Source: Hippasteria phrygiana (lineage: Eukaryota > Echinodermata > Asteroidea > Valvatida > Goniasteridae). Taken from it: 64,000 bases of DNA. The translations under genes were made by a program, and so were the position numbers. Below the pieces are notes generated by a model that was given only the letters and a program-made list of their open reading frames with translations, searched no databases and was not told the DNA's origin. Location: contig JAZGUH010000555.1 in the NCBI GenBank assembly GCA_037893225.1, positions 1-64,000 of the forward strand, given 5' to 3'. How positions within the stretch are numbered: the stretch's first letter is position 1; every line of letters begins with the position of its first letter. Of this stretch, positions 1 to 64,000 are shown piece after piece.

Positions 1-888
1 TGAAGTATAGAATATATCCACTCTGTTGAACAACGGATGATACAACGTCTAAAAAGACTACAATGTATGCATAGGCCGTACGGGTATAGGGTTGAAAAAA
101 ACAATTGAAATGCGGGAATGGAATTGGCAAGTCAAAAGAGCATTCGTTTAGACGACACAAAAAACTATTTAATTTGAATAGGTACATGTAACTGTAAATC
201 ACTGATGAGCCTCTCACAATTTAAATAATAATAAAACAGAATCTGTAGAGAACACTACCCTGAGACCACTACTTTTTGAAAAGTGGTCCTTTTTATTGAC
301 AGATTTGAATATGATGCATAATGTAAACGTTACGCCTAAAAAATAAGCAAATACTTAACTGTACATGTACAGCAGTATAAAGTGAATGCTTCGAAGGGTT
401 TTCAGTCAACATCAATGCATTTTCAACTGAAATTGCCGATTTGTATCACTCCTCCCGATGTAATTATACACATTGTAGTCGTGCATATTTTTCAACAACT
501 TTCGCCCATGGTTTCATACTTACAATGTATTTGGGCGCCGTCAAAATTACAGTACCCTGACATTGATATCAATAGGTGCTGTCCATCTATAGGTTAATAT
601 GTCTGTGGTCTGTACTGTTGTAAGCTTTGTGAATACACAGTACTCCTAATGAAACATCCAGACAACTATACAAAGTCGTAAAACATTGTCTTCAAAAGTT
701 AATGTACCGTTGCCAACAACTTTGGTGAGATGGACGGTTTCGTGTATAGATATAAAACATTTCACATCAATAATAAAAAATTACAATATATGCGGGAACA
801 AAGTTTCAATTCGGTTACTTTGACTCACCCACATACATGTACATGTACATTTTTCTTTGTACATGTTATGTTTGTGACAACGGCATGA
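1..888. other. No gene seen; AT-rich flank
   Basis: I see no convincing coding exon here. The stretch is AT-rich, with scattered TACATGTA words near 360 and 835-850. The only open frame of note (382-597) has no recognisable protein features. Confidence 0.5.
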
Positions 889-1074
889 CAGGGTGTCCCC
901 AAACAGGGTAACCCACAAAGGTTAAATATTACCATGCTATATACAATGACCATTATTATGATTTTCTCAAACTAGGGGTGATAAGCTTTCCATTGCATTC
1001 GATTAGCTTACATGGGTTACACTGCAGGGAAGCCACGAAATGAGGCTAATCGAAGCACATATTTTTCCTGGGCT

Positions 1075-1910
1075 CACTTAGTTTTGCTCATTTTGTCGAA
1101 CCTGTTGCGATGTATAAGTGACGTCAGATCAGTTCTTTTTTTAAGCTTATGCTTATTTGTGTTTGAATAGGCCTAATGGTGTTGTGTAATATACCGGTAA
1201 TTGCATAGTACTAAGCCTTTTACAAATATTTGTTGATTTCTTCTGTTGCCATCATAATTTTCATGAGGTTCTTTTCAACTTGAGTTTTTACAAGAATGCG
1301 AATCCCATGGAAGTGAAGCAACAGACTTGAAACCTTCCTGGTGATTATTAGTGAGCTACATTTTTTAAGGTCAGATTCACAAACCCAGTGTACGCTGTGC
1401 TTCGATTCTGTACCAGCAATTAATTAACTGATCCAGCGATCCCAGTGATATTCGTATAATGCATAAATCAATAGCTTTTAATCATATCGATACCAATCAC
1501 TATAGAAATATGCCGAGGACATCTGTCGACTTTACCTTACAATGTTGTATAGAAATCAATTATTTCTATTTTTTAAAAATTGTAGCTTGCCTGATTTTAT
1601 AATGGGTGTCTGGGGAAACTTCTTTTGCACATATATTTCTTGGGTACATATTACGGGAAAACTCATCAGAAATAATTTGAATGGTTTGTGTTCTCATAGC
1701 ATTTGTACAGTATGTTGACAACATGCCTCGTGGCATTCTGATGTAAGACTATCTTACAGACATTGTTATCAATGGCTACGGCTCTTCACAGTAGCCCGAC
1801 AATGGCAAAATTCGAAGCCGTAGCCACAAAAGACCCACTCCGGGCACGGCTTATATATATATATACTGTTCGAGTGCAGCATACGAGCCTGTGAATAAAT
1901 GATATGTAAA
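1075..1910. repeat. Dispersed 1-kb repeat, copy A (uninterrupted)
   Basis: It aligns in the same orientation with 17178-18270. Shared landmarks are AAGTGACGTCAGATCAGTT, CAAGAATGCGAATCCCATGG and ATCAATGGCTACGGCT. It ends near a CCTGTGAATAAA box. Copy A reads straight through the point where copy B carries a 239-bp insertion, so it preserves the pre-insertion sequence. No coding potential was recognised. Confidence 0.8.
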
Positions 1911-2515
1911 CATACGTGCAACGCTGCGGTGCATTCGCCTAGGCCATCTGGGAAAATTAAGGTCAAAGGCTCACTGTTGTCTACTCTGCCCGCAAAATGG
2001 AAAGACATCGAGTGAATATAATTAGCTGTATCATTGCAATATGATCAATTACATGTAAATACATTTGAAATGTATGTAATGACGATCATGTAAATGTAAA
2101 TATAAATTTCATCACAAATCGTAGTGAATCCATGGCGAAAGTAGAGAAGTACATGTACGTCACGTATACCGCCCCAAGGTAAGAACAAACTGAATTATAA
2201 AATTCACAATTTGCATATAATGTAGTCTAGTAGTCACAAACGGTGTCAGTGTCAGTGTCAGGAAAATACATTCTTTGCTTTCCAATTTGTGTCACAATAT
2301 GTAATTTACATTTTCAGCTAGCCGGTGACGTCAATACCCCCGGGCAGCCACCAGAGACCTGCTCGCTGGCTGGGGTAGTGGTGGTTGACACCGGGGCTGA
2401 CACGAGTATCACGTGATGACTAATCGAACGGTCTCGTTTCACTTTATACACGTGTAAGCTAATCGAACGCATTCATGCACATGTACATGTATAGTACATT
2501 GCAATTGAGAGTTTA

Positions 2516-3439
2516 GGGGCCGTACATAAATTACGTACGCACGAAGGGGGAAGGGGGGGTTGTTGACATTGCGTACACAATGCGTCCCGGGGGGGGGGGG
2601 GGGGGGGGGGGGGTCCAAGCCAATGCGTACCGTACGCAACCGACAATTTGCTTTTAATGAATTGTCATGAAATCAATGTACATTGTACTCTCTCATATAA
2701 ATAACTACCAGGACCAGCTTTTGTGCATCGAAAAACAGTTATAACACAGTACCCTTCACCCCAACCAAAAGTAAATTAGTCTTCCCAGCGCCAGCCAACT
2801 CCGGCCTATTTTTTGCCCTCAACAAAAAGACTGCTTTATAAACTGGCAGTGTACACCGGAAACGTACAGGTGTACTTGTATCAATTTCACCCCCGTGCTG
2901 TCCAAAATCACTCTTGTACTGGAGGTAAACAAAAGAACAAAAAGATATACGTCTTGTATATCAACTGCCCTTGTTCAAACACATATTTTTGTGAAAAGCG
3001 TTCACTATCTCAATAAACCACTCATGAAACGTCAAGAGCAAACTGTGCAAAAAAATCGTGTATCAGGATATTTTTGTTTCCTTTTTTGGTTCATGTCATC
3101 ATTGACTGCTGTTTTGGTTCAAAATATATCACTGTTCAATCATTTTCAGGTCCGTTAATAAAAATGTTTGCATATTTTTCCTGTCAACATTTTGTGATTT
3201 ATTTTAGACTTTGGATGCGACATGCGAATCATACTACTACCGCAGGTGTACTGCGACGTTTAATGATGCTAGAATAGGGTAGTCTAAGAGTCAAAAAGAG
3301 ATATGGAATGCGTATGCGTACGGGGGGGGGGGGGGGGGGGGGGGGGGGGGAGGGGGGGTTTGAGCCACTGCGTATGCCATGCGTACAGGGGGGTCAAAAC
3401 AGTTGGCATTTCGTGCGTACGTACTTTATGGACGGCCCC
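2516..3439. mobile_element. Harbinger-like non-autonomous DNA transposon
   Basis: The left end GGGGCCGTACATAAATTACG and the right end (reverse complement GGGGCCGTCCATAAAGTACG) form a TIR that continues into GTACGCACGAA. Flanking TTA triplets at 2513-2515 and 3440-3442 are a plausible 3-bp target duplication, which together with GG-starting ends fits PIF/Harbinger. The subterminal regions carry a 25-G run (2589-2613) and a 29-G run (3322-3350). The interior (about 2815-3300) is shared with 38270-38850. No transposase is encoded. Confidence 0.65.
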
Positions 3440-3445
3440 TTAACA

Positions 3446-3727
3446 CTGTGAATGGGAATGGGAAATTTTGTGAAAAGAATTCCCATTCACATTCACATTT
3501 CTCACACAACTTTTCCCAACTGTGAATTCAAGTGGGAAATCATTTTCTCACTGTCAAAAGGCGTGAATTTTTTTTCCCACTTTGGGGGAAAAAATGTTCA
3601 CATTTTGTGAAATGAAAATGTGAAAATGTTTTCCCACTTTGGGAATTTTTTTTTCACATTTGGTGAAATGAAAATGAATTCCCTGGGAAGAGAAAAAGTG
3701 TGGACTGTGGAATTCCCATTTTCAGGT
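3446..3727. repeat. Iterated GTGGGAAA / TTCACATT motif block
   Basis: The block is built from short words in both orientations: GTGGGAAA, TTTCCCAC, AATTCCCATT, TTCACATTT and AAATGTGAA, each repeated several times over 280 bp. It reads like amplification of one short palindromic motif, not like unique sequence. GTGGGAA is also the core recognised by CSL/Su(H) proteins, but nothing here shows that it is bound. Confidence 0.6.
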
Positions 3728-4047
3728 TAACTTTCAATTGCAACATACATTACTGTAGGTTGGTCATATTTTCCCTTTGTTTGTGGGTTACCTTTTTGGG
3801 GGACACCCTGTATATGGTCACTGAAGATGCTTGAAGATCATCATGGCAAACTTTTTAAGCTCAAAGAGTGTCCATCCCCCAAAAATGACAGGGGTACGTG
3901 TATATTGTCATTTGCTTGTTTTGGCACAAACGCAATATTTTCAGCACATTCTGAAGTTGTTTAGCTCTTTTATCAATGTTGCCCCTTTGACAAAATAACA
4001 TACATGTAACATAACATATTACTAGTTTGTCAAAACACACACAAGTG

Positions 4048-4192
4048 TGTAAATACCGTCAATCGCAGACTCCCTATTGTCCCTCACATAAGTTTTGTAC
4101 ACGAATTTTAATCGTGGACGTTCGTTCAATCGTGGACCCTTTGTCTATGCCCTAACCCTTTTGTCTCTAGTCCACGATTGCCGGTATTTACA
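4048..4192. repeat. Short TIR repeat; empty-site paralog of the 12.6-kb insertion
   Basis: The ends are TGTAAATACCG and CGGTATTTACA in inverted orientation, next to AC-rich tracts. The interior has ATCGTGGACGTT then CGTTCAATCGTGGACCC. The same repeat is present at 37030-37142, is interrupted there, and resumes at 49718-49795. The uninterrupted junction therefore shows what that target looked like before insertion. Confidence 0.65.
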
Positions 4193-4557
4193 TACTCACA
4201 AAAGCACCTGCATACATGTATATATATAATTGATATACTCTCAGTGTAACTGATAGTAGAAATCCCATTCCCTCAAGATTTTATCTACATGCATTTGGTG
4301 TAATCAATTTCACCTATATTTAGGGAAAATTTTGAAAGCAATATTGAGCAGGGAAAGACCAGGAAGAACAGTTTTGTCATTTGGGAAGTCAGATCCTGTA
4401 AATGATAAACCTTAACACAATTTCATTTCTTTGGAGCCCCTCGTACAGGAAAAAATGGAAGCCCTTTTCACATCATTCTTAATGCCCTTTTTTGGAAACT
4501 GAGAAATAAGGGTGATTCGTAACAGTGTGCCATCAAGACTTTGTAACGGAGAGGCCA

Positions 4558-4563
4558 TTTATT
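4558..4563 (-). promoter_or_regulatory. Candidate FBXL7 polyadenylation signal
   Basis: TTTATT on the plus strand is AATAAA on the gene's strand, about 120 bases after the stop codon. It is the nearest such hexamer I noticed. A longer 3' UTR using a later signal cannot be excluded. Confidence 0.35.
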
Positions 4564-4684
4564 GTATACACTTCACATTTGAAAGGTTTGACATGTCTGG
4601 ACATGTTGACCTTTTCAACTGCACAGTGCATACAATGGACTCTCCCTTACAAGCTCTTTGTTTCTGTGAAAAATCATTCCTTCT

Positions 4685-5427
4685 TCAGTAGAATGCTGGG
4701 TTGGTGTGCTCAATGATACACTTCCTACAATGCTTCTTGAGTATTCTATAGGACTGCACGCTGAGTTCATCGCACTCTTGAATGTTAAGCTGCTGCAGTT
4801 CTGGGCAGTTCTTTGCCAATATATGAAGGCTCTCGCTAGTCACATTCACGCAACCTCTCAAGCTGAGCTTCCGCAACCCTGAACAATTGGCAGAGACATT
4901 AGCAACCCCCTTGTCTGTGATGGATGGGCATTTCCCGACGTCCAAGGACCTTAGCCGTGGGCAACTGCGTGCCAACACCTCCAATGATTTGTCTGTGACG
5001 TGGGCACACCCTCGGACGTTTAAGTACCTGAGTTTCAAACACAGTTTGGCAATGGCGTAGATGCCGATGTCGGTGATGAGTTCGCACTTTGCAATGCTCA
5101 GGTACCTCAGGTGCGACTCAAGCTTGGCAATTTCCCGCATGCCACAGTCTGTAACACGGTGGCAGTCACTCAGAGACAGCTCCTTGATCATAAAGCAATG
5201 TGCTGACAGGTACTGCACACCAATGTCTGTGACCTGATAGCAGCGTCTCAGGTAGAGGTTCAGCAGGCCGGGGCAGTTTGTGGCAATGATGCGCAGTCCA
5301 CTGTCATCCAACGAGGCACAGTCAGACAGATCCAAGTGCCTGAGGAGTATCGTTTGGCCCTGAAGGGCGCTGGCCCTGGACGAGTTGTAGTCGGAGGGAA
5401 AATTCATAAAGTTGATCTGCTGGCATC
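4685..5427 (-). CDS. FBXL7: FBXL7 last coding exon (cysteine-rich LRRs)
   Basis: This exon encodes about 247 residues of tandem, roughly 26-residue, cysteine-containing leucine-rich repeats of the form LRYLNVRGCAHVTDKSLEVL. It ends in KKHCRKCIIEHTNPAFY and stop (TGA, 4685-4687). That tail closely resembles the C-terminus of animal FBXL7 (IEHTNPAF). The acceptor AG lies at 5428-5429, and the first two exon bases complete a glycine codon begun in the upstream exon, giving the join MDLMG-CQQINF that matches the family at this point. In the family, FBXL7 is the substrate receptor of an SCF (SKP1-CUL1-F-box) ubiquitin ligase, and this part is the substrate-binding LRR domain. The frame is intact over the whole exon. 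Other FBXL paralogues (FBXL2/20) are less likely because of the specific tail. Confidence 0.93.
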
Positions 5428-7615
5428 CTGCACACAATGTACAAAAGGAATCAAAATGTCATAATATTGCTTTGCTGGTCAATGAAGTTGAAACTTCATT
5501 CTTCCTTTAGAGTATTACATGTATCTCTCCTCTCCTAACTGCCCATCAGAAAAGAGGAAAAAGATCACTGCTAGTTAATGTTATGATACTGAATGACAAT
5601 AAGAGCGAAGGTGCGAGTTGAGCCTCGAGGGATGCAATTTCTCAATTCCATCAGACAAGGAGTTTGTTCACGGTATTAAACATTAAGCCGTTTCAAACGA
5701 TTTCAATTTCATTCTTAAACCTTTATACTTTTTGGCATTGTTTCTCAATGTAACTAATGTTTTGATTACAAAGAATAAAAAACAAAGATTTCTTTACGTT
5801 GCATTGTACAAACGGGTGCGGATCCAGGATTGTTTGCAGGGGGGGGTTTTTTCTGATTTTGTTCGCGTAAATTTTCCCAAAAAGTTTCTTAACGTACAAA
5901 ATGTAGGTGGCTCCATTTAACCTCTTTGTTTTGTTCTTACATGTACATTGTACCTGTACATGCACATGCAAAATAAGACTTTTACAGGGTTTTGCTTTTC
6001 TTTTTTGGTTTGCTAAGGTATGGGTACCTAGGCATACGAGCAAGGGGGGTTTCGCACATGTACATGGTACTACTAAGTACTGCTGTTCTTTTTTTTCCTG
6101 CAGCTTAGATACGGCAGTACAAGTCCAAGAAAAAGTCCCCTTGCAGTCCCATACGTATACAATGTACATGTACATGTCAATAAACCATGTATATTTTTAA
6201 TTACATTGTACATGTACATAATCATCCCACTGACTAATAACATATACATTCTTGTGGGTATTCTCTTTGCATGTACATCAGAACTAGAAAAACTGAAATC
6301 TTAATTGTTTTAAGAGTGTTACTAAATGTCCCATGAGTAACACTAATTAACATGGGCAAATTCTTGGACTTATCCTACACCATTAACTGATCTATTGCTC
6401 AGTGGCAGGCAGCAATGCCCCTAATACAAATCCTATTGAATTTTTGTGCAACACTTCCCACAGTGCAGCACTTATATGTACATTTGTAGCACCCGGTATT
6501 TGCAAAATATTTTAATAATAAAACACACAATAAATAATAATAATACAAACATCACAAAATGTCATACAATTCTAACATTAAATGCTTGACCTCTTACACA
6601 CACTCAGGCTTTGGAAGTTCTTTGTCCTGTATGTTATTAAAAAACATGTACATGTACATGTATGCTTGTGAATTATTTTTCCTATCCCAAAATATAATTG
6701 ATTTATTTTCAGACATTGTTGAGCTGCTTGAGGGCATCTAAAGCACCTTTGGAACTACATGTAGGTGTCAGGGAGGTGTTTGTTTATAAGACACTCTATG
6801 AACTAGGGCAGTGCAGTAAATTTCTTCCTGATGTGTTGAAAGAAGACAAACACAATGTGCACTCATCAGTGCAAGCCAAGAGAACCTTCCTTTTTAAGAC
6901 CAAATATTGATTACTATATCTTAAGCTTTCTGTTTTTCCTTTCCATGCAGTCAATCAGTATGCTGATGACGTACATGTACATGTAGTCTGGTGTCACAAA
7001 CTATAGAGTATTCGGTTTGTGCATATGTACTGATGACAAATATAAGTGTCTGTATGAAAAGTTCTTTGGTGTGCACTGCCTCCAAGTGTGCCAAAACTAA
7101 ATGGTCGATACATGAACATGCAATGTTTCAAATTAAAGGTCCAGTGTGAAATAATTATGCAAACATTTGTTTATGCATGTCTACATTTCATATGCCCGGA
7201 AAAAGGTCGTAAGGACGAAAAATGGGTCAAAATGTCAAATTCTGTTTTTTTGGGTAATCGATCGAGTACTGAAATATCTTTCATTTGATATACATTTTGT
7301 CTCAAGGGGCTACTGCATTCTGATGTAATTAACAGAATGAAAAGGACAGAAGGGGGTTTTGCATTCTTTTTTAACCCGGCAAAATGACGTTGGCGTGTAA
7401 TACCAATGTAACAAAACATGATACAAGTGCGTTCACCTCTCCACTTCAGTGGGATGTAAATTTTTCGGAAAAGCCTTTGTTTTTGTGCTGATTTTTTTTC
7501 TCTTCCCATTTTAGTTCTATCCCAAATCCCATAGACTTTGTGCATAGATTTTCTGATCGGATCTTAGTCAGTTAGTATACATGTAGACCCTAATGCAAAG
7601 TCGTGCCTCAAAGAA

Positions 7616-7708
7616 TGACGTCAGAATGACGTCAGAATGACGTCAGAATGACGTCAGAATGACGTCAGAATGACGTCATCACGTGATGACATGTGTCATG
7701 TGACGTCA
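7616..7708. repeat. Array of full CRE palindromes (TGACGTCA)
   Basis: An 11-bp unit (TGACGTCAGAA) is repeated so that TGACGTCA occurs at 7616, 7627, 7638, 7649, 7660, 7671 and again at 7701, with a TCACGTGA palindrome between the last two. TGACGTCA is the consensus site of CREB/ATF bZIP factors. Location inside the FBXL7 intron would allow an enhancer role, but simple tandem expansion inside a repeat is at least as likely. Confidence 0.8.
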
Positions 7709-7734
7709 TCTTAAAGTCGCATTTTTGAAGGGCC

Positions 7735-8560
7735 CATATCTAGAGAACCGTAGGTCCGATTGCGTTCAAACCTGGTTTGTTGGTAGGCCAGCATGCGTTA
7801 TAGAGGAAAATTGAGGTGACGTCATCATACGCTTAAATATGCTTGTTTCGGTTTTTGAACCATTAAGCCATATCTCGTCAACAGAACATGTTTATTTTAA
7901 AATTCTTTTTGTAATAGGTTAGTTACAAATGTAGGTGATCAGTATATACATGTACGAACACTGCTATAACGAACACCATCCTTGGCTCCCAAATTTTGTG
8001 TACAAAACTTACATGTACCGAACAACGGAAGGCTGCAGTTTTATGTTGAAGAGTGACAGGTGGCTATTATTTCCCCAAGGAATAGAAGGGAAAAGCCAAC
8101 TGTTGCTTTAGAATTATGATTTAATGAGCGGCACATGTTCAAAGTCGTCCTAAAGCAACCGCCAGGGCGTGCAGGGTGACATGCTGCCAAGATGAATGTA
8201 CAGTAGTTTCGTACACTGACAATGGTCAAAAGAGGGCGCACTTCAAATAAGACGCAAGAGGGCGCTATTTAAAAGAACGGACGGCATGTTGAAATATGGG
8301 CATTTGGCAGAAAATCGCTATAACGAACAAAACCTGTGGATCCCGCGATGTTCGTTATAGCGGCATTCCACTGTACTACATGTACATGTATGTGAAAAAT
8401 GTGTGACGTCATGATGACGTCATAAAAAATGTGCTTTTTGAAACACGTATAAGGGTAAGTCCGATCTTCATGAAAATTGGTGGAAAAAAAAAAAAATGTA
8501 GGTAGATATTGTCACTAGCATGCAAAATCCGAAGTGAAGTCATGATAACGTCATCAGCTG
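7735..8560. repeat. Dispersed repeat rich in GACGTCAT, copy 1
   Basis: It shares phrases in the same orientation with 10720-11045: GAAAATTGA(G/T)GTGACGTCAT, AATTCTTTTTGTAATA, and ATATTGTCACTAG(C/T)ATGCAAA. The match is broken by a MITE at 7955-8373. No coding capacity was recognised. Confidence 0.6.
7955..8373. mobile_element. Tigger/pogo-like MITE
   Basis: The right end reads TTCGTTATAGCGGCATTCCACTG. Its reverse complement, CAGTGGAATGCCGCTATAACG, matches the left end around GCTATAACGAACA. TA dinucleotides flank both ends (7953-7954, 8374-8375). CAGTGGAA..CGCTATAACGAAC-type ends with TA duplications fit the pogo/Tigger branch of Tc1/mariner. At 419 bp it is non-autonomous. Confidence 0.55.
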
Positions 8561-8819
8561 ATTTTTTATAATAATATAAAAACGTTTGTAATTTTTTTTC
8601 TACAAGCAAAATATGACATAAAATGCAATCAGATTGACTTCAAACTAAGCACAGATTAAGACTCTAAGGTTAAATTGGCCGTAGACAAGTGATTTTAAAC
8701 TTTGACTCCAATCTTGACACAGACCATGTTTACTTTCATCAGTTTCGTCGTGATGAAATCATCATGGGTCACATGATGTAATCTTAAAGGTGCACACTAT
8801 AGGGTCTTATATCTAGGTC

Positions 8820-8955
8820 CAATTGAGTTTAATCTTGGTTAGTCTTAGTTCCAAGACGTCCTTAGCGCACACAGGTTAATGGCTGTACAGCGCCCTCTAC
8901 ACACGCACATTAAGGCCACATCGCTAAGGACTTCTTGGCCCTTTCGCAGGAAACT
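8820..8955. repeat. Inverted repeat arm, partner 10565-10690
   Basis: Shared words include AAGGGCCAAGACGTC / GACTTCTTGGCCCTTTC, GGCCACATCGC / GCGATGTGGCC and ACCAAGACTAA. The two arms are about 1.6 kb apart in opposite orientation. Confidence 0.6.
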
Positions 8956-10564
8956 GCATGCGACCTGTATGCATAATTTAACAGGCAGGTCAAAAGAAAA
9001 ATGGCGCTTGCGCACTGGAGGAAACTCATGTTTTAGCTGGCTAGTCAGGTAACATACATGTACATGTACATGTGTGCATGCGCCGGGAGCTACAATGTAC
9101 ATGGAGCAATGCAGTATCTACTGATGAACGTGGATTGCGTTTCAGCCAGCTAAATATTACACACAGGATTCGCTCAAAACAGAACTGGTTGTTGAAACAG
9201 CAAGTAACTTGTCGGTTGAAAACTTGACAGATTTCTCTTATAAATTCATCGGCCTGTCCGAGCACATCTGCTTTCGCTCGGAAAAATACGATATTTGATC
9301 GGGAAATTACCCGATGTCCGATCGTAATGTCATCGTCATGATCTTTCCAGTAGCAGTGAGTAGTAGGCCTATGTTCGTGATTGCAATGGCATTGTTTTTT
9401 TTACTTGTCCAAAACCAACTTTTGCCCGAGGATGGGCGAAAGGGTTGGACAGCATTAATTATAAAGCCTTACGCACGATATATCACCGTGAACTGCTTTT
9501 TGTCATGTTTGTCTTTAACTTAATTTGTTTTAATTCGTCAAACAATCCAGTTTGGGGGGGGGGGGGGGGGGGGGGGGGGTTAAGTTTACATGTTTTTTTC
9601 CTCGCCGGTAATAAAAGTCACGAAAGTGCTAGCCCTTGGTTTAATTAGTACAAAACACATCAAGTGATGATTTCAGCAAATTCAAGTTCAGAGAAAAATA
9701 AAGAAATATCACAGACTCGGAATTGTTTGAAAACTCTGTATTTTAATCAGAATAGGAGAGGTGCCATCCGCGCGGCGAACATTGATCTTGGCCCAGCGGC
9801 GTATTAAAAACATCAAACACAATCAATTGTATACACTGTATCATTGACACAATACTGTAGTTGCCTGTCATTGAGAGATGTATCAATTAAACTTGGAATG
9901 TGATCAAGTACTAAAGGCGTTTTTAATGCTTCGTAAATGAAATATACAAACATCGTAGATTCTTTGTAAATAGAACTGGAAGGTACATGTAGATGTATAT
10001 TGCATAATATACAAGGTCCAATTTCTTAAATTTGAGTTCTGTTTAAATGTTTAGGAAAATTTCTAAACAGATTTTAATTTTTTTCGTTTTAAACGTTTAA
10101 TTGTGTAAACGTCCCATCATTAGATGGGAGGACATGTCCCCCAATATTTTTGGAGGAGGAGACGGCTATGGCAGTGTCCCCCCCCCCCCCCAATAATTTC
10201 CCCATAATGGTCATATACATTTTATGGGTCATTGGCTTTTACATGCACCAGAATGCACCAGAATACATCAAGATCAGCAATTTCCCGGGGATACACAAGA
10301 GACACCGAGTACAAAATGCTATAACAACTTTTTCCTCCCCCCTCCCCCCCCCCCCCCCCCCCGCCCCCCCAACCTTGACGAGAAATCACCGCTGCTGCAC
10401 ACGACATGCATACTTGGTATGGATGTGATAGGAAATTGCATGTACATTTGTAGTACAGAAACTAGACCAGTGCGTCAGCGATTATACAATGCCTGCAATG
10501 TCGGTCACGCGATGCTATGCACTGACGTCACGCGCCTTGCAAACACACACACAATTCTGCTCGC

Positions 10565-10690
10565 GATTTCGCGAGCGAAACTACGAAAGGGCCAAGACGT
10601 CATTGGCGATGTGGCCTTGGTGTGCGTGTGTAGAGGGTGCTGTACTGCATCGCACCACGCGCTAAGGACATCTTTGAACCAAGACTAAAT
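10565..10690. repeat. Inverted repeat arm, partner 8820-8955
   Basis: This is the reverse-complement partner of 8820-8955, including the phrase GTGCGTGTGTAGAGGG versus CCCTCTACACACGCAC. Confidence 0.6.
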
Positions 10691-10719
10691 CTTGGTACAT
10701 GTACATGTATGCAGACAGT

Positions 10720-11045
10720 CCAAGATGTTTTACAGATGAAAATTGATGTGACGTCATGATGATGTCATCATACGATTTTAAATTGATTTTTATATTTTTG
10801 AATTTGTAAGCCATACATGTATCTCATCAACAGAACAAGTTAAATTCTAAATTCTTTTTGTAATATGTTCGTTAGGTAATAGTTATTTTTAAAATAAATG
10901 TGCAAAATGTTTGACATCATAATGATGTTTTCAAAAGATTTCTTGAAAGTTGAAACACATATGTAAGTGTTGGTCCAATCGTCATAAAACTTGGTGGGCA
11001 GGTCAATATTGTCACTAGTATGCAAAATTCAAAGTGACGTCATAC
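10720..11045. repeat. Dispersed repeat rich in GACGTCAT, copy 2
   Basis: A diverged direct copy of parts of 7735-8560, sharing ATCTCATCAACAGAACA, AATTCTTTTTGTAATA and AAACTTGGTGGGCAGGTC-type phrases. Confidence 0.55.
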
Positions 11046-13000
11046 AAAATACTCCGGAAAAGCCCTACGCTCTGTTCATTGAACAGCCATACATGTACAT
11101 GTAGCTCTCGTTTTATTTGCTTTAGTGTTTTAGGATTCTTCTTTTTGAGGGCTCTAACAATTCTGATACATTTATGATTCATCATTTGTTGTAAGATGGT
11201 GCTGTAACCCATATTTTGTGCCATTTTGGTAAAATTGAGATTTTTGAGATTTTGGCCCAAACTTTGACAAGAAATTCACACAAACAATGTGGTAGCCAAT
11301 ATTACAATGTGCAACGTACATACATCATATTCCAAAACGGACTGCAAAAATATCACCCCAAAATATGAAGAAAAAAAATAAGGCAGAATACTATAAATGC
11401 GATTTGTCCAGACAGGGTTAAAGCAAAAAAAGAACCTGTGTAACTAAACTGTAAAAGAACCTAGCATTTTTACCATTATTTGATAGTACAGTCGAGCACT
11501 GTTAATACGAGCTCCAGCGGACTATAAAGAAACCCTCGTATTATCAGTATCGCGTATTATGCATCGGCATGTCATGCCCATTTATACATGACGCACCAAC
11601 TGGGCGCCATGCACGTGTGTGTTTTTGTTATTGTACATAACGAATGTGTGCACAAAATAGGAGCCTCATCCTTTATGTCGCAAATTTACTGTTTGTAAAT
11701 TATGAATCTTACCGAGTAAAATATAATATACTGTACAATATAAAGATGAAAGGGGGAGGGGTGGGGTCACTTATTATTTTTTTCTGGCTTCACAGGTTTC
11801 CGTTCGGGACTGGGATTTTCTTTAAAATTTTATTAGGGTGGAAGAGTAGGTGTTGGGTAGGGCTGTGCGTTCACGGGTAATTTTGGATCCGGGTACCCGA
11901 ACGCCACACTGGTTCGGTTCTCGGGTACCCGAAAGTGGACCGTTCAGAAAAAAACACTGTCTAATGTACATGTAATGTCCTTGTGTGCACCGTGCGGACG
12001 CTAAGGCCCCCACAAAAATAGTTCTGCTTCCGGTTACCCGATCTACCCTAATTTTACGGCCGCGACCCTAACAATTTTATCAGCAAGTAAAAAAAAAAAT
12101 CAATATCAAAAATCAATAAAAAAAATAATCCTGTTGTATTTTCCGTCTTCACAAAATGCCTCTCAACATCATATTTACGTAAAAAATGCTTGTAATTTGT
12201 TTGCCTACTTACATTTGCTATTTTTTGAGAAGAAACCTTGTTGTTTTTACAAGTTCCCTTCGCGATTAGAAGTTCCCTTCGGTGCGTGATTTCCTATCAC
12301 CGTGGTAAAAACACGTGTGTAATGCTCAATGCAGCAATGCTGTACTGGTTCCCGCCGCGCCGCGCCGCCCACTAAAAGTGCCAAAGAAGGCATGATGGAA
12401 ATGCGGCAACCAGTCTATGCATTATGGCCGACCAACATTTAGCATAACACTGCAGAGTGCACTGCAGTTCCAGGTCAGATCTGACATCGTAAAAATGCTA
12501 AATAAACATCGATGGAGAAAGAAGATTACTGCAAGTTAAATTAATTCACAGAACCTGATCTCTCTTGTCTGTGTATGTATTTTCCGTGTTCATGAATGTA
12601 TTTCGAGGTTGTACCGCTTACTGTACTTGAAGTGATAGCGCAGCGTGTTTCCCCGACATTTCCTGCCGCAACACGAGGTTCGTCGCAGTGCATCACGCAT
12701 GCTTACCGCACGGCAGACGGACAGTGTTGGCCAGTTTCCCGTCTTTGCTGGCGTTGTATGTGCATAGTGTGGTGTGTAATGTGTATATATGCACGACCTA
12801 AATTCTCCATTATTTTAAAGAATTATCGACCGTAAATATTTTTGACATTAATTGCGGCAAGTTTTTATCACTTTTTGTGGCCATTTTTTTGTATAGCTTT
12901 CGTAGCGTAAATGGAAATAGTTCAGACTGAAATTCGCACATTCACCCAATCAATCAGGAGGCGCCGGGGTGTCGCGCCGGCCTTTGCAGCCAAGCGAAAC

Positions 13001-13157
13001 GGCCACAATGTGCTTGTGCAGTCAAGCGTAACATACACAATAATCCAACAATGGATTTAAACTGCACAAATAGCGGCAAATGGCGTCATCCGTCCTGGTG
13101 GTACTGTTTTGTTGGTTCTTTTTGTGCCATTTTGGCGTCTTCCGTACGCAAGGGGTT
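13001..13157. repeat. ATAATCCAACAATGGA family repeat
   Basis: It carries AATAATCCAACAATGGATT, AAACTGCACAAA, ATGGCGTCATCCG and ends CGTACGCAAGGGGTTAA. Related copies lie at 19275-19465 and 50946-51181, with a weaker one near 26370-26425. Confidence 0.65.
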
Positions 13158-13724
13158 AAATATTAAATCATCCACAGAGAGTACGAGTTAACCTGGGTAC
13201 GAGTTAACTAGGGTACGAGTTGACAGGGCACATGTAGTCAGACACTAAAATAATCACACACCATAAAACAAATTTCTCCAAGCAAAGCCTCCTACAAGCA
13301 AAGCCTTTTATTGTTTTTGTTTTAATGTATACCTGTAGGTAGGCCAATACGTAGAACGCTTCCCACTCCCGCTGCCCCAGTGTGTGAGCAACGTTCACTC
13401 TCTCAAGATTGCAGCGTAAACCGCAGTTCACATTCCATTGACAAACTATACTAAGCAACAAGATAGCTATAGATAAGATACAAACAGCGTTGGCCAACCA
13501 CATTATTGATACTTTCCATTCACTGCATTTTTGTTTTCAAAACACCGCCAGACGGTTCGGGTCTTTCGAGTCGGAACAGAGTTTGAAATGGATCAATTTG
13601 TCTTTATTTATTTATTCATTTATTTATTAATTTATTTATTTTTGGTAGGAAGCCTTACATTGAATTTTTCACCGTAAGTTTCGGGTACCCGAACCGGAAA
13701 AATGGAACCGGATATTGACACCGG

Positions 13725-14188
13725 CATCCGGGCATCCGGGCATCCGGGCATCCGGGCATCCGGGCATCCGGGCATCCGGGCATCCGGGCATCCGGGCATC
13801 CGGGCATCCGGGCATCCGGGCATCCGGGCATCCGGGCATCCGGGCATCCGGGCATCCGGGCATCCGGGCATCCGGGCATCCGGGCATCCGGGCATCCGGG
13901 CATCCGGGCATCCGGGCATCCGGGCATCCGGGCATCCGGGCATCCGGGCATCCGGGCATCCGGGCATCCGGGCATCCGGGCATCCGGGCATCCGGGCATC
14001 CGGGCATCCGGGCATCCGGGCATCCGGGCATCCGGGCATCCGGGCATCCGGGCATCCGGGCATCCGGGCATCCGGGCATCCGGGCATCCGGGCATCCGGG
14101 CATCCGGGCATCCGGGCATCCGGGCATCCGGGCATCCGGGCATCCGGGCATCCGGGCATCCGGGCATCCGGGCATCCGGGCATCCGGG
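13725..14188. repeat. 58-copy perfect octamer minisatellite (CATCCGGG)
   Basis: The unit CATCCGGG repeats 58 times without a visible error, preceded by ACACCGG and followed by CAACCGGGTAACCGG. Since 8 is not divisible by 3, every frame on both strands is open and cycles through an 8-residue peptide (for example MPGCPDAR), which explains the long apparent open frames. It sits just inside the right end of the hAT-like element and resembles that end's ACCCGG words, so it probably arose from them. Confidence 0.97.
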
Positions 14189-15134
14189 CAACCGGGTAAC
14201 CGGCACAGGCCTAGTGTTGGGGGAACATTACTTTTTTATGTCATTTTTTTCCGAACGGGCATAATCTCTGGTAGATGTTTTCTTGAAGAAGGTACGATAG
14301 ACATATGGTCACTTGTGAAAAAATGCCAACTTTTATTCCTTCATTGCAACTCGTCGGTGATGTCAAAAACAACGCGGTCACAAGTGAAGTAAGAAAAGCC
14401 ATGTTTCCCATTCTTTGCTAGAAATAAAAAAAACCTCTAGCGGCTTCAGCCGGCTGCAATAGATCTCGTCTTGCGGCACAACAAACGCAACATCCACTAT
14501 CCGTCTTTTATAAATCCCTAAAACATACAACTGTCGGGCAACGGAACTCCCTTTGTCAGCAGTAAAACCGCAACACCGACCGTCTGTCTTTATAAAAAAC
14601 CCTCCAGCGGCGCGAAGATGCAGCTACCAGGTGATTTTTGTTAAAACCACAGAGCGGATGAACGAGCAGATTGGCGTCAGCGTGATAATTACTGGCACCT
14701 TTCTTCTGGGTTGGGATTAAGTAAGGGGTTTTCAAAACTTACTCGTCTTAAAGATGTTGAAAATAATTTACTTTTATTCAACCAGGCCGCCAAAAAATGC
14801 TCCTCGTAACCGTCTTCTCGTATTAATGCTTCTCGTATTAAGCCAATTTTCTCCTATAGAAATGTGCACGTTTTGGTCGGGACTGACGAAATATGCTCGT
14901 GATAACCGTGTTCTCGTCCCAACTGTGCTCGTAATAATAGTGCTCGACTGTAAGCCAAGCAATTGATTGGATAGACGAATGAACCAACAAACTATCAAAT
15001 GATTGAACAAGCATCCAAATGAACTGATAAGGAAAATACATGGAAATAAAGCAGAATAAACAAATGAACATAAGGCACTTCAAAAATATTACATCAATGA
15101 TATCCCAAAAATAACGGAAAAGTATTTTACCTAC

Positions 15135-15746
15135 CCATTAAATCCATATAATCTATGCTCGGACATTGTGACACCAATTTAAAGATGCCCTCATTGGTGA
15201 CGTTATTGCACCCTGCTAATTCAATGTGCAGCAGTTCCGGACAATGTCTGGCGATCATGCTCATTCCTCGGTCTGTAAGCTGGTCGCATCCATTCAGCAT
15301 CATCCTCTCCACGGTCAGACACACGTACGGTGTCTCCTGACAAAGTCTCCGTATCAGACACTTCAATGCATTGTCAATGTTTATCTGTCTCTTGGACAGC
15401 GTGACAGACGTCCATAAGCATGGCTGCCAGGCTAGCCGCTGCCATCGCTTACAAACCTGTGAACATCGGCACAAGCGCTTGACCGTCAGGTAGGAGAATA
15501 TGTTCGTGATGACCCTGTCGGTCAGTTTATCAAAGGGGGACTCGCTTGAGGTCCGGGCCAGTTTCTTCCTCATTTTGGTCATATTGGCCTCGGTAGCATT
15601 TTGCATTTCTATGAGGGGTGTCGGACTTGTGGCTGATGAAGAAGCCCCTGAACTCGTCGCTGTACTTTTGGATTCCTGTGAGGGTGACTTGGGCGTTGCC
15701 GGAGATCCATTCTCAAGCCTCAACTTCCTGACCACTTGCAAGGAAT
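15135..15746 (-). CDS. FBXL7: FBXL7 internal exon (F-box and first LRRs)
   Basis: The exon encodes 203 complete codons plus split codons at both ends. A Ser/Thr/Pro-rich low-complexity segment comes first. The F-box follows (about 15400-15534: FDKLTDRVITNIFSYL, then LCRCSQVCKRW and LAWQPCLWTSV). Then come INIDNALKCLIRRLCQ and the first LRRs (GCDQLTDRGMSMIARHCPEL). This order and wording match FBXL7. The F-box binds SKP1 in the SCF complex. The acceptor is TTTCATTCTAG just before 15746 (minus strand) and the donor GTAGGT follows 15135; both introns are phase 1. An ATG lies upstream at 15811-15813 in the same frame, but the good acceptor between makes it an unlikely start. The upstream N-terminal exon(s) were not found. 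Confidence 0.92.
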
Positions 15747-17177
15747 CTAGAATGAAAAGATGAGAATAACTCATCAGCTCTACATGCATACGTAAACACG
15801 AGCATGATGTCATTAGGTACAGAATGCTGCATTACTTCTCTCTCACCTCTTGACTCAAAGGTTTATTACCAATTGATATTAGTTTACAGTACAATTTATT
15901 TCATCATAACTGCCGAAAGAACTTAAGGCCTCAAACATTAAAACATTACAACCACTCTGGCAAAAAGCTCTTTTTGTTCATAAATCTCCAAGAAATGACA
16001 TACACACGATAGCAATGAATAAGCCAAAACCCAATGAGTACATGTAAAGCGCATTTGAGGTTTAGTCGATTTGCCAGAATGTCGGGTCTGCGATGAAATA
16101 TTCATGAAAAGAATAGCTGAAAAAGGTGGTTTTTTTCAGTTGAAGTTGATGGATAAAACTTGCCCAAATCAAGGTCAGTGTTATGCCATGATTATTTTTG
16201 CCTTGTTTATAAAAAAAGAGGCTAAGATAAGTACATGTACCAGATCAAATAACCCGGAGGAAAAGGTCAAAACATGCATGTATTGAGGTTGGGTAAAGGC
16301 ACACCTAAAAGTATCTGACAGCTGGTAAAATTACTGCAGTTAACTCGACCTACTTTTTTATACATCTACTGTGGGGCAAGAAATATGGGCTTAACACTAA
16401 TATTTGCTGTAGCATAGTAGCTCTCATAAACAAACCTCATGCACAAGCACTGAAGCCCCTTCAGGAATGACACCATTGACTTTGAACATCACAGACCTCT
16501 CCTCAAAAAATTAACAGAAAGCAGTTTTTGAAAACTACATGTAAATGCTTTATAGTGTAGGTGGTACATCTTGAACCATTCTTAATTAACCCTAACCCCC
16601 AGGGCGTGTGGAAATTCGTATTGATATTGATGAATTCAGCAGTGTTAGGGTTTTAAAATACAGATGGTGACAGGTTGGAAAAAGCAACCCCAGAGGATGT
16701 TGTCAAATTTCTCATAAACCGGGTATTCGAGAGGCAGAACGCAGGTCCACGCTCTGGGATGCCTCCATCTAGGAAAACAGATATCCAAAATACCTTGCAA
16801 TAGGAACGGCGGATTCTTACATGTATGTTGGCCAACTGACAGCGCAGTTTAATTTGATTGGCAGGATACGGCCATGGGGTACGGGCTCTAGCTTAGAGAA
16901 TCCATGCATATCGGATCAGGTCAAGAAATACATGGCACATGTTACATGGCACATGTTACACCCAAGCAAGCGGTCCCAATTTTCTCAGACAAGATGCGAT
17001 GGTTAGCCAGCGAGGTAAGAAGGCATACATGTATGGTGGCTTTGCTCCAATCAAAGGAAACAAGATTTATCAAGCACTATATTCGATACAGAGACCTCGC
17101 CTTCTTTCTCGGTCTGTGGTGGGCCAGAGATCGTACAGCTGACTTATACAGGCACATACAGTGTATGTTTCCTCCGT
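15747..17177. other. No gene seen; probable upstream FBXL7 intron
   Basis: It should be intronic if the FBXL7 5' exons lie further right. Small features only: a duplicated ATGGCACATGTTAC near 16931-16960 and scattered TACATGTA words. The open frames here lack coding character. Confidence 0.4.
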
Positions 17178-18270
17178 CAACTTAGTTTTGCTTATTGTGC
17201 AGATCTACAGTTTACCCTTTGTGTTGTACAAGTGACGTCAGATCAGTTGGTTTTTAAGCAATGAGGGGCTTATTTGTATTTGAACAGGTATAATTGTGTT
17301 GCTTAATTGATTTGCATTAGTAGCCTTTTACAAGTAGTGATATTCATTGATTTCCTCTGTTGCTGTCACAGTTTCAGGAGATTCTTTGAAACGGGGTTTT
17401 TCAAGAATGCGAATCCCATGGAAGTGAAGCTAACGACCAACTTTAAAACCTTTCTGGCGATTACTAGTGTGAAAGTGTTTTTTTTGGTCAGATTAACGAG
17501 TTCAAACCCGGTGTAGGCTGTGCTTCAATTCTGTAGCAGCAATTGATTAATAGACCCAGCGATCCCGGTGATTTTCGAATAGAGCACAATTCAATAGCTT
17601 TTAATCATATCGACACCAATCACTATATACATATATGCCAAGAATCGATACTATCTACTTCCGACTTTACCTGACAATGTTACAAAGAAATCAATAAATA
17701 TAACTTTAAAAAAACCTTTGCACACCTGATTTTATAATGTGTGTCTTGGGATACTTCTTGTACACATATATTTCCGGGGTACATCTGACAGAAAACCCTG
17801 ATAAGAGACAATTTGAATGGTTCGTGTTATTATCAGTGATGTAGTCGAGACCATCACAAGACCCTGCAAGACCAACACAAGACCTTCAGTCTTAATTCAA
17901 GTCTTAAGCTATTCAAATGAATTGTAACAAAAACATTCCTTTGTCATGGTTTATGCCCGTTACAATGTACATGTACTTGTGCCTGTAACAAGCTGGTCTT
18001 GTGAAGGGTCTTGTGAAGGGTCTTGTGCCTGGTCTTGTGCCTGGTCTTGTGATGGTCTCGACTACATCACTGGTTGTTATAGCGTTTGTGCAGTATTTTG
18101 GCAACACGCCTAGTAGCATCCCGATTTAAGACTATCTCACAGACATTATTATCAATGGCTACGGCTGTTGAACGTAGCCTGTCAATGGCCAAATTTGAAG
18201 CCGTAACCACAAAAGACCCGATCCGGGCAACAGCTTAAACTATGCGAGTGCAGCATACCAGCCTGTGAAT
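17178..18270. repeat. Dispersed 1-kb repeat, copy B (interrupted)
   Basis: A direct copy of 1075-1910 with point differences throughout. It is interrupted at 17834-18072 by a hAT-type MITE. The repeat ends near CCTGTGAATAAA, as in copy A. Confidence 0.8.
17834..18072. mobile_element. hAT-type MITE with CAGTGATGTAGTCGAGACC ends
   Basis: Perfect TIRs start CAGTGATGTAGTCGAGACC and extend through CATCACAAGACC, 31 bp in all. The flanks GTTATTAT (17826-17833) and GTTGTTAT (18073-18080) are an 8-bp duplication with one difference. Copy A of the host repeat has GTTCTCAT then AGCATTTG here, the uninterrupted state. Internally the word GGTCTTGTG is repeated five times next to the right end and occurs inverted (CACAAGACC) near the left. 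Confidence 0.85.
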
Positions 18271-18579
18271 AAACTAAACGGATACACCCGCAATATACAT
18301 CAACATATGTGCGTGTACAATGTAGGTCGTACAAAAACCTGCGAGATCACCAATATTGATGACAGGGATTTGATTTTCAATCAGAGAATTGGCAAGACGG
18401 TTTGTGAGGGTGACTCCTCCCTAATCATCATCCCCAAGTTGGATCACGAGGAGATGGAGCCGGCAGGCGTGGTAGGCAGGATGGTGGATCTGGCCCGGGA
18501 GCACGAATACGACTTGATGGACGGCTACCTCGCCACAAGTTTTATCAGACATAATTTTAAGGCCAAGAGGGCATTCTAA
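18265..18579 (+). CDS. Possible coding exon or gene fragment, unknown function
   Basis: From about 18330 the frame reads CEITNIDDRDLIFNQRIGK, then CEGDSSLIIIPKLDHEEMEP, VVGRMVDLAREHEYDLMDG and YLATSFIRHNFKAKRAF, and stops at 18577-18579. The acidic/hydrophobic alternation and GC-rich third positions look coding, unlike neighbouring open frames. I do not recognise the family. The upstream part of the frame overlaps the end of the dispersed 1-kb repeat and is unlikely to be real, so the true beginning may be a splice acceptor near 18330. It could be a terminal exon on the plus strand, a transposon-borne fragment or a pseudogene. Confidence 0.4.
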   Translation: MNKLNGYTRNIHQHMCVYNVGRTKTCEITNIDDRDLIFNQRIGKTVCEGDSSLIIIPKLDHEEMEPAGVVGRMVDLAREHEYDLMDGYLATSFIRHNFKAKRAF

Positions 18580-19572
18580 TGTACATGTACATTGTGGCAT
18601 GGAACACTCTAAGAATAGCAACCCTTCTAGAAACAGGAAAGTAAACATTGGAAAAGGGGAAATGCGAGCAGGTTACAATTGTGCTGCTTCTTTTTAACTA
18701 CACAAGAAAAGGAGAACAAAGAAAGATCGAATACTAAACAGACAAAAACAAAACATATGGGAACAATAAGAAAGCCTTAAGCCATCTTTTAGATACGGGG
18801 CGAGATGCTTTATTACGAGAAAGGCGTAGAGATCTCGGGGGTTCGGAGTGGAGAATCGTTTCCACCCACACATGTACCTGAGATAATGTAGAAGCCAGAG
18901 CCCGAGAAGAATGCCACGATGCAAATAGTTTGCTGTTATCCTGCAAGCATGAGTGGAACACATAAAAATGTAGGGCTTCTGTGTCCTGTATGCCACACAG
19001 GAATACAATACAAATATTTTTTTTTCTGTGTTCCATGAATGGAAGTGGGATAAAAAAATTCATTTTTTAGCAAACTTGAATAACTAATGTTTTATTTTTT
19101 ACTCAAATCATGTAATGTTTTAAGATCTCCTCTAATTCAAAGTCCTACCTGAAATTCATAAATTGCCGAAAGCAGTTGTCTCAGGACAGAAATTACCGGT
19201 ACCAAAATAGTTTTAAAAACATAATGCTCATATAGTCCATTTTCTCTGTTTAGCCCCTTGAAGTCGGTTATTTATAGTGAGGTGCCAGGGCGGCCTGTGC
19301 AGCCCAGCGAAACCGACACAAGAGGTTTGTGCAGCCAAGCGTTGCATACACAATAATCCAACAATGGACTGAAACTGCAGAAAATGGCGTGTATGGACGT
19401 CATCCGGCCTGGTGGCACTGATTTCTTTTGCGGCTATAGCTGTCATCCGGCTTCAAAGGGTTACCGAGTAATTCTGGGATAAAGAGAGCGCAGTGATTAT
19501 TTCTTTTCTATTTTATTTTGCCAGTTAATGTGCACAATCCTGCATAAAAAAACATGTTATTTGTACTATTAA
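18580..19572. other. No gene seen
   Basis: AT-rich sequence. At 19275-19465 it carries a copy of the ATAATCCAACAATGGA repeat family, ending CATCCGGCTTCAAAGGGTTA. Nothing else was recognised. Confidence 0.5.
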
Positions 19573-20556
19573 AGGAAACATGATTTAGGATTTATATTGC
19601 ATTATTCCTGCTTAAAACAATAAAGTATTATCTTGACAATGATATTTTGTGTCCAGAGACAATTATTTCCCAGATTAAATATGAGAAAAAAGAAAAAAAA
19701 ATTTGAAAATGTTTGTCTGAGCTACTCCGCCCCCTGAGTGGGACCCTCATTAACATAAGTGTGTGATGTATACCGAGGCACATTACAGATTCTGCTGCAT
19801 CACGCGTATACATGCATGTGTGTACATGTACGTGTGTGTGCAGAACGGCGAAAATTCCTCGTCCAAAATCTAAGCAAAATATAGTGTTTTTCGGCCATGC
19901 CGACAAGGTGTGTGGCTGCTGGGTGCAGCAAAACAACGAAGGATGGAGTAAGCCTTCATTTATTTCCAACTGATGCGAAATATCAGAGAATTTGGACGGC
20001 GAAAGTGAAGGTGACAAGAGCTAAGTGGTCCGGCCCCAGCAGCTTTTTAGCGTTATGTAGCGACCACTTTGAGCCGTGTGTTTCGATACTGGTATTTTCA
20101 AATCCTTTGGGATGACCATTAAAATATGCTCAAGTCCACTGCCAACTTAACAAAGTTCCCAGATGTGAGTAAGGTACAGGCAAAAGCAGTTAAACAGCCC
20201 ATTCCCCGAGGAGCCTTCGCTAAAAGAGAAAAAATCAGTGTAAGTTCGATGTTAGTTGTTGCAACTTACGAAATTGCACGTGTAGACCTAGTGTGTATAC
20301 AATGTACATGCGTCATTTACGGGTCCAGACTATCGAGTCGATCCATGAATTTCGGTGCCTTGGTCTACGTCACGAACAGCGCCCTCAATTTGAGTCTTAA
20401 CAAATTCCAAAAAGGGGGGGTCAATTTTTGGGTGGCAAATAATCACACTAAAACTTCACTTAAACCAGTTTGGCTTTTAATTCACATTTAATACATATAA
20501 ATGAATTTATTTATGAAATAAAATGTGTTCCGGCCAGTTTGAGAAGCATGGTTCCT
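19573..20556 (+). mobile_element. TTAA-flanked THAP-bearing DNA transposon (Kolobok-like?)
   Basis: TTAA occurs at 19569-19572 and 20557-20560. The element starts AGGAAACATG and ends CATGGTTCCT, its inverted partner. A THAP DNA-binding domain frame lies inside. TTAA targets with short AGG-starting TIRs fit Kolobok-like or piggyBac-like elements; the THAP domain favours the former, an inference from family knowledge. A second, inverted copy lies at 23625-24527. Only the N-terminal part of a transposase is present, so it is non-autonomous. Confidence 0.7.
19897..20115 (+). pseudogene. THAP zinc-finger domain of a transposase, truncated
   Basis: The start MPTRCVAAGCSKT and later LALCSDHFEP give the THAP signature C5-x4-C10-x43-C54-x2-H57, with the conserved FP (23-24), W33 and F58 around it. 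THAP domains are C2CH zinc-coordinating DNA-binding modules found in transposases and derived host proteins. After HFEP the frame shifts. The usual AVPTIF-like box reappears in another frame as LKSTANLTKFPD (from 20126), so the frame is broken here. A possible splice donor (GTGTAAGT) follows near 20238. No catalytic domain follows. Confidence 0.8.
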
Positions 20557-21965
20557 TTAATAACACATGCAACACTGAGTTGAACATGGATCATGGTACA
20601 TGGGATAATATTCAATTGTTGCTACTTTAGATCAACCAATCAGAATAAAGGATTCAAGTTTGCTGAAAGTATAAAGTACATATATATTAAAGTACACTGT
20701 ACTTTTACAATTCTAACATTACTGACCTAATCCTGCAGTTTTACCAATTGCAAACTTCAGCATTGTTCCTTTGCAATATCTCTGGATGCTGACAACCCAG
20801 TACACGTACATCCAAAACTCCACGGGTAAAAGCTGGTCGGCAATCCACGAGAACCGCTCCACACGTACCACGGAAAGGTTACCTACATGCAGACACATGC
20901 TAAAAACTCCACCCGGTCGATTGATCCGCTAAGTTTTTACGGCATAACACTTTCGAATCCTTCAGCTATACATGTACTTCTTTCCACTGACAGTATACAA
21001 TGTATGTTCATGTATAAAAAAGATCATGAAGTCCGGGATGTGTAAACTACATGATTGCTGGAATCATATTTCAAGGTGATAAGGTGACAAAATATAAGTG
21101 ATTACTGAGGACATAGTCCAGATCTGAAGCTGCTACTTCTAGTCAGGAAGAGCAAAAGTTGGCTGTAAAAAAATTAAACTCCCCCAGAGAGCTGGAAACT
21201 ACAACTTTACACTACAGCAAAAAGACCATCGACAAACAGGCAGCTGTACCAACTGCACATTTACTGCACAACAGAGGAATAATGCAGGTGCCAACACAAA
21301 TAAAAACTAACCCTGAAGCCATGCTGGTGGAGAGAGATTATGAGCTCCAACGCCTGTTATTTTCATTGCTCAATGCTCTTGCCACCAGAGCATGCAGAGC
21401 ATGCAGGGGATACTGCCCAGAAAGGAAAAACAACACAATAGTTAGTGATTTGATGGATTGACCGAGTCTGTTCGAGTGAAAGCTAGGGAGATGACCCACA
21501 GGTCATGAAACCTAGGTCATCTCAGGTCCGACTAGAATGATATTTAAGAAAAAATATATTAACAAAAAAGTTATGTTTTTCTAAAAAGTAAGGAGCCCCA
21601 TTTTACAATGCACTTTGATTTTTAGATCCCCTCATTAAATTTGTTAGAAGTTAAAGTCTCTCATGAAATTGTTGACCTCTGGGCCAAAAGGTCACCAAAT
21701 TATGTTTTGATTCATTTTGGCTATTTGAAAACAAGTTATGTGTAATTTGTTTCATGCCTTAGCTTTCTAATAGAGCCTGGGACATGGCAATGTGGGGGAT
21801 CGCTCAATGAGGATACAACTTCCATAATATCATCAAACAAACCACAACAGAAACCGAATACATGTAGGTACTAGTAGTTGTGATACATTTTCAAAGTGAA
21901 CAAAGACTCCAGCACGGAGCAGGATACGCCTAATCATGGAGGAATTCATGGAGAAGATTCCTCCA

Positions 21966-22090
21966 TGGCCTCTACCAAGAAACATGCAGCTCAACTGGTA
22001 GATTGCAAATACAGTAATCTGGAGGTTGCAGGTTCCAATCCCGCTCCGGCCATCTTTCTTTGTTTATTTGAAAATAAAATCAAACAGGTT
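21966..22090 (+). mobile_element. tRNA-derived SINE fragment
   Basis: It has a tRNA-like A box (CAGCTCAACTGGTAGATTG) and B box (GGTTCCAATCCCGC) about 35 bases apart, then CTCCGGCCA and a TCTTTCTTTGTTTATTTGAA tail. A sister copy is at 22672-22790 with the same tail. The stems do not fold into a functional tRNA. Confidence 0.65.
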
Positions 22091-22671
22091 GTCCCATCTA
22101 AATTTTGTCATTTGTATAGCTTCCATGATTAATCACTCCATAGATGGTTCATTCAGTCATCAATTCACAAGCACACACATTACATGGCCCTCTTGAAACC
22201 CCTTGATGCTCCCAAGGGAGGCTACACTTATCAGATAATCTGTCAACACACCAAATTACAACCCATGTGGGATTTTAGTATCCAGTTGTTGATAGCTGGA
22301 TAGTTGCATGGCAACAAATTGAACTTGTCTGCCTAAATATTGACTAATGTACATGTGTAGGCTAATGCATTGGGGAAATGTGCTCAATGTACAAGTGGCT
22401 AACAAATATTTTGCTAACTGCACTAGGTAATACATGTACGTGTATATGCACACACATGACTTTTTTTTTTCAAATGAGGTAAACTTGCGACTGTATGTCC
22501 ATGTATGAGAAAACTAAAGTTATTAAAAATTGAAACATACACAATGCAGCTTCCAGGTTGCATCAGCAAATTGGGCGCGATCCTTGACTATACGACATTA
22601 TGGGTTTATGACTTCTGACTAGCGCCCCCGAAAAAAAATACTGACAATTTTGGAGACCGCCAACATAGGGC

Positions 22672-22790
22672 AAGATAGCTCAGTTGGTAGAGTGCCGGTA
22701 TAGTTTTCCCGGAGGTCACAGGTTCAAATCCCGCTCCTGCCAGTTTTCTTTGTTCACTTTGAAAATTTATTCAAATTTACCTAGTCAGTT
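22672..22790 (+). mobile_element. tRNA-derived SINE
   Basis: The head reads GATAGCTCAGTTGGTAGAGT (A box) and later AGGTTCAAATCCCGCTCC (B box), ending TGCCA, followed by TTTTCTTTGTTCACTTTGAA. The acceptor-like ends GGCAAGA / TCCTGCC nearly pair, but the T stem and anticodon arm are poor, so it is a SINE or tRNA pseudogene, not a tRNA gene. Confidence 0.7.
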
Positions 22791-23624
22791 TCCCTTGTGG
22801 ATTGTTTGAAGCTGGCGATGGGATACGGGACTACTTTTAGAGATTATCATCTTTGGATGGAAATTTCTCCCAAAAGTCATTGGTTAATCCCCATAAAATT
22901 GAACAGAAACTGAAAAATGATAAAATAAGCTTCAAACACCTTGGAGAGTTCAAAGTATTTTTCCTGAATTTTTGAAGTTTGCGTATTTATCATTGGAGTG
23001 TATGGAAGTTTATTTACTGGTGTGCAACCTATACATAAAGATGGCGTCTTCCATCGGATAATACGAAATTCGGATACAACAAACAATTTTACGAGATCCC
23101 AAGGATTTTGTACTAACGGGAGTCAACTGTAGAGCGTGATCCAATTCCGTCCCTCACGTGAGGGATGGAAATCAATAGACATTATGCCTTTCCCTGGTGA
23201 ATATAACAGATAGAAACTGAATTGAACCTATAGATAATGTACATTGTATGTTTACTTGCTAATGATGTTAATACACATTCTCAATGTATTAATAGTGAAA
23301 TTCACTTTACGATTTTCAGCAGAGGTCATTTTTTTATGCGTGTATCAATAGAATTGACAAACACTACCATTCTGTACATTTCCAAATATTTTATTGAAAC
23401 TTGGCAAATTTTATTAACTATTCTCAGTAATTATGAAATATGAATAGCAACACTTCATAAAATGTCGAAAATTACAAGTCGGTTGGGCCAGCCATCAATA
23501 TTGAGAAACCGCGTAGTCTAAGAAGAGTCTGCGGATATCTGGATCAGAGCCTTTTCTTGGTTACAGCCACCAGCCACCAGCCACAGCTGGGCTGGCTAAT
23601 TTGCATGTAAATGAAACTGCTTAC

Positions 23625-24527
23625 AGGAAACATGCTTCTCAAACTGGCCCGATCACATTTTTATTTCATGAATAAATTCATTTATATGTATTAAATGTGA
23701 ATTAAAAGCCAAACTGGTTCAAGTGAAGTTTTAGTGTGATTATTTGCCGCCCAAAAATTAACCCCCCCTTTTTGGAATTTGTTGAGACTCAAATTGAGGG
23801 CGCTGTTCGTGACGTAGACCAAGGCACCGAAATTCATGGATCGACTGGACCCGGTAAATGACGCATGTACATTGTATACACACGTACACGTACACGTACG
23901 AAGGCTCCTCGGGGAATGGGCCATTTAACTGCTTTCGCCTGTACCTTACTCACATCTGGGAACTTTGGTGGGATGGCAGTGGACTTGAGCATATTTTTAA
24001 TGGTCATCCCATGATTTGAAAATACCAGTATCGACACGACGGCTCAAAGTGGTCGCTACATAACGCTAAAAAGCTGCTGGGGCCGGACCACTTCGCTCTT
24101 GTCACCTTCACTTTCGCTGTCCAAATTCTCTGATATTTCGCATCAGTTGGAAATAAATGAAGGCTTACTCCAGCCTTCGTTGTTTTGCTGCACCCAGCAG
24201 CCACACACCTTGTCGGCATGGCCGAAAAACACTATATTTTGCTTAGATTTTGGACGAAGAATGTACACTCAATGCATACGCGTGATGAATGGGGCCGGCT
24301 CGAGCAGAATATGTAATGTGCCTCGGTCTATGTCACACACTTATGTTAATGAGGGTCCCACTCAGGGGGCGAAGTAGCTTGGACAAACATTTTCAAGAAT
24401 TTTTTTCTCATATTTAGTCTGGGAAATAATTGTCTCTGGACACAAAATATCATTGTCAAGATAATACTTTATTGTTTTAAGCAGGAATAATGCAATATAA
24501 ATCCTAAATCGGGAGAAATAGGCCCCT
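23625..24527 (-). mobile_element. Second THAP-bearing TTAA-type element, inverted
   Basis: It is the reverse complement of 19573-20556 over nearly its whole length, with small indels, notably a deletion opposite 20222-20290. The inner end AGGAAACATGCTTCTC is intact. The outer end is altered to AGGGG, then CCTATTTCTCCC before the shared GATTTAGG. The flanks TTAC and TTTA are degraded from TTAA. The two copies could form a hairpin with about 0.9-kb arms and a 3.1-kb loop. Confidence 0.75.
23834..24219 (-). pseudogene. THAP domain reading frame, frameshifted
   Basis: The start at 24219 encodes the same THAP domain as the plus-strand copy (C5, C10, C54, H57 kept). The frame breaks after HFEPS. 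The following box, LKSTAIPPKFPD, and then VQAKAVKWPIPRGAF run in the shifted frame (from 24037). Both copies break at nearly the same place with different bases, so each decayed on its own or an intron boundary lies nearby. No DDE catalytic domain follows. Confidence 0.75.
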
Positions 24528-25048
24528 TTATTATTACAATGAAGTGCTGTCTGCAGGGTCAGCAGAATCAGTGGAGTATGCCGATTGTATACTTTTTTGA
24601 TCTTATCACAGATTTACTGACAGCTTCTCTATTATTATAAACCTATACTTGAAACCAAAAAAATGTTTTCTCCCCTATTTATATTTTTCTGCGAGTTGTT
24701 GAATTACATATTTAATTTTTTTTATTGAATTAGCATTTTAAAAGAATGATCCCAAACCGAAAAAAAAAATTTCGCTAAAACTTCTAGAGTTTTTAACCAC
24801 AAGATTTTGTCAGATGAGAAAATAAAAGTAGAAGGCCACTGACGTCATAAAATAATCGGCATATTTGATGTGACTAGAGAAATTCCCTTGTTCCCCTTTT
24901 AAGACAGACGATTTGTAATATTTTTAATGAAACCTTCGGGATGAAATACTTTGAAATACTGGTAGTCGATCGAGCACCACCCGGCTGGATTTGTGCAATA
25001 TTTCGATTCTTCATCACCCATGCCCGCTGGATGGGTAGTACTCTCCAG
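24528..25048. other. No gene seen
   Basis: AT-rich sequence with no recognised exon, RNA or repeat boundary. Confidence 0.45.
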
Positions 25049-25297
25049 GGCCCAATTTCATGGCTCTGCTTACCGTTAGCGAAAAATCCCCGCTTACTGT
25101 AGCAGAAAATTATGTGCTTACGGCAAGCGTATTTCACGCGTTAGCGGGGAATTTTGGCTCTTGAGCATGCGTACATCCAGTAACTAAGGATTCTGTGCTT
25201 ACAGGGTTAGCGCAGAATTTTTCCGCTGGCGCTGTTAGCGCAAAATGGTGATCGTAAGCGCGGAAAGCTGTGGTTAGCAGAGCCATGAAATTGGGCC
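25049..25297. mobile_element. MITE with GGCCCAATTTCATGG ends
   Basis: The left end GGCCCAATTTCATGGCTCTG and the right end (reverse complement GGCCCAATTTCATGGCTCTG) match perfectly. CAG at 25046-25048 and 25298-25300 is a plausible 3-bp duplication. The inside carries repeated GTTAGCG / CGCTTAC words in both orientations. It has no coding capacity. Confidence 0.8.
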
Positions 25298-27382
25298 CAG
25301 GTGCTGGTGTGGTTGGCATGGAATAGTTTGTTTTATTTTCGCAGGCTTTGCAGTCAAGGAGCGGCCTACACAAAGAACCTCTGGAGCTGAACCCATTGTA
25401 TACATTTTGTTACTTGGTATTACATTGTATAAATAATTGTATACCTGGCAGAAGTTGAGCTGTCAATCACTTTATAAGATTTCAGGGCAAGGGGTGGAGG
25501 ATATTTTATTTCAGACGTACTTAAATTCTTTCAGGGGGAATGAATACCGACATTTTAATGAGTACTGATTTTTTTCAAACATAGTGTACATGTACATGTA
25601 CAATAGCTTGTCAGAACTGGTGAGTATTAATATTCCAAGCAAAGGATACAATAATCCATCCTTCTGTTAAATTCAGCCACGGGAGGTTAACAAATATTCT
25701 CCTTGCTCGATGTTAAATACATGTTCATGTTTCATGGATGTATTTAATCAGCTACATGTACATGTATATCCTCTTTGTGTTATATTTGTTCTGCTTGCTC
25801 TAATTTTTCTCGTGATTTTCATGGCAAGGTTAATGGTGGAGTGCCCGTCTTGTTAAAGTGGTTTAATTATAGGTTTTCACGACGGCCAGGAAACAAAAGT
25901 GGCACCCTCAATAGAGAACAGTCTCTCATCCCAAAACTTAATTTCTAGATTTGTTTATATACCATTGGAGAGTATTAACAAATTTAAGATAATTTTAGTA
26001 TTATTAGATGATCCAGCACTTTTGTAGAAATCAAGTAATAAAGTCTGTCTTTCATTTCCGCACCGCTAAAACACCTCACGATTAGGGGATAGCCTTGATA
26101 TATTCTTTAAGTGTCTCTCACTGGTTTATTTGTGTAAATATCGGTCAGATTGGCTAATCAATGAAGGCTGGTGGGTGCAGCCATCACATGTGGGTATGTG
26201 ACTGACGCCTCTCATTTCTGTACACTATTTCTGCAAGATGACAATGTCCACGGGTCAATTCCAGAGCTTGGGAGTTTCAAAACTCGTCTCTGGTCTTGTC
26301 GATGCAAGGACTGGTTTGTGTATAACAGATCTGGCTCTTTATACTTCATTCACTCAAAGATTTGTTTTAAATAATGGATTGAAAATGCAGAAATTGGCGT
26401 GTATAGACATCAACCGGCCATGGTAATTTTCAATCTGCACATACATGTATTTGGGTCAATCGGTGAGAAGGCCTGGTATGTGCAGACAAAGTTCAGGGAA
26501 TAATCAGTTGATTTCAAATTATTGTGATCATTCCAAGAAATAGCCGCAGTGAGTCCGAACTCATTTGGGGGGGGGGGGGGGGGGGGGGAGTAGGAGTTGT
26601 TATACAGTCATCATCGAAGCCCATCCTCATTATTTCCATTTAAAAAAATAATAAAATGCGGCAAAAGTTGGAGGACCAAAGACTCTGCTGGTCGAGCTCT
26701 CTTACACTATGAACTACGGTGCACTATTGTAACAATGAAAATCCATTGTTATTAGTTCACAGTGTTAATAGCTTTACATGTATATTGGTGACTGGTGTGC
26801 AGAAACTATTTTTTGTGTATATCTACATGTACGATTCCGCTGGTGGGTATGCAAGCTGTGTGGTGTGTGACCGACCCACCCCGGTTCGTAATCTTTTTCT
26901 ATCTGTGAAGGAGTGGCCACTGTTTCTGCAGGATGACAATTATGTTAAGGAGAAACGACGATTAAGTGGACATTCTTTGATTGGAATGGGCGAGGATGCG
27001 AAGCGAGATGAATTAAATGGAAGGAAATAGTGTTTTTGCGACGGTTTTAAGACGGTTCAGACATTGTTTGCCTTCCCTGGCACAAAAAGCTGGATACACT
27101 ACTGATTTTAACCGATGATTGATTTTTTTGTGAATGGGGAGGCAGGGCATATTTTCTGTGCTTTTTCGCACTTCATCAGTCACCATCTTTTCTGTTTCTT
27201 TTTATGTTTACTTGCTCATGATGACAGAAAATTCTTACATATTGCCGGTACTTCTTTTAATAATTGAAGTAAGGGGATTTCAAGTTATTTATTTTATTTT
27301 GGTCTTGAAATCCATTGGGTTTTTAATTACTTGGGTTTTTAAATCAGAATTTCAACAGGAAACTGCTTTTACTAGGCCTATA
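25298..27382. other. No gene seen; repeat copy and a 22-G run
   Basis: It holds a dispersed repeat at 25893-26166, a weak ATAATGGATTGAAAATGCAG repeat near 26370, and a run of 22 G at 26567-26588. The open frames are unconvincing. Confidence 0.45.
25893..26166. repeat. Dispersed repeat AATAGAGAACAGTCTCTCAT, copy 1
   Basis: It aligns with 59302-59620 in the same orientation. Shared phrases are TCAATAGAGAACAGTCTCTC, ATTAGATGATCCAGCACT, TGTAGAAATCAAG and GGTCAGAT then AATCAATGAAG. The inner palindrome GAGAACAGTCTCTC is kept in both. Confidence 0.75.
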
Positions 27383-27639
27383 TGGGTCATTCCATAAATT
27401 TGGGGTCCAAAAGTATGACTTTTTTGGTGTCCCTGTTACACAGTGACATGTATAAGATTTTGCAATTCAGGACACATTCTTTAATGCCTTCTATCTCCTA
27501 GATTATGTAAAGCAAAGCAAGTAAACAAATAGTGTGAAGTCAATTTTAATGATAGTTGATTAATTTTTACACAGGTCAGGTGCAACAGGGACACCAAACA
27601 AGTCACACTTTTTGACCCCCAAATATATGGAATGACCCA
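27383..27639. mobile_element. MITE with TGGGTCATTCCATA ends and TA duplication
   Basis: The ends TGGGTCATTCCATAAATTTG and (reverse complement) TGGGTCATTCCATATATTTG continue into a match through AAAGT(A/G)TGACTT, a TTGGTGTCCCTGTT block and its inverse. TA flanks both ends (27381-27382, 27640-27641). The TA duplication suggests a Tc1/mariner-related MITE. Confidence 0.8.
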
Positions 27640-29643
27640 TACAAAATATGCCCTTCTTTTTGGCTGTTACAATGTTATTATTATTTGTGTAATACCCTAG
27701 CTGCACATGTGGGCCTTTCCACAGTAAAGGGGTACACAAGTGTGACATGGGATTGGGAAATGAAGCACGATAATAATATCAAGTTGTTTGTCCTCTTTTC
27801 CCCTTGTACATTCCCACCCTATCGTTGAGGATTCTGCTTACAAAGAATTTAAGATTTTCCAATAAAATTTTACAAGATACATGTATGTATGCTCACAGTG
27901 CTATGTACATGTACGTAACATGGACAGAAAGTTTGTTAATATTGATAGAAAGTTAAATTACAATAAATGTCTTTATCAAATATTGTGCCTTTTCATTCTG
28001 ATCACTACAGCATTGTTACCTGTAAAAACCAAGACAATCTACTGTATATTTCAGATGTTACAGGTTATTATGTACAGAATATTACGTACGTAACGTGGAC
28101 AGAAATTTGTCACTACATTTCTGTCCACATTACGTACATTGTATGTTACCTATAAGTGTCTTAAAGACCAACAAAATTGTGTTTATTATGGCTTTTAGCA
28201 CTCCTAAATGGGTTATTAATATGAATGAGATGACATTTGGGTAGATTCATGCACATGATAATTAGTGTCCTGTCAATTTGTAGTAACAATTCTGTCTTTG
28301 TTACATACGTACATTGTAATTATTTACGACGACCCCTGTAATTTCTAAAGTATAAAGAAAGTCCTCTACATTTTTTGTACACATGATCATTAAGGCCTCG
28401 GGAATGTACAGGAAACAAATAAACCAAATATCTTGCTTTGCTGTACCCTCTAGTGTCCTCCCCTCAAATCCAAAATTTGCTAGTAATTGTACCCCGTTAG
28501 TGTGGAAATGCCCATGTACACGTTGTACCTAGATGTATAACAAAAAAACTATGCGAATAGCTTGTTCACTCGTTCTGTATCTCTATGGAATTCTTTGCCT
28601 GGTGCATCTTTCCCTTCATCTTACGTTATTCTGAGTTTATAGTTAAGTTTTCCAAATGCATTAACAGCGAAATTAAAATGTTCGCATCAAAGTAAAGTTT
28701 TTCCTGAAATTTGGAACTCCAAACTACAATTGTATTCTTGTCACAATGTCACTGAAAGTTTGCCTGTCAGTTGGCCACAGTAATTTGACTGCTTTTCTTC
28801 AGCGTGACAACTCTGCCAGAAATGTGTCCAACTTGTGATTTTTACACTGCAAACTTCATAAGGTACAAACAAAAATGTAGTACAAGATGACCATGGGTAA
28901 AACAGTGATATATAGGTTGCCTGTATGCGCAAACGTACATGTACTTACATACTGTCACTTCTATCCGACAAAACTAAAAAATGGGAATACAGAAATTTTG
29001 CATCATACAATGTACTTGTACTGGTACAGCAGTTCTGGTTTGTATATTTGAAGTTAACGAATTTGCTTATTCTGTCATAAAAAGGTATTTTAGTTTTGTT
29101 GCTTTGAATGAATCACTTTTACAAAGTTCATCACAGGCCTGCTGATCCTTCTCTATTTGCCAATGTAGACAAGTAAACCACGGCCACCCACCTGAACACC
29201 CAGCATTCTGCTTGCTCAAATTTGTTCAGCAGGTTCCCCAAAGATCAAATTCTAGGGTGTGCAAACAGTCACGGCAAACAACCAAATGTAAGGCACAATC
29301 ACTGTAACCAGAATCCTACCCTCCAATATGTACACACATTCCCAACTCCCAGGTGAGCTACTGTTAAATTCCAGCAATGCAAATGTTTTTATCATCGCAC
29401 CACAAAAAGTTCCAAACAGCACTGCAAATAGCCCTAGGCATGATGAATTACAAAATATCACACCAAACACGTAACAAACGACCCATTTCATCTTCTGGGT
29501 TTGCAATCCCTGCCTCAATGAAAAAAATAATTAGGCCTATGAACGCATAGAAGAATTTCACATGTACATGTACACAAAAATAGCAGCGATTTGCCTACTT
29601 CCGGGTTTGAAAGTGAGGCTCTCAGTGGTAAGCAAACAACTTA
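27640..29643. other. No gene seen; contains a GTGGACAGAAAT hairpin
   Basis: AT-rich, with a hairpin at 28086-28137. A minus-strand open frame at 29252-29518 is hydrophobic but not recognised. Nothing else was supported. Confidence 0.4.
28086..28137. repeat. Near-perfect hairpin, 21-bp arms
   Basis: Arm GTACGTAACGTGGACAGAAA is mirrored by TTTCTGTCCACATTACGTAC with one or two differences and a 10-base loop. A related ACGTAACATGGACAGAAA lies at about 27914. The core word GGACAGA is also the iterated word of the element at 60506-62143. Confidence 0.75.
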
Positions 29644-30881
29644 GGCCCCGTTCCCACTAGATCCACCAATTGGGGGATCTGATCCACCTTTTGCCAAATT
29701 GCCGGATCAGATCCCCCAATTGGTGGATCAGATCCTGCAATTGTGTGTAGTGGGAACGCTAACCGTTATAAGGTGGATCAGGATCTGATCCACCTTTCTT
29801 GATCCACCTTTGGACCAGGATACAGATCCCCCAATTGGTGGATCACGATCAAGTGGGAACGCAAAAGGTGGATCCGATCCGGCAATTTGACCTGTCAATA
29901 TCCGGCTGGTGCACGAGAGGCGCGAAAAGTTTGCGGTCTGATGAACGAAGAAATACGTTTAGGCGTGTAGCTCATGTGAAAATTTCCCACGTGCACGACA
30001 TGCACAATAAACAACTACTGAACTACGGGCTGTATACAAAATGTGTCACCACGGGTGCGCGATGCGTGCGTGCATGCATGTACATGTATGCAGCGCACAT
30101 GTACGTCCTACCCTAGCCCTTTTACAGTTTTCGTTGCGTACTGGAAAGTCGTCCGTTTCTAAACCTTTTTCATTCGTGTAATTATACTTATTTTTCCATC
30201 CATAAATAATTCCGTGTTAGTGTATAACCCGCAGCGTGTCATAGAACAACAACCGTAGCAAAGTTTGAAGAAAATCATACGTTTTACTACTTATACTACT
30301 AGGTTAAACGTTCGATCGATTCGAGCCAGTACTAACGTTAGTACTACTCCAGAAAATCTTGACACAATAAATATCTTGTAAAAACATCATCTTTGCAGAA
30401 GTTAAATTTGTGTAAAAAGATGTTTGTTTTTTTACGCGAAAACTATGATTACTTAGGGAAGTGATATGCACGTCGCATGTGCGGCATGTACGATTCGCTC
30501 GAGTCTGTCAGGAGATTGGTATTTGGCAGCTGATACGCCTCAGAGAAATATTTTTGTTGATATTCTTTCATACACTTCTTCCTCCATGTTGAAACGTTAC
30601 TTCGAACATCAAAACATCGCACATGTACATGTACATGTACATGTATACGTATGCAATTTGACCCGTCCCAGCATGCAACACTGCCACAAAGCGCGCGCTC
30701 AGCAAGCAAGCGCATGCGTAATACCGAACTCAGTGACCTTTCGGACTCGACACTTCCGTTCGAAAAGGTGGATCAAGCATAAGTGGGAACGCGACTTGCG
30801 GTTTCGTTGCGGTTAGACAACGATCACACCAAAATGCCGGATCTTGATCCACCTTTTCCCAATTCAAGTGGGAACGCGGTC
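29644..30881. mobile_element. TTA-flanked TIR element with GGATC words
   Basis: The ends GGCCCCGTTCCCACT and (reverse complement) GACCGCGTTCCCACTTGAAT are flanked by TTA at 29641-29643 and 30882-30884. The outer 240 bp on the left and the outer 120 bp on the right are packed with GATCCACC, GGATCAGATCC and CAATTGG words in both orientations. A TTA duplication suits Harbinger-like elements. The interior (29900-30760) has no recognised gene and includes TACATGTA runs near 30620. Confidence 0.7.
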
Positions 30882-30884
30882 TTA

Positions 30885-31336
30885 CTGTGCTGAACGTGTG
30901 CTGCATTGCCATTTATTCATTCATGCATTATAAATTTGTTGACTACAGCTGTGCTTGTTTAGCACTGAGAGCCTGGCTTTCAACCTGGAAGTGTGCAGAG
31001 GGGCTAATGTAAAATTTGTTTATTCCCATTTTAAACAGTCCATCTACTCTTACACATGAAATATTTATTATTTATTTTGGTCATGCACATTCAGTTTATG
31101 GATCAAATGACTAATAGTGTAATGCATGTTGGAAAAGTGAAATGGCACCAACAAATGTCAGAAAATAAATTGCAGCTTCGAGTAGAAAGGGCTTAATACA
31201 ACATACAGTACGTTGAATATGGCTTTAATATAAATGTTATGCTTTGTCTTTTAGGCAAACAAAATATTTTGGGTTGACTTTTTTGGAGAATGTTCAGACA
31301 AATTTTGCAGATAAAAATTTGGCATTTGTGATGGTC
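30885..31336. other. No gene seen
   Basis: AT-rich sequence between a TIR element and the long palindrome, with no recognised feature. Confidence 0.45.
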
Positions 31337-31882
31337 CACACTGTGAACACACTGTGAACACACACAGTCGTACTTCCCCAATACGTCCGAGGACAATGCT
31401 TTGTGTTTCCTATTGTTCCTTTAATATAACCAACCCCCATAGACTAAGCACGTATCCTTACGTTCGAGGACCGATTTCAACAAAAGACTCTACGTTCGAG
31501 GACTGAAAGGTTTCTTTGTGTTTCCTTTCTTCTCTTGTCCTCGGAGATATATACAGTGCACGTACACTGTGAACACACTGTGAACACACTGTGAACACAC
31601 TGTGAACACACTGTGTACGTGCACTGTATATATCTCCGAGGACAAGAGAAGAAAGGAAACACAAAGAAACCTTTCAGTCCTCGAACGTAGAGTCTTTTGT
31701 TGAAATCGGTCCTCGAACGTAGAGTCTTTTGTTGAAATCGGTCCTCGAACGTAAGGATACGTGCTTAGTCTATGGGGTTTGGTTATATCAAGGGAACAAA
31801 AGGAAACACAAAGCTTTGTCCTCGGACGTATTAGGGAAGTACGACTGTGTGAACACACTGTGAACACACTGTGAACACACTG
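31337..31882. repeat. Long palindrome with ACTGTGAACAC clusters
   Basis: The left arm (31361-31565) is the near-exact reverse complement of the right arm (31614-31849): CACAGTCGTACTTCCC at the outer edge, GAGATATATACAGTGCACGT at the inner edge. The right arm has one extra 32-bp unit (GACCGATTTC through CTACGTTCGAG). The 11-bp unit ACTGTGAACAC lies in direct orientation in three places: about two copies before the left arm, four in the loop and three after the right arm. A transcript would fold into a hairpin of about 200 bp. No coding capacity is credible. Confidence 0.95.
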
Positions 31883-32515
31883 ACATTTTCACACTGTGAA
31901 TAAGCCAGTCCGGTATTCCAACTGCGCATGTGCACATCAGGATTTAAAAAATGTTTCTTTCAGGAGAAACATTTCATCGTGTACGTGCAAAAGCATAGCG
32001 GGTACCAGCAAATTTAAAGATATCATCATGCTCTGAAGTAACATTTTTCAAAAAACATTTAGACAGCAAAGTGTTTTCTGGAGTCTTGTGTGTCCCAAGC
32101 TTTTGTTCGAAAAAAAGTTTCCATCGTCTTTTAGATTGCACGAAAAATTGCACAGAATGCAGATTCGGTAACCATGTCCCCCATAGCCTTGTGTTCATTT
32201 ATCTGCCACGTTTTCCCCAAGAGAAATATTCGTCGAATCTTGTTGTGCACATGTATGCGCAGTTGGAATACCGAACTGGATTATTCAGAGTGATTTTGTA
32301 AGTGTCGGTCCACAGCAAGAACACACTAGGGGAGATGGGGGTTAGTTGGAACGATTTTCACAAGAACGTCTATATAACAAATTTTATTTAAGAAACAATA
32401 ACTATACCAGTTAATGCATGTGTGTTACAAATGTAGCCTATACAATTCTTAGACTTGTTGATGGTTCCTTAACTAATCCACCTTGAACATGACTACATGT
32501 ACATGTATGTCAGGT

Positions 32516-32551
32516 GTTCCAACTTACCCCACCTATGGGGTAAGTTGGAAC
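32516..32551. repeat. Perfect hairpin GTTCCAACTTACCCC
   Basis: A 15-bp arm, a 6-base loop (ACCTAT) and the exact reverse complement GGGGTAAGTTGGAAC. Related words lie at 32338 and 34553-34575, so it is probably a TIR-derived motif of one element family. Confidence 0.9.
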
Positions 32552-33156
32552 ATGGTACGCGGTTCCTTAGAAAGTATACTATAATGACTTTAAAAAAGTA
32601 AAAAAGTAAAATAATTTTGCCAAGCACAACGGGTCATGCACCCAGCATGTAAAAAAAATAATAACTGAAATAAATATGCAGGAATTTTCAACAGTTCGAA
32701 CTTGTCTTCGATTAACTAACACTTCTCACACAGCTCGCTCCATAACGTCTTGTGGGGTCTGGCCACGTGTAGTTTTGCGTTTATAGTTCCGCGGCATCTT
32801 GATTGCTGAAGAGGAACAAAAAGAAAATCTGTTAAAAGGGTTGTGCCAAAGGAAGATGAGTAAAACACAGGAATAGCCAACATTTTGTTTTTCTCATTGA
32901 AATATTGTAGGCATACAACAGATGAATCTATAGGCCTTGGTGCAAAATAAAACGAGCAATAGGCCTACAGTTACATGTATAATAGGAGTAGCCAACATTC
33001 TATGCTTTGCTAATTTAAATATTGTTACAACAGATTTAGGTCTACATTTATTATTTGAAAATAGATTAGAACCTTCATCAAAAAGGCACTTCCCTTCATA
33101 CATGAAAACAGAGGAGTAATTGCAGAATACCCCGCCACCCGAAAGTACCCCCCTAA

Positions 33157-33388
33157 AAAACGCGGATACGCGGATACGGGGTGGGAGGGAGTCTGGAGGG
33201 GCGATAGAGGGCGCCATTTTTCCTTTTAAAAAACCTCTGAGGGGGCTGGAATCGGACTTACGGGAGTAATTCGAATGGAAAGCTCGAGCAAAAGTCTAAG
33301 TCCAAATACATGTCCCAGGAGGTGGATACGCAGATACGCGGATACGGGGTGACAGGGAGTCGGGTGGGCGATAGAGGGCGCCATTTTT
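33157..33388. repeat. Direct duplication of GCGGATACGGGGTG segment
   Basis: GCGGATACGGGGTG, GGGAGTC and GGGCGATAGAGGGCGCCATT appear at about 33170-33220 and again at about 33340-33388, roughly 166 bases apart. Confidence 0.75.
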
Positions 33389-33668
33389 GCACGGCCGACA
33401 TACGGTATGTGAATAGTTTATTGAGGGCAATGAACCATGACCCCGTATAAAATACTCAGAAACTAGTCACTATGTAAGGCAACATAAAGAAAATTAGTTG
33501 TTTCTCATCAGAACCCTTGTGGCGAAAAGGTCCGTCAGGGCAATTTATATTTTATAGTGCAGCGAGCTTGCTCCAAATACGTACTATATGTATACATGTA
33601 CGTATGGCGAACGCCGATCCATGGCACGCACGGTGCCTGCAGTGCTTGTGTACATGTATATGCACCGC

Positions 33669-33906
33669 CCTATATAGACTTGGTTCCAAGTCTGTGATCG
33701 TGGTTTTTGTCGGCCTGATAGCCAATACAGTTGTGCCGGGAAAAGCGCCCTCTTGTGAAACTCAGGACAATGGAGGGACCTGGAACTAGTCTAAATTTAA
33801 CCCGCGAGTCAGTGTGTGATGGCCAATACGGGTAATGACGTTTAGCGTGGCTGATGCAGACAAAAAACAAAAAACCGTGATCTCGGACTTGAAATCAAGT
33901 CTACGC
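33669..33906. repeat. Inverted repeat with AGACTTGRTTYCAAGTCT palindrome
   Basis: TAGACTTGGTTCCAAGTCTG and GATCGTGGTTTTT on the left are mirrored by AAAACCGTGATCTCGGACTT and GAAATCAAGTCTA on the right. The 18-bp palindrome is at each end and reappears near 35682 (ACTTGATTTCAAGTCTAG). Probably a small MITE. Confidence 0.6.
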
Positions 33907-35049
33907 CCCGTACTATCTGTGCTCCGCACAGCCTTGATGAAACTGTTTACTTCCGGGTTTTTCGTTATGTTAATGTTAAGCTTTTCGTAAATGAATAATT
34001 CAGATTCAGCTGCACAAACAAAGAAGCGATTGGCCATTGGGAAACATACCAGACTAGATTTATTGATTTTCCCCGGCTTCTGGCACATGGCCACTGACAT
34101 TACTATCATTACAGTAGAGTTCACACAGCCCGCTGTTGGGTCAGGTTGCCGGTGTTTATAATAGAAACCTCTCCAACTCGAGTTTTAACTGGTATTGTTT
34201 ACAACAGCGTGTTTTATAGCATATAAAAAAAAATAATAATTCTGCTCGGAATTTCTGGACGTCCAGTACATTTATATTTTAACTTTTATAATTATAAAAT
34301 ATAAAAAAATATCTACCCGGCACGAAAAATCCGCCCGGCCGCTGATGAGAAATAAGTTATTTTTTAGGTTGCCTAATACAAATGTTTGGAATGGTGAAAA
34401 ATTTACTCAGAAGGTGAAAAAAACAAACTTACCTTTCCCACATGAGTACTACTGGGGCACTGGTGCTGCAGGCAAAATGGTGGAAACTGGATGGCTGTTG
34501 CTAAGGGCAGCATTTCATAAAATTAATTCTAGCGGTGGAAGAAAATCTCAATGTTTCAACTTACCCCGTGTTCCAACTACATGTACATTGTACATACATT
34601 GTACATACATGTCCCTATCTGTCCTATGATAACATTGACATTTTTACACTGCGAATCGCCACCGAGTGAACATTTTATCATAGTGTTGGTCCACAGCAAC
34701 TGACCAATCAGAACTGAGGAAATTTGTGTTCACCAAAGTTGTGTTAAAATGCAGTTTTTAGTCCAAAACACAATTTCCTGACCATAATATGTACATGTAA
34801 TTATTGAAACAATTGCACACTGCAATGTTCATTATCTGCAAATCTCATTACATCTACATGTACATGTATGTACTTTTGTGTTCAAATATCGAAATTGTTC
34901 ATGGGAAACCATGACTTCATTATTGGCGGGATAAAGTGAATATAAAACTGAAGCATTACAGTACAGTTAGCAGTGTATGGTACATGTACATAGGTTATCG
35001 TAGTATTTGTACAATACTTTATCCATAGTAATGTGTAATACATGTAGTA

Positions 35050-36203
35050 CCGGTTTCACACTACTCTGAACTTACCCGGGTAATTTATTACCCGGGTAAT
35101 TTATTACCCGGGTAGTTGTTATTACCCGGGTAGAAACTAACCCGGAGAATCGGTTTCACACTACAAAATTAACCCTGCAATTCTGCTTACCCGCTTCAGC
35201 GCGCACCCGGGTAACTTGTAGCCGCATTCACACTATGCGAATGGTAACCCGAAGAATGTGCATTGCTTGATCTCTGCCCTAGCCATTGTTTCGTCGGCGT
35301 AAAAGAGCGAAGTGAGAGCGGAGAGCGAGAGCATGTAATGCAAATTGAAAAAAAATCAGATTAGCATTGGTACATGTAGCGTGCACGCGTTATCCTTTAA
35401 AAGACAATTAGTTTAGACAGTCGTGTTTTGTCTGCAGGCGCCGCATTTACCAGCGCGGTACGCAATAATAATGCCCGCCTTTCGTGAAGTTCCGACATGT
35501 CTTCTTTCCTTCATACCGGTCAGTAATTGGACAGTCGACACACACGCATCTTGGGGCCAAAGTTGCACGAACGTTCCCACATGTTATTATACCGCTCGCT
35601 ACACGTAACCCCTGCAAAGTGCGGAGTAAGTATTATAATACGCGGGGTGGTGCAGTCGGACTAATGCCGACCAATTACCGACTTGATTTCAAGTCTAGTC
35701 ATCCTTCAACTGTGCGGTCTAGACTGGTGCCTTGCATTAAGTGTATGTAAAATGTACTTATTAAGACGAGGCATCATTCAGGGCAGACTGGTGCCTTTCA
35801 TTAAGTATACGTAAAAATAAACTTATTAAGGCGAGGTACCAGGTACCAGCCACGGCGGCCGTACTAATAAATTACGTCACCTTCGCGAAGCTGGCAGATA
35901 AAACAACCCCACGAAGCGCACCCACCGACCCGGGTAGAAGAAAACCCGGCGAGCATTCACACTATTGTTGGTAACCCGGAGAATCGTCTCAAGGTCGTCG
36001 TTAACCCCGAGATTGGTGGGTTAACCCACCTCGCGAGCAGGGTTAGAAATTACCCGGGTAAGTGGCGTTTTTGGGCAGTTAACACGGAGAATTTCTAACC
36101 CGGCGAATTGTAGTGTGAACGCTCCACATTACCCGGGTAATTGCCTGGTTAAATTTTTCGTTAACCCGGCAATTACCCGGGTAAGAGCATAGTGTGAAAC
36201 CGG
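35050..36203. mobile_element. TIR element built on ACCCGGGTAA words
   Basis: The ends CCGGTTTCACACTACTCTGA and (reverse complement) CCGGTTTCACACTATGCTCT are inverted and both run into TTACCCGGGTAAT. Words ACCCGGGTAA, AACCCGGAGAAT and TTCACACTA recur in both orientations near both ends. The target duplication is unclear. The interior has no recognised gene. A partial copy of the left end lies at 56335-56503. Confidence 0.7.
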
Positions 36204-37142
36204 CATAGGTTACTTCCATTAAGTCTGGTTTGAAGTTTATTCATTTCCGCAAATGAGTTAATTACAGGCAACCAGATTTTTTTTGTAGGAAATGTGTACA
36301 GTGTGGGAACACTGTGTGATCTGTGTTCATGCTTTGAAGACACTATTATCAGGCTGTGGCCACACTATGGGGGACACTATGCTCATGCTATAGAAACACT
36401 ATGATAACAGTGTGGTCACACTATGGGGGGACACCGTGTACACACTGTGACCACACTGGAGTCCAAATAACAGTATGAACAAAGTGTGTTCAGTGATCCC
36501 ACACTATGGTGACAGGGGGGAATTATTTTTAAGGGTGTTTCCAAAGCCTTAACTTTTAGCTACAAATTCCTTTATGGAGAATGTTGTCAACTGGCTTTGA
36601 AATTACAGCACAATGAACATGTACATTGTACATGTTCATGTTCATGTACATGTACATGTACATGTACATGTAGGATCTCAGCAGATGCAAGATTCGAGCA
36701 TTTAATAATACATAGGTAAATGTACGTTACAGTTTGCACAAGCAGGAAATGTCATGTAATATTATTTATTGTAAATAATCGGCCTGTACATGACAGCAGA
36801 GCTCCATCCTAGGAACACCACTGTCAATTCCTGCCTTTGACAAGACTGGTTAACAACATTTGGTTCATCCCATTATTATTACATGTATATCACACAGACC
36901 TGTGGTAAAAAAAGCCCTGACAACAATCAACATTACCCTGGCAGTGGGCAAACAGACGAATGAAGATCTAAAAGCTGCCTCCCATACACGGTTATCAACT
37001 ACCACACACACACACACACACACACACAGTCATGTAAACGGGTGCAATCGTGGACCTCCCATTGTTCCTCTTTTGTTTATACTCTAACTTTTTCGGAAGG
37101 CCTCCCATTTGTTTTGTACACGATTTTTAATCGTGGACGTTA
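36204..37142. other. No gene seen; ACACTATGG array, ACATGT run, CA repeat
   Basis: At 36294-36516 the words ACACTATGG, ACACTGTG and GTGTTCATG recur in both orientations. At 36610-36673 there is an ACATGT/TACATG run. A (CA)13 tract at 37003-37028 borders the split target repeat of the 12.6-kb element (37030-37142). Confidence 0.55.
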
Positions 37143-38260
37143 CACTGTGAGGCCCGAATACGTGAAAACCTTTTGTTGGAACGAAAAACGTGAAAAGTAA
37201 ACAATGGGCACTTTTTTCACGTAATAAAAAACGTGATAAGTCCACTTTTCACGTCTGTCAAAGTATCACGTATTTTTCGGGCCAGCTGGTTGCTAAGGCA
37301 TATCTTTCACGTATTTAAATACGTGAAAACTTTGCTCGCGCACGTGCCCATTGTTGGCGGATTAGCGGAGGTGCTATAAACAATCTTTTGTTCTGCAATG
37401 GCTGGTATGTTGAACAGCACAACACGACCGTTTACCGGACCATCGCGAGGTAAGTGTGACCTAAAATGGGATTAGAAAGGCTTAGCTTTAAACTTATCAA
37501 GGGCGTTTTCTTTCTTTCTTTTTTAAATAAAAGACATGTTGAGTTTGGGTAATTACAAAGTGGGTGCTAATTGGTGTAAATCGATATAACGGAGATTCGT
37601 TAACCCACTGCCAAATGCATGTAACAAACGGGGTTGACAACTTGAAAGACTGACGCCCGATGCCGGGGACAACCAAATCGGGCGTTGGGCTACAGTTAGT
37701 GGCGGACAATTGTCCGACGGGCAACCTACCTTTTCAAAAAACGGGCTTATATGAAACGTATAATAAATTAATAATGATTATCTTTCTTATTTCGTCAAAC
37801 GTATGCGAAAATCAAAAGTCTCTGAAAGTTGTTTAAATGAATACGAAAAGTAAACAAAAGTCAGTTGAACTCCGAAGATGCACGATAGCCTACTTACCAC
37901 GCCGATATCGTACCGCTAGCGCTGTATACACGATTGGGCCTGGGACTGTTTGACGGCAACGCGGCCCAGCATGGCGTATAAAGAATTTGTCAAGAAGTAC
38001 AACGATTCAATTTACACATTGCGCGGGCCATGCACTGCGGAAGCAGTGTATTTGTTGAAGTGTATTATGCCGCAGGCCACCGCGCCACTAAATTCTCACT
38101 ACGTTCTGTAGACTCTGTTCCGTAGACTTATGTTCTAGTCCGTAGTGTATTTTTGTGTGTGGACTGGTGCTTGAATTCATGAAGAACATTGTTTTATTAG
38201 AACGAAATATGCTAAAATAAAGACTGATTGCAAAGTCTATTGGAAAACAGTTGTAATTAC
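37143..38260. repeat. Left long inverted arm of the 12.6-kb element
   Basis: It matches the right arm in reverse complement: GTTGGAACGAAAAACGTGAA, CCATTGTTGGCGGATTAGCG, GATGCCGGGGACAACCAAAT, GTCAAGAAGT then AACGAT, and GACTGGTGCTTGAA. The match fades near AAAGTCTATTGG and the A/T-rich bases after it. The first 200 bases hold about nine ACGTGAAA / TTTCACGT words. Confidence 0.85.
37398..37449 (+). other. Candidate first coding exon in left arm
   Basis: An ATG at 37398 opens 17 codons (MAGMLNSTTRPFTGPSR) followed directly by a strong donor, GTAAGT, at 37450. The right arm keeps the donor (CGCGAG then GTAAGTG) and most bases but has lost the ATG. It may be the remains of a promoter and 5' exon of the element's own gene, or chance. 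Confidence 0.25.
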
Positions 38261-38269
38261 GTATTGACT

Positions 38270-38850
38270 GCAATAAAAAGACCCGCTTTATAACGCTTGT
38301 ATCAATTTCACCAGCGTCGCGTACGCGTACTGTCCAAAATCGCTTATGTACTGGAGGTAAAAAATGAAAAAAAGAAGATACGTCTGGTATATCAACTGCC
38401 TCGAGTTCAAACACCTATTTTCGTGAAACGCGTTATTCACTCCAAAGCCCTTAATAAACCACTCGTGAAACGTCAAAACCAAAAGAGGAAAACAATATCC
38501 AGATACACTATTTTTCGCATACTTTTGGTTCATGTCATCATTGACTGCTGTTTTGGTTCAAAATATATCACTGTTCAATCATTTCCAGGTCCGATAATAG
38601 AAATGTTGGCCTTTTTTGTCAACATTTTGTGATTTATTTCAGTCTTTGGATGCCACATGCCAATCATACTATACATGTACTACAGGTGTACTGTGACGTT
38701 TAATGATGCTAGAATAAGGGTAGTCTGAGAAGTCAAAAAGATATGTGGAATGCGTATGCGTACAGGGGGAGGGGGTTGGAGCCACTGCGTAGGCCCCCTG
38801 TGCCATGCGTACAGGGGGGGGGGGGATTTATTTGTTCTTTTCAAAACCAC
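38270..38850. repeat. Fragment of the Harbinger-like family seen at 2516-3439
   Basis: Long stretches match 2815-3400 in the same orientation: TGACTGCTGTTTTGGTTCAA, ATATATCACTGTTCAATCAT, TTTAATGATGCTAGAATA and GAATGCGTATGCGTAC, then G-runs. The terminal GTACGTACTTTATGG is missing, so the copy is truncated. Confidence 0.8.
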
Positions 38851-39669
38851 CCCTTAACGAAATGTTTGAACCCAGCTCTGCAGCGCTGGCACTTTGGAAC
38901 AATACGCGTTACGCTCAACGCGCGCACATCTGCACACACATACCGCGCCATTTGCTTGGTTGCTACGGGTACAGTACTTTTGGCCGTGCACAGGAAGATA
39001 GCAAAAATAGAAAATGCCATGTGACTCGCTCTCGGCCGATCAAGACACAGAATCTGTGGATGAGGTGATAAAATAACCGTTATTACGACTTGTAAGGATT
39101 TTTGAGCACCTTGCTCTTTCTTAAAAAAACGTTTAATAAAGGACGTAGTATTTCATTTACGACCTTTGGAAATCAACAACTGCGACACCTACAGTTAAGT
39201 TCCACAGCGCTAGTTAAGTTACACAGCGCTGAGCGCTATATACCCAGCGCTAGCTGAGCGCTATATACCCGTACATATATATATACACGCACTAGTTCGG
39301 CAATCGGGTACCAGCGTGTGTAACAGTGTTGACACGCTGGTACCCTCTTTTTGTATTGCACTGGCCATTTCTCACCATGGGGAATTCCCTTCCCGCACGT
39401 GCTGTTAGCTTGCATGCAATCGCTAGCTCTCGTCTTGTTTTTTGTTTATTTATTAACAATTCAGGTGCATACTTTGGACCCAGATGGGTAAAGCAATTTC
39501 CTCAAATCACCGGATATGGATTTAGCAAACATTTCCAGAGTTTTGGTGCGTTGCGTTTAAATCGATATCGATAAAAACTAAGCTGAATGATGCCGCAATC
39601 GAATGAGTACGACTACGACTGCGAGTACGACCCTTCCTTGAGGCTCCAAGGTACAAACAACAACCGTCT

Positions 39670-39707
39670 GACCATGGAGGAAGGAACACTAACCTTCCTC
39701 CATGGTC
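39670..39707. repeat. Perfect hairpin GACCATGGAGGAAGG
   Basis: 15-bp arms (GACCATGGAGGAAGG and CCTTCCTCCATGGTC) with an 8-base loop. CCATGGAGGA also occurs near 48363, inside the right arm. Confidence 0.85.
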
Positions 39708-40313
39708 TGACTGAGATTTCATACAAGGTAAATGTTCATCCTTTAATTAATTAGGTACATGGAGATATTTCTTGGTAACATTTCGGGCGGTGGAGGGGGG
39801 AGGGAAAAGCAGGGCTGGACATCATAAATTGAGGCCTAGGGGGCCCTTATGACTGCACACAAATTATGCACATATGGATGTATACATGAACGGTTAGGGC
39901 TACATGCGCAATTAATTACTGTTCATTAAATTACACAAAAGAGGTCTTTTTATTTTAACTTTCTATGGATTTATTACAAAATAATTGCTTCTTAAAAAAC
40001 AAGGAAGAATCATATACTGTACACACATGTACATGTACATGTATTTGCTATTCGACATTAATCCTTTTCTTTTATTGGGAGTGTAGATTCTGGTGACGTG
40101 ACAACTGATTGACAGGAGGTAAAACTGATGTCGGAGCTAACTGTTTTTAATGTACATTAACTACATACGCTGCTGCCAACGATCATGATTGTGGCCACAG
40201 ATTAGGCCAACATGAAAATATAAATAAAACTAATTTAAAACGTCATAGCTTACTAATGCACTCTGTATGTTCTTTAAAATCATTACTGAATTTAAAATGA
40301 TTAAAAGTACTGT

Positions 40314-41457
40314 CGGAGCTCGACAAATCCCATGGCCCGGACGCCCGGGACAACCACGCCAGGCCTCCGCGGGCAACCGGAGTTTCCCGTGCTAGAGCCC
40401 GCCGGACCACCAACTGTATTGCACATGTTTTTCAGAGAATCAAACTTCATAATCATGGACCAGAACACAGCTACACAGATCAGCAGGTACAAGCAAAAAT
40501 AACATTAAACATTCACCCACAAATAAAGTTTAATATCATCGCCATTCAGTGACTTCGTATTCAGAGAAAAATAAGTGAAATACATGTACTCGATTGCACA
40601 GAGCTAGCTGCCATCTTTATGCCACTGGTACCGCGCGCTGTCCATGTACTGGCCGTGCGACAGTTGAACGGAACCAACCAGCAACCTCAAAACAGATTGC
40701 GCGTGCATGATGTCAGTCACTTTTCATAGACTTGTTCCCGATCCTTCCAATTATCTTTTGGCTTAAAAAATAACGAAAAATCGGCGCTAAATAATAATAA
40801 TAGCAGAACATTTCGCGCTTACTATCAGGGATGTATTTCACAGGTTAGTAATTTATTTTGGCATGAACAAACTACATGTACTCACGCTTACTTTGCGTTA
40901 GTTAGAAAATGATGGAGGGACTGGGAACTCGTCTATGATTGATCACGATGTGCTGAATTAGTTCCTGCGCGCCGCATGCTATACAAAATACAAATGCGTA
41001 ATAGAGGCCGAAACCAGTCTGCACACATATACGGGTATTATAAACATTCAGCGGGCATGTAATTATTCGCGTGCTTTGAGGAGCTGTACCTAGGGTGAAA
41101 AGTTTTGATATTTGCTTGGCCGGGCGCTGGATTCGGATATTGTGTGGAACAAGCAAACGCTATAATTTAGTAAATACGCTGTATTCTGCTTGGCTATGCC
41201 AAAACAGAAGTGAAAATGAAACGTTTTCTGATTTCATCTAAATATGGTGATGCTGGGTCTGACAAGAATCTAAAAAAGAACTTCAGTTTTATTTCCACAG
41301 TCCATAAATAATACTATTTTATAAAGTTTGCGTTTGTTATTTTTAGGTTTGGGTTTGGCCGCACAGGACTACCAATTTCAAACATTGGGCTACCATTTTT
41401 CTCAGTGTGGTATAGTCCGGTGGACTGCCAGTTGAATAAAAAATTTGTCGAGCTCTG
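40314..41457. mobile_element. TIR element with C(G/A)GAGCTCGACAAAT ends
   Basis: The left end CGGAGCTCGACAAAT and right end (reverse complement CAGAGCTCGACAAAT) are flanked by ACTGT at 40309-40313 and 41458-41462, a 5-bp direct duplication. GC-rich CCCGGGCGTCC-like words lie next to the left end. There is no transposase frame. The superfamily is uncertain. It is nested in the 12.6-kb element. Confidence 0.65.
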
Positions 41458-42011
41458 ACTGTGCACTTATCACGTGTGTTTTCTATTTTTGTTATATTCC
41501 TGCTGTTTTGTTATGGTCAAACGACTATCATTGAGCCTTTCTCCTACGATGGAGGAATAATCATCGACGTCGTTTTTGCTAGTAAAAAGTAAAAACGTAA
41601 GTACTGGCATCCCTCCTCCTTGCAGCGGCCTAATGCTTTCTTCTTAAACAAGTGTGTGTGTGTTTACACGGGGGATGTGTCAGCGGGTTAGCGAGAGAGG
41701 ACTTAAGACAACGGGAGATTAGGGATAACAATGACACCGAAGACTTGGGCCGGGTCCTCGGGAGAATTTCGTGTACAAACCTTATGGGAGCTGTTAAAGT
41801 TAAAGTACAAACAAAGGGAACAAAAGAAGGGTAAAATAAAAGTAGCCAGTTCGCTGCATCGGTTTTACGTGACATGTTCTATTGCCCATATGCGAATCTG
41901 ACCAACTTATGATGAGCCTGTATTGGCTAATCATTGTTCCAACTTGGGCATCAGTAATTGGGTATCGGCATTTTTGGCCTACAAGACTGAAAAAAATCTT
42001 AAAAAGGCAGT

Positions 42012-43390
42012 GGATTTTACATACATATTCATGGCTCAAATGGAGATCTTTTAAACTTAATTCGGCTTGTTGAAATTCCATATTATTACAAAACTTGAGG
42101 ATATAATTTCCCAGAAAAAGGCACCTCAAAATATTTAACATGAAAAGCGTGCATTTCAGAAGAAAACTTAGCATTCATCAAAAATGTCAAAGCTCAGAAA
42201 AAGATTTAAAACTATATCTCAAGATTTTCAAGAAAAGATGGGAGGAAAAACTGTGAGAAAAACCAATGAGAAATAAATCATGAAAAATACAAAACTCAAT
42301 TTATATATTAATAAATATGTTGTTCTCAGAGTCCAGAGAATCATTGACCTTTAAACTACACTGAAATGTTTGGATACCAAAACTGAATGCCTGCCTATAT
42401 TGAGCACACCCCTTCCCCCCACAAATAATAATAATAATAATAACAATAATAATAATGTTTCAAAAATTAACCGCAGGTTCACACCCGGCTTTATTAATAC
42501 TTATCCCCACTCAAAAAAATCTTTCAGGCAAAACTGCCAAACTTTAACTTGTTTCTGCCACAATCAAAGTACAAGGATGATCTAAAAACCTTCAATAAAA
42601 TAAAAGGGAAACAATGGCAATTTACAGGTAAAAAACTCTTATGAAACTCAGTGCAGTTCATGTGCAAACCTTACTAAGAGGGAAAAACTCCAAGTTTCCC
42701 ACCCGTGTAAGAGGATTAAGCCATCGTAAAGATACTGCACGGTCCTATGGGCCTCATTAAGTATGCAAATCCTCTGGCCGGTGTACATTCAGTAAAGTAT
42801 TGATTTTAAGGACTATAGTGGATTAAGAACAAAGGACTCCTGCATATTCTAAGCATTCCTCCATGGTTAAGTTAACTTGTGTGGCTATTGGGGTAGGCCT
42901 ACATGTATTCGAAACCCTGTTCTGGTTTGGAATGAACCCGCGAAGAGCGTTTCGAATGAAGACAACGAACACGCGACTGATGAACGGTGCTCGTGAACAA
43001 CATGAGAACGGCAAGAACAAAGATGGCGGTCTTAAGGCATTACAGAGTTTGCGTTAATTTTTGGGAGCATTCATTCAGTCCAGCAGAAACAGTATAAGAA
43101 AATAACATTACACGTAGTGATCATAAATAGTGGGACTGCCAATTTTTATTGCTGTACGTTCCAGGATTTCAATTTGTTCGTATAAGATAATTGTCTTTCT
43201 TTTCATTTGGAGTATTAATACGGTGGCTGCCACCTTGAATTTTCGTCCAGAGGCCGGGCGCTCTACAGTTGGCTTTCGTAATCGGCAACAGGAGAACACT
43301 GTTCGCGGCCGAGTTACCGGAGAACGGGGTTTCGAAAACACCCAAATGTTTCTATATGTACAATGTGAAGATACAAGAATTAAAGACATC
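42012..43390. repeat. Tandem-duplicated unit A
   Basis: It aligns with 43991-45360 over nearly its full length: TTCCATATTATTACAAAAC, CATTGACCTTTAAACTACAC, AATAAT tracts, CCATCGTAAAGATACTGCAC and TCATAAATAGTGGGACTGCC. Unit A ends GACATC just before the TTAA-flanked MITE. Short open frames shared by the units differ by frameshifts, so they are not credible genes. Confidence 0.85.
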
Positions 43391-43394
43391 TTAA

Positions 43395-43986
43395 AGGGAC
43401 ACATTGCTTTGGATTTTGCGATTTGGGCTATATAAAACTAAACATGGATATGGTTGGGAAGCTTTTTTAAAAGTAGAATATAAACATTCATATAACTATC
43501 CCTTCAAATTGCGTGGTTTTTGTTTAATTTCGTGACAAATAACGGTCCGCCATTTTGTAGAACCAAATTTTTGACTCCACAAAATGGCGGACTGGGTTCA
43601 CCAGTCGTATTTCCAGTCGCTGCTGGTTGAAGTACGTTCTGTTAATCCATTTTGATGTACTGTGTGGCACGGCGCGCGCACTGGCGATATGTGTCGCGAG
43701 GTAGAGAAAGGTACCTGGCGATCATCTTATAGGTTTACAAGGCCACTGGCTGCGGCGCCAGCCTAAAGACTCTCACAGCGTATTTTGCGCATTATTTAGA
43801 CGGTGGAAATAAGTCTATGATTTGCGGGTCAGATGTCAGGAGTCAGAGGCCAATTTATTGTTTTGTAATCACTACTCACTAATTACAACACATTATACGT
43901 GTTTTTTTGCGTGAACAACTCTTATAAAAGATAAGGAACATTTCAAAACATCAAAATTTCATGACATTTGAAGGCAATGTGTCCCT
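43395..43986. mobile_element. TTAA MITE between tandem units
   Basis: TTAA flanks both ends (43391-43394 and 43987-43990). The ends are AGGGACACATTGCTTTGG and, in inverse, AGGGACACATTGCCTT. The centre has an inverted CCGCCATTTTGTAGA / CCACAAAATGGCGG pair. The next unit junction (45350-45370) reads GACATCTTAACAAGGAAGTG with no insertion, which is the intact target. A TTAA target fits Kolobok-like or piggyBac-like MITEs. Confidence 0.9.
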
Positions 43987-43990
43987 TTAA

Positions 43991-44428
43991 CAAGGAAGTG
44001 GATTTACTGACACATACTTATACATGGAAATCAAATGGAGTTGTTAAGCTTACTTCGGCATGTTAAAATTCCATATTATTACAAAACATGAGGATATAAT
44101 TTCCCAGAAAAAGGAACCTCAAAATATTTAACATGAAAAGCGTGATTTTCAGAAAACACTTAGCATTCATCAACAATTTCAAAGCTCAGGAAAAGACTTA
44201 AAACTATATCCCAAGATTTTCAAGAAAAGAAGTTGGGAGGAAAAACTGTGAGAAAAACAAATGAGAAATAAATCATGAAAAATACAAAACTAAATTTATA
44301 CATTAATAAATATGTTGTTCTCAGAGTCCAGAGAATCATTGACCTTTAAACTACACTTAAATTTTTGGATACCAAAATGCCTGCCTATATTGAGCACACC
44401 CCTTCCCCCCACAAATAATAATAATAAC

Positions 44429-44459
<31 letters not shown>

Positions 44460-45360
44460 TTTCAAAAATTTACCGCAGGTTCACACCCGGCTTTATTAAT
44501 ACTTATCCCCACTCAAAAAAATCTTTCAGGCAAAACTGCCAAACTGAAACTTGTTTCTGCCAGAATCAAAGTACAAGGATGATCTAAAAACCTTCAATAA
44601 AATAAAAGGGAAACAATGGCAATTTAAAGGTAAAAAAACAAACTCTTATGAAACTCAGTGCAGTTCATGTGCAAACAGAGGGGAAAACTCCCAGTTTCCC
44701 ACCCCGCTTAAGCCATCGTAAAGATACTGCACGGTCCTATGGGCCTCATTAAGTATGCAAATCCTCTGGCTGGTGTACATTCAGTAAAGTATTGATTTTA
44801 AGGGCTATAGTGGATTAAGAACAAAGGACTCCTGCATATTCTAAGCATCCCTCCATGGTCTAAGTTAACTTGTGTGGCTATTGGGGTACATGTATTCGAA
44901 ACCCTGTTCTGGTTTTGAATGAACCCGCGAAGAGCGTTTTGAATGAAGACAACGAACACGCCACTGATGAACGGTGCTCGTGAACAACATGACAACGGCA
45001 AGAACAAAGATGGCGTTTGCGTTAATTTTTGGGAGCATTCATTCAGTCCAGCAGGAACAGTATAAGAAAATAACATTACACGTAGTGATCATAAATAGTG
45101 GGACTGCCAATTTTTATTGCTGTACGTTCCAGGATTTCAATTTGTTCGTATAAGATAATTGTCTTTCTTTTCATTTGGAGTATTATAATACGGTGGCTGC
45201 CATCTTGAATTTTCGTCCAGAGGCCGGGCGCTCTACAGTTGGCTTTCGTAATCGGCAACCAGAGAACACTGTTCGCGGCCGAGTTACCAGAGAACGGGGT
45301 TTCGAAAACACCTAAATGTTTATATATGTACAATGTGAAGATACAAGAAAAGACATCTTA
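43991..45360. repeat. Tandem-duplicated unit B
   Basis: A close copy of unit A with small indels, for example a longer AAT tract (44414-44458) and loss of a short segment near 45010. It ends AAAGACATCTTAA, directly joined to unit C. Confidence 0.85.
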
Positions 45361-46210
45361 ACAAGGAAGTGGATTTACTGACACATATACTTATACCATC
45401 CTCCATGCTTATACATGGAAATCAAATGGAGGTGTTAAGCTTAATTCGGCATGTTAAAATTCCATATTATTACAAAAAAGTGGAGGGAAAATTACTCAAC
45501 TTTAATAATTTCCCAGAAAAAAAGGCACCTCGAAATGTTTAACATGAACAAAAGCTTCAGAAGAAAACTTAGCATTCATCAAAAATTTCAAAGTTCAGGA
45601 AAAGGCTTAAAACTATATATCTCAAGAAAGATGAGGAAAATCTCACAAATCAAAGAGGTAATAAAACAGGAAAAATTAACTAGATTTATACATTAATATG
45701 TTGTCCTCAGAGTCCAGAGAATCATTGACCTTTGAACTACACTAATATTTTTTTATACCAAAATGTCTGCCTATAGCACACGCCTGTAATAAGGTTTCGA
45801 AAATTAACCGCAGTATAGCACCATGCAGGTTCAACCTTTATTACTTAATCCCCACTCAAAACAAATCTTTGAGGCAAAACTGCCAAACTCAAACTTGTTT
45901 CTGCCACGATCAAAGGACAAGAATGATCTAATCCTGCAAATATAAAACAAGAGAAACGGACAATGTTAATTTAAAAGCAGTTATTATAAAACAAAACTCT
46001 TGTGAAACTCCAGTTCAATGTACAAAACCACTGAAAGCCAGGGCCTACTCCAAGTTTCCAACTGGGTGTATAAGGGATTAAGCCATCGTAAACTAAGATA
46101 CTGCACAGTCCTACGGGCCTCATTAAATATGCAAATCCTCTGGCCCGCTGTACACTGTATTGATCCTAGGGGGCGAGAAGATTGAGAACAAAGGACCAAG
46201 GCATGGTTTA
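45361..46210. repeat. Tandem-duplicated unit C, diverged and shortened
   Basis: It begins CAAGGAAGTGGATTTACTGA like unit B and keeps TTCGGCATGTTAAAATTCC, GTCCAGAGAATCATTGACC, TTAACCGCAG and AAGCCATCGTAAA, but with more differences and deletions than A versus B. Either an older copy or one under less gene conversion. Confidence 0.75.
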
Positions 46211-46438
46211 CTTGGGTGTTATTCCTCCATGCTTTCAGAGCATTGATACACGCATGGTGCGTACGCGAAGTCGTTGTTATCCCGCTTGCCAGACTAAGCC
46301 TGAAAACAGACCTATGCTAGCTGTGCAAAATAAACATACGACACCAGACTATCAGTCTGGTTTCCGCCATGCAAGATATTAGGCGTTTTACAAATTTTCT
46401 GACCTTTGAAAAATGTCCTTGTAGAATGATTGGTCTTG

Positions 46439-47210
46439 TAGTGCATACCCTTATGTCACAATATCTAGTTGAGTGGGTTTTTCGGATAGATTCTTGCCAA
46501 ACAGTTTTTTTGTACTAAGTACATCATAAAATTATCAAAAATTGTTGTTGGCATTTTTTTGGCGGCCATCTTGGTATAATGGCGGCCATCTTGAAATCTG
46601 ATGTCAAAAAGCTTTATTTTGCTCAATAATTTGCTGTTCTTTTCCATATTTCTTTGTGAAAATAATTTTGTGTGTGCTCTGACAACTCTTTAATATATTA
46701 AATCAACAACTCATAACCGAAGAAAGTTTGAAAATATATCACATTGAACAACCAGCCTATATTAAATCAAGATCAAGTGCTGAAAAATATAAAAAAGCAC
46801 GTGGCAGCAATTTTTGAGCTTGGTAGCCATCTTGAAGCATATTTTAATCAATGTAATGTGCATAATATTTGACTGAGATCATTGATCATAACAAAGTAAT
46901 GAGGTAAAGAAATATAAAATATTTAGACAAATCTGATTTTTGGATGTTAAAACTACTAACATTTGCCGCCATTTTGAATTTGGCAGCCATCTTGGTAATG
47001 ATATAGCAGCCATTTTGAATTCAGGAACCATCTTGGGTTATGAGTTGTTGATTTAATATATTAAAGAGTTGTCAGAGCTTTTTGACATCAGATTTCAAGA
47101 TGGCCGCCAAAAAAATGCCAACAACAACTTTTTTGATAATCTAAGTAGAAAAAACTGTTTGGCAAGAATCTATCCGAAAAGCCCACTCAATTACACAAGG
47201 GTATGCACTA
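46439..47210. mobile_element. TIR element with TAGTGCATACCCTT ends, rich in GCCATCTTG
   Basis: The ends TAGTGCATACCCTTATGT and (reverse complement) TAGTGCATACCCTTGTGT are followed by a long inverted match: GGATAGATTCTTGCCAAACA, TTGTTGTTGGCATTTTTTTG and GGCGGCCATCTTG. TTG flanks both sides (46436-46438, 47211-47213). GCCATCTTG or GCCATTTTG occurs about eight times, in both orientations. No gene is encoded. Confidence 0.8.
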
Positions 47211-47214
47211 TTGT

Positions 47215-47335
47215 TTGGGGTTGGGTATTTTATAGGAAATATCGTTCCACTGACCTGTTTCAAGTTTTGCGTTGTTAGATGGCGAAACAAAAAATGAGAG
47301 AAAAACAGCGTTCGTTTTACACCGTCGGCCGGATG
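47215..47335. repeat. Short dispersed repeat, copy 1
   Basis: It shares GGGTATTTTATAGGAAATAT-type sequence, CACTGACCTGTT, AAGTTTTGCGTT and GATGGCGAAA with 58677-58800 in the same orientation. Confidence 0.75.
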
Positions 47336-47676
47336 ATAGCCTTTATTCAAGACGCGCGTGTCTACTTCGACGCGTGACGCGCCCCGGATCATGCCAGCCA
47401 TAGATATATTATAATTATAAAGACTAGCTGGGCAGCACGTACAGACGCGCATTCTGATCTGCCATTTGCAGCGCCATTTTTTAGCGCGTGGGGCGATACG
47501 TTTTTCAACATTAAAAATGGTTTCAAACTGCGTTGCTGCAGTTTGTCACAGCAATAAAAGACGACTGGGAAGCCCCATATCGTGCTGGGTATACTAAATA
47601 AGGCTACATTTGTTACAGAGGGCAATTTTCCCCAACAATAACTTTCCACTTTAGAGAGGTTTAGCAGCACGTATTA

Positions 47677-47808
47677 TAAAGCCCGGTTCATACTTCATGC
47701 GAATACGTATGCGAAGCGAATTCGTTATGGTAACGGTGTGCGTCACAATGATACTTCAATTGTTGACGTCATGAAATTCGCTTCGCATGAAGTATGAACC
47801 GGGCTTTA
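47677..47808. mobile_element. 132-bp MITE with TAAAGCCCGGTTCATACTTC ends
   Basis: Perfect TIRs of about 27 bp (TAAAGCCCGGTTCATACTTC, then ATGCGAA) enclose about 78 bases. A TA or TTA-like duplication is possible, but the ends overlap it. No coding capacity. Confidence 0.85.
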
Positions 47809-48064
47809 CGCGAACGTCAACGCGAGCGCGCCCGACATTTTTTGGAGCAGGCACAGTGGGCACTATAATTTCCAGCGAGGGCACACTGGGGCCACCACTT
47901 TCTACAAGGGAACAAAAATCATTTTGAAGTTATTGGACTTATAGTTACCAAACTAAAGGTATGTCGTAGATATGGCGCAGGGTTTTGAGTTTCTTGTGGG
48001 AAATTTTGGGGTGAAAAAAAGAGAACTCTGAAAAATATATATTTTTATTTAGTTATTTTTTTGT

Positions 48065-48100
48065 GGGGGGGGGGGGGGGGGGGGGGTATCCCCCACTATT

Positions 48101-48171
<71 letters not shown>
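48065..48171. repeat. G22 run followed by C70 run
   Basis: 22 G (48065-48086), then TATCCCCCACTATTA, then 70 consecutive C (48102-48171). Poly-G facing poly-C can pair as a hairpin or form G-quadruplex/i-motif structures. The exact length is likely to be uncertain in assembly. The proline-rich open frame across it is an artefact. Confidence 0.85.
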
Positions 48172-48173
<2 letters not shown>

Positions 48174-48234
48174 CTGGCTACGCCTATGCTTAATGCGATT
48201 CCCAGTTGCGGATAAAATCTCCATCCAAATTTGT

Positions 48235-49717
48235 GCTCGCCGAATACGTCTGTTTGCCAATAGACTTTACATTCAGTCTATAATTTACCACATTTCGTTC
48301 TACATACGTTCTTCAAGCACCAGTCCACACAAAAATTCACTACGGACTATAGAACAGTCTACCATGGAGGAATGAGTCTACGGAACATGCAGTCTACGGA
48401 ACGTAATGAGAATTTAGTTGCGGGGTGGCCCGATTATGTAGACTATACAGGAATTCGCCGACGCCATTTTTACAGTGGTGCCGCGCTCGCGTGCAGGCTG
48501 CCCGCGTTCTTTAATTTGAGTCGCGTGCGCATTTTGGCAAGTTGTAAACACCCTGTTGGTCGAAGCTGCGTCGAGCGCGTGTTTTGGTCGCCGGATTCGT
48601 CTATAGACTAATCCGGCGACCAAAATTAGAAGCATTAACTGCGGTGGCGAGGCGCTCGCGTACGTGTTAGACGCGCGCGCTCGACGCAGCTTCGACCAAC
48701 AGGGTGTTTACAACTTGCCAAAATGCGCACGCGACTCAAATTAAAGAACGCGGGCAGCCTGCACGCGGGCGCGGCACCACCGTAAAAATGGCTTCTCATT
48801 TTGTTCGGCTAATTCCTGTGTAACAAAATCCCCGCGCAATGTGTGAATTAAATCGTTGCACTTCTTGACAAATTCTTTACACGTCATGTGCTGACGAGCC
48901 GCGTTGCCGTCAAACAGTCAAAGGCCTACGAGATCGGCGCGGTAAGTATATCGTGCATCCTCGGGAGTTGGAGTTCAGTTGACTTTTGTTTACTTTTCGC
49001 ATTCATTAACAAAAATCTGAGACGTTTGGTTTTTGCATTCTTTTGCAAAATCAGAAAGATAATCATTATAAATTTATTATACGTTTCATATAAGCCCGAT
49101 TTAGAAAAAAAATGGGTTGTCCGTCGGACAAGAAACGAGCCCGACGCCCGATTTGGTTGTCCCCGGCATCGGGCGATAGTATTTCAAGTTGTCAACCCCC
49201 GTGTTTTACATGCATTTGGCAGTGGGTTAACGAATCTCCGGTATATCGATTTAGGCCTACACCAATTAGCACCCACTTTGTAATTACCCAAACTCAACAT
49301 GTCTTTTTCTAAAAAAAGAAAAGAAAAGAAAATCCCTTGATAAGTTTAAAGCTAAGCCTTTCTAATCTCATTTTAGGTCACACTTACCTCGCGATGGTTC
49401 GGGAAAACGGTCGTTAACCTTCAATGGAAACGTGTGTAGTGCTGTCCTACATACCAGTCGTTGCAGAACAAAAGATTGTTTATAGCACCTCCGCTAATCC
49501 GCCAACAATGGGCACGTGCGCGAGCGAAGTTTTCACGTATTTCAGTACGTGAAAGATATGCCTTAGCAACCGGCCGACCCGAAAAATACGTGATACTTTG
49601 ACGAACGTGAAAAGTGAACTTATCACGTTTTTTATTACGTGAAAAAGGTTGCCCTTTGTTCACTTTTCACGTTTTTCGTTCCAACAAAAGGTTTTCACGT
49701 ATTCGGGCCTCACAGTG
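48235..49717. repeat. Right long inverted arm of the 12.6-kb element
   Basis: The reverse complement of 37143-38260, lengthened by a 371-bp foldback insertion at 48448-48818. The outer 200 bases again carry ACGTGAAA / TTTCACGT words. The phrase encoding IWQWVNESPxYRF is kept in both arms (49205-49250 here, 37570-37620 on the left). Confidence 0.85.
48448..48818. mobile_element. Foldback element in right arm
   Basis: The ends CAGGAATTCGCCGA and (reverse complement) CAGGAATTAGCCGA begin an inverted match that runs almost to the centre: GGCAGCCTGCACGCG, ACAGGGTGTTTACAACTTGC and GCTCGACGCAGCTTCGACC. A second palindrome, GTCGCCGGATT / AATCCGGCGAC, sits at 48587-48621. The left arm has no such insertion at the matching place (GTGGCCTGCGGCA then CGCGCAATGTG), so it arrived after the arms formed. 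Confidence 0.8.
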
Positions 49718-49794
49718 TTAGGTCAAACGTGGACCCCTTTGTCTACGCTCGAATTCTTTTGTCCTAGGTCCACGATTGCCGGCATATACAAACT

Positions 49795-49825
<31 letters not shown>

Positions 49826-49837
49826 CTTTTTTTGCAG

Positions 49838-50000
49838 CCCTGTGGAGACATGGCATTGTTCTCCCCTTTGTCCCTGCAGTTAAGCAAACCCCATAGACTC
49901 AGTACACAAAATTCCTTGTGGAGACATCCTAACCCATACAAATGCCCTGTGGAGACCTATTCAGTCCCTTTGTGCGCATTGTGTTCATGTCTCCACAGGG
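49838..50000. repeat. Scaffold repeat with GTGGAGAC words
   Basis: CCCTGTGGAGACATGG, CTTGTGGAGACATCC, CCCTGTGGAGACC and inverted GTCTCCACAGGG lie in 160 bp. Between them is CAAACCCCATAGACTCAGTAC, cut from the same scaffold as AACCCCCATAGACTAAGCAC in the palindrome at 31337-31882. Confidence 0.7.
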
Positions 50001-50945
50001 TACGGAATATCTGTTCACACACACAGCCTATTAAACTACATGTATATAGCACTAACTACTGGTTTCAGAATAGAAAACGCCTTCGGTTGACAACACAAAA
50101 CATGCTTTTGTGAAGTGCTTTTCTTACCAAGCCAATCTGGGGTTTAGAGGTCTTAACATCCCAAGGCCCAGCAGGGATATAGACAAGAAAGAAAAACTGG
50201 TCAATTTCTTTTTTCTTCTTCTGAGAGTTGTTGAATGGTTGGCAAGGGGAATCTGGGGAGTTAGTGGAAGCATTGTGTCTGAATGGGGGTATTTAGTTAT
50301 GTACATGTACACTAAATGGCAGGGAGTGGTGCAATAATTTGCTTCTATTAGATTGAAGTGCACTTCAGGGAATTCAAGTGAGCAACAAGTATTCTTCAGG
50401 CAACAAGTATTCCTAGACTGCAACTACAATGTGCATTTACATTTTATGATGATACTGAATCCTTTGTTTGGTTTCTATGGTGGCCACATGTACAATGGGA
50501 AAGAGAAAAATGTGTCACGCACACAAATGTGACACTCGCAATAAAAACAATGCTTTTTCTTTCCTGAAATCTATGTGTACATATACGTACATGTAGGTTA
50601 CTCTCCATGTACATGTAGTATGCACAATGTATGATGCCCTGCATGGGGCTCCTGAAAGGTACATTTGTAAAAGGTAAAAGGTACACATGCACATAAACAT
50701 AATGCACGTTCTTGACCAAATGTGTTCAATTGTTTGGGGTTTTATGCCATTTGAAGCAAGATATGGGAGAGGGAACCCTTCCTCTTTTGTGTTGGTCATT
50801 GTGTTCCCGGAATCTCAGGAATTCCTTTCAGATATTGGGGGGGGGGGGGGGGGGACAATAGTCGAGAGTGTGTATAGGGTAATGGTCTCATATCTTGCTG
50901 GGTATATTTTAGGCAACCAAAAACCTTTGCACAAATAGGCCTACA

Positions 50946-51181
50946 TTAACCCCATGAGTACAGTATTTTACAGGAGACGGCCACAATGTGTTTATGCAGT
51001 CAATAATCCAACAATGGATTGAAACTGCACAAACAGCGGCCAATGGCGTCATCCGGCCTGGTGGCACTGTTTAATCCAACAATGGATTGAAACTGCACAA
51101 ACAATGGCCAATGGCATCATCCGGCCTGGTGGCACTGTTTTGTTTGCGCCATATGGCATCATCCGCGTACGCAAGGCGTTA
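50946..51181. repeat. ATAATCCAACAATGGA repeat with internal duplication
   Basis: The ends TTAACCCCATGAGTAC and (reverse complement) TTAACGCCTTGCGTAC are loosely inverted. Inside, the segment AATCCAACAATGGATTGAAA through CGGCCTGGTGGCACTGTTT is present twice in tandem. Confidence 0.7.
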
Positions 51182-51974
51182 ATATGTAGCTTTGGTAATG
51201 ATCAAAAATAAAAATGATTAGTTTCAATTTGAAAGCTTACTGTTTATGAAGATGGTACATCTCTGTAATGTACATGTACATTTGTACATGCAGTACCAAT
51301 CCTCCTGATAAATGCATTATGTCTCAATTGCTATCATCTTCGAGAAAATTGTACATGTATATGAAGACCTCCAAAAACACAGCGGCACACGTACATGTAT
51401 GTATACGCATGAACGTGCATAAAATCACTGTTAAAATGAAATGGTTTTTCACTATTTTATGATGACTTTGGAAGACAGAGCTCAAACTTTGGAAGACTTA
51501 TTTCACATTGAATCATGAAATGAGAAATAAACAAGAAATACATTGTAGGGCTGTTGATCAGTTGTAACTAAAGAATGAGAATGATGTGGACGGACATTGG
51601 CTTTCGATCCATTTGTAGTCTTCCCAATTGCTCACCATGCCAAACCCTTAATACATGTACACACCCACATTCTCATGTACATCAAAGGAGGGAGTGTCCC
51701 CCAAATACATTAATGGATCTGATGTACACTCACTGATATTACTGTCTACATGTACATGTATGTACATCATACTGTACACCCGCCGCTGCAGGGTACAAAA
51801 ACTCGCTGCTACGACATTAACATTTTGTACATGTGCAGTGTATGTGTACATTTTGTAAATTTGTAGTATGTATACACATGTATGTATTTTTATGTTCATA
51901 ATGCAATTTTTGTTCCAAATTACATGTACATTTTACCGTCTGCTAATGCTAGATTCGAATCAGCCAGCCAACCC

Positions 51975-52055
51975 CGGAAAGCTCGGTGGTCGTGCTGTTT
52001 AAAACATTTGCACCAGTAATCAGAAGGTCGTGGGTTCAAGTCCCACCCAAGTAAA
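51975..52055 (+). mobile_element. tRNA-derived SINE head
   Basis: GAAAGCTCGGTGGTCGTGC (A-box-like) and AGGTCGTGGGTTCAAGTCCC (B box) followed by ACCCAAGTAAAAG. The minus-strand translation gives the familiar GWDLNPRPSDY-type artefact. Not a functional tRNA. Confidence 0.6.
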
Positions 52056-52252
52056 AGTCTGTGATGTTTCCCACACAGGTTGCATGAAAGCATGTGAGAA
52101 TAAGTGCTAAAACACCACGTCAAATGTAATTTACATTATCCCCGATGCAAAAAATCCTCTTATGTTAGAACTACGGTATTCTACACAATTTATACCAATA
52201 CATGTATTGTTTGTACCAATTGATGTTTCAGTTTGGCACAAAACCAGACATA

Positions 52253-54756
52253 CCGTAATTTTCGGAATATAGGCCGCGGCTTAAGTTATACGATGATTCT
52301 CACGCTGAAAAATGTCCCTGCAGGCTTATACTCCGGGCGGCCTATACGGCAACATTTGAAGAATAAAATCAGTCACACAGGGTTCGAAATTCACGACGGC
52401 CGCGGCGGCCAGTGCCGTCGATGCCCTTTTAGTTGCCGTGATGCCCCTTGTAAAAATGCACTATTCACGGCCAGTTGTGCTGTGCCGCATTAATACTTTG
52501 GCCGTTGTGCCCTTCTTGCCGAACCAAGCCCTCAATTTTTCAGTACCAAACCGTTGCCGGATCCTACAAAATAGCGCTTTTCGATCGCGCTGGTAATTAT
52601 TGCCGGTGCGCGTGATGAGCGATCGCGCTAGCCCGCGCACGGCCCGTGCGCCCATGTAAAAACCTTCACAAAACCTTGATTCCCCAAGCAGACTGGTTCC
52701 CGTCCGTGCATTATTTTTCTTCTTTCTCACCGGGGCGGGAACCAGTCACAGCTTAAAAACAAGCTCTGAATCCGCGGCCGAATCCGCGGCTAGCTTTAGC
52801 CAGGTAGCTCTTACTACAGTAACCTGAACCCCCAAAGCCGGCTAAGCCATGTGTGCGGTTTAGCGATGGTCCAGAGGGAGTAGCGTTGCCTGTTCAACTT
52901 AACACAACGAACTCCCCTAGTGCAAACGATCGTGCATAGTGCATGTGTGCTGCGTTGTACGTGCATTGATGACTCGGACACGTGGTGGAAACCGAAGCGT
53001 TTTCTGTTTGCGATTTATTCGACAATTATGCCTCGCATCGCTTAATTAATTAAAACGTTCCAGACAAATTGAACTAGACAAGTCGGCTATTAAGTGCAAG
53101 AATGACATGAATCATGATAAAACTAATTTCTGCCCCACGGAACCAAACTCATTTTTACTGTGTGACTTAGAAGAGATCGCTTTTTCCGCCAGCGATATAG
53201 CGCACCGTGATTTCCAGAATGGCCCGTGCGGGGTGTGAACGCAACGTGGCCCGTGAAGATGGCGGCAACGCACGGTGAAACCACTCATGCTGTTGGGCGG
53301 CATGCCCGGCACGGGCCGTGTTTCCTCCATGACTATACAACTTACAAGTTCAGGCACTGATGGAAATAAGAAAAAAAATGATTAGCAAATTATGCTAATC
53401 ATATTGTCATTTGATTAGCAATGTGATAAAATTGACTAGCAAAAGAAAAACCGCGACAAACTCAATATTATTAATATTAATCATTTTTTATTAATATTGA
53501 TCGATGGGTGTGCTGAAGATATTAAAGCAACGTATTGAACAGTGCTACGCATTCCTTACTCTTTAAATTGTAAGTGGTTAAAATAAAAAATATGCAAGCC
53601 GTAAGCTCAGTTTTCATTGTTTCTTGGCACCTTCCGCATGTCTAAAAGTTTCGCTCACTGCCGTGAGAGACTAATTGTACAAATACACCAGTATGCAAGC
53701 AAGATCTTCATCTGGCCTTCGTGCCCTTATCAATTTTTGTCATTGGCCTTGGTGCCTTCATTAGTGGCCTTGGTGCCTTCATTAGTGGCCTTGGTGCCTT
53801 CATTAGTGGCCTTGGTGCCCCAGGAAATTTTGACGTCACTAAGGCCAAAATGGCCTTAGCCCCCAGATTACGAATTTCGAACCCTGGTTGCCGTTTACGT
53901 TTGTTCTACTCACGTGTTGGAAATAAAGGAAACCAGTCTAGAGGGACCGAATAGACTTGCAAATAAAATGTACCGTAAGTACCGTTCACACCTCACAAAT
54001 CGTGTGGTGCGTCTGTTCGTTTTTGTCCATTTTATCGTTGTGTAATCCATGTTTATTATTTCACTGGTCAATTGGTGACTGTTGAGCTCAGATTAGTGGT
54101 TAAAGTTGTCATTTTCTTTTTTATCCCCCCCCCTCCCCCCTCCCATCCAAAAAACAAAAAGAAGAAGAAGAACTGCCGCGCGGCCCACCCAGCCAGGACA
54201 CTCATCCAGCCCGTCAAAATTGGTAATTTTGAGGACTTATGAAAGTTTATTGGGCTCCGTGCGCGTCGAATGAGGGCGCTGTCTACATAGCAACCGCGCT
54301 TCAATGTGCAGTACATCGCTGGTATTACACACCGTGTTCCGCGTTCATTTGATACTCGTATACCAGTGGGATTGCTTTGTCTGTTTGCTGACTCTCGATA
54401 ATTGCGTTTTCAATAAGAATATCATAGCGGGAACCAGACACTTACATGTAAATTGAAGTCAGGTAAGATATTGACCCCCAACCCGCCTCTTCTTTCCGCA
54501 TTTTCTTTGCACGGAGCCCTATCTCATTCGCGCACTGCTTACACTTTAGGATTGCATGTGTAGTGAAACCATTTACATAGGCCCTACTAGCGCTATACAG
54601 CACGATGACTTTTGTGGTTGGTCGTCAGCGCCGCGGTGCGGTTTATACGCTGGTGCGGCTAATACGCCAACTTTAAATCTTAATTTGCAGATTTTTGCGT
54701 GCTGCGGCTTATACTCCGCGCGGCCTACATGTACATGTATATTCCGAAAATTACGG
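52253..54756. mobile_element. TIR element with CCGTAATTTTCGGAATAT ends
   Basis: The left end CCGTAATTTTCGGAATATAG and right end (reverse complement CCGTAATTTTCGGAATATAC) are flanked by TA (52251-52252, 54757-54758). Both ends then carry GGCCGCG(G/C) and CTTATACTCCG(C/G)GCGGCCTA words. The inside is occupied by another TIR element (52378-53886) and unrecognised sequence (53887-54600). Confidence 0.65.
52378..53886. mobile_element. Nested element with CAGGGTTCGAAATTC ends
   Basis: The ends CAGGGTTCGAAATTC and (reverse complement) CAGGGTTCGAAATTC are perfectly inverted. Near the right end, the 20-bp unit GTGCCTTCATTAGTGGCCTT is repeated about three times (53750-53820). GGCCGCGGCGGCC-type words lie near the left end. 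CAGGG-type ends suggest hAT, but no 8-bp duplication is visible. Confidence 0.6.
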
Positions 54757-55421
54757 TACACATCGCTGTATGAGATATACTCACCTAACAAATGGCCTCT
54801 CATCTTAGTCCTGCAGCATTACTTAGTCCCAGTGGTTGAAACAAAACATCCAAAAATAATCCTTAGACCATACTGAAATCAAAACGGGCTAAACCAAACT
54901 AAATACATACTGAAGCCTGTATGGGCCCTGACACCTCACACCAAAGTCCATGCTCCAACTGACTCACACTTGAAACTGATCCCAACAAGTCAGGCACCAC
55001 ACCAACAGCATTTAATTGAGATGCCCAAAACACCTACATGTAACCCTGAAAGCTACCTTCTTTTTCTCAAATACCGCCACCCCAATGCCAAACTAAGGAG
55101 CGGTTGATTCCCCCCCCCCCCCCCCCCCCAAGCCAGACAATAACATACATTGTTCATTGTACCTTTTGCAAGTCACACAACCACAAAATCTGTATACTCA
55201 AGGATCCGCTTCAGTGGGCCCTAAAATTGGTGGCAGGTTTCATTTTTCTCTGGGCTCCTGAAATTAAGTGTGCCGCAACAAACTTCATCCCGTAGCACAA
55301 ACAAGTTTCAACACATATACACATTTTGTGGTAGATGATCTGACCAGCAATACATAGTTTGGAATACATTTGTACATGTGTATGTACATTTGCGTACGTG
55401 TCATGGTATTGCATTACAGGT

Positions 55422-55570
55422 GAGGACAGAAAAGAGGGTACAAAGGGAACAATACTGTCCTCACATTTATTTCTTTGTTCCGGAAAAGGTGAGGACAGGT
55501 AAAAACGTATGCTTAGTTTATGGGGATAGGTTATATATCAAAGGGAACAATGGAAAGTCCTCACGTGTAG
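55422..55570. repeat. Scaffold repeat with GTGAGGAC words
   Basis: GTGAGGACAG occurs at the start and middle; the inverted GTCCTCAC lies in the middle and at the end. It shares CTTAGT(T/C)TATGGGG and GGTTATAT-ATCAA(A)GGGAAC-type sequence with the palindrome at 31337-31882. Confidence 0.75.
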
Positions 55571-56334
55571 GCCTATACATGTAGTGAAAAAAAAATACAT
55601 GAGGAAGAAAAATTTCAATCTTTTTAAAATGTGTGAATATGTGTATAACACCTGAAAACTTGTAAGTGCCACTTCCATGCCACTCAATCATTCACAATTG
55701 GTCCTCCATTCAAACAATTGTCACAATTTATTCTTGAGTATGCCCAATAATAACAAAGCAATTGTACGACAGAGCGTCTGGAGCCATATAAAAGACGGAC
55801 ACATTTCAAAATCATGACCTTTGATTCATTGTGCACTCTTCTGAACTTATGACTCCCGAGGAGAGGACAAAATTGAATAATGAAATTCAGCAGTGGAATG
55901 TTTCCAGGAGACTGACTTACAATTTGATTTAGCAACAGCGAGGGCCACAGCTGTACATGTACAAATGTATGTAATTTGAAGTAGAAGGCATGCATACATC
56001 TGGGAACATTTTCTGAGGGGTGGAGCAGAAGGGAAGGTGGGTGGAAGGGACTCACTGGTATTGCACTCACTGGTACATGTAGCCCCCCCCCCCCCCCCCC
56101 CACCTCCCGCAACTCCCCCCCCCCCCCCCCCCCCCCCCCCCCGAACAAAAATAATATAACATCCACAAGAACTTGCAAGAACAGTCTCTTCACCCTTCAG
56201 TACCATGCACTGACACAAAATTTGACAAAAAATATATTAGAAAGATACTTTTAGTGCTTCTGGTAAAGTACAAGTACAACATGTATGATAATAAAAATAT
56301 TCATGTAGAGTGAATAAAAAAACCTTAACCTATA

Positions 56335-56503
56335 TGGTTTCACACTACTTACCCGGGTAATTTATTACCCGGGTAGAAACTTACCCGGAGAATCAGTTTC
56401 ATACAACAAAATTAACCCCGCAATTCTGCTTCCCTGCTTCAGCACGCACCCGGGTATGTAACTTGTAGCCGCATGTGAATAGTAACCTGGAGAATGTGCA
56501 TTC
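56335..56503. repeat. Truncated left end of the ACCCGGGTAA element
   Basis: It matches 35050-35260: GGTTTCACACTACT, TTACCCGGGTAATTTATTAC, AACCC(T/C)GCAATTCTGCTT and GAGAATGTGCATT. The right part of the element is absent. Confidence 0.8.
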
Positions 56504-57840
56504 CCAACAAACATGACGGTACTCACTACATGTACATGTATATGACCGATGCTGGCTACTTATGGGCTTGTCCTGGCAGTCCCGTACAGTGTAAACGGTA
56601 CAAGACCAGACGTGGGCCAATTATGGCTTGATTACGGCGAAACGGTTTGAGAGAATGATGGCGCTATCCCATTCAGTGACACTTCCCTTCAGGTGACTTG
56701 TGTCACTAATCCCGAACTTGTGTAGAGTCGATCTTAACCAGTTCGCGTCGGATGACGTATATACACGCAAAGGTTTTGTGGTATACGGAACGGATGACTG
56801 ATAAACACGCAGTCGATCAAGGCCGGTAATATGTCAGCGACCCGCTCGCAGCGAGCGAGGCCGGAAATATCAGGATGTGCTACCCGCAGATTACGGCTTG
56901 ATTCCGCCTGAACCCGGCTGGCATCGAGGTTCATGAAAAATAATCCCACACCTGGGTCCGGTGAATGTAACCGACCGTGATGTAAAACTACCAGGACGAA
57001 AGCGGTCGCGGAAGATATCCGCGCGGCCGCGGAAAGTCATCAGGGACGATAACAAGTTCAACTGATTAACAGCCCCTCACTAAAGAACTACCGCGACCAT
57101 GCGGAAAACCAGTGTGTAAACAATGCAACTTCCTGTATTACGTCAACTGCACAGCGATTATCGCTAGAGTGTGCATGAAAATGGTGGTATGGTTTCCTGT
57201 CTCTTTGTGTATACATACATGTTGTATGGCCATATGCGATGACATGCAGTTGCGCTAGTGCTTTTGCAGCGGAACCAACTGTACGTGTATGTACATATTT
57301 TGTATGTACAACAACTATGTTTTTCATCCGTGCGCTGCTTTAAACATGGCAGATTTGATCGATTTATAGTGTGCAAAAAATTACTATGTAGGTTACCGCG
57401 TCTATCCCGTTTAGGTCAAAGGTGATTGTGCACTATGGCCCACAATGTGTGACATTCTGCAGCCTCGCAAGGCAAATAAACGTTCTGTTTCGGTGTTAAA
57501 AATCCAAATGGGAATGCCGGTAGAATTACGCGAAGGTGTGTCGCGGTAAGTACTTAAGCATTAGTCATTGATTTGAATCTTTTCAAATCTCACAACTACA
57601 TTGTACAATGTAATAGAACTTTTGAGTGGGTTTCCCTCATGCTTTCTTGTTACCCTAAAAAAATTATGTCTTTTTTATGCAAGTTCACCCTGAACTAAAG
57701 GCTAAAAGCCACTTGAGGTACGTAGAGCTACAAAAAGAAAAAGAATGAAAGATACAAGAGGTGGGAATTAATATTCCTGCTAAGCAGGAAAGATCAGAAG
57801 ATGAAGGGAAACATGCACTGGGCAAAGAATTCAAAAGAGA

Positions 57841-58010
57841 TACATGTACATGTATAAAGAATGCAGGAAAAAGCTACATGTACATTGTACATGTACGTAC
57901 ATGTATCATACAAAATGTACATGTAGCTTTTTGTTCTACATACATGTATGTATGTATACATATGTACACACATGTACACACATGTACACACATGTACATG
58001 TACATGTACG
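57841..58010. repeat. Dense ACATGTACATGT cluster
   Basis: Self-complementary ACATGT/TACATGTA/GTACAT words take up most of 170 bp, including CACATGTACA repeated three times in tandem (57966-57995). Confidence 0.85.
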
Positions 58011-58676
58011 TATACATTGACGGGACAGGCGGAAAGCCGAGTTTCACGCTCAAACACCCTAATAACTGGAGGAACCAAGTTGGACAAGCCGCTGGAACAT
58101 TACCATGAAAATATACATGTTAGTACATGTACATGTTTGTAGAACAGACTAAGAGTACATGTAGCAACATGTGTATGAGAGAGTGATTTTAAGGATGAAT
58201 CCAACTCTTCTTCAACAAAATTGAGGAAACGGCCAAAATGCTGAAAAGACCAATGACTAAGCCAAATATATTGGAGACCCTTATCATGGGACATGATTGT
58301 GATGGTTACAGGTGACAAAATGAGGCCAAGTTGAGGTGACAAAATAATGCCAAGTTGAGGTGACAAAATGAGGCCAAGTTGAATGTCCTACAGGTCTGGC
58401 AACTACAAAATGTAGCTACATTTGTACATTTATGTATGTACTTGGCAGGACAAATAAACCTGAACTGCCCCCAAGACAGCATCTTCAAAAACGAACATGG
58501 AGTTGCACACGTAGACAGGTACCGGACTGGTAGTGTAAACATGTAATCCACATACATACATGTACATGTCATGTACAGGTCTGTATGTAGTATGCACAGT
58601 GTACATTTGTATTTAAACATACATGTAGCACTACTTGTACGTATTCCAATGATGGTCATTGTTGCAAGTTTCAGAA

Positions 58677-58800
58677 ATGGGCGGATTTGGGGGTTCGTAT
58701 TTTATAGGAAATATCGTTTCACTGACCTGTTCAAAGTTTTGCGTTCTTGGATGGCGAAAAAACAAGAGAAAAACTGAGCTTGTTTTCAATCGTCGGGGGC
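58677..58800. repeat. Short dispersed repeat, copy 2
   Basis: The direct partner of 47215-47335: GTATTTTATAGGAAATATCG, CACTGACCTGTT and AAGTTTTGCGTTCTTGGATG, then a GAGAAAAAC stretch. Confidence 0.75.
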
Positions 58801-59301
58801 ATTTAACTGGATTTGTTATACATGTAGCACCCTTTTGTAAAGTAAGCCCAATTTTTGTAAACGGGATCATTTTCAATTGGTCACATAACTACAAAATGTA
58901 GGCCTAGCTGATTGGTTACAACCAGTTGCTTCGGTCCACCATGCATACGACATGTACATGTATACACACGTACTATAATTGCAACCTTGCGCCCGTTTTC
59001 GGATTGTTAACCTACATTTGTACATGTATTTCAGACACAAGGCGGACTACATGTGTTGTAACTACATTGTACATTCGGTCAATAGAGGGCAGTATTAAAA
59101 AAGATCTGTTATTTTTTCCCGATGATTGCCGGCCTTTTCTTGAAAACGACAGCACACCAGGTGCCATCATTTCACAGGATGATTGAGACTGCTATTAAGG
59201 CCAAACAAAATAAATATATTTCTGCTTCCGGTTACCCGACCTACATGTACCCTAATTTTACAGCCGCGACCCTATAGGTTGCAATGTCTCCATACATGTA
59301 T

Positions 59302-59620
59302 GTGGCGCTCTCAATAGAGAACAGTCTCTCATCACAAAAATTAATTTCTAGATGTATAAACCATTGGAAAGAACACATCATAAACTTTAAAATGATAAAA
59401 GAATTATTAAAATCAGAGCAGTATTATAAAAGTTATGGTAATTTTAGTTTTATTAGATGATCCAGCACTATTGTAGAAATCAAGCGATAAAGTTTGTCCT
59501 TCATTTCTGCACCGACGGCTCACGATGGGAGGGGGGGGGGTGCCTTAAATCTCCTAAAAGTGTCTCATTTGTTTATTGGTGGAAATATTGGTCAGATCAG
59601 CCAATCAATGAAGAGTTTAG
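59302..59620. repeat. Dispersed repeat AATAGAGAACAGTCTCTCAT, copy 2
   Basis: The direct partner of 25893-26166, longer by an AT-rich insert around 59385-59430 and a G-run near 59531. Confidence 0.75.
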
Positions 59621-60505
59621 ATCACAAGCTTTAAATTGATACCAAGTTTGTTATGATTGCATTTAAAATGGCGATGTACACAAACAAAAAGATAACAATT
59701 CTTATGAAGAAAACTAAACACAAATTCTGTGATTATCAGTGCGTTACATGTACCTTACTAAACCTCTTTTTTAAACATTTTATTGTACTAAAAAAAAAAA
59801 AATAAATAAAAAACAGCATGATTTTATTTTACATAAACTAGCATTTTAAGCAATAAAATGAAAATCAAAAATGTTGACCCTATCATATCAAAGTTTTTTG
59901 CCTGTAGCTCAAAATGAAAGAATGCGACTTCCGACTGGTGCCTTGTAAAACATGTATAAGAATGGCACATACATTGTACAGTACTGTGTATCAGTTTGGG
60001 CAGCATAAAAATCATGTACGTACATGAATCATTCTGAATCATGTACAGTACATGTACATGTAAGTACACTGAACATCCAACTTTTTAAGGTACAGATGTA
60101 CATATGCATTTGCTAATGAACACAAACAGCCCTTTTAAATCACTTTGAAACATCCACCCAGAGCTGACATTCAGGTGGTCCACATGGGATCCGCAATTTC
60201 CCTTGCCCCAAGGGCCTGGAATAGCAATATGGTAGTAGAGTAGGCCATAATCTGATTATAATGGGCACTGACAATAACCGTCAGCTTTCATCAATTCCAG
60301 AACGTTGACAAGAACTTTGGCACTGATTAAACTTCAGTGTTGACCAAAAGATGCCAGGGATGGTAGGGAAAAGGGCCAGCAGTTATTTAAGTAGTTGAGA
60401 ACAGATACATGTAGATTGAAGCATTGTGAAATATATTTTATCAATTCCATCAGGTGTTACTGTTATCAACCCATATACATGTACATGTACATGTAATGTT
60501 AAATG

Positions 60506-62143
60506 GGTCTGTCCACACTAAATGATACATTTTGTGTGACATTTATAATTAATTTCCAACTGAAAAATTTTGCCCATATTTTTTGCTTGCACATACATGT
60601 ATCTTCCTATGCTTGTTAGTCCAGAAAGATAAAAATAACTTGAGTAATATTTAAGAAGTTATTGAAGGTTAATCTTTAAGATGTAACGTTTGTCACATGG
60701 ACAGACACTTTTCTTTGCCTAACCATAACTCAAAGCAAGACAAACAAATTAAGTAAATTTTTGTTTTAGTATAATTAAGTACTCTCAATGTTAATATTTA
60801 GGTAACTTTCAAAGCAGCTATACTCTTTCTTAGGAATTTATGGGGAGGAGGAAACCATGAAAATAACGTACGTCACTGGGACAGACAAGACAGTATAATT
60901 TTTTTTGTTTTTTGATTGATGAAGACCTTTTTAACAACTGAGAATAGTAGGGCCCTGCAAACCCCAATTCATTTTTTTCTAGACTGTTCAACCATATAAA
61001 AAACTTCACATGAAGAAATACTGACATCTTTTCTGAAGTAACATTTGTTACATGGACAGACTTTATTAATCACGTTTGTCACATGGACAGACATTTTGTT
61101 TCTCAAATTAAAAAATAGAAGTAAAAACCATAATTTATAATTAGCCTAAATTGTTAAATATTCTTTCAAAGTTGATAGTTGATATTTTTATTTGCAGGAA
61201 GACTACTTCAATTTAGATTGCAATCATGTAATTCTATTTTTTATTGAATAACGTTTGTTACAGGGACAGACATTGATTATCACGTTTGTTACATGGACAG
61301 ACACATGCATTGTACAATGCAAGATAACGTGTCACTTAAGGACAGACAAACTTCCCATTCTTCATTCAACAACATGCACAAACTTTTCTAAATATATATT
61401 GGCAGTTGTATTGCACACACCTTTGTTATAAATATGTGTGCACTCATAAGACTAGTCCTTAAAGATTTTTACAGTTGGCAGGAGATTATTTCATGTGACA
61501 AACGTTAACAAAAATGGACAGACATTTGCAATTCCTTTAAATGGATCTGTGTTTTGTTTCCCAAAGAATAAAAAGCCTTAAAAAATGGTATAGAATAAAG
61601 GTCAGATGTTTTCTCAGCAAGATTTATATATTTTTGTTGACATTTATTGTTGATAAAATGCCAATACCATACCAGCCAGTAGGCTATAACATTTGTCACT
61701 ACATTTACAGGGACAGACACAGTGACGTACATGATTGCTGAATTAGCTGTTCCTAAATTTGTTTAAAAAACACCTTCAAGAAAGAAAGGGCTTGAAAATT
61801 TAGCAAATTTCTCATCTTTGATATTTTTGCTAACCATAATTTAACATGTGAAAATTTTTTCTCTGATAACGCCTCTTATTTGTTACCTGAAAAACATGAG
61901 TTTGCATGGTCATATGCATGTCCCATCAGGACCCCCCAAAATACGCTGGACATATTCATCAAATTTCTTATTTTTTAATAAACCAACAACCAAATCCTTT
62001 ATTATTGTGTAAACTATCTCGCTACAATTGTACAACTACTATTACCATCATTAATGTTTATTTCCTGAGTTTCAACACAATTTAAATTAGAGCTACATGT
62101 AGTAATTGTGATGTGCAGTTGTATCATTTAGTGTGGACAGACC
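60506..62143. mobile_element. TIR element with about nine CATGGACAGAC motifs
   Basis: The ends begin GGTCTGTCCACACTAAATG and continue to GATACA, a perfect 24-bp inverted match. Inside, a motif of the form TAACGTTTGTCACATGGACA then GACA recurs at about 60683, 60863, 61038, 61071, 61250, 61281, 61325, 61493 and 61687, mostly in one orientation, at irregular spacing (30-200 bp). Its core GGACAGAC is the complement of the TIR word GTCTGTCC. No clear target duplication and no transposase frame. Confidence 0.8.
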
Positions 62144-64000
62144 ATAGTGTCCCTGCCACTGGGACACACTCATCAGCAGAACTAGTACAATGTGTATTAC
62201 ATTCATCAGGCTTGGAACTCTGCTTTTGATCAGGGATGAACATTACATTTTCTCCTCAATTACATACATTCTCCTCAGCAAAAGGTACACAAACTTTTCA
62301 AGGGGCATCATGGCATAACCAAGGACTAGGGGCAATGGAGGCCTGCTGTTTGAGGGCACGCCTCTTAGACAATCTTATGGAATTTTTGAAGAAATTTTTG
62401 TTTGTCTTGGATTTGGCAAAATTCCATGTCAAATTAGATTTTATATATTCTAAATTCCATCAAGGAACACGGTGTCTATAGAAGGCCAACCAATAAAATA
62501 ATCACCAATTTAAGAACAAAGGGAACCAATTTCACTTGGGTGTTGTTCATAACAAAACCGAGAGGATATGAACATCCTGCATGATAGATTTCAACTGGAT
62601 GCAATATTCCTCTACAAATTTTACCCATGACGTTCTGGTAAATTCAAGCTACATGTACATTGTACATGTACAATGTACATGTACAGTGTACATGTACATG
62701 TACTGACAAAGCATACATGTAGTTGTTTATGTATTACTGATAAACGACTACACGTACATGTACACGTTATACGTAGCAACTTCAGGCTTTAAAAGTAGTA
62801 TGTACATAAAAAACAAAACTACTGAATTATTACAAAATACCATACTACATGTACATGTACATGTACAATAATGTAGACTGTATTTTTAGTGTATGTACAT
62901 GTAAGTACAATGTAAATAGCAGTCTCATGCATCCTGTGAAATCATGGCACCTGGTTCATGTGCTGTCGTTTTAAAGATACATGTTAAGTTGAAATTTATA
63001 TACATGTATATCCTTTTTCCAGCGATTGTCAGCCGACAATCATTCCCCGACCTGATAATTCCCCGACGTCTATAAATTGTTCCGTTTTGTCTCAAGTATG
63101 TCAGGGAACCAGACTACTGGAACATCATTTTTTTTCTCTGTTTTCCAGCATCTTTGCACACAAAACTTTAAACGGGTCATATTTGCTAGCAAGCTATAAA
63201 ATACTTACCCCAAATCCATTTATTTCTAAAAATAGAAATGTACAGAAATACATTCTACCTTTAATGCACTTTTTATCAAGCCAAAACACACTCCAACACC
63301 CCTGCTCTGTATTTGTGTGCAATCACACATGACTAAATAACTCAGACTCAACATGCATAGCCATGGACTAGACAGACTGTCTGGATCTGATACATGCTAG
63401 AGGTACATGACCTCCCTGGTCATTGTTAGCTGGATCCAACAACAACTTGCTGATGAGGGGTTATGCCAAGTGACAGATGTTCATGGATTAGACTTTTTAT
63501 TTTGTATAAAAAGGGGGTGGTTTTACCCAGTTGAAATGTACTATGAAATTTAGAAATGAAAAGTCCACATCAACCCTGGCTTGAGGGCAAGGACATGTAC
63601 TACAACTAAAAGAGCTATGACAAGTAAAATTGTAAAGACTGCATGTAGTAAAGAATCAGTTATGTATCCAGCACAGAACTAAACAGAAACAAAAATCACA
63701 CAAATACAAAATACATGAAAGTTACGTGTACATGTACATGTATATACATGTACATGCCAGGCCTGAAATTCTAGTGGCCACAATGTTGCCCCTCACTAGC
63801 CGAGGTGTCCCTCGAAAAATCATCCTCTTCACAGCAAGTTTTGCTATGCCCTACTTTTCATTTGACCATCACGCCCCTTTTTTTTTCTTAAACTGTATTG
63901 GAGGGCTTGGCATTCAACTTTGAAAATTGTGCTACTGCATGCAGGCCTCGACCTTAAGCTGTTTTTTAACTGGTCCACCGGGCAAGTTAACTGGGTTTTT
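62144..64000. other. No gene seen
   Basis: AT-rich sequence with ACATGTACAT runs (62650-62702, 62845-62870, 63726-63757) and a small palindrome GATTGTCAGCCGACAATC (63023-63040). The open frames are unconvincing. Confidence 0.45.

Follow-up and report, generated by a model that had tools for sequence, protein, structure and literature searches.

The 64,000-nucleotide stretch of Hippasteria phrygiana DNA analysed here (the window) contains two long arms in inverse orientation around a body of several kilobases, which raises the question of whether arms and body form one transposable element and, if they do, what kind of enzyme would move it. The interval 37143-49717 is a single discrete mobile element with its own boundaries (Table 1). 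Its termini, CACTGTGAGGCCCG...CGGGCCTCACAGTG, are read directly in the sequence with TTA flanking each side, and these ends, the TTA duplications and the inverted arms of more than 1 kb are all as the sequence-only reading had described them. Arm homology covers 37143 to ~38250 on the left and ~48250 to 49717 on the right, in two blastn blocks (83% and 74%).

Table 1. Coordinates of the element, its parts and its target sequences in the window.
Feature	Position	Strand	Remarks
Complete element, CACTA-like, predicted non-autonomous	37143..49717	.	12,575 bp; ends and duplication read directly
TTA, left target-site duplication	37140..37142	.
TTA, right target-site duplication	49718..49720	.
Left terminus, outermost 56 nt	37143..37198	+	identical to right terminus
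Right terminus, outermost 56 nt	49662..49717	-
Long inverted repeat, left arm	37143..38250	+
Long inverted repeat, right arm	48250..49717	-	contains extra palindrome 48431-48830
Hairpin (inverted duplication), ~400 bp, inside right arm	48431..48830	.
Left subterminal region, 8 ACGTGA/TCACGT boxes, both orientations	37143..37328	+
Right subterminal region, same 8 boxes	49532..49717	-
Left-arm TATAAA, ATG (37398), splice-donor-like GTAAGT (37450)	37375..37456	+	read from sequence
Dispersed repeat adjoining left arm on inner side	38296..38775	+	second copy 2875-3333, 80.7%
Internal direct repeats	41999..46196	+	units 41999-43394; 43987-45361 (91%); 45404-46196 (70-72%)
Target repeat split by insertion, left part	36990..37142	+
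Target repeat split by insertion, right part	49718..49830	+
Diverged, uninterrupted relative of target repeat	4048..4192	+

The uninterrupted relative of the target repeat had been proposed as a record of the pre-insertion site. It matches the element flanks at 85.1% over 121 bp across the junction and is equal in length; however, it has GTTCGTTC where an empty site is expected to read GTTAGGTC, and thus supports the length of the insertion but not the TTA. The best empty site lies on a different contig (L031:4611-4801), where 191 bp match at 95.3% and GGACGTTAGGTCAAACGTGG contains one TTA.

A recently active family

In the 944 Mb host assembly, the 25-nt terminus occurs 78 times with up to one mismatch, compared with no occurrence of a reversed-pattern control, so the ends exceed chance. 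Copies with both ends recur: 29 pairs of termini face each other genome-wide, with spans of 3.0-27 kb and a median of 12,514 bp (24 of the 29 within 10-15.5 kb), the pairs being called from their termini and the interiors read, whole or in part, in some copies only. Identity to the window copy over shared parts is at least 98.0% in 10 of 13 copies compared, and coverage of it at least 9.3 kb in eight of the 13; the copy at one other locus (C136a), flanked by an ATA duplication, shows 11 differences in 12,534 bases. Two short copies, C529 (3.0 kb) and C74 (5.8 kb), have clean duplications, yet are too short for most of the body. The 56-nt terminus is unchanged in 20 of 22 family arms compared, the exceptions being both arms of C600. 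Internally the copies vary more: the direct repeats differ in unit number, and the right-arm hairpin is complete in the window copy and C136a, has its halves about 50 bp apart in C285 and is reduced to about one half in six other copies.

The 3-bp target duplication attributed to the element holds across the family, with matching triplets in 25 of 28 copies (24 of 27 scored by script, and C202 read directly). The three copies lacking one (C19, C309 and C348, the latter two with a base change in the terminal CACTG) count against a CACTA/EnSpm reading. TTA itself is no family rule, as the duplications are varied and AT-rich: only three of the 24 scripted triplets are TTA, the rest being ATA, TAA, CTA, TAT, TTG and eight more. 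These roughly thirty closely similar copies make up a genuine family that has been active recently and is, broadly, of a known type. We found no description of the family in the literature searched, although the print record may still hold one, and the exact element end has no match in IMG/VR.

The arms have a longer history than the insertions. With C600 left out, left arms differ from one another by 0-1.6% and right arms by 0-1.9%, whereas a left arm and a right arm are 8.7-10.9% apart. That last range describes the divergence within a copy in eight of the nine copies read at both ends; the ninth, C600, has a rearranged right arm and stands at 24.1%. Since the left-right divergence is nearly constant across copies, it is old and gives no date for insertion, and we rejected dating on this basis. 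How far two long arms have diverged may be a property fixed across a family, and should never be used as a clock for insertions.

The view of the arms as the termini of one element is borne out in the full copies read, where they recur as paired ends enclosing the same interior, but it needs qualification for their inner parts. A sister group, whose terminus contains GAAGACG and which has 10 unpaired ends in the genome terminus census, shares the outermost 234-460 nt only: C240, C827 and C28 have this outer segment in common, C28 with short interior pieces in addition, which implies that the inner arm is not needed for defining ends. C888 carries several pieces of the window element's interior at 69-93%, in changed order and orientation, so parts of the interior exist outside this arrangement. 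Elsewhere short pieces of the terminus occur, with 26 nt followed by Gypsy frames (C709), 111 nt followed by unrelated DNA (C310) or 30 nt adjoining a putative exon that we take to be ABCC-like (C272).

A missing transposase

Transposases of the CACTA/EnSpm-Mirage-Chapaev-Transib (CMCT) clade are DDE enzymes that carry the motifs C(2)C and H(3-4)H. Among the 101 open reading frames of at least 50 aa in the window copy, Pfam identified no transposase domain, and its only match was a weak one to C6_DPF (E 0.005). The family therefore looks non-autonomous, in agreement with the sequence-only reading, and because no enzyme of its own was found in the element, we propose that the enzyme is probably borrowed from another element. 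The sister group has none to offer in the stretches of C240, C827, C28, C709 and C888 that were scanned: these gave 102 frames of at least 68 aa, after a low-complexity stretch of C240 had been excluded, and the 73 compared with Pfam included no transposase. Matches were to RVT_1, SH3_Tf2-1 and rve_3, all consistent with the Gypsy frames in C709, and to ADK_lid (E 0.001).

The host genome does have 22 matches to PF02992 (Transposase_21, the EnSpm type), 11 of which lie in open frames 483-1,071 aa long. No contig carries both one of these matches and one of the 78 termini, a comparison limited to ends with at most one mismatch over 25 nt that a partner with more diverged ends would escape, and no family-type ends were seen at the five of these 22 loci that were read. 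An autonomous EnSpm relative, which the sequence-only reading had suggested looking for, thus did not appear, which counts against the CACTA/EnSpm reading. Three larger copies were considered as autonomous members and rejected. C363 (27 kb) includes a stretch resembling a Polinton, with a capsid-like frame in it; C159 has a frame that looks like a Penelope-like reverse transcriptase; and C294 has one resembling the N terminus of polymerase B of the Polinton type, all names that we presume from sequence features. When ten frames from C363 and C159 were compared with Pfam, one matched DUF7547 weakly, under the cut-off of that family, and the other nine matched nothing; two C294 frames had no match.

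Classification and its alternatives

Transib/RAG transposition duplicates 5 bp, in contrast to the 3 bp found here, with which the single-TTA empty site agrees. CMCT elements mostly have 5'-CA...TG-3' termini and duplications of 2-5 bp (PMC12730594), and the family fits that description, since its ends are CACTG...CAGTG and 25 of 28 copies are flanked by a matching 3-bp duplication. Within the clade, EnSpm/CACTA duplications are described as 3 bp of variable sequence (PMC4158355, PMC8195511), as they are here, and its subterminal repeats as direct and inverted units of 10-20 bp (PMC8195511). The element has eight boxes per arm, though of 6 nt; eight fall in the first 400 nt, compared with a mean of 0.25 and a maximum of 3 in 2000 simulated sequences. 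On the other side, full-length EnSpm/CACTA elements end in CACTA...TAGTG (PMC4158355), whereas the fifth base here is G, and no Transposase_21 (tnp2) gene was found between the same termini at up to one mismatch. We therefore keep the earlier CACTA/EnSpm assignment at the level of the clade, where the structure fits, and with a probability of about 0.75 read the family as non-autonomous DNA transposons that move by cut-and-paste in the manner of CACTA/EnSpm, whose structure places them in the CACTA/EnSpm-Mirage-Chapaev clade, with EnSpm as the best guess.

Such an element would be moved by a transposase made elsewhere. This enzyme would bind the ACGTGA boxes, which lie within ~185 nt of the tip of either arm, cut at the CACTG ends and insert the element at AT-rich sites whose strands are cut 3 bp apart. 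The remaining ~0.9 kb on the inner side of each arm probably has no part in this; it would be baggage left by an old inverted duplication of one end, in which the beginning of an ancestral gene may survive as a relic, and the 12.5-kb body would be cargo whose length shifts through internal repeats, deletions and nested insertions. Judging from its sequence, 37398-37449 in the left arm is a possible relic first exon; at the corresponding site of the right arm, ACG replaces the ATG.

A non-autonomous Chapaev or Chapaev3 element, rather than an EnSpm one, is unlikely though credible. A Chapaev transposase would cut the CAC...GTG ends, the hallmarks of 3-4 bp duplications and 5'-CAC...GTG-3' termini (PMC4079192) are both present, and the separation of PF02992 genes from family termini by contig speaks for this reading as well. 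Chapaev3, however, duplicates TWA between A and T (PMC4079192), and only six of the 24 scripted duplications are TTA or TAA.

It is quite unlikely that the element is autonomous, with a many-exon transposase too divergent or interrupted for Pfam. The conserved 12.5-kb body and the TATA, ATG and splice donor of the left arm would suit such a gene, as would the interval 37319-37450 over the ATG, whose nonsynonymous/synonymous ratio of 0.21 is the third lowest of 167 (median 0.74). Yet each of the six lowest ratios (0.20-0.23) is based on 8-14 changes, and they are scattered over both strands, the lone Pfam match is the weak one to C6_DPF, and C529 and C74 have clean duplications despite their shortness.

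We consider it very unlikely that the inverted arms of more than 1 kb and the conserved 12.5-kb non-coding body are retained as aids to spread, with a mover of neither known EnSpm nor Chapaev type; such an aid might, for example, target silencing by the host through a hairpin or a non-coding RNA.

PIF/Harbinger elements prefer TWA targets. A non-autonomous member of that group would account for the TTA of the window copy, and its canonical duplication is 3 bp (PMC12730594), but 18 of the 24 scripted duplications are neither TTA nor TAA and ends of the form CACTG...CAGTG belong to the CA...TG clade (PMC12730594), making this highly improbable. A chance spacing of 12 kb between two independent dispersed repeats in inverse orientation, or an inverted duplication of a segment, might explain C240, C827 and C28, with little beyond the outer arm in common, and the rearranged pieces in C888. 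Both can practically be dismissed: they are refuted by the pairing of ends together with the matching duplications (25 of 28), and the empty site, the 29 facing pairs and the common interior of the full copies read oppose them as well.

Comparison with known systems

In the CACTA/EnSpm-like family, a very large DNA transposon that is apparently non-coding has recently spread in an animal genome, and the case is a clean one; an FBXL7-like gene likewise points to an animal host. DNA transposition is described as losing efficacy above ~6 kb of cargo (PMC6431247). The precise empty site, the duplications and the near-identical copies make it testable how a transposase-less 12.5-kb element keeps moving.

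Among animal elements, the TRC group (e.g. SmTRC1) likewise moves by cut-and-paste and has terminal inverted repeats, and its enzyme is a Transposase_21 (PMC1636069), a domain that also occurs in the host genome. The CCC ends and 2-bp duplications of the TRC elements described in PMC1636069 differ from the CACTG and 3 bp seen here, which counts against the CACTA reading. Chapaev and Chapaev3 resemble the family in their CAC...GTG termini and 3-bp duplications, although the duplications here are not confined to the TWA of Chapaev3 (PMC4079192). The plant CACTA/EnSpm non-autonomous elements LsC1 of lettuce and the Tpn1 family of morning glory, as described in PMC8195511, are like the family in having AT-rich 3-bp duplications and subterminal repeats in both orientations without a transposase; members reach tens of kb, and related ones have the same ends around unrelated middles. 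In contrast to these, our family ends in CACTG rather than CACTA, has arms of over 1 kb where the LsC1 terminal inverted repeat is 28 nt (PMC8195511), and carries one common 12.5-kb body in an animal host.

Ends, arms and insertion site of the element

The window element begins with CACTGTGAGGCCCGAATACG, preceded by GGACG and TTA, and closes with CGGGCCTCACAGTG, followed by TTA GGTC. Aligned against each other, its two inverted arms are the same over the outermost 56 nt, with mismatches and gaps building up further in. The right-arm hairpin is whole in the window copy and in the copy C136a, occurs as two halves with ~50 bp between them in C285, and is represented by approximately one half in C591, C35, C22, C74, C29 and C218.

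Features of the window, the element and related loci (L numbers, fetched stretches of the host genome)
Feature	Position	Remarks
Window element	37143-49717	12,575 bp; ends and duplications read in sequence
Left arm	37143 to ~38250	arm-versus-arm alignment
Right arm	49717 back to ~48250	arm-versus-arm alignment
Additional 400-bp stretch, right arm	48431-48830	forms hairpin by itself
Left-arm signals	TATAAA 37375; ATG 37398; GTAAGT 37450	read in sequence
22-G and 70-C runs, inside element	48065-48086; 48102-48171	run lengths may be an assembly matter
Target repeat copies	L031:4611-4801; L023:6267-6700; window 36990-37142 + 49718-49830; 4048-4192	
Head-to-head GAAGACG fusions	L054, L060, L062 (C888 twice, C490)	three near-identical places
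FBXL7-like gene	exons 4688-5458, 15130-15831	minus strand, window
Tandem array	13723-14196	GGCATCCG x 59, highly regular, 99% matches
tRNA gene	22669-22742	Rfam and ARAGORN; four-base anticodon agtt per ARAGORN
Inverted structure of 11-bp repeats	31337-31892	CACTGTGAACA; unit's first 8 bases are the element's

Taking out the element and one TTA predicts the empty site GGACGTTAGGTCAAACGTGG. The repeat copy in L031 is 95.3% identical to the joined flanks over 191 bp, and its junction reads exactly GGACGTTAGGTCAAACGTGG. The sequence-only reading had proposed the other repeat in the window as the empty-site paralog. Its stretch 4082-4200 is 85.1% identical to the joined flanks across 121 bp; the length over the junction agrees, and the letters at the duplication differ. 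This repeat therefore supports insertion, yet the best empty site is that in L031. The element landed in a dispersed repeat of ~200 bp that contains CAATCGTGGAC motifs and that, in the window and in L031, is flanked by microsatellites of CA or CCA. A relative of this repeat also harbours the element's C74 copy.

Among the database matches listed for the FBXL7-like gene, the best two come from fishes, at 51 and 53% identity; at least 21 relatives reach E 1e-60 or better, and the matches listed include birds and arthropods. On these grounds we regard the host as an animal.

A dispersed family with old arms

Across the host assembly, which comprises 1,285 contigs (944 Mb) and contains the window as C555:1-64000, the left 301 bp gave at least 40 matches, a lower bound since the best 40 of 124 candidates were scored. 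The 25-nt terminus with at most one mismatch occurs at 78 places, 66 of them exact, against 0 for the reversed control. Ends facing each other within 40 kb form 29 pairs of 2,998-27,114 bp (median 12,514; 24/29 at 10-15.5 kb), and these provide the other copies sharing both ends that the sequence-only reading had suggested seeking. Ten of the 20 unpaired ends are of the GAAGACG type, a sister group named for a motif in its end sequence.

Flanks were examined for 27 of the 29 pairs (C941 and C965 left out) and for C600. A script found matching duplications of 3 bp in 24/27, or 25/28 with C202, which was read by eye from the script output; C19, C309 and C348 have none, and the terminal CACTG has an altered base in C309 and C348. 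The TTA duplications described earlier hold for the window copy, but family-wide only three scripted duplications are TTA and the rest are other triplets (ATA 4, TAA 3, TTG 2, CTA 2, TAT 2, eight further triplets once each). In 33 left flanks, A or T predominates in the three bases preceding the element end.

Thirteen copies, those whose interiors were compared, are 95.6-99.9% identical to the window element over shared parts with gaps excluded (at least 98.0% in 10/13); eight cover at least 9.3 kb of it, and five cover less of it, through deletion, nested insertion or retrieval of a part only. C136a differs from the window copy at 11 of 12,534 aligned bases, although the two are separate loci with ATA and TTA duplications, respectively; interior divergence is 0.3-2.4% for the remaining pairs among the nine long copies. 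Copies have different numbers of the 1.4-2 kb direct repeats in the element centre, and we infer that these repeats, together with nested insertions and deletions, explain much of the length variation.

With C600 set aside, left arms differ from one another by at most 1.6% and right arms by at most 1.9%, whereas left and right arms differ by 8.7-10.9%; maxima including C600 are 4.1, 19.4 and 25.4%, respectively. This disparity between same-side and opposite arms indicates that arm divergence predates the spread of the family. The eight copies read at both ends give no sign of arm homogenisation since then.

Several nested or fused arrangements were also seen. The C363 copy is interrupted by an insertion, which we take to be Polinton-like, with capsid-like and other open frames (L013 from ~6345). 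At C272, 30 nt of terminus directly adjoin a presumably ABCC-transporter-like exon (L095, near 2100), as if a truncated insertion lay within it. GAAGACG-type termini are found fused head to head in twos, with a few bases missing at the joint, and at C709 (L053) 26 nt of such a terminus run directly into Gypsy integrase and reverse-transcriptase frames.

Extent of the terminus and a possible relic exon

Each arm carries eight ACGTGA/TCACGT boxes, in both orientations, within its outer 185 nt, where 16 of the element's 19 boxes lie (expectation, 0.25 per 400 nt). In the sister group, three stretches match the element's outer end over 234 (C827), ~385 (C28) and 460 nt (C240). Inward of this common end, C240 has only 50 nt and C827 only 186 nt in common with the window element, and C28 a few short pieces; C888 holds several pieces of the interior at 69-93%, in changed order and orientation. 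From this, a functional terminus of ~240 nt is probable, and the remaining arm would be inherited baggage.

The TATAAA, ATG and GTAAGT of the left arm are possibly the relic of an ancestral first exon copied into both arms; the right arm has ACG at the position matching the ATG. The open stretch over this ATG shows 7 synonymous versus 5 nonsynonymous changes; its nonsynonymous/synonymous ratio is third lowest among 167, but it rests on few changes and does not allow for transition bias.

Transposase source and placement among known superfamilies

As the sequence-only reading had supposed, the window element appears to be non-autonomous: Pfam identified no transposase among its 101 ORFs of at least 50 aa, the sole match being a weak one to C6_DPF (E 0.005). 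C529 (3.0 kb; known from its ends and flanks) and C74 (5.8 kb) are too short for most of the body and have clean duplications. Transposase_21 (PF02992, EnSpm-type) has 22 matches in the genome, 21 above the curated cut-off; 11 sit in open frames 483-1,071 aa long, and a single gene may account for several of the matches as its exons. No contig that carries one of the 22 matches also bears any of the 78 termini. All five loci read ~3 kb to each side encode Transposase_21 proteins, and these stretches show neither similarity to the window element nor an inverted CACT[A/G] pair accompanied by a 3-bp duplication. The search for an autonomous EnSpm relative tied none to these ends, and with such proteins present in the genome a suitable enzyme source is plausible; its ends, if it exists, are more than one base in 25 away from those of the window element.

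As described in the papers cited, the CACTA/EnSpm-Mirage-Chapaev-Transib clade has mostly CA...TG ends and duplications of 2-5 bp (PMC12730594), Chapaev3 a TWA target duplication (PMC4079192), and animal TRC elements CCC ends with a 2-bp duplication (PMC1636069). We file the window element in this clade by structure, with an EnSpm-like placement as our best guess. The earlier label CACTA-like stands for clade structure and 3-bp duplications, but the ends are CACTG and we do not claim strict CACTA membership. Plant non-autonomous CACTA elements are described as large, with AT-rich 3-bp duplications and with subterminal repeats that occur in both orientations (PMC8195511). Although the window element differs from that description in its CACTG rather than CACTA ends, its very long arms and its missing enzyme, these plant elements fit best among the systems compared.
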